Source: Aphrocallistes beatrix
Lineage: Eukaryota; Porifera; Hexactinellida; Sceptrulophora; Aphrocallistidae
Direction of reading: 5' to 3'
NCBI GenBank assembly: GCA_963281255.1
Contig: OY725488.1
Location: 8,281,524-8,345,523, forward strand
Length of the DNA: 64,000 nt
The notes beneath the pieces were generated by a model. It made no database searches. It worked only from the letters and a program-made list of their open reading frames with translations, and was not told the DNA's origin. Shown piece after piece: positions 1 through 64,000 of the stretch. Both the position numbers and the translations under genes were made by a program. How positions within the stretch are numbered: position 1 is the first letter of the stretch; each line of letters opens with the position of its first letter.

Positions 1-20
1 TTTAAAATTTGATTTCCATC

Positions 21-299
21 TCAACTGGGTCTTGGATTGCTGCAGAAAACACTAGCACAGCTTTGTAAGACGGAATCCTCTTTCATCAACCAGTGTAGAG
101 CAGACTTCTCACACCGAGCGAATGCGTGTAGAAAAGGCAGGCTGTCATAGATGTCGTTCTCAAACGCCTGATATATAACCTTTATGTCATACAATACGGT
201 TGGTTTCCCTTTATCCGAGTAGAAGTATATCTTTGTACTGTTGTTAATTTCGTGATACCTGAAAGACAGCCACTTACAGCCTCCGCCACGAAATTTCAC
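21..299 (-). pseudogene. Fragment of a transposon-associated protein (PIN/flap-nuclease-like part)
   Basis: The frame has the pattern K-x-Y-F ... G-K-x-T-x-x-Y-D-I ... A-L/F ... L-P-F-x-H-A-F-x-x-C, which I recognise from a repeated hypothetical protein family common in aphid, hydra and sponge/cnidarian genomes. There the motif is usually HAxTGCDTTS; here the Gly-Cys-Asp core has decayed to A-R-C-E. It is a remnant of about 92 codons cut by the window edge. The matching C-terminal Cys-rich part lies just downstream but on the opposite strand (404-627), so the element is rearranged. Family assignment is from memory of the motif and moderately sure. Confidence 0.5.
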
Positions 300-403
300 T
301 CTCTGAGGAGTTCCTTCCAGGTGATGTTGTGGAAGGGCATGACTGATTATATGGAGGTCACGAATGGGGATGGGACTGTCAAGATAACAGCCTAATCCCA
401 GTC

Positions 404-627
404 ATGATGGACGCTAACCCTGTATCCGAAGCACTACTGAAAATGATTTATTGTAACTGTTCTACTGGCTGTAGTAGTCTCAGATATAGCTGCAGGAAAC
501 AAGGACTAAACAGCTCTCAAGTATGCGGACGATGCCAAGAGAACAACTGCGACAATGTGAGCGAAAGAATTGCATCAGATGATGAAACGAAAGATAAAAC
601 TGAAATACGAGCATATCTATCAATCTA
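404..627 (+). pseudogene. Cys-rich C-terminal fragment of the same transposon-associated protein family
   Basis: The frame encodes P-V-S-E-A-L-L-K-M-I-Y-C-N-C-x3-G-C followed by C-R-K-x-G-L and C-G-x-C-x4-C. This is the typical C-terminal cysteine box (CNCKTGC..CxCRKxGL..C..C) of the protein family at 21-299. A preceding stretch with a conserved Trp (about 313-395) is in another frame, so at least one frameshift has occurred. From 628 on the reading frame runs into a pogo-like MITE and is not original coding sequence. The divergent orientation relative to 21-299 means an inversion. Confidence 0.5.
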
Positions 628-835
628 CAGTCAACTCCGCTTAAGAGGACTACAGGTTAATCGGGCCGACAGCTTAATCAGACCACTTTTGTTAGGACCG
701 GATTATTTATCACACATACCTAGAAGCTAATGGAAAATATAGACACGTATATCTATATATTTTGAATAGGATTCTCTGCTTAATCGGACCAAAATGTCCT
801 CTCACAGATGTGATCCTATTAAGCGGAGTCGAGTG
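628..835. mobile_element. pogo/Tigger-like MITE
   Basis: About 208 bp bounded by TA on both sides. The left end reads CAGTCAACTCCGCTTAA and the right end is its near-perfect inverse (TTAAGCGGAGTCGAGTG). CAGT..AACTCCGCTTAA termini with TA target duplication are typical of pogo/Tigger elements. There is no transposase. It inserted into the Cys-rich ORF at 404. Confidence 0.65.
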
Positions 836-1400
836 TATTTAACAATCTATCCCATCTAATTTTCCATTTTTAAATTTCATAGGTGTTAAAAGAGTCAAAT
901 TTATGAGTTTTTTCCCATTAAAAATACACTTATGCCACCAGTCGTAAGTAATAATATTTTAAAACTAACATTTAGACTATTTATATTAAGAAATTCGTAC
1001 TCAGCAAGCATAGCCGAGAAAAACAAGGGGTCACTCGATATGGTTTCTACCAAATTTGGATATCGGAATTTTCACATTCCAGGCCGTTGCTAGGGAGGAT
1101 CAGAAAATATTTGCCCAAAATATAGTCAATATATATATCAAATTGTCGGAAATTTGATGCTGAGCACGAATATGGCAATAAAAATGATCTGCAATCATTT
1201 GAAAGTTTAAATATCCGTTTTCAAAACCGGCGATTTGTATAGTCCGGGGTCAACGACGGTGTCGTACCAATCCACTTTCGGATAGTCCGATTTCGGTAAA
1301 CTTTTAGTATGTCACTCTTAAGACATGATACTACGGAAAAATGCAATAAAACAATTTCTTGCAATTATTTTGGGGTTAGGATAATTTGCTTCCTATTTTG
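836..1400. other. No recognisable gene
   Basis: AT-rich sequence with no open frame, repeat terminus or RNA gene that I can support. It probably lies in intron 7 of RNF213-like copy 1 or in an insertion within it, because the exon 8 counterpart follows at 2603. Confidence 0.4.
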
Positions 1401-1625
1401 ACCCGACTATAGCGTGGCTAGCGAATAATTCGTGTCTACAGAGTCTCCCTGTCGGCACCTGGGAATTGACGAATTCAGAGGCCCAGGGCCGTGCCAGTAA
1501 TGCAAACTGACCAGTTCAAATCTGAACATAATTCTTCTAGACTTGGTATTTGACCAGATTCTCACAGGTTGTGACCAGGTCAACCGGTGATATTGAAATT
1601 AAAATGCACTGAAAGAAAGTGGACT
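1400..1625. repeat. Degenerate GC-ended interspersed repeat, shared with copy 2 intron 7
   Basis: The stretch GCGTGGCTAGCGAA..CAGAGTCTCCCTG..GGCACCTGGGAAT is a decayed copy of the GC-ended repeat family seen a dozen or more times in the window. This stretch and the bases after it (GACCAG..TTGTGACCAGGTCAA..) resemble 48700-48870 upstream of exon 8 in copy 2. That shows intron 7 is homologous in the two gene copies and that the insertion predates the duplication. Confidence 0.5.
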
Positions 1626-1770
1626 CATCTACGTAGTTATTATCCTAATAAATGTAATTATTTTGATTTAATATACATAGTATAGTGCTTAGTTCTAGTT
1701 GGTTGTGAAATAAATTTCAATTTATTTTTTTAAGATTAATGTTAAATAATACCAGAATGTTTTTGACTTT

Positions 1771-1908
1771 TACGGCCATGCAAACCTATTTTAACTACTG
1801 GTCAAACCTAATTAGAGAGCATCAACATCCCCCATGAAAAATCATGGGGGATGTTGATGCTCTCTAATTAGGTTTGACCAGTAGTTAAAATAGGTTTGCA
1901 TGGCCGTA
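1771..1908. repeat. Perfect inverted repeat, 67-bp arms with 4-bp loop
   Basis: Arm 1 (1771-1837) and arm 2 (1842-1908) are perfect reverse complements by direct reading, separated by AAAA. The right arm abuts directly the inner sequence of a mariner-like MITE end (1909-2017). It has no coding potential. Such perfect symmetry implies a recent origin or ongoing correction. Confidence 0.9.
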
Positions 1909-2017
1909 CTGAAAATATTCGAATTACAATCTCTAAAGACCATAATTACTAAGATTGTTTGAATACACGAAATTTTAGACCTAGTCAAACTTGGGACATA
2001 ACTTATTGTTCACCCTG
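1909..2017. mobile_element. Right-hand end of a mariner-like MITE (CAGGGTG family), truncated
   Basis: The sequence matches the right ends of the elements at 46157-46898 and 52635-53407, passing through CGAATTACAATCTCTAA and ending in CACCCTG followed by TA. The left half is missing and is replaced by the perfect hairpin at 1771-1908. Confidence 0.6.
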
Positions 2018-2602
2018 TATATTGTGAAGAAAACAAACCCAATATTCATAATATAGATTCGAAAATACGATATTTAAAATCTACACCTCTAAAATCCCAG
2101 GTGAACTGTGGAAATATCCATTTTGTTTACCATCACTCGCTCTTCATCCTGAGCCCCCGAATACAATCCTGGATTCACCCCTGATTTTAATGTCAAAATG
2201 AGCACTTCCAAATAGCGATGTATAAGCGTACTATTTTTATTCCAATCAAAGCTATGACTCATCCTTTCCGCTCCTCATCAAATGCGCCTGCGCTCCCTAA
2301 ACATAAGCCCCGTGGCGCGACATAAAATGTTACGTCACTAATTAGCCCAGGAATGTGGAAGCACACTATCCATAGGTGTAACTAAGAGATTGCTTAAACG
2401 AGAAGTGCTAGCTATGTCTTTGCTCCCATTCCGCATATGTTCCTGTGGCGTGTTTTATTTAAAATATTTGATCCATGCTGTAAAAATAAAGGGTGCGCCA
2501 TTGTCCTAGTGTAGTAGAGCGATACGCTTAAATAGTACAATAATATGTGGACTACTATTAGTGGACTAATACATATTTTCTCTACTCATTTTGTATTCTT
2601 AG

Positions 2603-2680
2603 ATCGGTTAAAACAGAAGATATCATCGACATGTGTGATCAGAATGAAGAAGTGTGTTCTATCCTCTTCGAAGCTTGCAG
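2603..2680 (+). pseudogene. RNF213: Copy 1 exon 8 (region after the missing RING)
   Basis: Acceptor ATTCTTAG, donor GTGCGT, 78 nt. It encodes SVKTED..SILFEAC and is three codons shorter than copy 2 exon 8 (87 nt), in phase. It lies where human RNF213 has the end of the RING and the following helix, but has no CxxC pairs. Confidence 0.8.
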
Positions 2681-2762
2681 GTGCGTATTTGCTAGATTTC
2701 TAGAGAACTCGTTATTTCATTACTTCCAATCTATTAATTCGTAATGTTGCAAAAATTTGTAG

Positions 2763-3026
2763 TTGCCAGCTTAAGATGTTGGATTTCTTCCAAGATCTTT
2801 CTTCCCGGTTCTTCTTGCAGATGCTTTTGAATATCACTTTTTTAAATGGACCTACCTCAATTCGAGAAGATCTCAGAAATTTTCTGATTGAATTTTTGAT
2901 TAAAAATCAAATTCCAAAAAAACAAGGGACAGATACACTAGCCCCTCTTTATCTATTCAAAGACAAAGAATTGAATCCTTCTCCAGCTCTTCGTTGTATT
3001 CTTTTAGAAGTTCTATTGAGAGACAG
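2763..3026 (+). pseudogene. RNF213: Copy 1 exon 9
   Basis: 264 nt, acceptor TTTGTAG, donor GTAGGA. It is nearly identical to copy 2 exon 9 (49321-49584) and encodes MLDFFQDLSSRFFLQ..VLLRDR. By eye it matches the human RNF213 segment directly after the RING (FVDLVSTICF..VILKLLLK). Confidence 0.85.
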
Positions 3027-3114
3027 GTAGGAATCCTTATCAATTCAGATATTTTATTTTCTTCTTTAGGGGAGATAGAGCTGTAGTTTTAGAGATCTAC
3101 TTTTAAAATCTTCT

Positions 3115-3225
3115 GAGCTTCGTCTGAGCTCAGAACTTAGTGGAGTCATAGCCAAAAGACTCCCACATGCCAAAAATCAGCTTTCTACACCTGGCAGTTT
3201 CTTCAATCAATTGGTTACAGATATA
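3115..3225 (-). repeat. Truncated end of the GC-ended repeat superfamily
   Basis: Contains GCCAAAAGACTCCCACATGC, then CAGTTTCTTCAATCAATTGGTTAC and a short (TA)n run. This is the reverse of 23018-23100 and parallels 18950-19040. It lies in the exon 9-10 intron of copy 1 and is absent from the corresponding copy 2 intron. Confidence 0.55.
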
Positions 3226-3235
3226 TATATATATA

Positions 3236-3697
3236 CACTGCCTGAACAAAAGTATTCGTACACCCCATAATTCCCCATACAAATAGTTATAATACTGATT
3301 TATTTAGCGAGTCAAGGTATTTAATTGGTAAGAGATACGCTTAATTTGACTTCAAATTCGAATTACTCACTTTTTAATATTTCAACTTGTTTACACTCCC
3401 ACAAGGTTAAAGATTTTCAAACTGTGCCACCTCATACCACCAATGCCACCATATACAATAGTGATCACTCGCGACATATGGCATAGGAAAGCAAATGCTG
3501 AAAATATTTAATCTCGAAGAATAGTAATTAAGTTGAAAACTTATAAAGTGGGTAATTTGAATGTGTTGAATTCGAATTTGAAGTCAAATTAAGCGTATCT
3601 CTTACCAATTAAATACCTTGACTCGCTAAATAAATCAGTATTATAACTATTTGTATGGGGAATTATGGGGTGTACGAATACTTTTGTTCAGGCAGTG
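3236..3697. mobile_element. Tc1-like MITE
   Basis: About 462 bp with inverted termini CACTGCCTGAACAAAAGTAT and matching inverted arms of over 130 bp, flanked by TA. The terminus is typical of Tc1-like elements. There is no transposase frame, so it is non-autonomous. It is inserted in the intron between copy 1 exons 9 and 10; copy 2 lacks it. Confidence 0.75.
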
Positions 3698-3705
3698 TAT
3701 ATATA

Positions 3706-3888
3706 CAGTAGAACTCGATTAGTACGTACTCGGGATAAGACGTACCTCGGCTTAGTATGTACTCATTTTTCTGAACCAAAATTCATCTATTATATAGATT
3801 CCTATGTATTATCAACTCGGTTAGTACGTACTTACGGATAATACGTACTTTTTTTCGCTTCCCGGAGGGGTACGTCTTATCCGAGTTC

Positions 3889-3893
<5 letters not shown>
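3706..3893. mobile_element. pogo/Tigger-like MITE, second family
   Basis: Left end CAGTAGAACTCGATTAGTAC and right end ..ATCCGAGTTCGACT form terminal inverted repeats flanked by TA. Internal CGGTTAGTACGTACT motifs repeat the terminus. 188 bp, no coding frame. Confidence 0.65.

Positions 3894-3935
<42 letters not shown>
3893..3935. repeat. (TA)n microsatellite
   Basis: Uninterrupted TA dinucleotide run adjoining the MITE at 3706-3893. Confidence 0.9.
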
Positions 3936-3938
<3 letters not shown>

Positions 3939-4008
3939 TAATGGAGTTTTAATAGTAAGGATATTTCATCTGAATTAATGTGAATAAACTAAATTTTTAT
4001 AATTTTAG

Positions 4009-4126
4009 AAATGAATCAATCCTGAATCAAATAAGGAAAAACATAAACGCGAACTGCTTGATGTTGGGACAAAAAGAGCGCACTTATGGGGACAATCTGG
4101 CATCGATATATCTTCAAAGTTTAGAG
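4009..4126 (+). pseudogene. RNF213: Copy 1 exon 10
   Basis: 118 nt, acceptor AATTTTAG, donor GTAATC. Encodes NESILNQIRKN..YLQSLE; the copy 2 equivalent is 49810-49927 with a few substitutions. The next exon is 11.4 kb away (15564) because of transposon insertions; in copy 2 the same intron is 1.4 kb. Confidence 0.8.
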
Positions 4127-4198
4127 GTAATCTTATATATTATAACACTATTGGTTCTGTTTTGATTTGGAAATGTCATGTAAGTGTCGAATGGTGAG

Positions 4199-4737
4199 CA
4201 TAGGCGGATCCAGGGGGGCCCCCCTTCGAGGACTAGCCTAATGCACTCGTTCATCGTAGTAGTATATTCCTTGTTACATATTTGGGGGCCCTATTTTCTT
4301 TGGCCAATCTAAAAAGGCGACCCTTTCTAGATTGGTCTGCGCATGGGGACATATGCTACTGTTGAGAGGGCCAATTCTGCCCTGGCATATGTAAAGACGG
4401 AACTCCGTAGCTCAATGGGTGAAGAACGATTGAATGATTTAATTCTTCTTTATGTCCACAAAGACATTAATCTCACGTATTCTGAGATTGTAGATCAGTT
4501 TGCCATCAAAAGACCACGCTTGATGAAGTTAAGAAATCTATTTTAGATAACGCAGGTGATGAGACTGAGTGCTAGCCATCAGCAGCTGCTAGTTTTCAGT
4601 CTCTAGTGGTAATACAGTGGCACAGTATTACATACTAAAAAATATTATGAATCTTAGTATAGTATATGCAAATGGTCATTCGATATGGGTTTTTCTCGCT
4701 TTGGGCCCCCCCTTTCGTGAAATCCTGGATCCGCCCC
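4199..4737 (+). mobile_element. hAT-type transposon, internally deleted
   Basis: Ends are CATAGGCGGATCCAGG and the inverse CCTGGATCCGCCCC, the common hAT-like GGGGCGGATCCAGG terminus. Flanks repeat TGGTGAG (4192-4198 and 4738-4744), seven bases of an expected 8-bp duplication. The unfilled site is visible in the paralogous copy 2 intron near 49980 (GAATAGTGAGTCTA). The element retains only the C-terminal transposase piece at 4343-4546. Confidence 0.75.
4343..4546 (+). pseudogene. C-terminal hAT transposase (dimerisation domain) fragment
   Basis: 67 codons with the hAT C-terminal signature E-R-A-x-S-A-L-x-x-V-K-T-x-L-R-S-S-M-G-E-E-R-L-N followed by L-x-L-L-Y-V-H-K-D-I. This is the conserved dimerisation motif of hAT/ZMYM-like transposases. 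The catalytic part is absent, so it is a remnant carried inside the element at 4199-4737. Confidence 0.75.
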
Positions 4738-4828
4738 TGGTGAGTCTAGAAAATGTTTGAAATTTCAGCGAAAATCCCTATGCTCTGCTAGAATATAACA
4801 AGACAAAATTTTACACTTTAAAATATAC

Positions 4829-5137
4829 AAGCGCGCTTCGCTTGCTTGCACTGCGCGGCTTACGGACACAAAGTATCCGCAGAGTCGCCCTGCGGGCGCC
4901 TGGAATTACTCAATCCAGCCTATTTTGTTAGTTTATATAAATATTTTAAACAAATGTTAACAAATAATTTAACATATCGATCAGAAAATATAATATCCGA
5001 ATTCTACACCCCTAAACCCTATAGAAAAGGTGCGAAAAATTGTTTTTCATTTTTTTGTAGAGGTGTGAAAATTTTACTTATATCTTAGAACTTAATCGTA
5101 GTCATATAATTTGACACCTGCATGGCAAATTTTGATA
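4829..5137 (-). repeat. GC-ended interspersed repeat
   Basis: Begins TACAAGCGCGCTTCGCTTGC, continues through GACACAAAGTATCCGC and CCTGCGGGCGCCTGGAATTA, and ends after the TTCACACC-type stretch. Same family as 23010-23509 and 45369-46156, here on the minus strand. Non-coding. Confidence 0.7.
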
Positions 5138-5139
5138 TT

Positions 5140-5360
5140 CTTTACCAGGAAATTATGCGTAATTTCTGAATTAAGCCATTATCATTGGGCAAACCCTAAA
5201 ATTGGCGTCCAGAGATTATAAATATCAAATCCCAGTTAAAGTTAATAATATTCAGTGTTTTGCAGCATTTATGAATCGCAAGGCCAAATTTCTATAACTG
5301 AAATCTGTGTCTGCCACAAAAAATGGGGCATAATTTTAATGAATAAATAACTAATTTGTA
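5140..5360. other. Conserved intron block shared with copy 2
   Basis: Starting TTACCAGGAAATT..GAATTAAGCCATTAT, this stretch aligns with 50240-50460 in copy 2. It is ancestral intron 10 sequence and serves as an anchor for the tandem duplication. No coding signal. Confidence 0.65.
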
Positions 5361-5429
5361 GCTTTACAACGTACTAGGTATAAATATTATGTACATTTTA
5401 AAACGCCTGATAGCTCTATAATCCAGAAA

Positions 5430-5620
5430 CTGTAGGGTTCTATTGGGGGGGAGTACCCCCCAAATTGACAAATTCATAAGAATATTTGGGGTGTCACCCA
5501 CATTTTTAGGGGGGACTCCCTCATTTATGCTAATATGTTCCTCGTATTTGAGGGATTCCAAATAAATTCAGAGGGATACTTGAATTTAAATTGGGTACAA
5601 CCCCTCAATTGAATTCCTTA
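5430..5620. repeat. G-run/C-run repeat family
   Basis: Contains TTGGGGGGGAGTACCCCCCA and GGGGTGTCACCC-type units. Related blocks occur at 14040-14285 and 56285-56540. The G and C runs can form small hairpins. Likely the body of a DNA transposon; class unknown. Confidence 0.5.
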
Positions 5621-5937
5621 TTTGAATTAGTCAAGAGAGATTCATGTTCTCTTTTCTTTGGTATATTAGTGCAAAAATATTTTTGTAGAATAGACCTAAC
5701 CAAAACATAAGCAAAATGTGGCATTTGAACTGAGAATACGGACTTTAATTAAGAATGCCAATTTGAATTAACACCAAATACTTGGCAGTTTGTGTGATTC
5801 CACATACAAACTACGAGTGCATACTAGTATGCATCATACAAGTATTTCCAATTATGCACATAGTATTAAAACATAACAAAGTAGAATATAAATTCTAAAC
5901 TCCAACAAACGACAACAATATCTTCTTTTTCTTTGTT

Positions 5938-6129
5938 TTGATGGATAACCTAGAGTCTGATTATGATTTCGAAGAGCCAGAAATTATTTATTCCGAGGAT
6001 ATCATAGAAAATGTCAGAATTATACCAAGATTAGCTAATCTTATTCCTGCTCTATCCGATATCGATGAAGCTGCTTTTACGCCAAAGGATTTGAGAGGTG
6101 GACCAAACTCAGATGATATCATCAAATAA
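5938..6129 (+). pseudogene. Short acidic ORF, possible N-terminus of a decayed OTU-type transposon ORF
   Basis: 63 codons rich in Asp/Glu, starting MMDNLESDYDFEEPE. No family recognised. It contains T-P-K-D-L-R, similar to S-P-K-D-L-P in the decayed frame near 8355, so it may be the start of the same broken transposon gene (OTU-like fragment at 8509-8737). The frame ends where the repeat arrays of the element at 6176-6608 begin. Confidence 0.3.
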
Positions 6130-6175
6130 ATACCTGACCATATTTATGCTCTTCACATTGCTTACTTGGGGTATC

Positions 6176-6608
6176 GGTCACTTCGTACCCAACACTCTTT
6201 CGTACCTTAATTATGACAACTTCGTACCCAATACACTTTCGTACCCAATACTCTTTCGTACCCATACTCTTTCAGATTAAGGTATTCAATATGAAATAGG
6301 TCCAAAAAAGTATTCATTGTAAACTAAAACAAAAAACTATCTATTCTGAAATAGGTCAGTTCAGGTGGCTAACTGCTCTTAGTAACTGGGACGTGGAGAT
6401 CTCCTTGTCCTGATAGCGTCGCCAAAGTTGAAATACGGAATTGTGTTTTAAATTGTGTTTTTATAAATGCGAAATTGTGTACGAAATTGTGTTAGGAACG
6501 AAATTGTAATGAGTACGAAATTGTATTAGGTACGAAATTGTGTTAGGTACGAAATTGTAATCAGTACGAAATTGCAATTAAGTACGAAATGGTTTAGATG
6601 CGAAATGA
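6176..6608. mobile_element. Element with inverted subterminal arrays of TTTCGTACC
   Basis: The left side carries repeated CTTCGTACCCAA(C/T)AC units (6180-6270) and the right side repeated GTACGAAATTGT units (6478-6600) in inverted orientation. This subterminal-array layout resembles the MULE-like element at 7940-8301. No transposase. Exact ends are uncertain. Confidence 0.5.
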
Positions 6609-6938
6609 CTTGTATTCCATACTTCCTTACTTGTACTGGAGAAAGTATCGAAAGTCGAATGATCCAATCCCTCAAATCATTCGAGAAACTGTGGCACTTA
6701 TCGAACCTCAAATAAGTGGCGATCGTAAAATGATTCGAACTTTTGTTTAGAAGAGGTTGACAGAGTATTCACTTAAGGTAAGTACTATAGTGTTAAACAA
6801 TGCATTCCATTGAGTAGGCGAAATGGCACTATTATACTATTAGTAGGCGAAATGGAAGTAGGCAAAATGGGACTAACCCGTACTATTAACCTTAGACATC
6901 TTATTAGATCTATTTTTATACAACACAATAAGGTTCAT

Positions 6939-7719
6939 CATAGCCTACTGTATATAAGGCCTCACAGTAACTTGCGGATTTGGGACTAGGGATGCGGAGG
7001 AAGACCGTTGAACTAATACATGAGCTGCCTTAAATCATTTACAAAGCACAATAGAGCTTAGGAATGTATTAACAGCATATATAAATATGGTGTCAAAGTA
7101 CCCATATCCGTTGTTAAAAATTTGATTAGTCACCATATGGTTGCGCAATATGTTATATTTGTGAAATTATCAAATGTGACCAATATGGTACATTGTCGAA
7201 TATCTCATAAACTATTGAATTTAGAGGTTGAAATTATATTATCACTTAATAGGAAGTAGTATATTCGCTACCAAATGGAATTACATTTGAATGTGTAGCC
7301 ATTGCAGTTTTCAAGATATAACGCCAACTGACCAAAACACGTTTCCATAGCAACACTGGAATGTACCAACATTCCAAGAAAAAATAACAAATTTTTCGTA
7401 TTAACCCATTTACATCTCACTTCTATGCGAAAAATTTTACAATAAAAACACTTAGAAATGCCCCTAAACGGCCTCTGAAAATCACCAAATTTGTCACAAA
7501 TATAACATATTGCGCAACCATATGGTGACTAATCAAATTTTTAACAACGGATATGGGTACTTTGACACCATATTTATATATGCTGATAATACATTCCTAA
7601 GCTCTATTGTGCTTTGTAAATGATTTAAGGCAGCTCATGTATTAGTTCAACGGTCTTCCTCCGCATCCCTAGTCCCAAATCCGCAAGTTACTGTGAGGCC
7701 TTATATACTGTAGGCTATG
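6939..7719. mobile_element. Foldback MITE A
   Basis: 781 bp. Terminal inverted repeats begin CATAGCCTACTGTATATAAG and extend for over 200 bp before one arm is deleted internally. Same family as 16151-17217 and, more distantly, 42127-43294. No transposase frame and no clear target duplication here. Confidence 0.75.
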
Positions 7720-7795
7720 ATTTTACATATCGCCAGAAAAATTTATCTTTAAACAGCGAAGACATTGCTTTTCAGTCAAATTTTTCTCGCAAAAG

Positions 7796-8737
7796 ATCTC
7801 GAAATATGCTCAGCGGAAATGTATTTGAAGGTGAAGATAACGATTACTTATTGACAGAAAAGTAGGAATTTTTAATCGATGAAGATCAGTTGTCTCCTCA
7901 GGAATTTGACCCCATTTTTGAACAAGGATTGCTGATATCGGGATACGGACAGTTCGCTACATGACACTTCGCTACACGGACACTTTTAATAGAAAATGTA
8001 ATGTAACTGACGGAAGTTTCGTCGCTGGAAGTTTCGTCGCCGGATGTTTCGTCGCTGATATTTCTTTGAATAAAATTATTGAATCTTCACTTTCATCCTC
8101 CCATTCATTCTGACAAATAATAAATGATAATCACCCTTCCCCTCACGAAATAAAAATACCACTCTCGCGTGCCATTTGATATTATTTCAAACTCAAAATG
8201 CCCACTCTCACTCTCCTATCAATTCTAGTCCGTGTAGCGAACTATCCTGTAGCGAAATGTCCGTGTAGCGAACTGTCCATGTAGCGAACTGTTCGTATCC
8301 CGCTGATATCAACTGACATATCACAAAGTAAAAATGTTAAAAAATTGAAATATTCTCCAAAGGATCTCCCAGAAAACCTATTTAGGCCTATCATTGTTAA
8401 GTGGCGACAAAGAATTAATCAAGATATTTTACTCCTAGAAATGGAATTTGAACATCCAACAGAATTCACCAAAACAACGTATATAAGCTAAGGAATTGTA
8501 TCCCGAAAAATACAATTTCAATTATTTCGGATGGCAATTGTCTATATAGGTCCATCAGTTGATGGCTGACATATAAAGAAAACATTCATGAATTAATTCG
8601 AACCAAATTAGTGGATTTTATGAAATCATCTCCCCCCAGTAAGCAATATATTAAAGACGAACGAATCAGTAGAAGAGTATCTAGCTCACAACGATACAAT
8701 CATGCCAACCGTTTGGGGTAGTGACGTTGAATTTATT
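7796..8737 (+). pseudogene. Decayed transposon ORF with OTU-like cysteine protease domain (5' part)
   Basis: Broken frames encode an acidic N-terminal stretch, then W-R-Q-R-I-N-Q-D-I near 8400, then an OTU-like box I-S-D-G-N-C-L-Y-R-S-I-S with the catalytic Cys codon at 8539-8541. A TGG-to-TGA change at 8560 stops it. Downstream H-E-L-I-R-T-K-L-V-D-F fits OTU folds found in several eukaryotic transposons. A MULE-like element (7940-8301) interrupts it, and the His box lies beyond the 4.6-kb insertion, at 13422-13480. OTU assignment is from the DGNC motif and the downstream NExSHY. Confidence 0.55.
7940..8301. mobile_element. MULE-like MITE with 9-bp target duplication
   Basis: Flanked by exact 9-bp repeats GCTGATATC (7931-7939 and 8302-8310). 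Ends are GGGATACGGACAGTTCGCT and its inverse. Subterminal arrays of TTCGCTACA occur at both ends, and a short internal array of TTTCGTCGC(T/C)GGA lies at 8007-8060. The 9-bp duplication suggests Mutator-like mobilisation. 362 bp, no ORF. Confidence 0.75.
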
Positions 8738-8832
8738 TAGTATGGCAATCTGACTGCAAACAGATGTTTATGCATACATAAATGATGGTTGAACCCCAAA
8801 TTTTAACCCCAAAGTAGGAAGAAACAATGCAA

Positions 8833-9697
8833 CACGGGTGTAATATTTCAACGAAAATTTGAGAAAAATTACCAATGCAAACCACCTCTATAACAATGTT
8901 TTAGGATGTCTATAACATAAGAATCTCGGGTTATCTCACTCTGGTCACGTCAGAATTTTTAAATTTTCGTCTTTTTCACAGGTGTCATTATGTATATATT
9001 TGAAATTTTTATTTTGTTTATTCTAAGCGGAAGAAAGATTGAATGGGTATTTATAGCATTAAGAATGGACAGAAATACAATGTATATTGTATTAAGGTGA
9101 TCATTTAAGACTTATCAGTTCACTCTTATCCTATTCTTTAAATTTATTTCAATTTTTGCTAAAATTTATACTTGTATTTCGTCTTTCATTAACATACCTT
9201 GAAAGACTACTTAAAATTAATGTTAAAATAGTGAAGAAGTGATTCTACTTCATTCGGGAGCATTTATGATATAACAGAATATCATATATGATGCTTCTGA
9301 AACATTTTTCACAAAACTATACTTGATTTCCCATGTCGGCCATTCAATTTCGGACGAAAATGAAATTGAGGATTTTACGTATATTTTACAGTTGTACGCT
9401 AGACCTTTAAATTTTAGTTGATAATATAAAAATGCACTTTTGACTGGGAAATATTTAATCTTTCAACAATATTGGATATGGTACTGTCTCCTGATTCAGA
9501 ACAGGAGGATATTAATTTCTATTGTGAGCCTACATTTAATGAAATATCAATTGTCAATCGGAGTCACTCTCATCCGAGTTTTCAGAGTCAGTCAACCAGT
9601 TATGTAGTTCTATTCTTTCTTCATCGTGCTCATTTGATTCGCTTTCAAATTCAAAATCTTGTGCGTTATTAAATTCTTCATCCGTATTTTCTGATGT
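8833..9697. repeat. Left terminal inverted repeat of the 4.6-kb transposon
   Basis: Reverse complement of 12561-13417. The frame 9472-9660 is the antisense image of the minus-strand frame in the right repeat and is not a gene. Similarity becomes patchy beyond about 9660. Confidence 0.85.
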
Positions 9698-9787
9698 ATT
9701 TTCTCGGTTTTCCTATTCAATATCTTACGATAAATGTCGAAATTCTTTGAAATTCTATTGTACAAATTAGTATTTTATTGCTCATCT

Positions 9788-12696
9788 ATGGATATTCCAA
9801 ATGAAATTTCTGATCTTTTTGATAATTATCATATTGATAGTTTATATCGTCTTTGTCGGTTTTGTTTCAATCGACTTTCTTCCCAAACTATCCCCAAGGA
9901 AGCCATTCGCAAACCACCTACCCAACTGGTAGTAGAAAGAGCTACCCAACTGGTAGTAGAAAGAGCTACCCAACTGGTAGTAGAAAGAGCTGCCCAACTG
10001 GTAGTAGAAAGAGCTACCCAACTGGTAGTAGAAAGAGCTACCCAACTGGTAGTAGAAAGAGCTACCCAACTGGTAGTAGAAAGAGCTACCCAACTGGTAG
10101 TAGAAAGAGCTACCCAACTGGTAGTAGAAAGAGCTACCCAACTGGTAGTAGAAAGAGCTACCCAACTGGTAGTAGAAAGAGCTACCCAACTGGTAGTAGA
10201 AAGAGCTACCCAACTGGTAGTAGAAAGAGCTACCCAACTGGTAGTAGAAAGAGCTACCCAACTGGTAGTAGAAAGAGCTACCCAACTGGTAGTAGAAAGA
10301 GCTACCCAACTGGTAGTAGAAAGAGCTACCCAACTGGTAGTAGAAAGAGCTACCCAACTGGTAGTAGAAAGACCTACCCAACTGGTAGTAGAAAGAGCTA
10401 CCCAACTGGTAGTAGAAAGAGCTACCCAACTGGTAGTAGAAAGAGCTACCCAACTGGTAGTAGAAAGAGCTACCCAACTGGTAGTAGAAAGAGCTGCCCA
10501 ACTGGTAGTAGAAAGAGCTACCCAACTGGTAGTAGAAAGAGCTACCCAACTGGTAGTAGAAAGAGCTACCCAACTGGTAGTAGAAAGAGCTACCCAACTG
10601 GTAGTAGAAAGAGCTACCCAACTGGTAGTAGAAAGAGCTACCCAACTGGTAGTAGAAAGAGCTACCCAACTGGTAGTAGAAAGAGCTCTGAAATTTTATC
10701 AGATACATTTCAAGGTAGAAATTTCTGATATGACTAAGCCTAAAGTTATTTGCTCTGGCTGTCGTACTCGTCTTGCTAATCTGGAAACTGGGAAATTAAC
10801 TTTGGAAAAATTCGAGAAGGACCGTAAAAATCTCGAGATTCTGCCAATTATCGAAGATCAACAATATGGTACTCGTAGAATTACAGGTTGTACATCAGAT
10901 AATCGTTGCCATGTTTGCCAAATTAATGGCTCTTGCCTTAACAACTACATGGTCAAACTTAAAACTCATGGTCCTAAACCAGGCAGACCTCTAGAACAGG
11001 CACCATGTAGAACAATGTGTAGTAAATGTGGAAATTTTCTAGAAAATCACAACGATAAATTTTGTAGAAATATCCTAAAACACCCCCACAGTTCATCAGA
11101 AGTTGGAAAGCATTTTGCGGAGAGAGTAGAAGCACGAGGGTTTACAAGTAAATTAGCAGCTGGTTATATCAAAGACACATTAAAAAAAGATATTCATTCT
11201 AATCCATGCAAGCCATTAATTGGTCTCAACCATCCCTCTGAGGCAAACAACCGACTGGCAATAACAACAATCAAATATGATGGTAGAAAAAGTCCAGTAC
11301 TAAAGCAATTGAGCATTGAATCTGCTCGAGATATTCAAAGACTAGGACATCTTGGTCTTGGAAAACATTCATATTGGGAATTGAGCAGAATTTTACGTCG
11401 GGATGGGATTGTCTTTTCTTCAGGAGGAATTAAAGAGGCATGGGATGAAAAATGGTCGGTATTCGGAAGCATTTTCACTCCAATCACCCTTCAAATGATA
11501 TGTAGAGAAAATACAAAGAATCCAATGCCAACGCCATTCGGATTTTGTACAGATATTGAACATCTCCTTAACATCATCACTCATAATCAATCGGATAAAG
11601 TTTCAAGATTAAAACTACAAATTGATGGAGGAAGAGAATTCCTGAAAATGTCGTTAAATATCGTATCCATGAATCCTGGTAGTATCTATTCTCCTACACC
11701 AAAGAGCGTACTTTCCAACTTTGTTATTGCAATGGGTCATGGTCTAGAGAACTATCAAAATCTGAAAGAGCTATTCAGTTTTCCCTCAATTCAAAAATTG
11801 TTTTTAATCAATGCGCCTGTACAAATATCTTGTGATTTTAAGGTAGCAGCTTTAATTGTCGGGATTCAGCAAGCATCGAGCAAATATCCCTGTCCTTACT
11901 GTTTGTGGCGCAACGGTACTTCTTGCACTGGAGTATCAAACCAATCGAGGATGCGAGAAGAAATGATGAATGACCTTGCAAAGAAACATCATAATGTCAT
12001 TAACGAACCACTCATTCATTGGTCAGAGTCAGTAATGGAAAAAATTGCTCTAGCTCCACTGCATATTCTTCTCGGGCTCGTAAATAGACTATTTTCTGAA
12101 TCAAAACCTAATGAAAAAGCTACAAATAAAAAGGATCGTCAGTTGTATAAACTCCGCTGTATGGCGTTATGTAAATACAATGTGTTTCGTTCAGAATATT
12201 GGAATGACACCCTAGAAGGCAAGTCAAAGATAAATGCCTAGGGATGGTGAGAAAATCAGGTTGGCAAGATAGTATTCGAGCATTTAGAGAAGCATGGCGT
12301 GATACAGGGTTACCTTGGTCTTTGAAATCACATATCTTATCGGATCATTATGAGGAATACTTGACCCGTTTTGAAAATGACGCAAATGCTGGTGCAGCAC
12401 TTAGTTCAGAGCAAAGCGGGGAAATGCTACATTCCAGACTGCAAAAGGTATGGGATCTTCGATTCAAGACTAGGGCTGAAAATCCATTATTTTCTCAACG
12501 TCTTGTTGATTGTATGGTAACATACAACTATAACTTAAATTGGGATAGGGCACAAAGGTCTTTAGAAAATACGAATGAAGAGGCTAACAATACACAAGAA
12601 TTTGAAAGCGAATCAAATGAGCACGATGAAGAAAGAATAGAACTACATAACTGGTTGACTGACTCTGAAAACTCGGATGAGAGTGACTCCGATTGA
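9788..12696 (+). pseudogene. Transposase of the 4.6-kb element, frameshifted near 12235
   Basis: Starts at the ATG at 9788 (MDIPNEIS..; an ATG at 9734 is also in frame). Visible parts: an N-terminal zinc module (C-R-F-C, then C-S-G-C after the repeat), a 256-residue (TQLVVERA)32 insert, a second Cys cluster (C-H-V-C..C-S-K-C), and a core with L-Q-I-D-G-G-R-E-F-L-K, C-D-F-K-V-A-A-L-I-V-G and C-P-Y-C-L-W-R. After the frame break, S-S-E-Q-S-G-E-M-L-H (12412 on) continues to an acidic tail. The D-G-G-R..F-L-K, C-D-x-K and S-E-Q..H pattern is that of a transposase family widespread in cnidarians and arthropods. The frame changes between the stop at 12239 and the frame opening at 12244, so the protein is probably inactive. 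Confidence 0.7.
9918..10685 (+). repeat. 32 perfect-length copies of a 24-bp tandem repeat
   Basis: Unit CTACCCAACTGGTAGTAGAAAGAG, 768 bp = 32 x 24 with no indels. Only three variants seen: CTGCCC at the start of copies 4 (9990) and 25 (10494), and C for G at the last base of copy 19 (10373). It encodes TQLVVERA in the transposase frame. Because the unit is a multiple of three without stops, the shadow frames (SYPTGSRK on +, SSFYYQLG on -) are open too. Confidence 0.97.
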
Positions 12697-13417
12697 CAAT
12701 TGATATTTCATTAAATGTAGGCTCACAATAGAAATTAATATCCTCCTGTTCTGAATCAGGAGACAGTACCATATCCAATATTGTTGAAAGATTAAATATT
12801 TCCCAGTCAAAAGTGCATTTTTATATTATCAACTAAAATTTAAAGGTCTAGCGTACAACTGTAAAATATACGTAAAATCCTCAATTTCATTTTCGTCCGA
12901 AATTGAATGGCCGACATGGGAAATCAAGTATAGTTTTGTGAAAAATGTTTCAGAAGCATCATATATGATATTCTGTTATATCATAAATGCTCCCGAATGA
13001 AGTAGAATCACTTCTTCACTATTTTAACATTAATTTTAAGTAGTCTTTCAAGGTATGTTAATGAAAGACGAAATACAAGTATAAATTTTAGCAAAAATTG
13101 AAATAAATTTAAAGAATAGGATAAGAGTGAACTGACAAGTCTTAAATGATCACCTTAATACAATATACATTGTATTTCTGTCCATTCTTAATGCTATAAA
13201 TACCCATTCAATCTTTCTTCCGCTTAGAATAAACAAAATAAAAATTTCAAATATATACATAATGACACCTGTGAAAAAGACGAAAATTTAAAAATTCTGA
13301 CGTGACCAGAGTGAGATAACCCGAGATTCTTATGTTATAGACATCCTAAAACATTGTTATAGAGGTGGTTTGCATTGGTAATTTTTCTCAAATTTTCGTT
13401 GAAATATTACACCCGTG
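12561..13417. repeat. Right terminal inverted repeat of the 4.6-kb transposon
   Basis: Includes the last roughly 40 codons of the transposase gene and its 3' flank. Reverse complement of 8833-9697 with rare differences (for example GACAAGTC here against GACTTATC in the left arm). Confidence 0.85.
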
Positions 13418-13421
13418 GCAA

Positions 13422-13480
13422 GTAGTGAAGCAATTTATCTTAGAAATGAGGCATCACATTATTCACCAATCAGTTGTTAG
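13422..13480 (+). pseudogene. C-terminal piece of the OTU-like domain (His box)
   Basis: Directly after the 4.6-kb insertion the frame reads A-I-Y-L-R-N-E-A-S-H-Y-S-P-I and stops at 13478. N-E-x-S-H-Y with a preceding I-Y-L strand is the usual histidine box of OTU proteases, completing the Cys box at 8530-8560. The insertion split the gene between its two catalytic boxes. Confidence 0.5.
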
Positions 13481-14035
13481 AAAAGTAATTTATTAGTGAA
13501 GTATGTTAAAGTTCAGTTAATTAGGGCATATAGGGATCCTTATTCTCCTAAATTTCTTTTGTTCTATTTACATAGCTCATTTTTTGTTCCTAAATTCACC
13601 TTTACAACTATAATTAGATGTTCTATCTTATTTTTTCTTACATTAACACATAATATCATATTATATTCTTTCTCTCCATTATAATTTTAACCAAGGTAGA
13701 TACGATTGAGTTATTGTTACGAAGCAAGTAGGAATTTCGTGCTAAGTATGATAGTTCCTACTTGGCCCAGATCGGAGTATTTTGTTTGGAGCAGATCTAA
13801 GTAATTACCGCAATTCCAACTGATTCAAAACATAATTATTCTGTACATATTACTAATGAAGGCTAGAATATAAAAATCAATTATATTTGTATAGCTGGAT
13901 GAATAACTTTAATCGCAGAAAATAAGGAATTTAAAAGAGAAGATAATAGTCTACATAAAATGAATACTCATTCAAAATCACAAATTGTGATTTCAAAAAT
14001 AATTTGAAGAGATCACCTTAATAATATTCCCTAAT
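13481..14035. other. No recognisable gene
   Basis: AT-rich, with only short chance frames. Probably remaining transposon or intron sequence of copy 1. Confidence 0.4.
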
Positions 14036-14039
14036 AATA

Positions 14040-14285
14040 GTATATGTTGGAGAGTTCCCCCCAAATGAATCCCAGAGGCTGTGTAAATGGGGAGGGTCTC
14101 CCTTAAAAATGGGATGACCCCCCCCCCAAATATTCCTATTAATTCATAAATTTGGGGGAGCCCCACCCAAATGAAATTAGAGTTATATAAATGAAGGGGT
14201 TCCCCAAAAATGGGGCTGCCCCTCCCAAAAATTCTTAAATTTATCAATTAGTTCACCCCAAATTTGGGGAGACTCCCCCAAATAG
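14040..14285. repeat. G-run/C-run repeat family, second block
   Basis: Repeated units with GGGGAGTCCCCC-like hairpins and AAATTTGGGGG, related to 56285-56540 and 5430-5620. No coding evidence for the minus-strand frame across it. Confidence 0.5.
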
Positions 14286-14724
14286 AAACTACATACACTA
14301 AATTAACTAGGATACTCGTCCACTTAAGTATAATCAAACAATATATTCTATATCTGTTACAGTTAAAACGTCGAATCAGGTATTCTGTAAAATACCCGAA
14401 AGTTTCAGGCATTATGCATAATAACTGATGGATAATGCATGCATTTTCCAGGAGTTAGACATACAAACTGAATTTTTCAGGTTTAGTTGTGGAAGTTGTA
14501 ATAGAATTTCAAAATTATACAGAACTTAAAGTCTAAAATACATAGGTACCCTTTATGGAAATAATTTTTGAATATATTTGCTGATCTCATGAAGTGACAC
14601 AGCCGGACGCATGCGACCGGCAAAAAGTGGAGTTACGGAACACTGGTAAAATAGAATAGTAAAACCATGCTGACATCCAAGTGTTTTCCTAACGAACTGA
14701 TAAGATATACATAATTTACATGTA

Positions 14725-15457
14725 CAGAGTGTCCCAAAATTCTTGGCCGGTACATTTCGATTGGTTATTTTGCATTTATTTTGAAACCATTATATTCTCA
14801 TTTTATTTACTTTGTTTACTGAATTCATTGTTAAACGGCTTGGTTTCCATTGAAGTGCTAGTTCTATGGTTGTGCCACCATCTTCGAATCGAACGTTCTC
14901 CAACTTCCAACCACAAGACAACTTCTCTTTGTGCCAAACTCCCTTCAATCATTCCAATTGGCTGAAAACAAACTGAAATGTTTACATTAGAGACATAAAG
15001 TGAACAAATTATAAAAATAGGCTAGAGGCTGGCTTCCAACGATTGACATTGGGTTTTCAGGGGTGTAGATTTCGAATATTACATTTTTAGGTCAATATTA
15101 TAAATTGTTTGTTTACTTTTGTTTACATTAGATGCATATAGTAAACAAATTACAAAAATAAAGCCTCTAGCTTATTTTTGTATTTTCGGATCCATATGAG
15201 AAATTATTCGTTGACCTTTGTTAACAATATTTATAAAAAGTAAAAAAAATCCCAAAATAGTTTAGATTGAGTAACTCCAGGCGCCCAAAGGGCGACTCTG
15301 TGAACACGCGCAAGCTTTGCAGAACAAGCAAGCGAAGCACACATAGTATCAATGAATTCAGTAAACAAAGTACATAGATAAAATGAAACTATAATGGTTT
15401 CAAAATAATGCAAAATAACCAATCGAAATATACCGGCCAAGACTTTTGGGACACCCT
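14725..15457. mobile_element. Mariner-like MITE (CAGAGTGTCCC ends) with nested repeat
   Basis: TA-flanked; left end CAGAGTGTCCCAAAATTCTT, right end the inverse ending GGGACACCCTG. Inverted arms extend about 110 bp, with a nested GC-ended repeat at about 14980-15346. TACAGGGTGTCCC is a typical mariner terminus. It lies just upstream of copy 1 exon 11 (15564). Confidence 0.7.
14980..15346 (+). repeat. GC-ended interspersed repeat nested in a MITE
   Basis: Reads AGGCTAGAGGCTGGCTTCC.. through GAGTAACTCCAGGCGCCC to CAAGCAAGCGAAGC, the plus-strand form of the family seen at 45369-46156. Confidence 0.65.
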
Positions 15458-15563
15458 GTATGTTATCATAAATATGCTTAAATTGCGATTTTCACACATT
15501 ATTCGCAACATATATTGTACGTACTTACAAGTTTATAATTATACACCTCTGTATTTACCACAG

Positions 15564-16007
15564 GATTCATATCATCACAACCTTTCAAAAAACAAAGAAA
15601 AGATTAGTAACGCTTTATCGAAATTTGACATTTCACTCTGTCCCATCTTCTCGAAAGCTATTACTTATGAAATAATCGAATCAGTAGCTGCAATACGCTT
15701 TGCTATACACTGGATTGTAAAATGGAAGACTGCATCTCATTTACGAGAAAAGTACCTTAGGATTCAGAAACGAAGTTTTGAATCAGGGTACATTTCTCGG
15801 TGTAATGACATTCCAGTAGGCATCACAGAATTAAAGCAATTGATTCTAGATCTCGGAAGAATTGTGAAGGAAGATCCAAATATCCAACTATTCTTCTCAA
15901 AGACGTTTTACTTTCATGTTGGTTATGGTGAAATGTTAAAATACAAGAAACATGATGATATGAAGTGCTTTTTTCCGAAAAATTACGAAGCAATCCAAGA
16001 ATCAAAG
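15564..16007 (+). pseudogene. RNF213: Copy 1 exon 11
   Basis: 444 nt, acceptor TTACCACAG, donor GTTAGT, phase 0 both ends. Encodes DSYHHNLSKNK..AIRFAIHWIVKWKT..FFPKNYEAIQESK. The copy 2 counterpart (51320-51760) shares long identical blocks but differs strongly in the middle (about residues 75-110). Fits the helical region of human RNF213 around E-V-A-R-I-R-L..V-E-N-D-W-H-R. Confidence 0.8.
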
Positions 16008-16150
16008 GTTAGTAAATTTATAAATCCAGTGGCTGGGCTAGTGCACCGTCACTGATGGGACTAAGTCCGACTAAATTTTATAAGATGATAGTGACGCAAC
16101 ACTGCAATTAGGCATTGTAACTTGTTGATCATTCAAATATTAGATAATAA

Positions 16151-17217
16151 CATAGCCTACTGTATATAAGGCCTCATAGTAACTTGCGGATTTGGGACTA
16201 GGGATGAGGTAGATGGTTGAACTAATACATGAGCTGCCTTAAATCGTTAACAAAGCACAATAGAGCTTGGGAATGTATTACCAGCATATATAAATATGGT
16301 GTCAAAATACCCATATCCGCGGTTAAAATTTTGATTAGTCACCATATGGTTGCGCAATAGGTTATATTTGTGACAAATTTTGTGATTTTCAGAGGCCGTT
16401 TAGGGGCACTTCTAAGTGTTTTTATTATAAAATCTTTCGCATAGAACTGAGATGTGAATGAGTTAATACGAAAAATTTGGAATTTTTCCATGGAATGTTT
16501 CTATGGAAACGTGTTTTGGTCAGTTGGGGTTATATCTTGAAAACTGCAATAGCTACACATTCAAATATAATTCCATTTAATAGCGAATATACTACTTCCT
16601 ATTAAGCGATAATATAATTTCGACGTCTAAATTCAATGGTTTACGAGATATTCGACAATGTATCATATTGGTCACATTTGGTAATTTGTCGAGTATCTCG
16701 TAAACCAATTGAATTTAGACGTCGAAATTATATTATCGCTTAATAGGAAGTAGTATACGTATTCGCTATTAAATGGAATTATATTTGAATGTGTAGCTAT
16801 TGCAGTTTTCAAGATATAACGCCAACTGACCAAAACACGTTTCCATAGCAACATTGGAATGTAGCAACATTCCATAGAAAAATTCCAAATTTTTCGTATT
16901 AACTCATTCACATCTCAGTTCTATGCGAAAAATTTTACAATAAAAACACTTAGAAGTGCCCCTAAACGGCCTCTGAAAATCATCAAATTTGTCACAAATA
17001 TAACCTATTGCGCAACCATATGGTGACTAATCAAAATTTTAACCGCGGATATGGGTACTTTGACACCATATTTATATATGCTGGTAATACATTCCTAAGC
17101 TCTATTGTGCTATGTTAATGATTTAAGGCAGTTCATGTATTAGTTCAACCATCCTCTACCTCATCCCTAGTCCCAAATCCGCAAGTTACTGTGAGGCCTT
17201 ATATACAGTAGGCTATG
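16151..17217. mobile_element. Foldback MITE B (full length)
   Basis: 1,067 bp, almost entirely two inverted arms of about 520 bp meeting near 16675. Ends CATAGCCTACTGTATATAAG. Flanks share ATAATAA (16144-16150, 17218-17224), consistent with a 7-8 bp target duplication. It lies in the exon 11-12 intron of copy 1. Confidence 0.85.
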
Positions 17218-17626
17218 ATAATAATTTAACTTTTTCCCCGAATAAATACCGGGGGCTTGAAGTGCAATACCATAGCATCTTACGATAAAGAAAGGTTTGA
17301 ATCATGTATTCAAGTTCGATTAATAGATCTTAGCGACATCTTCCTGTATACATTTGTGTGTAGTTTTTACTCTATATAAATTCTATACCTTTCCATTAGA
17401 TAGTTAGTATACATTTCAACTCGCCAAATGACTTAAATCTTGTTTTAGTATCGCTACTGAATTTCACATGCTATTTTTGAAAGAATTTGAATTGTCTGGA
17501 AATCTCTGGCAACGTTTGATACAATATTGTATGGCAACGTTTGATACAATATAGAAAAATTTTTACTCTAGCTTACTGAAAAATTTCGCAATCTATAAAT
17601 AAAGTTTAGTATATTTTCATTTTTAG

Positions 17627-17734
17627 AATTGTTATCTTGATCTATTCTATGGCATTGATGCTACATACATGACAATAAAAGAATTAATCAGAACAGGCTC
17701 TACCAAAACTCTGAATCGATCAACTCAGAAAAAG
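17627..17734 (+). pseudogene. RNF213: Copy 1 exon 12
   Basis: 108 nt, phase 0, acceptor TTTTTAG, donor GTTTGT. Encodes NCYLDLFYGIDATYMTIKEL..STQKK. Copy 2 equivalent 55716-55823. Confidence 0.8.
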
Positions 17735-17764
17735 GTTTGTTTTTTTTCAATTGTATTTATATGC

Positions 17765-17960
17765 TTTATCTAGAGTTTTAGTGTACTTCCTATATTAGTA
17801 TGACGTATATTGGATCTATGATCCAATATAATACTATAGTAGTACAGTACTAAAATGAGTGCTGGTGTCCGGCCGGTTGGCCGGCCGGCCGTAAGTGGTG
17901 CACAGACCAGAGTTTAAAAGATATCGCCCTGAAATGTTTTGTGAAGCTGCGGACATATAT
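17765..17960 (+). repeat. Repeat with GGCCGGCC core (Helitron-like family?)
   Basis: Starts CTAGAGTTTTAGTGTACTTC and contains an AT palindrome (ATATTGGATC/GATCCAATAT) and a GC-rich core GGCCGGCCGGCC. Then CAGACCAGAGTTTAAAAGAT. The same order appears reversed at 26590-26815. Class uncertain. Confidence 0.5.
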
Positions 17961-18366
17961 GTAGATATGCACCTCCTCATACGATTCAATATATGCTAAA
18001 TCATCATCATTACGTAGCATTTTGTGATTTCATTTTTTTGCTTATTGCACAAAAACTAGAAGAGCTAGAAACTTGAGATTGGTAACACTGGTGAAGTATA
18101 AGACCTATTTCATTCCTAGATCCATCGGACATAGGACCTCTGAGCAATTTGCCTCTGAGTTACCTCTGAGCAATTTGATAAAAATTTTCATCTGCACGAG
18201 GCCCCCTTATAAGCGCTTATTAATTTTGATTACTTTCACTAATCCTTGGACATATAGTTAAATTCACAATAAACGAAACTTAATTAAGAAATCATATCCA
18301 TTATGAGTAAGCACTTCGGCTGACTTGAATTTAGACTTCAGTGGACTAAAAAAATGTCTGTTGACG

Positions 18367-18512
18367 CAGGGGCGCCGAACTTTTCGGAATCTAAGGACAA
18401 TTTCGGGGTTCCAGGGGGGGCTCAGCCCTAAATTTTGTATTGCGTCTATGGGCTATCTTCGAATCCAGGGGGGGCTCGAACCCCCCCAGCCCCCCCGGGT
18501 TCGGCGCCTATG
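18367..18512. mobile_element. hAT-like MITE with exact 8-bp target duplication
   Basis: Flanked by TGTTGACG at 18359-18366 and 18513-18520. Inverted ends CAGGGGCGCCGAAC and GTTCGGCGCCTATG. 146 bp with several G and C runs. The 8-bp duplication and the CAGGGGCG terminus support hAT mobilisation. Confidence 0.85.
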
Positions 18513-18636
18513 TGTTGACGGACTGATAGTCAGTTTATTAATTGACTCATATACATGGGACTTGGAATGTGAACCCTTACTATTAAAACTCAATTAATGT
18601 TTATTTATATATTTATTTATTTATTTTATTTATTAT

Positions 18637-19045
18637 AGCGCACTTCGCTTGCTTGAGCTGCACGGCTGTCGGACACTTTGTGCCTGCCAGAGGCGCTTTT
18701 TTGATGCGTAATGCGAAATGATTACGTAATGACAGAGTGATGAACCATCATTTTTTGATGATAGTTATATCACTTGTGAAGAATATTAATATACACATTT
18801 TATTAAAACTTCAGCCTTCTATCACCTAAAATGGCTTGTGGCTTTGGCTTGGAGTTATGGTCGAAAAACTGAAATTTCTAATAATAAAAAAGTGACAATG
18901 ATGTCATAATTCCATGATGAGTTGACATTTTTGTCTGAGGTCAGAACTTAGTATAGCCATAGTCAAAAGACTCCTACATGCCAAAAATCAGCTTCCTGCG
19001 CTTGGCAGTTTCTTTAATCAATTCGTTACATATATATATATCCTC
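18637..19045 (-). repeat. GC-ended interspersed repeat, near full length
   Basis: Minus-strand copy of the element at 23010-23509: starts GCGCACTTCGCTTGCTTG, passes GTCAAAAGACTCCTACATGC and ends TTTAATCAATTCGTTACATA next to a (TA)n run. A second GC-rich terminus on the plus strand (19045-19121) abuts it. Confidence 0.65.
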
Positions 19046-19121
19046 TGCGCCCAAAGGGTGCCTCATGCGGTTATGAAGTGTTCACTGCCCGTGCAGCGCA
19101 AGCAAGCGAAGCGCGCTTGTA
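19045..19121 (+). repeat. GC-rich terminus of the same repeat family
   Basis: CTCTGCGCCCAAAGGGTGCC.. to GCAGCGCAAGCAAGCGAAGC ending CGCGCTTGTA. Only the 3' terminal portion is present. Confidence 0.6.
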
Positions 19122-19887
19122 ATATTTTTCCTTGGCGGATTGGTGCACTATGTTTTAATGATTGTAAATTCTCTCTATTTTCTTGAGTTGTCCTATTCTT
19201 TCACAATATTATTTATGCTATTTTACAGGCACTCCCCCAATTTAATTTTGAGCATTATACCACTGGTCACGACTGTTTAGATTCCAATCCATCTCAATAA
19301 TGAAAGTTTCAAAGTTTTACCTTATCTCGGCGAAACATTAAATTTCGCTGGACAAACAAACAAACACGCTATATGTGTGTCATGCACACACATAAACATC
19401 GAGTTTTATACCTAAGACCTACAATTTTGTAGATGGGTGAAAAGAGATTCCAACAAAACATCATATTCGCTATCTTTAGTGAGTTTGTACCTTGTCACCT
19501 GGGATCTTCAATTCGAGAACAATCTTCAGAGAAAGTAAGGGTATGATTAGGAATCTACTAGTATAAAAGTCTATCCCAGAAATTACAAGTAATTCTCTTC
19601 TTACATTAAATTGTTTTTGGATAAACGAAGTTTTGTAGTTGATAGTTCAAAAAAAGACGGAACGTGTTTGGCAATAGGGAAACTATTGCTTTAAACTACA
19701 ACTACTCTATATTTACTAAAAAATTCATGAATATTATAAAAAAAATTGCAGTTCTGAATCATAAATTATATACCAAATTTGGTAGAAATAGGACTGTTTG
19801 GTTTTTGCAGGATAGTGAATACTGACAGACATGGAACACCTCCATGCCATGAGAGCATTTTCCAATTATAACTTTACTTATTTTTAG

Positions 19888-20241
19888 GAAAAGCAATTGA
19901 AGGAATGTATCTACAACATTCTACCTAAAGAACCCATTAACTTACAAACATTAACTACTGACATCATGGGAAATACACTCTTCAACTTGCCTCAGTTAAG
20001 GATATCACCAGACACACATCTAAATACAGTTTTCATAGCAGGTGTATTGTGTCACATCGGTGTATTTCTGCAGCTGACACATAGCAACAAATTCTTTAAA
20101 CCTCTCACACTAATTCACTTCAACCCAACTGAGCTTCAGAATCATTTTTTTCCTGCAATTTCTGAGGAAGAGTATACACCAACCAAGACTAAACCTTTAA
20201 CAATGAAACATCTTACAGATCCTTCTGAATCAAATGGAAAT
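19888..20241 (+). pseudogene. RNF213: Copy 1 exon 13 (upstream of the missing RZ finger)
   Basis: 354 nt, phase 0, acceptor TTTTTAG, donor GTAATG. Encodes EKQLKECIYNILPKEP..LCHIGVFLQL..NHFFPAISEEE. Matches human RNF213 G-E-C-K-I-L-S-P-P-D-I..A-F-L-P-T-M-P-E-D just before the RZ finger. The C-terminal residues are Ser/Thr/Lys-rich, with none of the RZ Cys/His ligands. Confidence 0.8.
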
Positions 20242-20544
20242 GTAATGAACTTTGACTATCGACTCTAATGACTAATATTCGCATGGGCTTAAATTTTCTC
20301 ATTTTTCACTGAAAATGAGAGGAGAAAGAACAACGGAACGAATGACGGCGAGGGAGTCAGGGGAGACCAGCTCCCCAGACCTTTTGTTGAACCTTAGACA
20401 CTCAGATATAGATTTACATCAAGTTTACACCTATCAATATACACATTTTTGGAGTATCTCTGGTCCACTATTATATAAATAAAAAATTTCAATTTGAACT
20501 GCTGATCAGCGGAATAGAAAATAATAATCTGATCTTGTATGTAG

Positions 20545-20702
20545 AGAACAAGCAAGACCAAGTCTTGCTCAGATGAGTCTACCTCAAGTGTCAGATCTCA
20601 GACCGGATTGGAAGAATCAAAAATGGACAGTTATTCAGCTCCCATACACTCACATGTTCTCGGGGATCCATTTGGCAGATCGACTTCTCTAGTTGGGATT
20701 AG
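20545..20702 (+). pseudogene. RNF213: Copy 1 exon 14
   Basis: 158 nt, acceptor TGTATGTAG, donor GTATGT. Encodes RTSKTKSCSDESTSS..HSHVLGDPFGRSTSLVGI. H-V-L-G-D-P corresponds to human G-H-V-L-G-N-P downstream of the RZ finger. A single Cys and no Cx3H or CxxC. Confidence 0.8.
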
Positions 20703-21319
20703 GTATGTATGTCTGATATATTGCATGGCAGTGTTGCCAGATATCTCCGGTATCAGAAGGCCAAATTGCTCACTAAAATAGGCCAAATTATTCCAAAATC
20801 CTCCAAATTCCCCAAGTGTGAAATTATTGTCTTATCAGAATATACAGTGTTGTATCTAGGACTCGGGGTGCTCAGGGGCCAGTGGCGTAACGTAACCAGA
20901 ATCATTTGCTCTAACCTTATTTATGATTAAGTATTGAATAATTGTAATGAATTTTAATGTTTACATCCAAATCTGAGTGTTTACATCTAAATTCCCCCTC
21001 CGGATCTCCGGATACCCCACCACTAAACTATCTAATGATAGTTTAGTTTTCGATGATAATCTACACAAATTTTGAGACATTTCTATCTGAATACACTAAA
21101 GTGTTCATTTTCTAGTCATATAACTTTAATGTCTTTGATATTAAGACTAACAATTTGCATAAATCTTATTGCATTGATTTACAAGCAATGTTAAGCAACT
21201 CTCTATGAAACAACCCGGATAAAAGTATAAAATAAGACGAAAGAATAAAGTTCAAGTTTCTGAAGGCGGAATGGCAACCCTGTTTACATGATAAAAGTGT
21301 GTCTTGTATGTTCTTTTAG
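20703..21319 (+). other. Intron 14 of copy 1, very close to copy 2 intron 14
   Basis: Aligns with 58619-59205 with few substitutions and small indels (for example the shared GACTCGGGGTGCTCAGGGGC). It looks more similar than several coding exons are, suggesting a recent gene-conversion tract. Confidence 0.6.
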
Positions 21320-21606
21320 GAATTTGGCGCCTATATCAGTAGCTCTCATCCGCACGTTAATGCACAGCATATTCATATGGACTCTACAGTCGAAGCACAA
21401 GGAATGTCCTTCTGAAATCATAAAGCTGGTTGAACCTATTTCACCTAGAAACACCTACATAGAATATTTCTATCTCCACCTAGTCCAGGATATCATAGAT
21501 ATAACCACCATCAGTAACAACACATTTGAGGAAGCTATTCTGCACGTACACTTGCTAATAGATCTGATAATTCATCAGGAATTAGAGCCTAAACACGACG
21601 ATCCAC
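21320..21606 (+). pseudogene. RNF213: Copy 1 exon 15
   Basis: 287 nt, acceptor TCTTTTAG, donor GTACGT. Encodes NLAPISVALIRTLMHSIFIW..HVHLLIDLIIHQEL. By eye this is the best match to human RNF213 V-F-L-L-I-R-L-L-T-H-L..V-V-H-L-V-L-R-R-L-L. Confidence 0.85.
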
Positions 21607-21855
21607 GTACGTACTATATAATTATCGAATAGAAAAAAAGAAATGTATTTACTATTCTTTGACCTATGCTCCATTCTATTTATACAAAACCCCCCAACTT
21701 TGTATGGCTCCTCATCCAAAATGAATTAATCAGAAGTGAGCAGCAAATTATTCCATATAATATATGTTATTAAATAATGTTTATAAACTCACAAAATTTC
21801 TTTTTCCATTATTGAATGAAATATGTACTGTCATTATTTATTTAATTTCATATAG

Positions 21856-22020
21856 TTCGGATTCCCACAGATTTATTGACCCCAATTGATCGTGATGAAT
21901 GGGAATACTTTTTTGAAAAAACTTTACTAACCAACTTTTGGAATCTAGTGAAATGCTACTTAGGGAAAAAATGCTGACTGTTATTTCAAAGTTGGACAAC
22001 TGTGACATCCCTTTATTGAG
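21856..22020 (+). pseudogene. RNF213: Copy 1 exon 16 with 1-bp deletion
   Basis: 165 nt against 166 nt in copy 2 (59734-59899). In the alignment, copy 2 AACTTTGATTAACC corresponds to AACTTTACTAACC here. The shifted frame reads TGA at 21975-21977. Splice sites are intact. Copy 2 keeps R-D-E-W-E-Y-F-F-E-K-T-L-I-N-Q open. Confidence 0.85.
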
Positions 22021-22960
22021 GTAAGTCTTATACAATCGCATATATGGTAAATATATATATATATGGTAAAGTATAAAATATGCGACATTCTAAAGAAGTG
22101 GGAAATTTTGAAGATTGAGGATTTGGTCTCATTTGAAGAAATCAATTAAGCAAGATTTCCCACTTCTAAAGAATGACACGAACAGCTCATTTTGGAAAGT
22201 ATTGAAAAATACTCACCAGTTTTTGTACTTTTGGAAGTAAAACTAATTTGGATCTCTTTTTGCCCGAATCCTAGGCTATTAAAGATATCTTTAATGACAT
22301 CGGCTTTAGTGACAGTTCACTAATGATGACTTTTTTCTCTTGCCTGTACATCCGTAAAAGTACACAGCATACTTCGGGTATAAGAGCTGTCAGATAACGA
22401 CATGCCAAATGTAGCGACATGTTTTCTATGCCCGCTACCTCCAAATCCCATCGGATATTACGACTTAGGTGTAGTCTATACTGTGTACTGCAAAAAAGCT
22501 TACCGTATATGCCTGCAGCTCCTGGCTAGATTAGTCTAATCAGTCAATAATTAGGTTTTGATCATCTACTTGTAATTACTACTTAAATAAAAATTCTCCT
22601 GTTTTGAATAAACAACTGGCTTACCACAATGAAAACAGTCCGTCTACGAGCTCCTAGACTTCTTGGCAGACCGACTGCAGTCGACTGCAGCAGTCCTCAA
22701 TTACAAACTTCTTCCAGTCTGCTGACAAACAATGAAGTCTATCCATCACTTTACATTATGTGTATTGGCTTTGTGCTCACAATAATGTTGAACCATATCA
22801 AAAATGAATAAATTTGGGGTCCATCATGGTGCATAATGCATATTAGGAGCTACTTCGGATTTAGTGGCATATCGGATAGAGTGACCTTTTTAGCTCGCCC
22901 CAACAAATGTCGCTAAATCCGAAGTTCACTGTATCCTCACTATTAAAACTCGATTAATCT
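22021..22960. other. Intron 16 of copy 1, no gene
   Basis: Non-coding sequence with short duplicated phrases, such as GTCGCTAAATCCGAAGTTCA near 22910. Its length differs from copy 2 because of insertions. Confidence 0.4.
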
Positions 22961-22964
22961 ATAT

Positions 22965-23509
22965 TTGTGTATCCTTACTATTAAAACTCGATTAATATAT
23001 ATATATATATATATATATATCTGTAACGAATTGATTGAAGAAACTGCCGGTCATAGAAAGCTAATTTTTGGCATGTGGGAGTCTTTTGGCTATGGCTCCA
23101 GTAAGTTCTGAGTTCAGAGCAAAATGTCGACTCATCATGGAGTTATGATGTCATTGTCACATTTTTAAAAGTTAAGCAACACAGTTATTCGAGCATAACT
23201 CAGCCATTATAGGAGATAGATGGTTGAAATTTTAATAGAATATGTATACTTACATGCGTCACATATGATACAACTATCGTCAAAAAATGATGAGTCATCA
23301 CTTTGTTATGACGTGATCATTACTCATCAAAAATATTTAAAATTGACAGATTTTTGAGTGATATCGATAATAACAGTAGGACAGACATATTTAGAGATGC
23401 TATCTCCCTTATAATTAACCAATGTGACCTCAGGCGACCGAAGGGAGCCTCCGGCGGACACAAAGTGTCCGCCAGCCGCGCAGCGCAAGCAAGCGAAGCG
23501 CGCTTGTAT
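22965..23509 (+). repeat. GC-ended interspersed repeat, full-length copy
   Basis: From ATTAAAACTCGATTAATATA plus (TA)n, through CTGTAACGAATTGATTGAAG and GGCATGTGGGAGTCTTTTGG, to GTGTCCGCCAGCCGCGCAGC and the end GAAGCGCGCTTGTA. About 545 bp, no credible ORF. Ends with a GC-rich hairpin. A SINE-like or Helitron-like non-autonomous element is possible. Confidence 0.65.
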
Positions 23510-23579
23510 GTATATATCATGCGATGTCAGACAACCATTCGAACTGTAATGCTATCATAGTTTAATTAATACTATCTTC

Positions 23580-23640
23580 AACATCACTCTTGTACTTCAT
23601 TTCCCATTTCCAATAGGAAATGAAGTACAAGAGTGATGTT
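23580..23640. repeat. Perfect hairpin, 25-bp arms
   Basis: 23580-23604 and 23616-23640 are perfect reverse complements with an 11-bp spacer. It lies in intron 16 of copy 1 and is absent from the corresponding copy 2 intron. Confidence 0.85.
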
Positions 23641-23729
23641 TCCCTTGACTTTTGAAACTCTTTAGGAGTTATGTAGCTCAATTGCTGATACTTGTATTGT
23701 TGCCCTTAAATAATATTAAAATAATTTAG

Positions 23730-24025
23730 AAATTTCTACGAAGATGAAAGGGAAACAAATCGAAATTCAATGCTGTGGAGATATAGAAGTATCTTAGGCT
23801 ATGAACATCTCTCACAACTTTTTAATCGCCAGAGTTTACATACTATAGCCAAATATCCACTGTTAGAAAAGTTTCTCAAAGAAGAAACTCGCTTATCTGC
23901 CACAAAGTACCTGCCTGATCTCGTGAATCTGAGGTTTCAACTCATTCAGAAGAGCATGGAGTATTGCAGCAAGAGGAGAATATCAGAGTTATCTGTTTCT
24001 GAATTTATTGAATTTATCAAGAAAA
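23730..24025 (+). pseudogene. RNF213: Copy 1 exon 17
   Basis: 296 nt, acceptor AATTTAG, donor GTATGT. Encodes NFYEDERETNRNSMLWRYRS..KYLPDLVNLRFQL..EFIEFIKK. Matches human I-L-W-H-F-L-Q..F-L-P-E-I-L-A-L-Q. Copy 2 equivalent 60625-60920. Confidence 0.8.
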
Positions 24026-24287
24026 GTATGTGTGTTATGTTTCTGAACATTTTACTAATAGTTGTTCGTTTTTAAGTTTTTAAGGTTGAGTATCTGGTTG
24101 CGGACTTCATAACTCAAACCAGGGGTAGCGCTTGCTCGGCACTACTGGTGGGGCACAGCCTATTTATGATGGAGCACACATTTGTTGAAAATATTTTTGA
24201 TAGCTGTTGTCTTTTTACGGTGAATTTTGGATAGTTTTCGTCTTATAGCAAAAAGGGAATGACAGCTGAAAAACTTTTTACGATTTG

Positions 24288-24720
24288 TCATTATACAAGC
24301 ACGCTTCGCTTGCTTGCGCTGCACGGCTTGCGGACACTGTGTGTCCGCAGAGTCACCCTGCGGGCGCCTGGAGTTACTCAATCTCACATATTTTGGGATT
24401 TTTTTCCTTTATATAAATATTTTAAACAAAGGTCAACGAAAAATTTCTGTATGGATCCGAAAATATAATATTCGAAATATACACCCCTAAAAACCCCAAG
24501 TCAACAGTTGGAAGCTAGTCTCTAGCCTATTTTTTAATTTGTTTACTTTATGTATCTAATGTAAACAAAAGCAAACAATTAATTTTTCATATAGATCTGA
24601 AAATATGATATTCGAAATCTACACCCCTGAAAACCCCATGTCACCCGTTGGAAGCTAGTCTCTAGCATTATTTTCAAAATTCATCAAATGGTGTGAAAAT
24701 ATGTATATAAAGGTGTGAAA
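24288..24720 (-). repeat. GC-ended interspersed repeat
   Basis: ACAAGCACGCTTCGCTTGCT.. on the left, followed by two tandem internal units with GAAGCTAGTCTCTAGC, and TTCACACC-like sequence at the right. Minus-strand copy of the 45369-46156 type. Confidence 0.65.
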
Positions 24721-25144
24721 ATTTGCAGATAATCTTTTTTATTGCCATACACTATAATACATTTAAGATATAAAACATAAGTTGTGGCTTTGTAGTATTA
24801 ATAACAATGACGATCTATTGTAGGTTCCAGGAGAATTGGACACACTCCAATTCTCCTGGGGCTTGTGCCCCACCTAGCCTCACCCTCGAACCGCCACTGA
24901 CTCAAAGTGTTGTAATTCTTGTTATTCTGCCTCCGTAATAGCTAAGAATCTTTCTAATGCCAGCTGGAATATAATTCCCGTGATTTATTAGCATAAATAT
25001 CTTCGCTTTGTTCATTCTGAAATACCAATGAATACAATATCCTCCATCATTTTGCTATTTTTGTTTTTAACGTTGGCAAATCTTAGCTTTATGCATGTTG
25101 ATTATTAAACATTCATGTTAAGTATGATTCAATTTTCTTTATAG

Positions 25145-25379
25145 AGGAAACTACTCACTCAGCAGATGAATATAAACAAGTCTTCAATACTTTCCAAATG
25201 ATCTGGAGTGAACTCACCAACCAGCACAAGTCCAGCTTTGGATGCAGTAATATGCAGATCGGTGATTTGGTTGGAGTTGGAAATAATGGAGGCCTGCTGA
25301 CGAAACTGATCTCTAGCCTGGTTGATATTCACAACGGTTTTATATCTCAATACAATAAGTCGTTTTGTACACCTTCATG
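25145..25379 (+). pseudogene. RNF213: Copy 1 exon 18
   Basis: 235 nt, acceptor TTTATAG, donor GTAATT. Encodes ETTHSADEYKQVFNTFQMIW..LVDIHNGFISQYN. Matches human A-L-V-S-Y-L-I-R-L-H-N-E-I-V. The minus-strand frame across it is a shadow. Confidence 0.8.
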
Positions 25380-25406
25380 GTAATTATCGTTTTGTGAAAT
25401 AGAACA

Positions 25407-25436
25407 ATGTTATTATTATTATTATTATTATTATTA
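25407..25436. repeat. (ATT)n microsatellite
   Basis: Run of ATT units adjoining a GC-ended repeat end (25437-25515). A second ATT run is at 26815-26841. Confidence 0.85.
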
Positions 25437-25714
25437 CAAGCGCGCTTCGCTTGCTTGCGCTGCGCGGCTTGCAGACACTGCGTGTCTGCAGATTTACCCA
25501 GTGGGCGCTTGCAGATTATTAGAGAAACAATACGTCGCTTTCTTGTTTTATGCTAAGTACGCTGGATTGGCTGGATCTACGGTTACATTAATGAAATCAG
25601 AACTATAGCAGAAATCTTGTTTCGTGATAAATAGAATTTACTTCGTATTAAGTCAACTAATCCTGAATGTAAGCTCAATTTGAATATACAAAGTTCACAT
25701 TGCTAAAGATGATC

Positions 25715-26040
25715 ATACTTAAATAATCAATTCCAGTCCATGTCGTTAAAAGTTATTTTGTGATCGAATTGATTGGTCGTAGCATATAACACACTTTGAT
25801 TGTTGTTAACAATCAAATTATAGACTCAAAATAGCAGTATTCAATTATTTATATGAAATAGAATCGTGTGAATGGCATTATAAAAGGCTGATAATTGATT
25901 GGTTCTTACATAAACCAATGAATTTCAATCACAAATAGTCCTTTGGATTGTAGGCATAAGTCACTACTATTTTATTCCAATGCATTTGCATTATAAAATA
26001 ATGGAATTTGATTGGTCAGCACATTTTGTCACCTATCTCG
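25715..26040 (+). repeat. 326-bp direct repeat, first copy
   Basis: Starts ATACTTAAATAATCAATTCC and aligns without gaps to 26243-26568 at a constant 528-bp offset, with scattered substitutions. Confidence 0.85.
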
Positions 26041-26242
26041 GCGAGGTGTGAACATTTCGCTTAGATCTTCGAACTTAATCCTAGATTCATTATTTGACAC
26101 CTACATGCCAATTTTCGTATCTCTACGACTTGCCAATTCTTCAATCAATTCGGACAAACAAACAAACAAAAACAAAAAACCCCCACAGACGGGATGGAAG
26201 TGTGCTTCCAAATCTCATAAGTCACCTTAAGTCATCTTTATT

Positions 26243-26568
26243 ATACTTAAATAATCAATTCCAGTCCATGTCGTTAAAAGTTATTTTATGATCGAATTGA
26301 TTGATCGTAGCATATAACACACTTTAATTGTTGTTAACAATCAAATTATAGACTCAAAATAGCAGTATTCAATTATTTATATGAAATAGAATCGTATGAA
26401 TGGCATTATAAAAGGCTGATAATTGATTGGTTGTCACATGAACCAATGAATTTCAATCACAAATAGTTCTTTTGATTGTATGCATAAGTCAATACTATTT
26501 TATTCCAATGTATTTGCACTATAAAATAATCGAATTTGATTGGCCAGCACATTTTGTCACCTATCTCG
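26243..26568 (+). repeat. 326-bp direct repeat, second copy
   Basis: Ungapped match to 25715-26040. The spacer (26041-26242) belongs to the TTCACACC/TTCGGACAAAC repeat family. A (GGCC)n-containing repeat follows. Confidence 0.85.
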
Positions 26569-26589
26569 AAGAGGTGTGAACTCGGCGAG

Positions 26590-26815
26590 GTATGAACACC
26601 GAGGTGCACATCTCCATATCACTTTGCACCTCCTGTAAAAATTTCAAGACGATATCTCTTAAACTCTGGTCAGGACACGAATTTCGGCCGGCCGGCCGGC
26701 CGGAACATCCTCATTTTAGTACTGTGCATCCTATACTATTAGTATAGTAGCTATGCTACTATACTAATACTATAGGAAGCACACTAAAAATCCTAGAGTT
26801 TTAATATATAAGATT
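26590..26815 (-). repeat. Repeat with GGCCGGCC core and TCTTATATATTAAAA end
   Basis: Read on the minus strand it starts TCTTATATATTAAAACTCTA, then has an AT palindrome (ATACTAATAGTATAG region), the GGCCGGCC core and CCAGAGTTTAAGAGATATCG. Same family as 17765-17960. The TC start is compatible with a Helitron, but the 3' end is not proven. Confidence 0.5.
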
Positions 26816-27336
26816 ATTATTATTATTATTATTATTATTATTGCATTAGCATAAATAGGCGCCAAAAAAGGCGACTCATGCGAACACGAAGTGTTGTCGG
26901 ATTTATAGAATGTAATTTTGTCCTAGTTAAGCATATTTATTAATTTAAATCCTTTGTATTAGCTTCTATGTATGTATTTGCATGATTCTGTTCCTAGTTC
27001 TCAACGGTTAATATATGATATTTTAATATGTAGATTCCGATTTTCACACTTTGAAAGTGGTAATCTAAATATTTTATCAGTTTCTAACATATGTATGAAT
27101 ACATATTTTCACACCTTTTGAAAAAAAATCTTATTTTGAGCTAAAACCGAGTTCTCAACAGCTAATATAGGATATTTTAATATGTAGATTCCGATTTTCG
27201 CACTTTGACAGAAATAATGTGAATATTTTATGAGCTATTAAATATTGATATATACATATTTTCACACCTATTGAAAAATTATTATTTTGAGCTAAAAGTG
27301 AGTTCTCAACGGCTAATATAGGATATTTTTTATTAG

Positions 27337-27613
27337 CTCTACAAGAAGTGTACCGCTGAGCGTTATTTCTCCTTCACACATGATCAATTATGAAGATCAT
27401 CTTGACAGTCTCATATTCTCTAACACCACTTACTCCTTCCAAATGGGAGAAGGGACACACATCCACTATAACTTCAGTGGTATTCAGAAGGACTTTGCCA
27501 CAAGATTTATGTCCTCTAAACCCACAATAACACTAGAAACATTAGACACAGAGTATCCAGAACAGATTTCTATGCTTGATTATTTCAAAAGACTCAAACT
27601 GAAAATTCCTCAA
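27337..27613 (+). pseudogene. RNF213: Copy 1 exon 19
   Basis: 277 nt, acceptor TTATTAG, donor GTCGGT (chosen because it restores phase 0 and joins KIPQ to EELP). Encodes SVPLSVISPSHMINYEDHLD..FATRFMSSKPTITLE. Strong match to human D-L-T-P-L-I-L-S-N-C-Q-Y..V-S-R-F-L-Q-G-K-P-R-L-S-L. Confidence 0.8.
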
Positions 27614-27682
27614 GTCGGTTCAGTTAAATTTACATATATTCATATGAAGTTAATGTTTCATTTTAACATGTAACTTGTTTAG

Positions 27683-27874
27683 GAAGAATTACCAGATTGG
27701 GATACGATTAGAGAAGTGATGAATGCTGTTGAAATATCTGAAGTTATTTCTCTTATTGAGATGGTTCTTAAGTTTGCATCTACTACGGATAGCTTTTCTC
27801 CAAAGATGAAAATGAAATTTTATTTACACGAAGTACTCGGATACCCGAAAAAGAAGAATCTAATCAGCGGGAGA
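27683..27874 (+). pseudogene. RNF213: Copy 1 exon 20
   Basis: 192 nt (copy 2: 195), acceptor TGTTTAG, donor GTTAGT. Encodes EELPDWDTIREVMNAVEISE..YLHEVLGYPKKK. Corresponds to human A-C-E-V-L-S-V-V-E-V-T-L-G-F-L. Confidence 0.8.
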
Positions 27875-27951
27875 GTTAGTATTTAGAAATTTGAACCTTA
27901 TTTATAAGTATTTTAAACTAAGATATCACATACTATATACATACATCTTAG

Positions 27952-28041
27952 GCAAACGAAGTGTGCTGTCTTAAACACTTATAATCGTTGTGGCACCATT
28001 TATCCATCCACAGAGCCAAGCGACTAGTGCTTCTTCATCAG
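27952..28041 (+). pseudogene. RNF213: Copy 1 exon 21 with nonsense codon
   Basis: 90 nt. The eleventh codon is TAA (27982-27984) where copy 2 has TCA: copy 2 reads CLKHLSSLWHHLSIHRAKRL. Human counterpart H-T-I-A-L-W-Q-F-L-S-A-H-K-S-E. Confidence 0.85.
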
Positions 28042-28256
28042 GTAATTGAAATAAGTGATTTATATGCTGTAACTGCAAACGTTATTTAAATTATTATACA
28101 TTTATTACTTGTAGATTACTAAGAGTAAATTGGTTTGAAAACCGATTATTTATGATATTTTATAGAAAAAACCGATTAAAAATATAACTTTTTTCTATTT
28201 TTTGTTACAATCTTTAAACCAGTTAATTTATTTTGGCCTCATTTCTCTATTTCTAG

Positions 28257-28429
28257 TCTCCATTTCCCTCCATACCTCACATTTATTTGGAGAATTTGAA
28301 GCCAGTAGATATTCAGAAGTTAATGCAAGACATTAATAAGGCAAATGTAGATGGAATTCTCGCACTGATACACGATTTCATCTTGTTTAATCTGAACGTA
28401 TCAGATCTAGCAGATTATTCAACTAACAA
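28257..28429 (+). pseudogene. RNF213: Copy 1 exon 22
   Basis: 173 nt, acceptor ATTTCTAG, donor GTAAGT. Encodes SPFPSIPHIYLENLK..DGILALIHDFILFNL. Corresponds to human F-L-N-Q-T-G-L-D-A-F-L-L-E-L-H-E-M-I-I-L-K-L. Confidence 0.8.
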
Positions 28430-28702
28430 GTAAGTAATACTTAGGCTAGAGATATTTAGTCTTGTCTAAATAAGTTCACTTCAGTAAAACACGTTGCCTC
28501 CCAGCATGCATTGAATCTTTATTTAAATTGAATTACGTAATACTTTGTCGAGAAGGTCGATTTGTCCTGTTGCATACGCGATCCTCTACATTATATAAAT
28601 ACAAGTACTATATGAATATTTACTGTTGCTGTGTAATTAATATTGCTATAGAATACTCCAATAATGCAGTATTTATCATTCGTATTTACATTTCCCATTT
28701 AG

Positions 28703-28862
28703 TTTGCAAGAGAGTCTTAATCATTTTTCTAAAGAAGAAACAATTTTCACATCATCTAAAGGAGCATCTGACTGTAGAATGATTCCAAAAGATATCTCTG
28801 TCTCCCAAACCATTAGTGTTTGGACTCATATCGTCCAGGAGGCGAGCAGAAGGTGTACTTGA
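28703..28862 (+). pseudogene. RNF213: Copy 1 exon 23, terminal exon
   Basis: Acceptor CCATTTAG. The frame LQESLNHFSKEE..ISVSQTISVWTHIVQEASRRCT ends with TGA at 28860-28862. I-S-V-W-T-x-I-V matches the human C-terminus V-S-V-W-K-T-A-A. This marks the 3' end of the copy 1 coding region; no clear AATAAA was seen nearby. The equivalent copy 2 exon is beyond the window. Confidence 0.75.
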
Positions 28863-29500
28863 TTTTTTAAACGGATTAATTTTACTTTTTATGTGAAAAT
28901 ATTGTTGTATTTGAATCTAATGCTATTGTCTTGCTTTTGAATTGAATTGTGAATATTATGATTTTGATTTTTTATCATTGTTGTATTATCCCAATGTATT
29001 TGTATATTTATAGTATTTATTACTTACAGTGACACAGAACTATGGTCAACTCATGAGAGGCATAAAACCCAGCTGGGGATCTGGGGGCGCTGTGAGCCCC
29101 CAGTGGTGCCCAGGGGTCTTTCCCCTGGAGGTTTAAGACAGTTTGATTATAACTAGACCAAAATATTTCAAGTTGGCTCGTTCTCGTGGGCATCAGTATC
29201 CACGGATTTGTATTGCGAAATCAGATTAGGAATCATGCATTTGCCTTCAGCGAAGACCTGATTTGTTGAGGTTGAGATCATATCGCTATCATATACAATT
29301 ATATTATGTTTCGTCTAAAAGCTGTTCTAAAATATATTTCAAGTAGTATTACAACTCGTAATTAAGGATACGCGTATTAACTGTAGAAGTGCTGTATATG
29401 ACATATGTCGATTAATTTTCATGCTGCGGAGGGAACTTTATACCACATTGCTCCCCCCCATTCTGTGCCGATATAATCATACTACATTAATATAATCATA
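28863..29500. other. Intergenic, no gene
   Basis: Contains a short G/C-run block at 29080-29135 (GGGGGCGCTGTGAGCCCCCA), probably transposon debris. Nothing else recognised. Confidence 0.4.
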
Positions 29501-29506
29501 TTCACT

Positions 29507-29653
29507 TGGATTTTGCGCCAATGCTTGCCGGTGTACCATGCAATACACTGATGTAGCTTCTGAGGTAAGGTCTCGCACGAACTTCGCAAATCGAGATCGA
29601 GCTCCGAGCATTGCAGGAACACCATCCATACAAACTGGACATAAATTTTGCTC
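29507..29653 (-). pseudogene. hAT (ZBED/SCAND3-like) transposase fragment
   Basis: 49 codons on the minus strand reading C-x-D/M-D-G-V-P-A-M-L-G-A-R-S-R-F then V-Y-C-M-V-H-R-Q-A-L-A. This matches the DGAPAMLGxRSGF..xHCxIHRxALA core of hAT/ZBED5-type transposases. No start or continuation, so a remnant. Confidence 0.75.
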
Positions 29654-30100
29654 CCTAAAATTAAGTTTTTTTTAAAGCTGTCGTGTTTGAATGAGTTGAA
29701 CTAGTAGTAGTGCCATCACCATGTTATCATCAATTGCTTCGTAGAAGTAAAGTTCATACATTTGTAAACCCCGGAATCTATACTGATATTTTCTCGGGGG
29801 TTTGCAATCTGGGTGAAGTGCTAAACCTACTGATAGTTGCAGAGTGGGGTATGCTGCATGTGTGTATGTATATAATGGCTGTGTCAAGGCCGGCGAGCCG
29901 GTTCGGCTTGAGCCACAACAATAGATTCAGTCGATCTAAACTTTGACTATAATATATTTTTCAAAACATTGTGTTGTCTGCATTGATGATGGAGATTCAT
30001 TTTTTTGCAGAATTAATTAATTGATTGAGTTATATACAAGTACATATTGACCCTCTGTGCATATCAAAAATGATTCATTGTATCTTGCTAATATCCTAAG
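29654..30100. other. Intergenic, no gene supported
   Basis: Two overlapping short frames on opposite strands (29672-29946) have no recognisable domain. A small GC-rich motif GGCCGGCGAGCCGG is present. Confidence 0.35.
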
Positions 30101-30410
30101 CATAGGTGCCAAGTGTGGGTACCTGGGGGGCAGCCCCCCCCAGGTTTGGAGCCTGTGGAGGGCCGTGGTGCTGGGAAATGGAGCAGTGGAGGAAGCTGTG
30201 GTACTGGTATGGCAAGACCTGAAATTATGTTAATTGAGTCTAAATATAGATCCCAATTACATTTATCTTCCACTATAGTCCGAGATTTTCTTTTCCTTAG
30301 GTAACAACAATAGCTGTATATCGATATTTGAGCATCTAAGATCCCCCCTTACTTCGCTCGCTCTTGGCATCCCCAGGTTTTATTCTATTTTCCAAAACTT
30401 GGTGCCTATG
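30101..30410. mobile_element. hAT-like MITE, decayed
   Basis: Ends CATAGGTGCCAAGT and the inverse ACTTGGTGCCTATG. Flanks ATCCTAAG and ATTCTAGG match at 6 of 8 bases, suggesting a decayed 8-bp duplication. Internal G and C runs as in 18367-18512. Confidence 0.6.
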
Positions 30411-31817
30411 ATTCTAGGTACCAACAGAGATTCTAAGTAAAATTGGTAGATATGTCGATCGAGGTTGGCGGACCAATAAAAATTTGCTTCCGCCCGGCCT
30501 GGTGCATATGCATATGATAGCGCGTTATACAGAAAACTCGGCTATCAGTAACCAAGAAAGATCCTGACTCTACCTTTAAACGAGATCATCCTTAGTGCTT
30601 TCATTTCACTAAGGTTCTGCAAGAGTGTAGGCTCAGATTACAGAATAGAAGTAATGTAACTGAGAACTTTATTATTATGCGCATCACTTCGTTCTAAAAT
30701 CAGCTTACATATCATAATTTGAATTCAGTATTACGGAGCTACGAAGTAACAGAGGTAGGTAAGTTTGTAAATTACAAATTCATCGCTTTTCTTTGAATTT
30801 TATTAACGGTCAATATGATGTTAGCAACAAGGTTAAATCTACTTACACTCATACTCTGGCCTACCGAGCAGTTTTATCACCAAACTGTAGAGAATAGTGA
30901 ATACATACTTTATTCTCAACGGAGAAAATTCAACTCTAATTAAATCAATGTTGGCAGGAGAGGGTGGGACTAAATCGGGCACAGGCGCTAGGCCCCAGAA
31001 GAATCTGAGGGTGTCCGCCTCTGGTGAGGTTCACTCAAAATTTCACACAATTAATTAACTTAACAAATTTCCAAATAACATGACAGCAATAGCAAAGAAA
31101 TACTTATATGGAACTGTTACGAAGCAATTTTTCATCGCGGGAGGGCGTAATGATATTTTCCCATCTAACCTTCTACGTTCCTTGGAGCTCGACAGTACGA
31201 AGACGATCCAAAATCCACTGTGAAAAGGAAAGGATCAAAAGGGTCACAGTCTAATTGAAGTGGGAGCGATTTCCGTCACTGAATGAGATATCTGACATTA
31301 TTTTGTTTGTGCAAATGTACAGTTAGTTGATGCATATGTCGCAGTCAGAATGGGGGCTGCCAATTCGAATTTTGGACTTGGTTCCTTTGTGTAATGACAT
31401 TATTAATGATATCTCGTAATTCGCTCAAGTTTGACATCGGAAATGTATTATTCTTAAAAGGAAGTTATATTTTTGTGCTAACTTATCTCAAATATTTGTG
31501 GAATTATGTGGTTTTTGTACCTTCTCCACATAATCTCTAAACCTCGAATTCAGTTCGAGTTCGACATAAGAAATTTAGTATTTTTGAATAAGAAATCTTC
31601 CATTATAAAGATGATATGGCCCAGTGATTCTCAACAGGAGATCTACCGCCCCTGAGGAGGTATACTTCAGGTTAGTGCACAGCTTTCCTTATTTCTATTG
31701 TAGAGATACTATCAGTCTGTCGTTTGACTTTCTTAATGCGACGAATGTTCCATTTTTTGCGACTTTTTGGACCTTGTTCTCCAGGTACCTATTAAATAAA
31801 TTATCTCAAAAAAACCT
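30411..31817. other. Intergenic region between gene copies, no gene
   Basis: No open frame with family similarity. It holds the upstream region of the relic exon 1 at 31876 and could contain promoter sequence; no convincing TATA or initiator could be chosen. Confidence 0.4.
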
Positions 31818-31875
31818 GATCTTCTTATACTTATTAACATTATTAGCCAATCTAATAATCTTGTTTTGCTAAAAT

Positions 31876-32007
31876 ATGGTACAATTTTGTGGAGATTTAA
31901 AGTGTAAGATCTACGACACCTTTCCTGGTGGTAATAAATTCTCGTTTTGTCCCTATTGCAGTACTCTTGATAAATACTGTCAAGTTGTGTTTTTTTTTTT
32001 TCTGTAG
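31876..32007 (+). pseudogene. RNF213: Relic of a third RNF213-like copy: start of exon 1
   Basis: Reads MVQFCGDLKCKIYDTFPGG..FCPYC, close to the copy 2 start at 32462, with all four Cys of the first zinc ribbon. About 60 bp of 5' flank (from about 31818, GCCAATCTAATAATCTTGTT) is shared too. Similarity ends near 31975 and the frame stops at 32005. A 43-codon mini-protein is formally possible, but a truncated duplicate is the better explanation. Confidence 0.75.
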
Positions 32008-32255
32008 GTAAGAGAATCATACTAAACAAGATAGGGCCTTTTAAAAACATTTTTTAGAAAAAAATTATTTATTTATCATGACTAATATGCAATTTCTTTT
32101 TAACATTTTATCATTGCGAGAGCATTGAACTATTTAAATTTATTTATTAATTCAGTTGTTTGATCTTTCCCAAATTTGAAGTATATAGTGGAACACGGAC
32201 ATAACGAATCATCAAAATTTATGGCTTCATATCTAAAATTATTTTCCAGTATCCA

Positions 32256-32330
32256 TTTTCATCCATATTCCACATTAAATTGGAGAATTAGAAACAAGTA
32301 GCTATTCCGAGGATGGCGAACACTACTTTA
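32256..32330 (+). pseudogene. RNF213: Relic of a third RNF213-like copy: exon 22
   Basis: After an acceptor-like TTTTCCAG the sequence matches copy 1 exon 22 (28257 on) without gaps for 63 bp at about 79% by my count (TCCATTTTCATCCATATTCC and so on). It carries in-frame damage. With 31876-32007 it marks a gene copy collapsed to a few hundred bases. Confidence 0.65.
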
Positions 32331-32461
32331 ATTTAATCATTTGAAAGGTTAAGACAAACCGAACAAAAATTTGTTTACTAATCAATTATTTTACCATTTT
32401 TTTACATCTGTCTTATACTTATTCATTACTAGCCAATCTAATGAACTTGTTTTATTAAAAT

Positions 32462-35400
32462 ATGGCACAATTTTGTGGAGATATAAAGTGTGAATTTTAC
32501 GACACCTTTCCTGATGGTCTTAAATTCAAGTTTTGTCCCATTTGCGCGAAACCATTAGTCGTTGAGAAGCCTTCTCTCCAAATGCCAACGTTTTGTCAGA
32601 ATAGAGAGTGCACATTCTACAATGTTTTTCCTAATGGCGGAGATTATGGTTTCAAATGTTGTCCCTTTTGTCAAAGTCCTGTGCTAACTGAAAAGCCTCT
32701 GTTTAGAGATACCGAGAAACCTCTCCCCAAAGTTATTGATCCTCAACCTGAAGACCAGCCTATAGAAAGGAAAGAATCATTAGTAGAAATAAAATCCAAT
32801 CCAAATGTTATAAGTAATCAATTCATTACACCTATTTATAATTGGAAAGCTACCGGGCAAGAAAGAAATCTAGATTCAAGACATGATATCAAATTTGAAG
32901 ACGTTATTGTTTTATTCTCTACTGCCGTCTTAAAAAAACATTATTTACAATCAAATGGTTGCATTTCTCTCAGATTCAAGTCTTCATCCATTGGGAAATT
33001 CAAATTCGAGCGAATTGAATTCAAAGACTTTAGACAAGTGAATTATGAAGGGAATGAGTTTGTGTTACTCGATGAAACGATCAAGATTAACAAAAGTGTC
33101 CTTACTGATTTGAAACATTGTGAACAGCTCCTTATTCCCTACAAGTATTACTTCTCTGATAGTGAAGAGAAACTCTACCTGAATGAAGATGATTGCTATC
33201 GAAACTTAATTATTGGTCAGTATAATTTTATCGAGTTGAACACCATTCAGAAATTTGACATGATTGTTTTACCAGAAGAAGTTGAAAATGAATATTATTA
33301 TTTAAAACAAATCGACACCCGTCTGAGTATTAGTTTCAATATTTATGCGCCTGGAGAAAAGATATTATTACATCTTCCAATTAGCAACACTAAGGATGAA
33401 GTTCAGACCATTCTCTTCTCTCTCTGTAATGGGTATTATAGCAAGATATCGTTATTGAAAAAGAGGAAGAACTTTCAAGTTTATGATTCAAAGGAACAAA
33501 TCAATAGTGTATTGAGTTATATATTATATATTTGGTTGAAAGGTTTAATGAACGCTTCTTCTTTACCTTTCCATTCTAAAATTTTACTCTCCTTTTTTAC
33601 ATTTGAGAATGAGCTAATTCAACCACATTCTACTGAACTTTTCATTCTTCTATTTCAAGGAGTGAATAGCGATCTTATTCTTTCTCTTATCAATTCTCGA
33701 TGTGATGCATTCTCTGATTATATATCTGAGATTAAATCACGTCCGTACTTACTCCATCATGCTATGCAGGGTATTTCTAGTAAGGATTTCTCTCAATTAG
33801 TTAAGTTTCTTCCTCTCTATCATTTCCTGTTTGATTCAAAAGAGTATTTCAGCATTGCTCAGTCTAATAATGCATTCCTTGATAATGCTTATTGGGGTCT
33901 CCCATCTAATATGAAATTTCAATATTATGACGATGTAGACATATCAGTTATTAGAGATGCAATGTCCATTTTCCACACTACAGATCCTCTCCTACCTTAT
34001 TCTATTATCCTCCTCGCTCTAAGATCTGACATATTCCTAGATCTTTTAGAGATTCGTTCGATTCCATATCTGTCATTTTTCAGCGTTTTACTCTATCGTG
34101 TCAAAACATGGTCATTGATACAACAAGACTGTGAACTCCGTGAACTTGTATTCACCACTTTTCTGGAAAAATCTGAACAAACTCCAGGTTTTATGAATGA
34201 AGACGAAATCTGTCATGCGTGTGATGTTATTTTCAGAATGCTAGATGTTATTAAGGATAGTCCAGTCACACTTCTTGATAAACTTAATTTAGAACAAGCA
34301 AAATGTACATTACATGTTTTAGCCAAGCTTCTGGAATTATTTATTGAAAAATATCCTACCTTTTTATCTCTAGAGCACTTTCATCGTGCCGAATCGATTA
34401 TAACCAGTTTGAAAACTGCTCCAGTTCTTCTCACAACGATAAGAAGCTGTCTCTGTGAAGATGTTTTACAACCAAACTATCCTGCTGAATGCACAGTTTT
34501 CGAAGAAGTTACGAATGTCTGGAATGCTCTGTGTTGCATACCATTCCCACAGGAGTACGACTGGACTTCTGAAGTTTGCAAACAATTGAGTAAACGATTA
34601 TCTGAACAAACTCTTGAGAGTATTTTGATTACTTTCGTTGAGATATGTAACCACTACAACGAGTTGAACAATGATTCGATTTTCAACTGTTTCCATACTG
34701 AAATTTTAGAGAAATTAAGGATATCAGAAATAGTTGAGAAAGACCAACGAACAACTTTTAAGTATATCGTTCAAGTTTCAAAAGAGCAGTTCCATTTAGT
34801 CGCCGATATTATTGCAACTATTTTATCTTCAAACTCAAGCAAACTTAATGAGAATCCTGTGAAACCTATCCTTTCTCTTCATTGGTGGGTACGAGTAGTT
34901 AAGTTTTCGAAGAAATTATTTGAGTTTACCGAATTAGATCAAATAATTCTGAATAGCCTTCTAATTTGCGCCGACCTTTTCCTATGGGCAAGTAGAATAC
35001 TGAAAAACGAAACTGATCTAGATAACCTCAGAGAATTAGCACTAAATTCGATCGATGGTTCTTCACTTGAAGTTAATTGTATATCTTCCTTCTACACCTT
35101 ATGCCAGCTCTACAGTCCTTTCATCTATGGATTTAACCAAGAAATTGACCAAGAAAGTTTCCTGAACAAACTATCTGAAGTTCATTGTAATATTGAGTCA
35201 CATATTAAGTCACACAGAGACGTTCGATATAAACTACCAGAAATTTATAAAGACTGTACATCAGAGGCAAATATTGAATTCTGGAAAACTCTCGAATTAA
35301 AACACACTTTAACCGGGGGTAACACAATATCTTCACTCAATCAAATAATGTCAGAGGGTATGTTTTTATTAAATGTTGAAGAATCATCTTGCAGTGTTGA

Positions 35401-38400
35401 AGATATTATCTCTGTACAAATTACTCAAGATTATACGGTCACAACCTATTCTCTAAATGAACTGAAGGAGATACAGGGTGAAAATATTCTGATTTCTCCT
35501 GAAATGCTTCAAGATTCAGTCGGTGCGAGGTTTCAAAATCTGTTAAAACTCATCCTTAGTCTTTCTGAAATCGTTCTGAAGTTCCATAAATCTGGAAATG
35601 TGCTGTTTCAAAACAAAAAGCTAACTTACTCTTGTGATTCAACTGATATTTTGTCAGAAGATATTACTTTCTTGGAAGGAAAGTACAAGAATTGGATCAA
35701 TAATTTTGAGCAATCACGTCAGAAGTGTTATTATCTAAACTTTTTTACTTCTTCACAGATTCTAACAATTCAGATAGAATTAGAGAGATTAAGGAGGTTT
35801 CCTTCTAAAGTTATAGAAAAGCAAGCTTTTTATTTGTTAACTATCTTATCAGAAGAATTAAGCGAGGAAGAAGTTCGTGGTGCATTCAACAGAGCCAATA
35901 GAGGATCTTCATCCACTGTCTTGAATTGGTTGAGTAGTTCAAGTATATCCGACGAAATGTACTCACCTACAAGATTGTCTATGCAGTCTAGTTTAGAAAC
36001 TTCATACATGCATGTGCCAAGACCAGAGCCTAATACGAGTAATGATAATCTATTTCATGACTTATCCTTGATGAGCTCTTCACAGACTGGATATGAAGAG
36101 TTAGGTGAGACCCTTATAACCCATGCATTTCAATCACAACTGATCAAAATGTATCAAAATCAACCTGAGTATATTTGTTTGAGTAAACTAGAGAAACTTT
36201 TTAGAATTTTAAGTTCAAAAAATGATCAAAATAAACGAAATTTTTCTTTAACATCAAGTGAACCCAATCTTATCTTTGTTCCCAATCATCTCATGATGGA
36301 TTCCATCTTATCTCTCTATTACCCTTCAAATCAACTCCCATACCCCCACGAAGTTCTCATCTGTTCTGAAAAGACTACTCTGGAGGAAATAGAAATATTC
36401 TGGAGAAGATCTCTCAACAATGCTTCTAATGCTTTTATTTTCTGTTTAGCTTCAATTGAGAAGTTGAACTATGATGTTGCAGTGAAGAGTGTATCTTCTC
36501 TTAAAGGTTTTCTCAACTCTGCAAGTTCTGACAAATCAGAATTTCGATTAGTGTTGATATGCTCTGAAGAACACAAACATTCTAGTTACATGGCATCAGC
36601 TCTTGTCAGATATGAACGAATATTTTCGATAATTCAGAGCTTAGAAAATCTCAAATATTTTGTTTTTGATAACACTTCTTCTAGCACCAATTGTTCATTA
36701 AAGAAAACTGAACATTTCCCAATGAAATCAGCTTCCATTGTCGATCCAGATGGATGTTATGTAAGAATTGTGTCATCTGAATCACATGGAAATGGAAAAT
36801 CTCTTGCGATAACGCGATGGGTTGAAGCTTTAGAAAAATTATCAAAATCTGTAGATCCCCATTTAACTCCTTGTACAATCGTATCTCTCTATGAGAGTAA
36901 AGGTTGTGAAGATAAATCTACTGACAAACTCCTCGCTTCACCAGTATCAGCAGGTGAATATGGACGAATTTATCATTTTGATATTATTTGTTCATCAGAT
37001 AAACAGCTTCTCTCATTTCTATTCAAGTTGCTCATTATGAGGACAATTTGTGACCGTTCAGGTCGTATTTATCGCTGTAGCAAGAATAACTACTATGTCA
37101 TTGAAGCTAACATGTCTACACTCACTCCAGAACTGATGCATTTCTTTGAATTATTTCCTGTTTGGAATTGTTTGGGACCAAATGAAGTGTTAAGATCTGA
37201 AAAAGGAAGAAAATGCTCGGAAATCGAGGAAATAAGTTTGTGCGACCCTATCGAATTTCAATCTGAACCATTCCAGAGGGTTTTTGCATATCTATCCAAA
37301 TTAGAGTCTCGAGCGAACATAGACGGGTACATATACACAAATTGCCCAAATCAAAAATACGAAAATCGATTAGATATTCTTCTGAAATATTATGATCAAG
37401 ATAATCCATCTTGGAGTGAAGTAAAACATTTTATTTCATTTTTCAACAAACAGCTGATTGCTTGTGAAGAAAATATTTATTGTCAATCTTTCAAAATCAA
37501 TAAGCATTGGAGTGGATTTAAGAAATTTTTAGTGGACTGTATGGTTCTGATGTCAAAAGATTTCACAACTCCCTCACTCAGGAATTCATTACAGTCTCCG
37601 CCTCCAGATGCAGTTGCTGGATATGGCATAGACGAGAATAGGAAGTGGGGACAGAAAAACTATCCTAACATTTTCATAAATGAAGACCTTCAATCAATGA
37701 CTTTCTTTGGAATATCAATCTCTCAAGATCTAAGTAAGTTGGATGGTTTTGATTCAAACAAAATAATTGCCAAGAAGGTTATTCCTAAACCGCTTTACAA
37801 TCTACTCAAGAAGAATGAAGTTAATTTAGAAGAAGATTTTCACAATTGGGATCGCCATAAGATGCTTTCAATATTAGTGAATGTATTGGGTGTTCCATCT
37901 AATTCCTCAGATGCTCCTCCTGATCCAGATCCTAATTATGTACTGACTGTTGACAATGTTAAGAAAATACTGGCCATTCATATGCGCTTTCGTTCTAACA
38001 TTCCTGTTATCTTAATGGGAGACACGGGATGTGGGAAAACACGTTTAATTCAATTCATGTGTAAACTTCAAGCGAGGAATCCTGATCTACACAACTTAGT
38101 TATTCTCAAGGTACATGGTGAAATCACAGAAAATGATATCAAATACTCTTACAGAAATGCATTAGAATTAGCTGAACGGAATTCATTAGAAAATATCGAT
38201 ACAATTCTTTTCTTTGATGAAGCAAACACAAGCTACTCGATTGGATTGATAAAAGAGATTCTTTGTGATAGAAGAGTTGATGGAGTGTCCATTCCAAATG
38301 GTTTACGACTACAGTTCGTAGTGGCTTGCAATCCTTATCAGAGACACTCAGACAAGATGTTAACCAAGCTGACTTCTGCTGGTCTCGGAATGCTAGCTTC

Positions 38401-41239
38401 CAATGATCAGGTGAGAGAACACTTCATGGATATCCCTCTGAGGGAGCTGGTATACAGGGTGCTTCCTCTCCCCAACAGCCTTCTACCTCTGGTGTGGGAT
38501 TTTGGAAACTTAACTCCTGAAAGTGAAAAATCCTATATCGATAGTATTGTTGGTGCAAATCTGAATCATGATACTTCTAAACAACTAGTATCATATAGTA
38601 AAGTTATTTCAGACACGTTATATCACTCCCAAATGTATATGAGAGAGAGGAGAGATGAATGTTCCTTCGTTAGTTTGCGAGATGTTGAGAGAACTGTTCG
38701 TGTTATGTTGTGGTTCTACCAATGGCTGCCAAATCTTCAGATCTCTAATATGACACTTGACCTAATAACATACAGTCTCATCTTAGCTTTAGCTGTGTGC
38801 TATCGAGCTAAATTGAGAGAGAGGAAGGAATTCGATGAATACGTCATATCTAATGTTGCACATTTTCGAAATCGGATAACTGAGATTTCCCTAATAACTA
38901 GAGAGATAGAAAAGCTTCAAGATGTTGTGGTCAGCATGATGAGTGTTGGAGAATACATTGCTGTAAATAAAGCACTGAAGGAGAACTTATTCATGATGTT
39001 CGTGTGCATTCAGTTGAAAATTCCTTTGTTCATCATTGGTAAGCCTGGAACTTCCAAGTCATTAGCCAAGTATATCATCAGTCATTCGATGAATGGTGAT
39101 CTCAACATTCACGGGAAGAAGGTTGCTGGTATTCAGTTCACACAAGTTAGCATGGAATCTTACCAATGCAGTCAGCTGACTACTTCAGAAGAGATCAGGT
39201 CTCTATTCAGGAAGTGTGAGACTATTCAAGCTCAGAATGATCCTTCTTGTGTGGCATGTGTCGTGTTAGATGAAGTGGGACTAGCAGAAGATTCCCCAAA
39301 CTTACCTCTGAAGATCCTGCACTCCCTCCTTGAAGATGGAATGGATTCAGAGGGTCAGGGACCAGGTGTCGCCTTTATCGGTCTTTCAAACTGGGCGCTC
39401 GATCCCGCCAAGATGAATCGGGGCATCATGCTGCATCTGGAAGATCCAACTGCTGAAGAATTAGTTAACACTGCACACTCCATTATCAATCCTTGTAGAG
39501 AGAGACATGACAATTATTCACAGACACTCAGTCCTTACATTAAGAGTTTGGCTGAAGGATATTTGAAGTTAGTAGAAACGCAATTATTGGAGAATAGACA
39601 TTCAAAAGATTATTTTGGACTCCGTGATTTCTATCATCTCATAAAAATGTTATACTTCCTCTCTAAGAAGTTTAATGTACTTAACAAACGGATAATAATT
39701 TATGCGATTAGGAAAAATTTTGATGGGATTACTGACATTGATGTAGTTGAGATATTCAATCAATACCTGAATATTCTAGATTATGAAGATGATATTGTTC
39801 TTCTTTCTGATCCTCTATCCTTAATAACTTCTTCTTTAGAGTCCACATCTCATGAAGATCCATACTTGAGATCTAGGTACCTTCTCCTCTTGACAGATGG
39901 TTACGTAGCACTGGACATCTTGTTTAACTCGCATATTCTGAATGAAGACACTAAAGTGATGTTTGGGAGCAGCTTTCCTCTTGACCAGGAGTACTTCAGC
40001 ATATGTCACAATCTGAACAGGATCAAGATATTCATGGAGACAGGGAAGACAGTGGTTCTGACAAATCTATCCAATGTCTATGAAAGCCTTTACGAGATGC
40101 TTAACCAGTTTTACGTGGAATTGTTCGGGAGGAGTTGGGTGGATATCGGGATTGGATCTCGTCGCATTAAGTGTGCAGTGCACCCTGACTTTCGACTGAT
40201 AGTGATCGCTGACAAAAGCACAGTTTTCGAGAAGTTCCCTCCTCCTTTAATCAACAGACTGGAAAAGCATATCTTGACCATTTCTACCATAATTGAGGAC
40301 GATGTAGTGATGACTAATATCGTTTCCAAATTAACGGAATGGCTCCAGCATTTCAATACAGTTCACATTAATGTACAGAATGACACACTTCCTTTTATGG
40401 TCTACTCTACAATAAATAAGTTAGGGTTGAAAGGAAGAGAGTTGGAATGGGAGGAACATATTTTGAAAGTTGCAAAATTTGAACTCCTGAAGATAGTCAC
40501 TCCCAGTTCTATTCTTCGATTATCGAAGTCAGATTTAACTCAAGAAGCAACTGAAGTTTTTGAGATTTACTGTAAGAATAAACCTTATAGTCTCGTCGAA
40601 TATTTGCAAGAAATACCAAATATCAAAAAATATTTCAACCACCAATATCGTAGTAGTTCTGAAAAAAAATCGAGAGGTGTTGAAATGAATCCTGTCTTTC
40701 ATTCAGACTTGAACTCCAGTACAAACGAAGATATTCCATTTCTATCGTTTGTCACGACTCACTCAATTCTTCTTACAGAAGCTGACATCTCTGAAATAGC
40801 CAACGATCTAACCGCACATTTTGAAATGAAGCCAAATATTTCCCTTATGAATCTCTCTCAGTTCCGAACAGAGAAAGAATTTATCCTTTCTATCAACCAG
40901 GATATCTCAATTTATTTGAAAGAGAATGAGAATACAATCATCATTATTCAGTGTGAAGAAAATAGTAGAAATTCAGACCTTATTTCGTGTGCTAAATATA
41001 GATTGGTTGAAATTATCAAAGAAAATCTGAATTTAAATTCGAACTTTTATTTTATCTTGATCATCAAACTGGTACTGACAGAACCTGGTTCTGGTTGTTC
41101 TAGTTTCTGTGGTGAGCCTTGGGACAGTGTGTATATTGATGAACTCAGAAAATCTTATCATTATCTACTTCCTCCATTTGATCAAATCACTCAACTCTCT
41201 GTTGCTCAAATATTCGACTATCACTATCCAGATATACCG
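32462..41239 (+). CDS. RNF213: RNF213-like copy 2 exon 1: zinc ribbons, CBM20-like region, arm, AAA+ core
   Basis: A single 2,926-codon exon. Start chosen at the first ATG, which opens directly into a zinc ribbon (C5, C10, C25, C28); a second ribbon follows (C45, C50, C67, C70). Residues about 140-255 resemble the CBM20-like region (I-P-Y-K-Y). Then a long helical arm to about 1270. P-loops: AAA2-like G-N-G-K-S at 1443-1447; AAA3 GDTGCGKT at 1853-1860 with Walker B FFDE at 1917-1920; AAA4 GKPGTSKS at 2193-2200 with VVLDE at 2267-2271. S-N-W-A-L-D-P-A-K-M-N-R-G (about 2307 on) and F-R-L-I-V-I..P-L-I-N-R-L-E-K-H (about 2577-2605) are as in human. Donor GTTTGT after PDIP. Short minus-strand frames inside are shadows. 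Confidence 0.92.
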
Positions 41240-44200
41240 GTTTGTTTTATTTTAAATTTAAATGTTTCCTTATTTATTGATAACGATTTCATTTAATAAA
41301 TAGATCCTGACATCGATCTCTTCATATGGAGACAAGTATTACTTTAAGAAGCAAAGATTGCTCCTTTGCGTGCAGAAAGCTGTCTCTAGATTATTTGATC
41401 CTTCTGAGCGTACTATTGACAGAATTGTGCTGAGGATCTCTAAACTTTCTCAATTTCTATCCCATCAAGGTATCACCTATGTTCAATGAATATCAAATGA
41501 ATATCAACTTTTTTTCTAAATAAATATGACATCTTAGCATAATCATATTGTGTTGAACTTTTTTCCTTATTAAATAATTAACATTTGGTTACTTTCCTCA
41601 ATAACAATTTCCTCAAGAACAACAACACTACAATTTGTACTTTTTTGTTTCGACCTCATTAATTAATTCGAATAAGTAACATTCTATGTTAGGATTCTTA
41701 AGGAATTCAAATATTTAACGGATCTTTGGCCGAAATTAGAGAACAAAATTATTTTCGATATCCCATCTCTGTTCATCCCCATGTATTGAGAAACTGACGG
41801 TAGGGAAACAATTCTAGTATCACAATAATTTATTCCAAAAGTTCTCATTATTTGCAATCAATCCATTAATGCCCTAGAAAATCCTCTTAGATTTGTCACT
41901 TTCAATGCTGTGCATTTTGTCTGCGGGTACCTTCTCGTTATGGAATTTCGCAAGGAGGGTAATATAGTGAAAAGTAAGAACCTCTGCCCTAGAGTATCAT
42001 CACAAACTCTAATAATTCAATTTGAAACTTCTTAATCGTCTGATCTGTTAGGCAAATTTGTTGTTGCGGCGGCCTTACCAGTTTAGCACCTAGTCGCTGA
42101 AAATATTCAATTTTATTCCTTAAACCATTGCCTACTCTAATAATGCCTCACAGTAGACTGAAAATTATGGACTAGGGATGAAGTAGTAGCCGAATGGATA
42201 AATACACGATTAGCCTAAAATCATTAACCATGCAGAATAGGCATTAATAATGCATTATCAGCATATATAAACATGGTATCAAAGTACATATATCCGTTTG
42301 AAAAATTTCGATTAGTCATCACATCATTACGGAACAGGTCATTTTAAGCACGATTTTGGCAATTTTCTAAGCTGTTTTAAGCCTACTTCTAAATGTTATT
42401 AAGGTCGAATTTTTTGTGTAGAACTAAGATTAATACGAGAAGATTTGAAAAATTAAGAATTTTTCAATGGAATGTTGTTACATTCCTGCGTTGCTATGGT
42501 AAAGCATTTTGGTCAGTTTGGGCCATTTCGTGCAAACTGTAGTAGCTAGATCTTTAAATTTGATCGTGTTTGATAGGCAATGGACTACTTCCTATTAGGT
42601 GATGATACAACTTGAACTTCTAAATTCAACAAGTTTTGAGTTATGGGTTGATTTTAAGAATGTGACCAAAACACTAAATTGTTGCATAACTCTATAGTCT
42701 GTGAATTTAGAAGTTTAAATTGTATTATTACCTGATAGGAAGTAGCCGATTGCCTATCAAATACAATCAAATTTGAAGACCTAGTTCTTACAGTTTGCAG
42801 GATATGGCTCAAACTGATCAAAATGCTTTTAGCAAGGTAGGAATGTAGCAACATTCCATTGGAAAATTCTAAATTTTTCAAATCTTCTCGTATTAGCCGT
42901 AGAATGCCCAGAGGGGACACAGTGTCCCCGATATCGCGGATGTCTCCCAGCCATTTTCTATGGCGCTGAAGCCATATAAATGCTGGGCATTCTACAGTTA
43001 ATCTTAGCTCTACACAAAAATTCGACTTTAATAACATTTAGAAGTAGGCTTAAAACAGCTTAGAAAATTGCCAAAATCGTGCTTAAAATGACCTGTTGCG
43101 CAATGATATGATGACTAATCGAAATTTTGACAACGGATATATGTACTTTGATGCCATTTTTATATATGCTGGTAATACATTCTTAATGCCTATCCTACAT
43201 GGTTAACGATTCTGGGCTAATCGTGTATTAGTCCATTCGGCTATTACCGCATCCTTGGTTATTTTACTGTGAGGCATTATTAGAGTAGGCTATGCTTAAA
43301 CCTTACACTTTACACCTTGTCAATGTTGTATGGGGACTTATACCTTTATTAACGAAATGGTCTATTTCTCTAGAACTAGCTGACCTAACGTGCGATAAGA
43401 TTTCCAATCTCTTGAGTCAGATCACCTCTACAAAGTACAGTGCAGAATGGGCCTACATCAAAGCTCTAGAACCTGACTGCTCCACCTGCTGTGTTAATTT
43501 CATGAAGACTTTGTCTTTATATATTGATGATCTCATCGTACCACTGCTGGGAGGTATCTTGGCTATCCTTGACACTCGCAACAATTTAGATTTACTATTT
43601 CAGAAAGAAAATAAAGAAGAAAATAAAGAAAATATTAGAGAACTCTGGGAGATGTTTTATCGAGATGAGAATATAATCAATTTGAGTTCTTTGATTACAG
43701 ATCGATCTTTGAGTTCTCGCTACTCAATTCTAAATCACTCTAGAAAGATAAAACTAGTGAAGAACAGTTTTCCTTTTTTTCTGAATATCTATCGACAAGT
43801 CAACCAACTTTTTCATCAAATGTACACTAATCTTGGTAAGTTGACTGATTTCTGAAATATTTATGATTAAATATAATCGTATTTACTCTAATCCCGGTGT
43901 AGCAGCCCAGATTAACCCCCGCCTAGGATACACCCGGGTATAATCTTGGGCAGTCTGGATTATGCCTCTTGGTTTCTGGGCTAACCTAGATTATACTCCG
44001 AGGTATAATCTAAGCTACCCCAACTATACCCGGGTATATTCTGGGCTGTTACACCGGCGAATTTCAAGGTTCCATACCCCATGATTTAGAACCAAATATG
44101 ATGAGTCCAGACACTCACTTAACATAAAACGGCGCCTACATAATTAGAGTGCTCAATGCTGAAAGTATTTTATTTTGATCTCTCACTAGACTTGAGTGAA

Positions 44201-47200
44201 CCATGGGGCACTAAGTCATGGGTCACGACCCCTTCAGCCAGTGACTCATGGTCCACTCTGATTCAGAAGTAAGCCATTTACAATTTTTCTTTAAACTGAA
44301 ATACAATTCAAAAGCTTCATACATCATTGCTCTGTATAATTAAAATGCGTTTACATAGCTAACCACAAAAAATATGATTGACGTCACACGGTAGGTCACA
44401 TGATTGGTCATGGGTCACAGGAAGTGAAAGCGACCCATGGTCCACTCTGCATTAGACTATAATTTTCATCCTCTAGGTGTAATCCATCTCATCCTCCGTT
44501 CTGGGAGGCTTATTTCAATCTCCTTTTTAATGCATGTTGTCTCTATAGGCATTAATGAGACCTTCGAGAGGTTTGAAGATAGTTTCAATCAATCATCAAT
44601 CGGTAGAGCAGTGTCTACAGTGAATGACAGGAATACTAAGAGCTCTCTTTCTTTTCAAGAAGCATACCTGAGGGACTTTTGTACTTATCACATGTCATCT
44701 GTGGGAAACCAATTATTTCGAGTAATTTTTAATATAAAGATTTAGTTTTACTTTATAACAGTTGAGTTGAAAGAAAAACTTTTATTTTATTTTCGTTTAC
44801 ATTCTCTAGACTATTTACATCATGTTGTTCGTTGCTGCTTCTAAACACAGGAGAACGAGAATAGGTGGAGGTGTAACTGAAAACTATGTACACCCTGATA
44901 AGCTACCAGAAGTAACGATTCCTAGTATACACATAGCTTATCATCTGATACGGAGAAGAGTTGTATTTGTTAATGAAGCGTTTAGTCTCGGGATTCGGTT
45001 CCCTCATGAACATGTTATTAATCTTGATAATTGGTACCAAAATCCGAAAACTTTTTTTAAGTTGAGATATATTGATTTTACGATCTTTGAAATCGCTATT
45101 GAAAAATGTTTAGAAGAAGTGCAATATTTGAAACAACATACATCTCCTAAAGAATTTAATAGAAATACTATACAATATCATAATTTTGTTGATATTGTTT
45201 CGAATTACAGCAACCTGGTAGAAGAGAATTGGAATCTATTCCAGAATGACTTTAGTGATAATATGGATTCTCTGAGGTAAATCTAATGATATTGTGTTCC
45301 TTTTACAACCGCTCTATGCATTTACTCGTATATCCTTTACTACTACATTAGTTTGGTTATCACAAATATTATATCTTATATATTAAAATGCTAGGATTTT
45401 TTTTGTTTTTGTTTGTTTGTCCGAATTGATTGAGGAATTGGGAAGTCATAGAGATGTGAAAATTGGCATGTAGGTGTCAAATGATATTAGGTGTCAAATG
45501 ATATGACGATTAAGTTCTAAGATCTAAGTGAAATCTGCAAAAAATGGAAAACAATTTTTCACACCTTTTCTATACAGAATAAATAACTACACTATTACAA
45601 TCGAAACTATTGTACGACACTCCAATAGATCGTCATTGTTATTAATACTTCAAAGCCACAACTTATGTTTGATATCTTAAATGTATTATAGTGTATGGCA
45701 ATAAAAAAGATTGTGTGCATATTTTCACTCCTCTACTTGTATATACATATTTTCACACCATTTGACGAATTTTGAAGAATATGCTAGAGACTAGTTTCCA
45801 ACGTGTGACATGAGGTTTTTAGGGGCGTAGATTTTGAATATTACATTTTCAGATCAATATGATAAATTATTTGTTTATTTTTGTTTACATTAGATAAATA
45901 AAGTGAACAAACTACAAAAATAGGCTAGAGGCTGGCTTCCAACGAGTATCATGGGGTTTTTAGTGCTGTAGATTTAGAACATTATATTTTCAGATCCGTA
46001 TGAGAAATTATTTGTTGACCTTTGTTTACAATATTTATATAAAGGAAAAAAATCCCAAATATTTTAGATTGAGTAACTCCAGGAGTCCGCAGGGCGACTC
46101 TGCGGACACACAGTGTCTGCAAGCCGCGCAGCGCAAGCAAGCGAAGCGCGCTTGTACAGGGTGACAAATAAGTTCTCTCCCAAACTTGATTAGGTATATA
46201 ATTTCTTATACTTTAGATATTGTAATTCGGATACTTTCAACGATTTAAAAATATTTTTCGAGTCTGAGACATAGAACTATGTTTTGTATGATGAATTTGG
46301 TGAATAGAAAATGTCCTGGTACGCAACGAAAATCGCAAATCAGGTCCCGCTGCTTCCGTATAAAATGTCTTCATAATCGATGTTCCATGACGATTTACCA
46401 CCAGATACCTTTCATTCACCATAGAAATATTTCACAAATCCACTGAATTCATTATTAGACATTGAGAAAAAGTTATTCATTCGCAGTTCAAATTAGGTAT
46501 ATTTTGCAATATTCTCCAAAATTTCACTTTTTTTCACATCAAAATCTGATCCAATTGGTCCTCAAAATGCACTGATCTGAACATCATATATTTCTACAAA
46601 ATTTAGAGTGTTCGAGGAAAATGTGTGTGCTAATTTTTCCTAGAATTTGAAGACTCTAGAAAGATAATTCGAAAAGCAGTGGGCTCTGATTCGCGATTTT
46701 CGCTGCGTGCCAGGACATATTTTACTTCTCAAAACTCGCCATATTAAACACATTTCTAAATATTAGGATCGAAAAATCTTTCAAAATCATTGAAAGTATT
46801 CGAATTACAATCTCTAAAGGCCATAATAACTATGACTGTTTGAGTATAAGAAATTATATACCCAATCAAGCTTGGGACAGAACTTATTTGTCACCCTGTA
46901 CAGTAGACCAAATATTTGTAGCATGTATATCCTTTACCTTGATATATATGTGTGTAATACGTATATTAAAACGCTAGGATTTTGGTTCGAATCGATTGAA
47001 GAACTAGCAAGTCATAATGTGTAGAGTGCAGTAAATGTCTAATAGTCTGCAAATTTGGTGGGAGTAGCTTAGAACTTACATTTACAATATACATAAGTAA
47101 ACCTATTTCGAAAATATGCTAGTGACTAGTGATCAAGCGTTTTTACTGTCTTAGATCCCGAATATCGTATTATCGAAACAAGTATATGGTTGGTAATTTA

Positions 47201-50200
47201 TTTGCCTTTGTTCGCAGTTGAAAGATAAGGTTAAAAAGTCCCTCACAGACGGGATAGACGTGCTCTTATCGTGAGAATACACATGTAAAATGTTATGTTA
47301 TTGAGTCACTGTACCCCATTTTATATACTTTCTCACTCATCATGACGTCACCATGATGACGTTAACATAATATTGTAGAGACATCCATACTGAAGATTTC
47401 ATCAAACATGTTCACTTTTATCTCATTTTATATTCGCGAGATATATATCTTATTAGGAAAGGATGACTCAGATATTAATTAACACTCATTTTAGAACTAT
47501 GCACCTATGCTATTACAAATATAGGATTATAAATTCTATATAATAGTATAGGTAGCACACTAAAAATTCCTCAACGATATAGATTATTGAAAATTATCAA
47601 TAGTATGCACCCGTAATGGGCTTCTGAATTATTTAATATCTCCAGGCGCCCTAAGACAGCTCTGAAGACGCGAAGTACTCGCTAACCACTACATTTCAAT
47701 TTAAGTAAGTATATGTGTCATGGGTTGGGTTATCACAAATATTATATCAGTAAACCAAAATATTTGTGCATACAGTCAACTCCACTTAATCGGGATAACC
47801 GCTTAATTGAGACAAGTCTCCAGGAACAGAATGCTTCCCATACATAGAAAATATACTAAATTTTATCGATTAATTGGGAACTCCGCTTAATCGGGACAAA
47901 TTTGCAACAGGAACAAATATTGCATATAACATAACGTAAAACTAAAAAGGCATGAATTTAAACATAATAATGTAAAGGCAACTTCTCAGGAAAGTATGCC
48001 TCACGAACGGCGAGATTCCTGTATTCTAAATGCTGTAGAGCATGTATTTGTTTCCTCTTTGTGGAGGCATTATTCTAGGCCGACTATTATTCAAATATTG
48101 ACGGTATTTCAATATTTATCGCTGTACGTATTAACGTATTTCCTTTTGCACCCTTTTAATTACTTACTGAAGCTACACAATGGTCTATCGATCGACATTT
48201 TAGGTTTTGAACATTTAAATTGTTAATGCCTTATTTAATCGTATTCCTCTATTTTTATTAGATTTTGTAATTATTTACTTTTGTTTAGGTCAAAATGGGA
48301 AGGTACTAAATGCCTGGTAATATTTTTTACTCACTTTTTTGACGAGAAATTGCTTGAAGACGAAATCAATTTGAAACTGAAATCAACAGTAATCTTACAA
48401 GAAGCGCTTAACAGAATTTATGAAGTAATTACTTATAGCTATATTTTCACTCAACGAATGTTGAACTTAGATAGAACTTTGATAAAACTTTGATTTTTAG
48501 GATATATCTTTTTATATATTTATATATATATATATATATTTCAGATAGTAACTCAGGAGGATGTCAATTTCAAATATTTATACGTAGTCAAGTCTATCTT
48601 AGACACACTGAAAATATTCACGTAAGTAATTTTTCGATGTATACATATTTGCGTTATAACAAAAGCATTACTACAACTTGATTATATTACAAACCCGCTT
48701 TGCGCACTTGCGTCGCGTTGCCAACGAATACTTAGAGTCGCCCTTGGGTGCCTGGGAATATCGACAAATTCAGACTTGGTTTTGACCAGGTTGTGACCAA
48801 GTCAAACAGTAAAATAAAATCCACTGAAGAAAGTATACTCCATCATAGCCTACTTAATATAATTAGTTATATTGAGTAGGTTATTACTCCATCTAGATAT
48901 TATCCTAACACGCGCGGCTAACCAACAATTCGTGTTCTTAGAGTCACAATGCAGGAATGAAAACAAATTCAGAGCCCCAAACGGGTGATAAATACTTTTC
49001 ACTAACCCATTTCAAATTCAAATTTTACTTTATGAGTATATATTGTACGTAAACAAAAGAATTTCCATATAATATCGAAAATACGATATTTGGAATTGTG
49101 TTACTATTGGTGGACTAATACATATTTTCTCTACTCATTTTGTATTCTTAGATCGGTTAAAACAGAAGATGTCATCCACGTGTGTACTCCTAGTAATCAG
49201 AGTCAAAAAATATCTTCTATCCTCTTCGAAGCTTGCAGGTGCGTATTTGCTAGATTTCTAGAGAACTCGTTATTTCATTACTTCCAATCTATTAATTCGT
49301 AATGTTACAAAAATTTGTAGTTGCCAGCTTAAGATGTTGGATTTCTTCCAAGATCTTTCTTCCCGGTTCTTCCTGCAGATGCTTTTGAATATCACTTTTT
49401 CAAATGGACTCACCTCAATTCGAGAAGATCTCAGAAATTTTCTGATTGAATTTTTGATTAAAAATCAAATTCCAAAGAAACAGGGGACAGATACACTAGC
49501 CCCTCTTTATCTATTCAAAGACAAAGAAATGAATCCTTCTCCAGCTCTTCGTTGTATTCTTTTAGAAGTTCTATTAAGGGACAGGTAGGAATCCTTATCA
49601 ATTCAGATATTTTATTTTCTTCTTCAGGGAAGATAGAGCTGTAGTTTTAGAGATCTACTTTTTAAATCTAATTAATCTTCTGTGGCGGACGAATCGATCA
49701 AGCTAATCAGGCCATGGTCTGACCACTTTCGTTGCTGTATAATTCTATCTTCATACATCTATATTTTATCCGAATTCATGTGAATGAACTAAATTTTTTA
49801 TGATTTTAGAAATGAATCAATCCAGAATCAAATAAGAGAAAACATAAACGCGAACTGCTTGATGTTGAGACAAAAAGAGCGCACTTATGGAGACAATCTG
49901 GCATGGATATATCTTCAAAGTTTAGAGGTAATCTTATATATTATAACACTATTGTTTCTGTTTTGAGATGTAGGTGTCGAATAGTGAGTCTAAAAATGTT
50001 TAAATTTCTTCGAAAATCCCTATGCCTCTGCTAAAATATAACAAGACAAAATTTCACACCTTAAATTATATATATTTGCATATTTTATGTAATTTTTAAA
50101 CAGATGATAAGGTTTGAGGTGTAGAGCCAAATATAATAATTTATAATGTGATATGATAGCTGACTAATGCGGACATATTCTCCGCAAGCCTCGCAAGTCG

Positions 50201-53200
50201 CAACACAAACTAGCGAAGTGCTACTGTATTCGCCTCGATTTACCAGGAAATTTTGCCTAATTTCCGAATTAAGCCATTATCCTTGGGCCATAAAATTGGT
50301 GTCCATATATTATAAATAGAAATAACCAGTTAAAGTTATATAATGCAATGTTCTGCAGCTTTATAAATCTCGAAGCCAAATTTTTATAACCGAAATCTGA
50401 GCCTGCCACACAAAAAATGGGGCAGAATTCTAATTAATTAATAACTGATTTTTGTAGCTAAAATTTATGCTCGAAGCCTTGGCTAATTTTGAACATATTT
50501 TAATCAGGGCTGTAGATAGAAATTTGGGATTGAGGATTAGTTTAAGACTCGGATTCCTCTTTGATATTTAGCAAGAAAAAAATAACCACTTGTATATTTT
50601 CATAAAAATTTGATACTTTATTCTGTACATAACAAAATGCGTTATGATTCGTATAATAATGAACGTAACTCATTGTTTTTGGGCATGAGACCAAACTTCA
50701 TTGCCAATGGAGTACAGGGTGGCTCATAAGTTCTGTGACAAGCTTCATTAGGAATATAATTTCTTATACTCAAACAATCTTAATTATTATGGTCTTTAGA
50801 GATTGTAAATCTCTAAAATTTTCAATTATTGTAAAAGACTTTTGAGTCTAAGACCTAGAACTGTGTTTTGTATGGTGATTTTTTATCCCGACATTTTATC
50901 CCTAACGAAGCTTGTATCAGAACTTATGAGCCACCCTGTACAAATAGTATTGCGCGCGCGAGAGTAAATTTTTAGTTGTAGTTTACTGTTTTTGCACATT
51001 TTATATGCACCTTACCAACTAAAGATATTATAATGTAAAAAATAATATACTAGAGTAGAACAAGGGGGAGGTAAAGAGGAGACGCAGATCCTGATACCTG
51101 GGGACGACACTCCTTGTTTCAACTCATTCTGACAAAATATAAAATTTCCTGATCTAGGGTTCTAACCCAGGTCGCGCACCCTATCTACTGCTCTGGTTTT
51201 GATAATCTATTTCTCTGCTCGTTTTTTACAACATCTTATATTGAAGAAGTTCGCTCTTGTTTTCGTAGCATATATTGTATATTCAAGTTTATAATTATAT
51301 ACCTTTGTATTTACCACAGGATTCGTATCATCACAACCTTTCAAAAAACAAAGAGAATATTAGTAACGCTTTATCGAAATTTGACATTTCACAATGTCCC
51401 ATCTCATCCTCGAAAACTATTACTTATGAAATAATCGAATCAGTAGCTGCAATACGCTTTGCTATACACTGGATTGTAAAATGGAAGACTGCCTCTCATT
51501 TACAAAGAAAGTACCTTAGGAGTCAGAAAGGAGGTTTTGTGTCAGAGAACACTTCTCAGAATTATAACATTCCAGTAGATAACGAAGAATTGAAAGAATT
51601 GATCGAGAATCTTGAAAGAATTTCTTGCAAAGATCCGGATATCCAACTATTCTTATCAAAGACGTTTTACTTTCATGTTGGTTATGGTGAAATGTTAAAA
51701 TACAAGAAAAATGACTATATGAAGTGCTTTTTCCCGAAAAATTACGAAACTATCCAAAAGGTTAGTTAATTTATAAATCCAGTGGTGGCGCTAGTGCACC
51801 GTCACTAGGTCCAAATAATGTTCACTTATTTACTTTTTCCTCGAATATTTTCGGTTATAATGAATGTTATATAATAGTAATAACATTACAGCTACTATTT
51901 CTTAGTTATTTAGGTTTTTATAAGTATAATTTTAGTTGTTACATTGCTTCCATACGTGTATAGGTTTCTAATGTCAGCTCTTGCTACGGCCAAGGTGATG
52001 TGACCGTAACAAGAACTGACAGATTTGGAGCCCGCGAGACTCCTCGCAGGCCCCAATTGTGGCCCACTTAAGGATTAAGGTTGCCCACCACTGCTCTAGA
52101 TTATGATCTGGAGCACAATGATCTTGCGTCAATGGCATGGATATTGTCGTAATTATATTTAGAGAAAGAGTCATGAAATTTAAATCGCTAAATCTTATAT
52201 CTTATATATTAAAATGCCAGGATTTTTGTGTGTGTGTGTGTGTGTTTGTCTGAATTGATTGAAGAATTGGGAAGTCGTAGAGATATGAAAATTGGCATGT
52301 AGGTGTCAAATGATATGACTACGATTAAGTTCTAAGATCTAAGCAAAATGTTCACACCTCTGCAAAAAAAAATGGAAAACAATTTTTCACACCTTTTCTA
52401 TACAAAATATATGACTGCACTATCGCAATGGAAATCATTGTACGGCACTACAATATATTGTCTTTGTTATTAATACTTCAAAGCCACAACTTATGTTTGA
52501 TATCTTAAATGTATCATAACGTATAGCAATAAAAAAGATTATGTGCATATTTTCACACCTTTATATATATATATTTTCACACCTTTTGACGAATTTTGAA
52601 ATTTTTGCTAGAGACTAGCTTCCAACGGGTGATACAGGGTGGCTTTTAAGTTCTGTTACAAGCTTCATTAGGTATAAAATTTCTTATACTCAAACCATCT
52701 TAGTTATTATGGTCCTTAGAGATTGTAATTCGAATATTTTCAATGATTTAAAAAGATTTTTCGATTCTATGACTCAGAAATGTGTTTTGTATGGTGAGTT
52801 TTGAGAGAGAAAAAATGTGTCCTGGCACGCAGCGAAAATCGCGAATTAGGCCCACTGCTTCTGTAAAAAATGTCTTCATAATCGATGTCCCATGACGATT
52901 TAGCACCAGGTACCTTTCATTCGCCATAGAAATATTTCATAAATCCACTGAATTCGTTATCAGAAACGAGAAAAAGTTATTCAGTCACAGTTCAAATTAG
53001 GTACATTTTGCAAAATTCCCCAAAATGGCACTTTTTTTCACATCACAAAAAAATCTGATCCAATTGGTCCTCAAAATGCACTGATATGAACATCTTATAT
53101 TTCTACAAATTTAGAGTGTTCGAGGAAAATGTGTGAGCTAATTTTTCCTAGAATTTGAAGACTCTGGGAAGACAACTTGAAAAGCAGTGGGCCCTGATTC

Positions 53201-56200
53201 ACGATTTTCGCTGCGTGCCAGGATACATTTCTTTTCTCAAAACTCACCATACAAAACACATTTCTAAGTCATAGAATGGAAAAATCTTTTAAAATCATTG
53301 AAAATATTCGAATTACAATCTCTAAGGACCATAATAACTAAGATCGTTTGAGTATAAGAAATTTTATACCTAATGAAGCTTGTAACAGAACTTAAAAGCC
53401 TACCCTGTATGGGGTTTTCAGGGGTGTAGATTTCGAATATCATATTTTTGAGTAAATTTGATAATTATTTTGTTTACTTTTGTTTACGATAGATACATAA
53501 AGTAAACAAATCTCTAAATTATCCTATAAACTTGCTTTCAACGGTTGACATGGGGTTTTCAGGGGTGTAGATTTCGAATATTACATTTTCGGATCCATAT
53601 GAGAAATTATTCGTTGACCTTTGTTTGCAATATATATATAAAGGAAAAAAATTCCCAAAATAGTTTAGATTGAGTAATTCCAGGCGCCCGCAGGGCGACT
53701 CTGCGGACACGCAGTGCCCGCAACCCGCGCAGCGCAAGCAAGGAAGCGCGCTTGTATTAATTAAAATGCTAGGATTTTTGGTTGTTTGTCCGAATTGATT
53801 TAAGAATTGGGAAGTCATAGAGATGTGAAAATTGACATGTAGGTGTCCAATGATGAATCTACGATTAAGTTCGAAAATCTAAGCGAAATTTTCACACCTC
53901 TGCAACAAAAATGGAAAACAAATTTTCACACCTTTTCTATACAATACTATGACGGCTTCACTTTCACAATAGAAATCTATGTACGACACTATTGTAGGCT
54001 GTCATTGTTATTAATACTTCAAAGCAATAACTTATATAAATGTGTCAATTATATTATAGAGTATGGCAGTAAAAAAGGTTATGTGTATATTTTCACACTT
54101 TTATATACATATTTTCACACGATTTGATGAATTTTGAAAATTATGCTAGAGACTAGTTTCCAACGGTTGACATGGGGTTTTTGGTGGTGTAGATTTCGAA
54201 TATTATATTTCGGATCCATTTGAGAAATTATTTGTTTACCTTTGTTTATAATAGATACATAAAGTAAACAAATTACAAAAATAGGCTAGAGACTAGCTTC
54301 CAACGGTTGACATGGGGGTTTTAGTGCTGTAGATTTCAAATATTATATTTCGGATCCATTTGAGAAATTATTTGTTTACCTTCGTTTATAATAGATACAT
54401 AAAGTAAACAAATTACAAAAATAGGCTAGAGACTAGCTTCCAACGGTTGACATGGGGTTTTCAGGGTTTAGATCTTGGATATTATATTTTTGTATCCATA
54501 TGAGAAATTACATGGTGTAACAAAAGTGTTGTCACCCTAGATTATTCATCATTATGCTTGATTGATATCGAACCAATAGTAATCAAATACAAAACTCTTA
54601 ACCTGTCGTTAGCTATCACGCATTACTATATTTTATGACATCACACCATTTGCGAAATGCACTTTTCCTTTCCCATTATCAAATTTAAATTTGTGCCAAG
54701 ATGAAAGGTGACAACACTTTTGTTACACCCTGTATTTGTTAACTTATGCTCACAATATTTATATAAATTAAACAATTTCCCAAAATAGGCTAGATTGAGT
54801 AATTCCAGGCGTACATTTTCGAACTTTGTGACGTTTTTTTGACTCGATTCTGAAAATTATTTTTTTGAAAACTAAAAAAAAATCTCAATTTCAGCGATTT
54901 TTTGGTTCATAGTCCATAGATTTTAGCTATAAATATAGTATTATCAAGGTATAGGAAACTGCTGTTTCTGCAGTTTTTGATCGCTATAGCTGAGTTCTAA
55001 CACTTATAGTTTTAAAGTTATGGTATTTCAACGGATCGCTAAATCGGGAAATTTCGTCCGTACCGCGTGATCATTCGGTTATAACTTTTGAACGAACTGT
55101 CCGATTTGAAAAGTCTTTTTTTCTATGTATATAGCGAGTCTAACTTGACATTTTAATAGCATATAATATCTATGATTAGTGATATCACCAATTCTAAGTA
55201 ATTCCAAATAGAATTTTATTAAGAATCGGATTCTGGGACATAGGAGGCCACTTTCTTGGACTTTTATGTATTCAAAGATGCCTTTGACTAGTTTTGCTGA
55301 TATTTTGACCTTGTTCGGAATTTTTGGGGTTTTCGTCGACTATTCCTGGACTATAAAGAACGTATTACTAAGGAGATTAATTTAATATTATTGTTGCATG
55401 GCCATTATAAATGACTGTAGATAGATATTTGAGTATGTAAGGTTCGAAAAATTGAAATAGGCACGTATTTAGTGAGTTGAGATATATACTAACTATCTAA
55501 TGGCAAGTTACGAAATTTAAACAGAGGAAAACTAAACATAAAATTCATATTTTTGAAAGAATTTGAACTATCTGGCAAACAAGTAGAGGTAATGTTTGAT
55601 ATAATGCTAAAAAGGTTTAAAGGTTTGCTGAACTGTTTCATAATCTAGCTTTATAGAAAAAATAATATTAATTCCTAGTTAGGTAGCTGTTTAAAATATG
55701 TATTTTCATATTTAGGGGTGGTACCTTGATCTATTCTATGGCATTGATGCTGCACAAATGACAATTATGGATTTACTCAGAACAGGCTCTACTAAAACAC
55801 TGAATCAATCAACTCAGAAGAAGGTTCCTTTTTTTCAATTGTATTTTCTATGCTTTATTATTGTTTTTCACCTACAAACACGCTTCCCGCACATACGTTG
55901 CGCGGCTAGCGAACACTTCGTATCCACATGGGGTGCCCTGTGGGCGTTTATTAATAGTACTGATAATTTCACCAATTAATCCATGGATACATAATTATTT
56001 TAAATTTATTATAAACGAAAAGTCATTATATAATCATAACCATTACGAGCGTTTGAGGAAACATTTTCGACTGACTTGAATTATATACTTTAGTGGACTA
56101 GAAAGCGAGTTCTCAACAGCTAATAAGGTATTTCAAAGTGTATAATCCGATTTTGATACTTTCAAAGTAAGAATGTGGATATACATATGTATTATAAGTT

Positions 56201-59200
56201 TTCATAAATAGAGTACCCCGATATATTTTAATATTTCTATCTCATGTTCCAAGTCACTTTTTGAAGCTGCACTATCGGTATGTCTGTAGGGTTTTATTTG
56301 GGGGGGGGGGCTCCCCCAAATTGACGAAGTCATTGGAATATTTGTGGTCACCCCTATTTATATGACTGTAATTTCATTTGGAAGAGGGGGCCCTTTCCTA
56401 AATTTGGGGGAGACTCCCCAAATTTATGAATTAACAGGAATATTTGGGAAGTCACCCCCATTTTTAAGGGAGATTCTCCCTATTTACACAGCCTCTGGGT
56501 TTCATTTGGGTTTCATTTGGGGGCAACTCTCCAAAATATACTAGCTTGAGGAAATATTTTAAGGAGATATCTTCAAATTGTGTTTTTTGATGAGTATTAA
56601 TTTTCTGTAATAAAACTAACCTTGTACTATCTTGCATTTAAAATTCCTTATTTTTCAGCGATTAAAGTTGTATTTATCCATATTTGGCAAAAGTATAGCT
56701 GTAGATCCATATGTGAACATATAAGATATAAAACTTTCCTGGGGGTGCTTGGCCTCCCAGAGCCCCCCTTAAGGACGCTCGCTATGCTCGCTTTTTGTCC
56801 GCCTAAAAAATATATTTTTAAAATCTGCCCCCCCCCCCCCCTTCCGACGTCTGTCCCCTTCCTGAGAAATGTCTTGTTACACCCTACATAATAATCATGT
56901 TTTGAACCAAAGAGGAATCGCGCTAATTACTTGGATCTGCCTGAACAAAATACGATTCCAATATTATCCAAACTCTTCTGCACCAAGTATGAATATTACT
57001 TTACTTAGCGTGAAAATTACGCATATACTTTATATAAATCTTATAGATGCATCAAAAGAGGTTCCAACAAAACATCATATTCGCTATCTTTAGTGAGTTT
57101 GTACCTAATCACCTGGGATCTTCAATCAAAGTACTATCTTCAGATAAAGTAAGGATATAATTAGGAATCAAGATAAGTCTATCCTAGAAATTTATTATCT
57201 TTCTCATTGAATTATTCTTGGATTAACGAAGTTTCGAAGTTGTAGTTCAAAAGAGACAGAACGTGTTTGACATGGAAAAAATTGCTTTCAAGTACGATTG
57301 CTTTGAAGTATTCATAACATGTCAGTCTATTGTAGTGCCATACAATGATTTTATTCTATTGTGAGAGTGCAGCCATATATACTACTGTATGGAAAAGGTG
57401 TGAAAAATCTTTTTCCATTTTTTTGCAGAGGTGTGAAAATTTCACTTAGATCTTCGAACTTAATCATAAACTCATCATTTGACACATACGTGCCAATTTT
57501 CATATCTCTACGACTTGCCAATTCTTCAATCAATTCGGACAGATAAATTAAAAAATCCTAGCGTTTTAATATATAAGATTCATGAATTTTGATTTTGCAA
57601 AGATTTTGCAGTTCTGAATCATAAATTGATACCAAATTTAGTAGAAATAGGACTGTTTAGTTTTTGCAGGATCATGCATAGTGACAGACATGGAACACCT
57701 CCATGCCATAAGAGCATTTTCCAATAACAAATTTACTTATTTTCTAGGAAAAGCAATTGAAAGAATGTATTTGCAACATTCTACCTAAAGAACCCATTAA
57801 CTTACAAACATTAGCTACTGACATCATGGGAAATAAACTCTTTAACTTGCCTCAGTTAAGGATATCACCAGACACACATTTAAATACAGTTTTCATAGCA
57901 GGTGTATTGTGTCACATCGGTGTGTTTCTGCAGCTGACACGTGATAATACATTCTTTAAGCCTCTCACACTAATTCACTTCAACCCAACTGAGCTTCAGA
58001 ATCATTTTTTTCCTGCAATTTCTGAGGAAGAGTCTACACCAACCAAGACTAAAACCTTAACAATCAAACATCTTACAGATCATCCAACATCAATTAGAAA
58101 TGTAAGACCCAGCAATGAGGTCTGGGGGCAAGCTCTTAGACCTTTTAAAAAATCTTAAACACTTAGATATCGATTTATAGCTTTTTTACCATGAAGAAAA
58201 TATTGTAAATTTATATATTTTACTGATATATATTCATGATATAAAACTTACTATCTTTCACCAAAAAGATAAACAAGTAGATGATAAAAACTTGAAAAGT
58301 AAGAGAGCCGCTCCCACTTCACTTTAGCTGTTTACGCCTATGAATATACGCATGCATTTTATTTTTGGAGTATCTCTGGCCCACTATTATATAAATTAAA
58401 AATTTCAATTTGAACTGCTGATCGGCTGAATAGAAAATAATAATCTGATCTTGTATGTAGAGAACAAGCAAGACCAAGTCTTGCTCAGATGAGTCTACCT
58501 CAAGTGTCAGATCTCAAACCGGATTGGAGGAATCAAAAATGGACAGTTATTCAGCTCCCATACACTCACATGTTCTCGGGGATCCATTTGGTAGATCGAC
58601 TTCGCTAGTTGGGATTAGGTATGTATGTCTGATATATTGCATGGCAGTGTTGCCAGATATCTCCAGCATCAGAAGGCCAAATTGCTCACTAAAATAGGCC
58701 AAATTATTCCAAAATCCTCCAAATTCCCCAAGTGTTAAATTATAGTCTTATCAGAATATACAGTGTTGTATCTAGGACTCGGGGTGCTCAGGGGCCAGTG
58801 GCGTAACGTAACCAGAATCATTTGCTCTAACCTTATTTATGATTAAGTATTGAATAATTGTAATGAATTTGGGTGTTTACATCTAAATTCCCCCTCCGGA
58901 TACCCCACCGCTAAACTATCTAATGATAGTTTAGTTTCGATGATAATCTACACAAATTTTGAGAAATTTCTATCTGAATATACTAAAGTGTTCATTTTCT
59001 AGTCATATAACTGTAATGCTTTAGATATTAAGACTAACAATTTGCATAAATCTTATTGCATTGATTTACAAGCAATGTTAAGCAACTCTCTATGAAACAA
59101 CCCGGATAAAAGTATAAAATAAGACGAAAGAATGGAGTTCAAGTTTCTGAAGGCGAAATGGCAACCCTGTTACATGATGAAAGTGTGTCTTGTATGTTCT

Positions 59201-62200
59201 TTTAGGAATTTGGCGCCTATATCAGTAGCTCTCATCCGCACGTTAATGCACAGCATATTCATTTGGACTCTGCAGTCGAAGCACAAGGAGCATCCTTCTG
59301 AAATCATAAAGCTGGTTGAACCTATTTCACCTAGAAACACCTACATAGAATATTTCTATCTCCACCTAGTCCAGGATATCATAGATATAACCACCATCAG
59401 TAACAACACATTTGAAGAAGCTATTCTGCACGTACACTTGCTAATAGATCTGATAATTCATCAGGAATTAGAGCCTAAACACGACGATCCACGTACGTAC
59501 TATATAATTATCGAATAAAAAAAATAGAAATTTATTTACTATTCTTTGACCTATGCTCCATTATATTTATACAAAAACCCCCAACTTTGTATGGCTCCTC
59601 AGCCTAAATGAATTAATCAGAAGTGAGCAGCAAATTATTCCATATATTTAAATAATATTTATGAACTCACAAAATTTCTTTCCCCATTATTGAATGAAAT
59701 ACGTACTGTCATTATTTATTTAATTTCATATAGTTCGGATTCCCACAGATTTATTGACCTCTACTGATCGAGATGAGTGGGAGTATTTTTTTGAAAAAAC
59801 TTTGATTAACCAACTTTTGGAATCTAGTGAAATGCTACTTAGGGAAAAAATGCTGATTGTTATTTCAAAGTCTGGCAATTGTGACATCTCTTTATTGAGG
59901 TAAGTCTAAAATATCCGACATTCTGGAGAAGTGAGAAATTTTGAAAACATTTCTACCGCGATTCTTCCAAACACGTATGACTCCAAAGCTGTTGAAGATT
60001 GAGGATTTGGTCTCATTCGAGGTAGAATTATCTCCTCTTTCATTCTATTAACTCAGAATCACGACACGAGCATAAAAGTATATATCTGGGGCTCCCAAAT
60101 TCCCACTTGAAAATACGCTGAAAAATAATATTTTATTTTATTCATCGAATTAATTTGAATGAATATTTTATTTTAAAACTGTTAATTTTTTGCTGAAATC
60201 GATAGAAATTTTGAAATTCGAGCATTTATGCCAATATTTTGAATAATTTAATGCCGAATATATGTCAGTTTGTTTTGAAGTGTATTTAATCAAAGATGGA
60301 GACTCTTTTTGCGATTAACACTTGTAATCTTTTTTGCCAATGTGCTGTTTATCTTTACAGCTAAAAAAGGAATAGGGCAGAAAATGAGATGTACCACAGT
60401 AGCAAATAATAACGCTATTCCTTATTGTAATTTAGTGATAATATTAATAATAACGCAAACCATTTATGATAATTGCATTGATTATTTTTAATCGTTTTCC
60501 TTGACTCTTAAAATTCTTTAGGAGTTATGTAGTTCTATTGTTGATATTTTAAATACGTTTTACTTTAAAATGATCACAAAGTGGTAATATTGTTGCCCTT
60601 AAATAATATTAACATGATTTATAGAACTTTCTACGAAGAAGAGAAGGAAACGAAACGAAATTCAATGCTGTGGAGACATAGAAGTATCATAGGCTATGAA
60701 CATCTCTCACAACTTTTTAATTGCCAGAGTTTACTTACTATAGCCAAATATCCATTGTTAGAAAAGTTTCTCAAAGAAAAAAATATCCTATCTGTCACAA
60801 AGTACCTGCCTGATCTCGTGAATCTGAGGTTTCAACTCATTCAGGAGAGCATGGAGTATTGCAGCGAGAGGAGAATATCAAAGTTATCTTTTTCTGAATT
60901 TATTGAATTTATCAAGAAAAGTATGTGTTATGTTTCTGAACCATTATAGTTGTACGTTTTTAAGTTTTAAAGGTTGAGTATCTGGTTTCGAACTTGATAA
61001 TTTGTCTCCTTAATAGCTAAGAATCTTCCTAATGCTAGCTAGAATCTCGTTCCTGTGATTTATTGTTTTAGTTTTCGTTCTGGAAATACCCTCCATAATT
61101 TTGTTGTTTTTTTGTTGTTTAAAAACAACAACATATTCAAAACGATTTTCGTTGGCAAATCTTAGCTTTATGAATGCTAGTTATTAGCGCTATGATTGAA
61201 TATTCAAGTATTATTCAATTTTTTTTATAGAGGAAACTACTCACTTAGCAGATGAATATAAACAAATCTTCAATACTTTTCAAATGATCTGGAGTGTACT
61301 CACCAACCAGCACAAATCCAGCGTTGAATGCAGTAATATGCAGATCGGTGATTTGGTTGGAGTTGGAAATAATGGAGGCCTGCTGACGAAACTGATCTCT
61401 AGCCTGGTTGATATTCACAACGGTTTTATATCTCAATACAATAAGTCGTTTTGTACACCTTCAAGGTAATTATCATTTTGTGAAATAGAACAATAATATT
61501 ATTATTGCATTAGCATAAACAGGCGCCAAAAAAAGGCAACTCATGCGGACGTGAAGTGTTGTCAGATTTATAGAATTTAATTTAGTCTAAATTAACCAGA
61601 TTTTCAGATACTTATATATACACATTTTGCATATTTTGAAAAAGATTTTTAGCTGAAAGTGAGTTATCAAAGGCTAACATTTTTTTAAAATTATGTAGAA
61701 TCCGATTTTCACACTTTTAAAGAAATAATGTGAATAGTATATGAATTAGTACATAACCTACGCGTATGTATGTATACCTACACATTTTTCCTTGTTTAAG
61801 CTTAATGGGGGTTCTTAACAGCTATTATAAGGTATTTCAATGTGTTTAATCCGATCTTTCTACTTTGAACGTAAGAATGTGAATACATTATGATTTTATA
61901 AAATGAGTAGTTCCCATGAATTACGATATTCATACTTGTATTTCACGTGCCTGCACAATCGGTCTGTCGACCGATATTTAAAAAAAATGGGCTATATGTT
62001 GACAACATTTTAAAAAATCTGATTAGGTCTAAAAGAAGTGTACCGTTAAGCGTTGTTTCTCCTTCACACATGATCAACTATGAAGATCATCTTGACAGTC
62101 TCATATTCTCTAACGCCACTTACTCCTTCCAAATGGGAGAAGGGACACACATCCACTATAACTTCAGTGGTATTCAGAATGACTTCGGTACAAGATTTAT

Positions 62201-64000
62201 GTCCTCTAAACCCACAATAACACTAGAAACATTAGACACAGAGTATCCAGAACAGATTTCTATGGTTGATTATTTCAAAAGACTCAAACTGAAAATTCCT
62301 CAAGTCGGTTCAGTTAAATTTACATGTTTATATAGTATCATATAAAGTTATGTTTCATTTTAACTTGTTTAGGAAGAATTACCAGATTGGGATACGATTA
62401 AAGAAGAAGTGATGAATCCTGTTGAAATATCTGAAGTTATTTCTCTGATTGAGATGGTTCTTAATTTTGCATATTCTGCAGATGGATGTTCCCCAAACAC
62501 GAGAATCATATTATATTTACATGAAGTACTCAGATACCCGGAGAATAAAAATTTAATCAGCAAAAGAGTGAGTATTTGGAAATTTTGAATTCTCTAATAT
62601 TTTTAACTTAAATAGATCTTATCTTTACACATATATGCTATAGGCGAACGAAATCTGCTGTCTTAAACACTTATCATCACTGTGGCACCATTTGTCTATC
62701 CACAGAGCAAAACGATTAGCACTTCTTTGTCAGGTAATTCACGCAGGGGGTGGTAATATGATAGAGTGAGGGTGGTTGACAAGACTTCTTTATATAATAA
62801 AATGCAAGCGCGCTTTGCCACTTGCGTAACGCGGGTAGTGAGCACTTTGTGTTCGCACAGTTGCCCTACAGGCACCTGGGAATGTCATCAAATTCAGAAT
62901 CTCCTAAGGGTGCTAAATATTAATACTTTCACCATTTCAAATTTGTTTACTTTATGAATTTATTGTAGACAAAATAATCAATATAAAATCGAAAATAAGA
63001 TATTTTAAATCTACACCCCAAAAACTGATGTCAACCGTTGAAAGCTAGTCTCTAATCTATTTTTGGATTTGTTTGCTTTATGTAACTATTGTAAACAAAA
63101 GTAAACAATTAATTTATCATATGGATTTGAAAATATGATATTTGATATCACACCCCTAAAAACCGTATAAGTACAGGATTGGTCAAAAATCGTCAAACAG
63201 CCAAGATATACCTTAAGAATGTATTGGCTGCCTATATAAACATGGTATCGAGGTATGCATATAACAAATAACCAATTAAATATGTTGATTGTCCTAAATA
63301 TATCTGAAAGCGTTCGAATTTAGAGTTACAAAATGTATTGTGAACTAATAGAAAGTAGCCTATTGATAGGCAACAGGCTACTTTTATTAGTTCACAATAA
63401 ATCTAATTGAAATGTCTAACGACTAGCCCCAAATGGCAAAAATGCGTTTCCATAGCAATGCACAACATTCCATTGAATGTTTTCAAAATTTTCGGATCAA
63501 CCAGTCCAAATCTTGACTTTGTCTGAAGATTTTATATTAACAACGCTTAAAAGTGTGCTTCAGAAAATCGGTAAAAATACTGTGGCGCAACGACATGATG
63601 ATTTATCACAATTTTGAAAACGGACATGTGTACTTCGATACCCATTTTATAAATGCTGGTAATATTTTCTTGAGGTATATCCTGCAGGTTTGACGATTTT
63701 GGGTTAATCCTGTATTTACTCTATGGACTTCGGAATTATTCATGATCCATATTTTTGAATCTGTGGATTGGCCTTATACAACGAAGGTCACGCCTACCGT
63801 AATTTCTAGATTACTTTTTTAGTCTCCATTTCCTTCTATACCCCGTGACTATCTGGAGGATGTGAAGTCATCAGATATCCCGAGGCTACTGAAGGGTATT
63901 ACTAAGAAAAATGTAGATGGAATTCTAGCCATGATACACGATTTCATCCTTTTCAACTTGAATCTACTTGTATCAGATAATGCAGCTATACCAAACAGCA
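32462..64000 (+). CDS. RNF213: RNF213-like AAA+ protein, copy 2 (intact within window, 3' end beyond edge)
   Basis: Exons 32462-41239, 41304-41469, 43374-43835, 44549-44721, 44810-45276, 48289-48424, 48545-48621, 49152-49238, 49321-49584, 49810-49927, 51320-51760, 55716-55823, 57748-58101, 58461-58618, 59206-59492, 59734-59899, 60625-60920, 61231-61465, 62027-62303, 62373-62567, 62644-62733, 63823-64000+. All joins use GT..AG and keep phase, giving at least 4,504 codons; one terminal exon of about 55 codons is expected outside. Vertebrate RNF213 is a roughly 5,200-residue cytosolic dynein-like AAA+ E3 ligase acting on lipid droplets and intracellular pathogens. The AAA+ core and C-terminal domain are recognisable here, but neither the RING nor the RZ zinc finger is found. 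Function as a ligase is therefore uncertain; an ATPase or scaffold role is inferred. Confidence 0.9.
41304..41469 (+). CDS. RNF213: Copy 2 exon 2
   Basis: 166 nt after a 64-bp intron. Encodes ILTSISSYGDKYYFKKQRLL..CVQKAVSRLFD. Matches human R-S-C-V-Q-S-A-V-G-M-L-R-D. Confidence 0.8.
41470..42118. other. Intron 2, left part, no gene
   Basis: AT-rich intron sequence up to the target duplication of foldback element C. Nothing recognised. Confidence 0.4.
42127..43294. mobile_element. Foldback MITE C with 8-bp target duplication
   Basis: 1,168 bp flanked by CTTAAACC (42119-42126 and 43295-43302). Ends ATTGCCTACTCTAATAATGC / inverse of CATAGCCTACTCTAATAATG. The two arms pair across the whole element. 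Same architecture as 16151-17217 but clearly diverged. It ends 79 bp before exon 3, leaving the polypyrimidine tract and acceptor intact. Contains a nested 102-bp MITE. Confidence 0.85.
42896..42997. mobile_element. Harbinger-like MITE nested in foldback C
   Basis: Inserted in the right arm of element C, recognised because the left arm lacks it. Ends GCCGTAGAATGCCCAG and inverse CTGGGCATTCTACAG. Flanked by TTA (42893-42895, 42998-43000), the PIF/Harbinger-type 3-bp duplication. Confidence 0.75.
43374..43835 (+). CDS. RNF213: Copy 2 exon 3
   Basis: Acceptor TATTTCTCTAG chosen because it completes the codon split by exon 2; an upstream ATG at 43292 lies in the MITE and is not the start. Encodes ELADLTCDKISNLLSQ..DDLIVPLLGGILAILD..ELWEMFYRDENIINL. 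Human counterpart V-T-P-L-L-A-S-M-I-S-F-I-D..D-L-W-M-F-I-F. Confidence 0.8.
43894..44057. mobile_element. 164-bp MITE with internal ATACCCGGGTATAATC palindromes
   Basis: Ends CCGGTGTAGCAGCCCAGA and inverse TCTGGGCTGTTACACCGG. Internal repeats of (A/T)ACCCGGGTATA and AGATTATACT-like units. Lies in intron 3. Confidence 0.65.
44195..44450. repeat. CCATGGGTCAC repeats in intron 3
   Basis: Multiple CATGGGTCAC / GACCCATGGTCCACTCTG phrases in both orientations (44200-44262, 44395-44452). Probably a small transposon; ends not defined. Confidence 0.4.
44549..44721 (+). CDS. RNF213: Copy 2 exon 4
   Basis: 173 nt, acceptor CTCTATAG, donor GTAATT. Encodes INETFERFEDSFNQSSIGRA..AYLRDFCTYHM. Matches human F-Q-Q-T-P-L-G-R-F..C-Y-L-K-D-F-I-L. 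Confidence 0.8.
44810..45276 (+). CDS. RNF213: Copy 2 exon 5
   Basis: 467 nt, acceptor TTCTCTAG, donor GTAAAT. Encodes TIYIMLFVAASKHRR..IPSIHIAYHLIRRRVVF. Human counterpart L-Q-M-A-L-W-S-C..V-H-L-A-Y-Q-R-F-R-S-R. Confidence 0.8.
45369..46156 (+). repeat. GC-ended interspersed repeat, long full-length copy
   Basis: Starts TCTTATATATTAAAATGCTA, then GTCCGAATTGATTGAGGAAT, TTCACACC motifs, two or three tandem internal units of about 150 bp (CTAGAGGCTGGCTTCCAACG .. TTTGTTTACATTAGAT), and ends GGCGACTCTGCGGACA..GAAGCGCGCTTGTA. No ORF. Sits in intron 5. TC start and hairpin-rich 3' end could mean Helitron-like. Confidence 0.65.
46157..46898. mobile_element. Mariner-like MITE, 742 bp
   Basis: TA-flanked, ends CAGGGTGACAAATAAGTTCT and inverse. 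The inverted arms include AGATTGTAATTCGAATACTT. It abuts the GC end of the preceding repeat exactly. No transposase. Related to 52635-53407, 50715-50938 and 1909-2017. Confidence 0.75.
46960..47770. repeat. Diverged interspersed repeat sequence in intron 5
   Basis: 46965 on: GTATATTAAAACGCTAGGAT then GATTGAAGAACTAGCAAGTC; and a minus-strand piece of the GGCC-core family at 47480-47575 (TAGCACACTAAAAATTCCTC). Also a GGCGCCCTAAGACAGCTC GC-type end near 47645. Decayed and mixed. Confidence 0.45.
47773..47912. mobile_element. pogo/Tigger-like element fragment
   Basis: TA followed by CAGTCAACTCCACTTAATCG, then internal CCGCTTAATTGAGACAAG and CTCCGCTTAATCGGGACAAA. Same terminus family as 628-835. 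The right terminus is not found, so it is truncated. Confidence 0.5.
48289..48424 (+). CDS. RNF213: Copy 2 exon 6
   Basis: 136 nt, acceptor TTGTTTAG, donor GTAATT. Encodes SKWEGTKCLVIFFTHFFDEK..EALNRIYE. Human counterpart R-A-Q-W-S-R-I-F-S..L-L-D-K-C-L. Confidence 0.75.
48545..48621 (+). CDS. RNF213: Copy 2 exon 7 (last exon before the expected RING)
   Basis: 77 nt, acceptor TATTTCAG, donor GTAAGT. Encodes IVTQEDVNFKYLYVVKSILD..KIF, fitting the helix directly before the human RING (F-E-A-V-M-R-T-L-C-E-C-K-E-T). It ends in phase 2 and joins exon 8. Confidence 0.7.
48690..48870 (-). repeat. Decayed GC-ended repeat in intron 7
   Basis: AACCCGCTTTGCGCACTTGC..GAGTCGCCCTTGGGTGCCTG, shared by position with copy 1 (1400-1625). 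The intron (48622-49151) holds no open Cys-rich segment. Confidence 0.55.
49152..49238 (+). CDS. RNF213: Copy 2 exon 8
   Basis: 87 nt, acceptor ATTCTTAG, donor GTGCGT. Encodes SVKTEDVIHVCTPSNQ..SSILFEAC. It takes the place of the RING and post-RING linker of human RNF213; only two Cys and no CxxC. Confidence 0.8.
49321..49584 (+). CDS. RNF213: Copy 2 exon 9
   Basis: 264 nt. Acceptor TTTGTAG at 49320 chosen since it keeps phase (S-C-Q-L-K-M-L-D-F-F). Nearly identical to 2763-3026. Confidence 0.85.
49810..49927 (+). CDS. RNF213: Copy 2 exon 10
   Basis: 118 nt, encodes NESIQNQIRENINANCLMLR..WIYLQSLE. The following intron carries the empty site for the copy 1 hAT insertion near 49980. Confidence 0.8.
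49928..50714. other. Intron 10 of copy 2, left part
   Basis: Ancestral intron sequence homologous to 4127-4198, 4745-4828 and 5140-5360 in copy 1. It lacks the hAT element and the OTU/4.6-kb transposon complex. A decayed GC-type repeat end lies near 50180-50225. Confidence 0.5.
50715..50938. mobile_element. Mariner-like MITE, 224-bp deletion derivative
   Basis: TA-flanked, ends CAGGGTGGCTCATAAGTTCT and inverse. Internally shortened relative of 52635-53407. Confidence 0.7.
51320..51760 (+). CDS. RNF213: Copy 2 exon 11
   Basis: 441 nt, phase 0, acceptor TTACCACAG, donor GTTAGT. Encodes DSYHHNLSKNKENIS..AIRFAIHWIVKWKT..FFPKNYETIQK. Differs from copy 1 mostly within residues 75-110 of the exon. 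Confidence 0.85.
52196..53754 (+). repeat. GC-ended interspersed repeat with a nested MITE
   Basis: Starts TCTTATATATTAAAATGCCA and ends GGAAGCGCGCTTGTA. It is interrupted at 52635-53407 by a mariner-like MITE between GGGTGATA and TATGGGGTTTTC. Internal tandem units contain CTAGAGACTAGCTTCCAACG. Confidence 0.6.
52635..53407. mobile_element. Mariner-like MITE, 773 bp
   Basis: TA-flanked, ends CAGGGTGGCTTTTAAGTTCT and inverse. Long inverted arms (over 150 bp). Closest relative 46157-46898. Inserted inside the repeat 52196-53754. Confidence 0.75.
53756..54805 (+). repeat. GC-ended repeat, 3'-truncated, with nested MITE
   Basis: Begins ATTAAAATGCTAGGATTTTT straight after the previous copy's end and carries three tandem internal units with CAACGGTTGACATGGGG. 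It stops at GAGTAATTCCAGGCG before the GC-rich terminus. A MITE (54511-54732) lies inside. Confidence 0.6.
54511..54732. mobile_element. Mariner-like MITE (GTGTAACAAAAGTGTT ends)
   Basis: Left end CATGGTGTAACAAAAGTGTT, right end the inverse AACACTTTTGTTACACCCTG, TA-flanked. 222 bp. Confidence 0.7.
54806..55715. other. Intron 11, right part, no gene
   Basis: AT-rich, no family-related open frame. Some similarity to copy 1 sequence around 17450-17620 (for example TGAAAGAATTTGAA.TGTCTGG), consistent with homologous introns. Confidence 0.4.
55716..55823 (+). CDS. RNF213: Copy 2 exon 12
   Basis: 108 nt, acceptor CATATTTAG, donor GTTCCT. Encodes GWYLDLFYGIDAAQMTIMDL..STQKK. Close to human D-R-Y-L-V-Y-G-D-E-Y. 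Confidence 0.75.
55868..55965 (-). repeat. Decayed GC-ended repeat terminus
   Basis: TACAAACACGCTTCCCGCAC..GGGGTGCCCTGTGGGCG, a mutated version of the GC-rich terminus. The short frames over it are not genes. Confidence 0.5.
56285..56540. repeat. G-run/C-run repeat family, third block
   Basis: GGGGGGGGGGCTCCCCCAAA followed by GGGGGAGACTCCCCAAATTT and TTTAAGGGAGATTCTCCC units, partly the reverse of 14040-14285. A further C-run lies at 56825-56842. Confidence 0.5.
56541..57350. other. Intron 12 of copy 2, no gene
   Basis: Includes stretches homologous to copy 1 intron 12 (57060-57120 with GTTCCAACAAAACATCATAT against 19450-19510). Short frames here have no recognisable domain. Confidence 0.4.
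57365..57587 (-). repeat. 5' part of the TCTTATATATTAAAA repeat family
   Basis: On the minus strand it begins AATCTTATATATTAAAACGC with GCTAGGATTTTTTAATTT, then TCCGAATTGATTGAAGAATT and TTCACACCT. It lacks the GC-rich end. Both strands show short shadow frames. Confidence 0.6.
57748..58101 (+). CDS. RNF213: Copy 2 exon 13
   Basis: 354 nt, phase 0, acceptor TTTTCTAG, donor GTAAGA. Encodes EKQLKECICNILPKEP..NHFFPAISEEESTPTKT..SIRN. The conserved segment ends where the human RZ finger would start. Confidence 0.85.
58461..58618 (+). CDS. RNF213: Copy 2 exon 14
   Basis: 158 nt, acceptor TGTATGTAG, donor GTATGT. Encodes RTSKTKSCSDES..HSHVLGDPFGRSTSLVGI. It resumes human homology at H-V-L-G-N-P, directly after where the RZ finger would be. 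Confidence 0.85.
59206..59492 (+). CDS. RNF213: Copy 2 exon 15
   Basis: 287 nt, acceptor TCTTTTAG, donor GTACGT (the first of two overlapping GTAC sites, the one that keeps phase). Encodes NLAPISVALIRTLMHSIF..HVHLLIDLII. Confidence 0.85.
59734..59899 (+). CDS. RNF213: Copy 2 exon 16 (intact)
   Basis: 166 nt, acceptor TCATATAG, donor GTAAGT. Encodes RIPTDLLTSTDRDEWEYFFE..LIVISKSGNCD. Reference for the 1-bp deletion in copy 1. Human counterpart N-N-W-E-K-E-I-A-A-V-I-S. Confidence 0.85.
59900..60624. other. Intron 16 of copy 2, no gene
   Basis: AT-rich. Lacks the hairpin and the full-length GC-ended repeat present in copy 1 intron 16. Confidence 0.4.
60625..60920 (+). CDS. RNF213: Copy 2 exon 17
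   Basis: 296 nt, acceptor TTTATAG, donor GTATGT. Encodes TFYEEEKETKRNSMLWRHRS..KYLPDLVNLRFQL..EFIEFIKK. Confidence 0.85.
61231..61465 (+). CDS. RNF213: Copy 2 exon 18
   Basis: 235 nt, acceptor TTTTATAG, donor GTAATT. Encodes ETTHLADEYKQIFNTFQMIW..LVDIHNGFISQYN..CTPS. Confidence 0.85.
61495..62026. other. Intron 18, no gene
   Basis: Has a short GC-repeat remnant (61504-61570, GCATTAGCATAAACAGGCGC) matching 26842-26905 in copy 1, so this insertion predates the duplication. The 326-bp direct repeats of copy 1 are absent here. Confidence 0.5.
62027..62303 (+). CDS. RNF213: Copy 2 exon 19
   Basis: 277 nt, acceptor TGATTAG, donor GTCGGT. Encodes SKRSVPLSVVSPSHMINYED..TRFMSSKPTITLE..KLKIPQ. The frame reads on into the intron, but only this donor joins exon 20 in phase. 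Confidence 0.8.
62373..62567 (+). CDS. RNF213: Copy 2 exon 20
   Basis: 195 nt, acceptor TGTTTAG, donor GTGAGT. Encodes EELPDWDTIKEEVMNPVEIS..YLHEVLRYPENKN. Confidence 0.85.
62644..62733 (+). CDS. RNF213: Copy 2 exon 21 (intact)
   Basis: 90 nt, phase 0. Encodes ANEICCLKHLSSLWHHLSIH..RLALLCQ. The Ser codon TCA corresponds to the stop TAA in copy 1. Confidence 0.85.
62805..63170 (-). repeat. GC-ended interspersed repeat
   Basis: GCAAGCGCGCTTTGCCACTT..CACCTGGGAATG, followed by GAAAGCTAGTCTCTAATCTA and ACACCCCTAAAAACCG. Decayed minus-strand copy in intron 21. Confidence 0.6.
63174..63712. mobile_element. Foldback element, 539 bp
   Basis: TA-flanked; ends CAGGATTGGTCAAAAATCGT and inverse. Contains an inner palindrome around 63350-63400 (AAAGTAGCCTATTGATAGGC..). 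Internal wording (TATATAAACATGGTATCGAG, GTTTCCATAGCAA) relates it to foldback A-C. Confidence 0.65.
63823..64000 (+). CDS. RNF213: Copy 2 exon 22 (cut by window end)
   Basis: Acceptor TTTTTTAG. Encodes SPFPSIPRDYLEDVKSSDIP..DGILAMIHDFILFNLN. More diverged from copy 1 exon 22 than neighbouring exons are. Donor and terminal exon lie beyond the window. Confidence 0.8.

Follow-up and report, generated by a model that had tools for sequence, protein, structure and literature searches.

In published work, the ATPase and ligase activities of RNF213 were separated by engineered mutations (PMC11549300, PMC12075652). Deletion of the RZ finger or a change of its zinc residues was reported to abolish RNF213 activity; for the deletion, this was seen in cells as well as in vitro. 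The same report describes regulation of the E3 activity by nucleotide binding in the AAA core (PMC12075652). The mouse C4462S mutant kept autoubiquitination in that report, and a protein that has lost only this Cys may therefore not be fully inactive. With RZ mutants, bacteria were described as no longer coated and the Toxoplasma vacuole as still coated, without ubiquitin; ATPase activity was needed for the coats on all three pathogens tested (PMC11549300). Mouse RNF213 without its RING was reported to keep wild-type-like autoubiquitylation (PMC7311170). From this biochemistry, a protein without RZ and RING and with an intact ATPase would be expected to be ligase-dead and may still assemble. 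As for gene number, one RNF213 gene is reported in human and six in salmon (PMC12234341), and expansion of RNF213 is known in symbiotic bivalves (PMC9993606). Among the matches listed in our search of titles and abstract openings of open-licence PMC articles, no RNF213 homologue without the RZ finger was found.

Here, we analysed a stretch of 64,000 nucleotides from Aphrocallistes beatrix (the window), and found that it holds two RNF213-like genes, copy A and copy B. Like vertebrate RNF213 (human, mouse), copy B has the AAA3/AAA4 catalytic residues, the giant core and, flanking the RZ place, sequence of the E3 module, but it has neither the RZ finger nor a canonical RING. It shares with the laboratory mutants of RNF213 (H4509A, C4516S, RZ deletion; PMC11549300, PMC12075652) an AAA machine without working RZ chemistry. 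In contrast to these mutants, the state is inherited here by a branch of paralogues, and copy B also lacks a canonical RING. ZNFX1, compared over the RZ only, belongs to the same RZ family as RNF213 and keeps its finger.

Locus and AAA core

The window lies at C1:8281524-8345523, C1 being its contig, in a genome of 100.5 Mb and 28 contigs. It contains the 3' part of copy A, whose end lies somewhere before copy B, followed by copy B from 32462 onwards. Our readings of copy B concern the part inside the window; further exons may follow beyond it, and the E2-docking C-terminal domain would lie at or beyond this end. The two genes belong to a tandem array of 10 RNF213-like genes in a single orientation, which spans ~380 kb (C1:8084765-8464271). 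The features are listed in Table 1.

Table 1. Features of the two RNF213-like genes, in window positions
Feature	Position	Strand	Reading
Copy A exon A (L012)	19888..20241	+	Linker type as in copy B, replacing RZ
Copy A exon B (L012)	20545..20702	+	End set by analogy with copy B
Copy B giant first coding exon	32462..41239	+	N-terminal Cys-rich motifs, stalk, AAA core with AAA3 and AAA4 Walker A/B
Copy B downstream exon(s)	43289..43852	+	Similar to 6tay chain residues 3023-3148 (27 bits); ends unrefined
Copy B exon at RING position	49152..49238	+	87 bp, SVKTEDVIHVCTPSNQSQKISSILFEAC, splices to SCQLKMLDFF; splice read by eye
Copy B exon right after RING position	49321..49585	+	Similar to RZ-less C6 genes, weakly to C4; 3' end unrefined
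Copy B exon A	57748..58101	+	E3-module sequence to NHFFPAISEEE, then first half of linker where RZ begins
Copy B intron	58102..58460	+	Phase-0 GT..AG; place and phase match the RZ-splitting intron of the RZ-bearing paralogues read
Copy B exon B	58461..58618	+	Second half of linker, then HVLGDP, where RNF213 homology resumes; AG at 58459-58460
Copy B exon C	59206..59492	+	RNF213 homology after RZ (NLAPISVALIRTLMHS...); 3' end approximate
Copy B further exons and introns between	59734..62585	+	Exons align to mouse RNF213 up to ~5009; ends approximate

The giant first coding exon of copy B lies in an open frame (32459-41296) of up to 2945 aa, and its donor at 41240 was read by eye. It matches mouse RNF213 with 968 bits and residues 1263-2903 of the 6tay chain with 928 bits. 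Its AAA3-AAA4 region scores ~420 bits to RNF213, compared with 35.7 bits for a weak AAA match to midasin/Rea1, also a giant ring of AAA units; for the E3-module exons, midasin was absent from the matches listed. The human RNF213 residues K2426, E2488, K2775 and E2845 (names from PMC11549300) correspond to K, E, K and E in copy B, in an alignment to human chain 8s24 numbered with a 40-residue offset worked out from the chain coordinates. Copy B thus carries an RNF213-type dynein-like AAA core. The sequence-only reading of this DNA had described intact AAA3/AAA4 motifs; this holds for copy B (4/4 residues) but not for copy A, whose AAA core contains a TAA and whose Walker B reads FFDDAN for FFDEAN, with Asp at the E2488 position.

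At the N-terminus of copy B (32462-32700), we observed two tandem four-Cys zinc-ribbon-like motifs. A scan of 32741-33478 for the CBM20 domain gave no Pfam match, and a single-sequence fold of the N-terminal part reached a mean pLDDT of only 32.7. The window also contains repeats. A transposon (8833-13417) inside an intron of copy A has terminal inverted repeats of 820 nt with 100% complementarity, and an 835-aa open frame with an in-frame 24-bp minisatellite (32.1 copies, 99%). At the protein level, 94 matches to it occur in the genome, the best other near-full-length ones at 96-97%, and it has no Pfam domain above the cut-off in the two pieces scanned. Mutually related tandem arrays with a unit of ~140 bp lie between recognised exons of copy B (45778-46051 and 54137-54510).

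A linker in the place of the RZ finger

The placement of exons A and B in the sequence-only reading was confirmed by their AG and GT sites and by phase 0: exon A has an AG ahead of it, 118 codons and the donor GTAAGA. When exon A and the later exons were joined, they aligned in one stretch to mouse RNF213 4361-5009 (101 bits, E 4.6e-28), showing that the E3-module sequence around the RZ place is present in copy B. In this alignment, the flanks correspond to mouse NAFLPTMPED before the RZ and HVLGSP after it, and the mouse RZ itself faces the linker. The mouse protein reads WYTCPRGHPCSVGECGRPMQESTCLDCGLPVGGLNH at this place; copy B reads TLTIKHLTDHPTSIRN and, beyond the intron, RTSKTKSCSDESTSSVRSQTG. 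The linker is 63 aa long, with 49% Ser+Thr+Lys and one Cys, a fraction reached by none of 2882 windows of the same length in the giant exon. These results bear out the replacement of the RZ finger by a Ser/Thr/Lys linker with a single Cys. The loss had been described for both gene copies, and it is seen in both, but its extent is larger, with 15 exons without RZ instead of two.

At the residue level, with roles taken for mouse from PMC12075652 and for human from PMC11549300 as given there, the HMMER alignment places a His of copy B on mouse H4455 and its Cys on C4471. Mouse C4451 and the nucleophile C4462 face gaps, and C4474 faces Glu. An RZ with its nucleophile, that is, four zinc ligands plus the catalytic Cys, is not found in copy B. 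Reading without gaps from the intron, the seven RZ fingers of this genome have Cys at 4/4 Cys positions, His at H4509 in 6/7 and His at H4537 in 5/7. Read in the same way, the 10 array copies vary at all six functional RZ positions, and Cys occurs at the C4516 position in one copy only. When a two-residue gap is allowed, 5/10 array copies have Cys and 5/10 have His at a position near C4525, and 7/10 have His at the C4505 position. A residual metal site in the array copies is therefore conceivable, but with the other RZ positions lost, we do not take these Cys and His for a retained zinc site.

Whether the linker descends directly from RZ coding sequence was also considered, and erosion in place could not be separated from deletion followed by exon extension. 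Position, phase, similar exon lengths, and DHP in copy B where the RZ has GHP favour erosion. Against it, other array copies read DPS, DPP, NLP or DPH, exon A is shorter in one of them, and exon A of the RZ-less C6 genes stops right after FPAIxE.

Search for an RZ finger elsewhere

To look for a displaced or hidden finger, we used Pfam PF20173 and a local RZ model built from seven fingers of the same genome (six RNF213 paralogues and one ZNFX1-like gene on C7, the latter name being suggested by its Cys-rich sequence). PF20173, with 20 candidates scored, gave 16 matches in the genome, none of them on C1, and none in 14 control genomes. In leave-one-out runs, the local model scored each finger at 58-84 bits; 7/10 array copies scored -0.4 bits or less, and 3/10 were unreported. 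Across the window in six frames (2811 stretches), the best full-model match reached 7.2 bits and the best half-finger match 8.8 bits (E 0.17). Of the matches listed (6 for the full model, 4 for each half), none fell in the intron that separates exon A from exon B.

These chance-level scores speak against a hidden or alternative RZ exon, in agreement with the earlier statement that the intron holds no missing exon, and the proposed profile search for ZNFX1-type RZ fingers found no finger in the window translations. A finger moved elsewhere in the protein is likewise disfavoured, since PF20173 has no match on C1 and the local model found no finger in the in-window part of copy B. As judged by three tests (PF20173, the local RZ model and the residue alignment), the RZ finger is absent from copy B. 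On this sequence evidence, copy B should not be classed among the RZ-type transthiolating E3 ligases.

The RING position

We read an exon of copy B at the expected place of the RING and a second one right after it; against mouse RNF213 after its RING, the second scores only -0.4 bits. A RING pattern gave no match in any frame on either strand of the window, the pattern being blind to an intron-split RING. Taken together, these data support the earlier proposal that a canonical RING is missing at this place in copy B. Both C16 paralogues carry a canonical RING (CIKC...CLHYRCRNC...CPDC or a close variant). Used as a query, the C16 RING exon matched only the C16 pair among RNF213 loci, with three weak matches elsewhere; therefore, the remaining paralogues, RZ-bearing ones included, either have no RING or have one that is split or diverged.

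Paralogues with and without the finger

To compare the exon with its relatives, exon A of copy B was used as a query and gave at least 19 genome matches including itself. The RZ-bearing exon C6:3218197 gave at least 25 including itself: 10 on C1, 5 on C6 (0.54-1.2 Mb) and 10 others. Of these, 15 have no finger, their alignments ending at residue 95-104 of 121; they comprise the ten of the C1 array and five on C6. The alignments of the other 10 enter the finger and run to residue 120-121. Thus, the RZ-keeping paralogue for which a survey of related genomes had been suggested was found within the same genome (10 exons), and the C16 pair combines RZ with a canonical RING.

The AAA core as a query gave 37 rows, corresponding to 25 loci when three weak C15 matches are left out (C1 10, C6 9, C19 3, C16 2, C4 1), in contrast to the single human gene. 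By position, each core can be assigned its own exon on C1, on C16 and in the 0.54-1.2 Mb region of C6. This does not hold throughout: on C4, a single core was detected for two exons A, and for the core C6:3106262 no exon A was detected.

The RZ-bearing paralogues (C16 pair, C4, C6, C19) share their layout with copy B. Five of them (the C16 pair, C6:3.218 and two on C4) were read on either side of the intron: here exon A ends with the phase-0 donor GTAAGT right before the catalytic-Cys codon and exon B begins with that Cys, and the intron of copy B matches in place and phase. In the three C19 genes, the acceptor lies directly ahead of the catalytic Cys. The RZ-bearing paralogues differ from copy B in keeping the finger Cys residues. 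In all five RZ-less C6 genes, the exon A boundary reads GAG/GTATTA, and there is no Cys before HVLGDP in the two exon B sequences that were readable. In two of the RZ-bearing paralogues, L007/L026 (C4:1471-1472 kb) and L008/L027 (C6:3218 kb), we also observed Tyr in place of the His proposed as general base; L007/L026 additionally has Asp at the zinc-ligand His position.

In a maximum-likelihood tree of the 25 AAA cores (15 labelled without RZ, 8 with, 2 undecided), the 15 RZ-less genes form one side of a branch with 100/100 support. One row of this tree is 46% filled, one frameshifted core sits on a long branch, the program warns of long branches meeting, and the midpoint root serves for drawing only. 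The RZ-bearing exon C6:2947306 probably belongs to one of the two undecided cores. The tree suggests that the RZ was lost apparently once, before the branch multiplied; as the finger is present in RNF213 of both mouse and human, a single loss is the most parsimonious reading.

Selection on the array

We estimated pooled NG86 dN/dS ratios among the C1 copies. In exon A (10 copies), the ratio was 0.30 for the body and 0.66 for the linker part; in exon B (9 copies, as L016 has no full exon B), it was 0.57 for the linker part and 0.30 for the end; and in the AAA core (10 copies), it was 0.38. The bootstrap intervals of the two linker parts are wide and overlap the other segments (0.34-1.49 and 0.32-1.08). 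Apart from the linker, the array sequence is thus under purifying selection, and the linker is looser (~0.6).

Proposed role and alternative explanations

From the RZ finger that is missing and the core that is kept, we consider it fairly probable (roughly 0.6) that these genes form a ligase-dead RNF213 subfamily, maintained because of its AAA+ activity or because it partners RZ-bearing paralogues. An RNF213 branch would have lost the finger, apparently once, and then multiplied, copy B being one of 15 detected members. In the C1 array, a Ser/Thr/Lys linker has taken the finger's place, and in the five C6 genes the place has shrunk away, whereas purifying selection acts on the ATPase core of the array and on the adjoining E3-module sequence. 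We infer a ligase-dead state from what has been published on RNF213: lacking the RZ nucleophile and the zinc site, the proteins would not take ubiquitin from UBE2L3-type E2s and would be dead as transthiolating ligases. They probably act without attaching ubiquitin themselves. It is less certain that ATP binding or hydrolysis would still drive assembly on targets. Such assembly could, speculatively, serve a ubiquitin-independent, coat-forming effector, or joint work with RZ-bearing sisters that supply the ubiquitin chemistry. That all 15 genes are ubiquitin-independent AAA+ effectors building ATP-driven coats, with the chemistry left to RZ-bearing sisters or dispensed with, is a tentative proposal with odds somewhat below even.

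The RZ-less branch could instead be a decaying pseudogene family, in which tandem duplication was followed by active-site loss as part of the decay. Besides the stop in its core, the altered Walker B of copy A is joined by FFDNAN at C1:8358018 (2/10 array cores), one array exon A (C1:8432465) contains a TAG, stops or a frameshift occur in 2/5 RZ-less C6 cores, and three C1 giant frames are shortened to 2362, 1546 and 1256 aa. The TAA reported in the exon A match at C1:8463960 lies beyond the chosen donor. Copy A may be a decaying gene, and part of the branch, where apparently intact and damaged members are mixed, may be decaying as well because several members carry such stops, frameshift and Walker B changes. 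However, 9/10 array cores and 3/5 C6 cores are free of stops and frameshifts in the 333-aa stretch searched, 7/10 C1 giant frames exceed 2900 aa, and dN/dS is 0.30-0.38 outside the linker, which makes decay of the whole family unlikely.

A further alternative, which we regard as very improbable, is that the proteins are still ubiquitin ligases and rely on a different nucleophile, or on an RZ or RING that has diverged strongly. Their E3-module sequence does align over ~650 residues, and copy B has the His and Cys noted above at H4455 and C4471, the latter position being Cys or His in 10/10 array copies when gaps are allowed. But the DHP His occurs in only 3/10 array copies, the other RZ positions are lost, no RING pattern was found in the window, and RZ deletion was reported as fully inactivating in mouse RNF213 (PMC12075652). 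The RZ-less genes could also be mere regulators of RZ-bearing paralogues, as hetero-oligomer partners or decoys with no independent effector role. This overlaps the partnership half of our preferred explanation, and is consistent with the coexistence of 10 RZ-bearing exons in the genome and with a reported change in the oligomeric state of RNF213 (PMC3963067); the purified mouse protein, however, was reported to be mainly monomeric (PMC7311170), and we consider regulation as the sole role rather doubtful, if less so than wholesale decay.

A ligase-dead subfamily with a retained AAA+ or partner role remains our preferred reading, and a new type of RNF213 member, a pseudo-ligase or mechano-ATPase as the sequence-only reading had suggested, appears reasonable. 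A natural branch that has the ATPase machine and the E3-module sequence and has dropped the zinc modules would show that the AAA+ part of RNF213 can be selected for a role of its own, and its RZ-bearing sisters within this genome provide a matched comparison.
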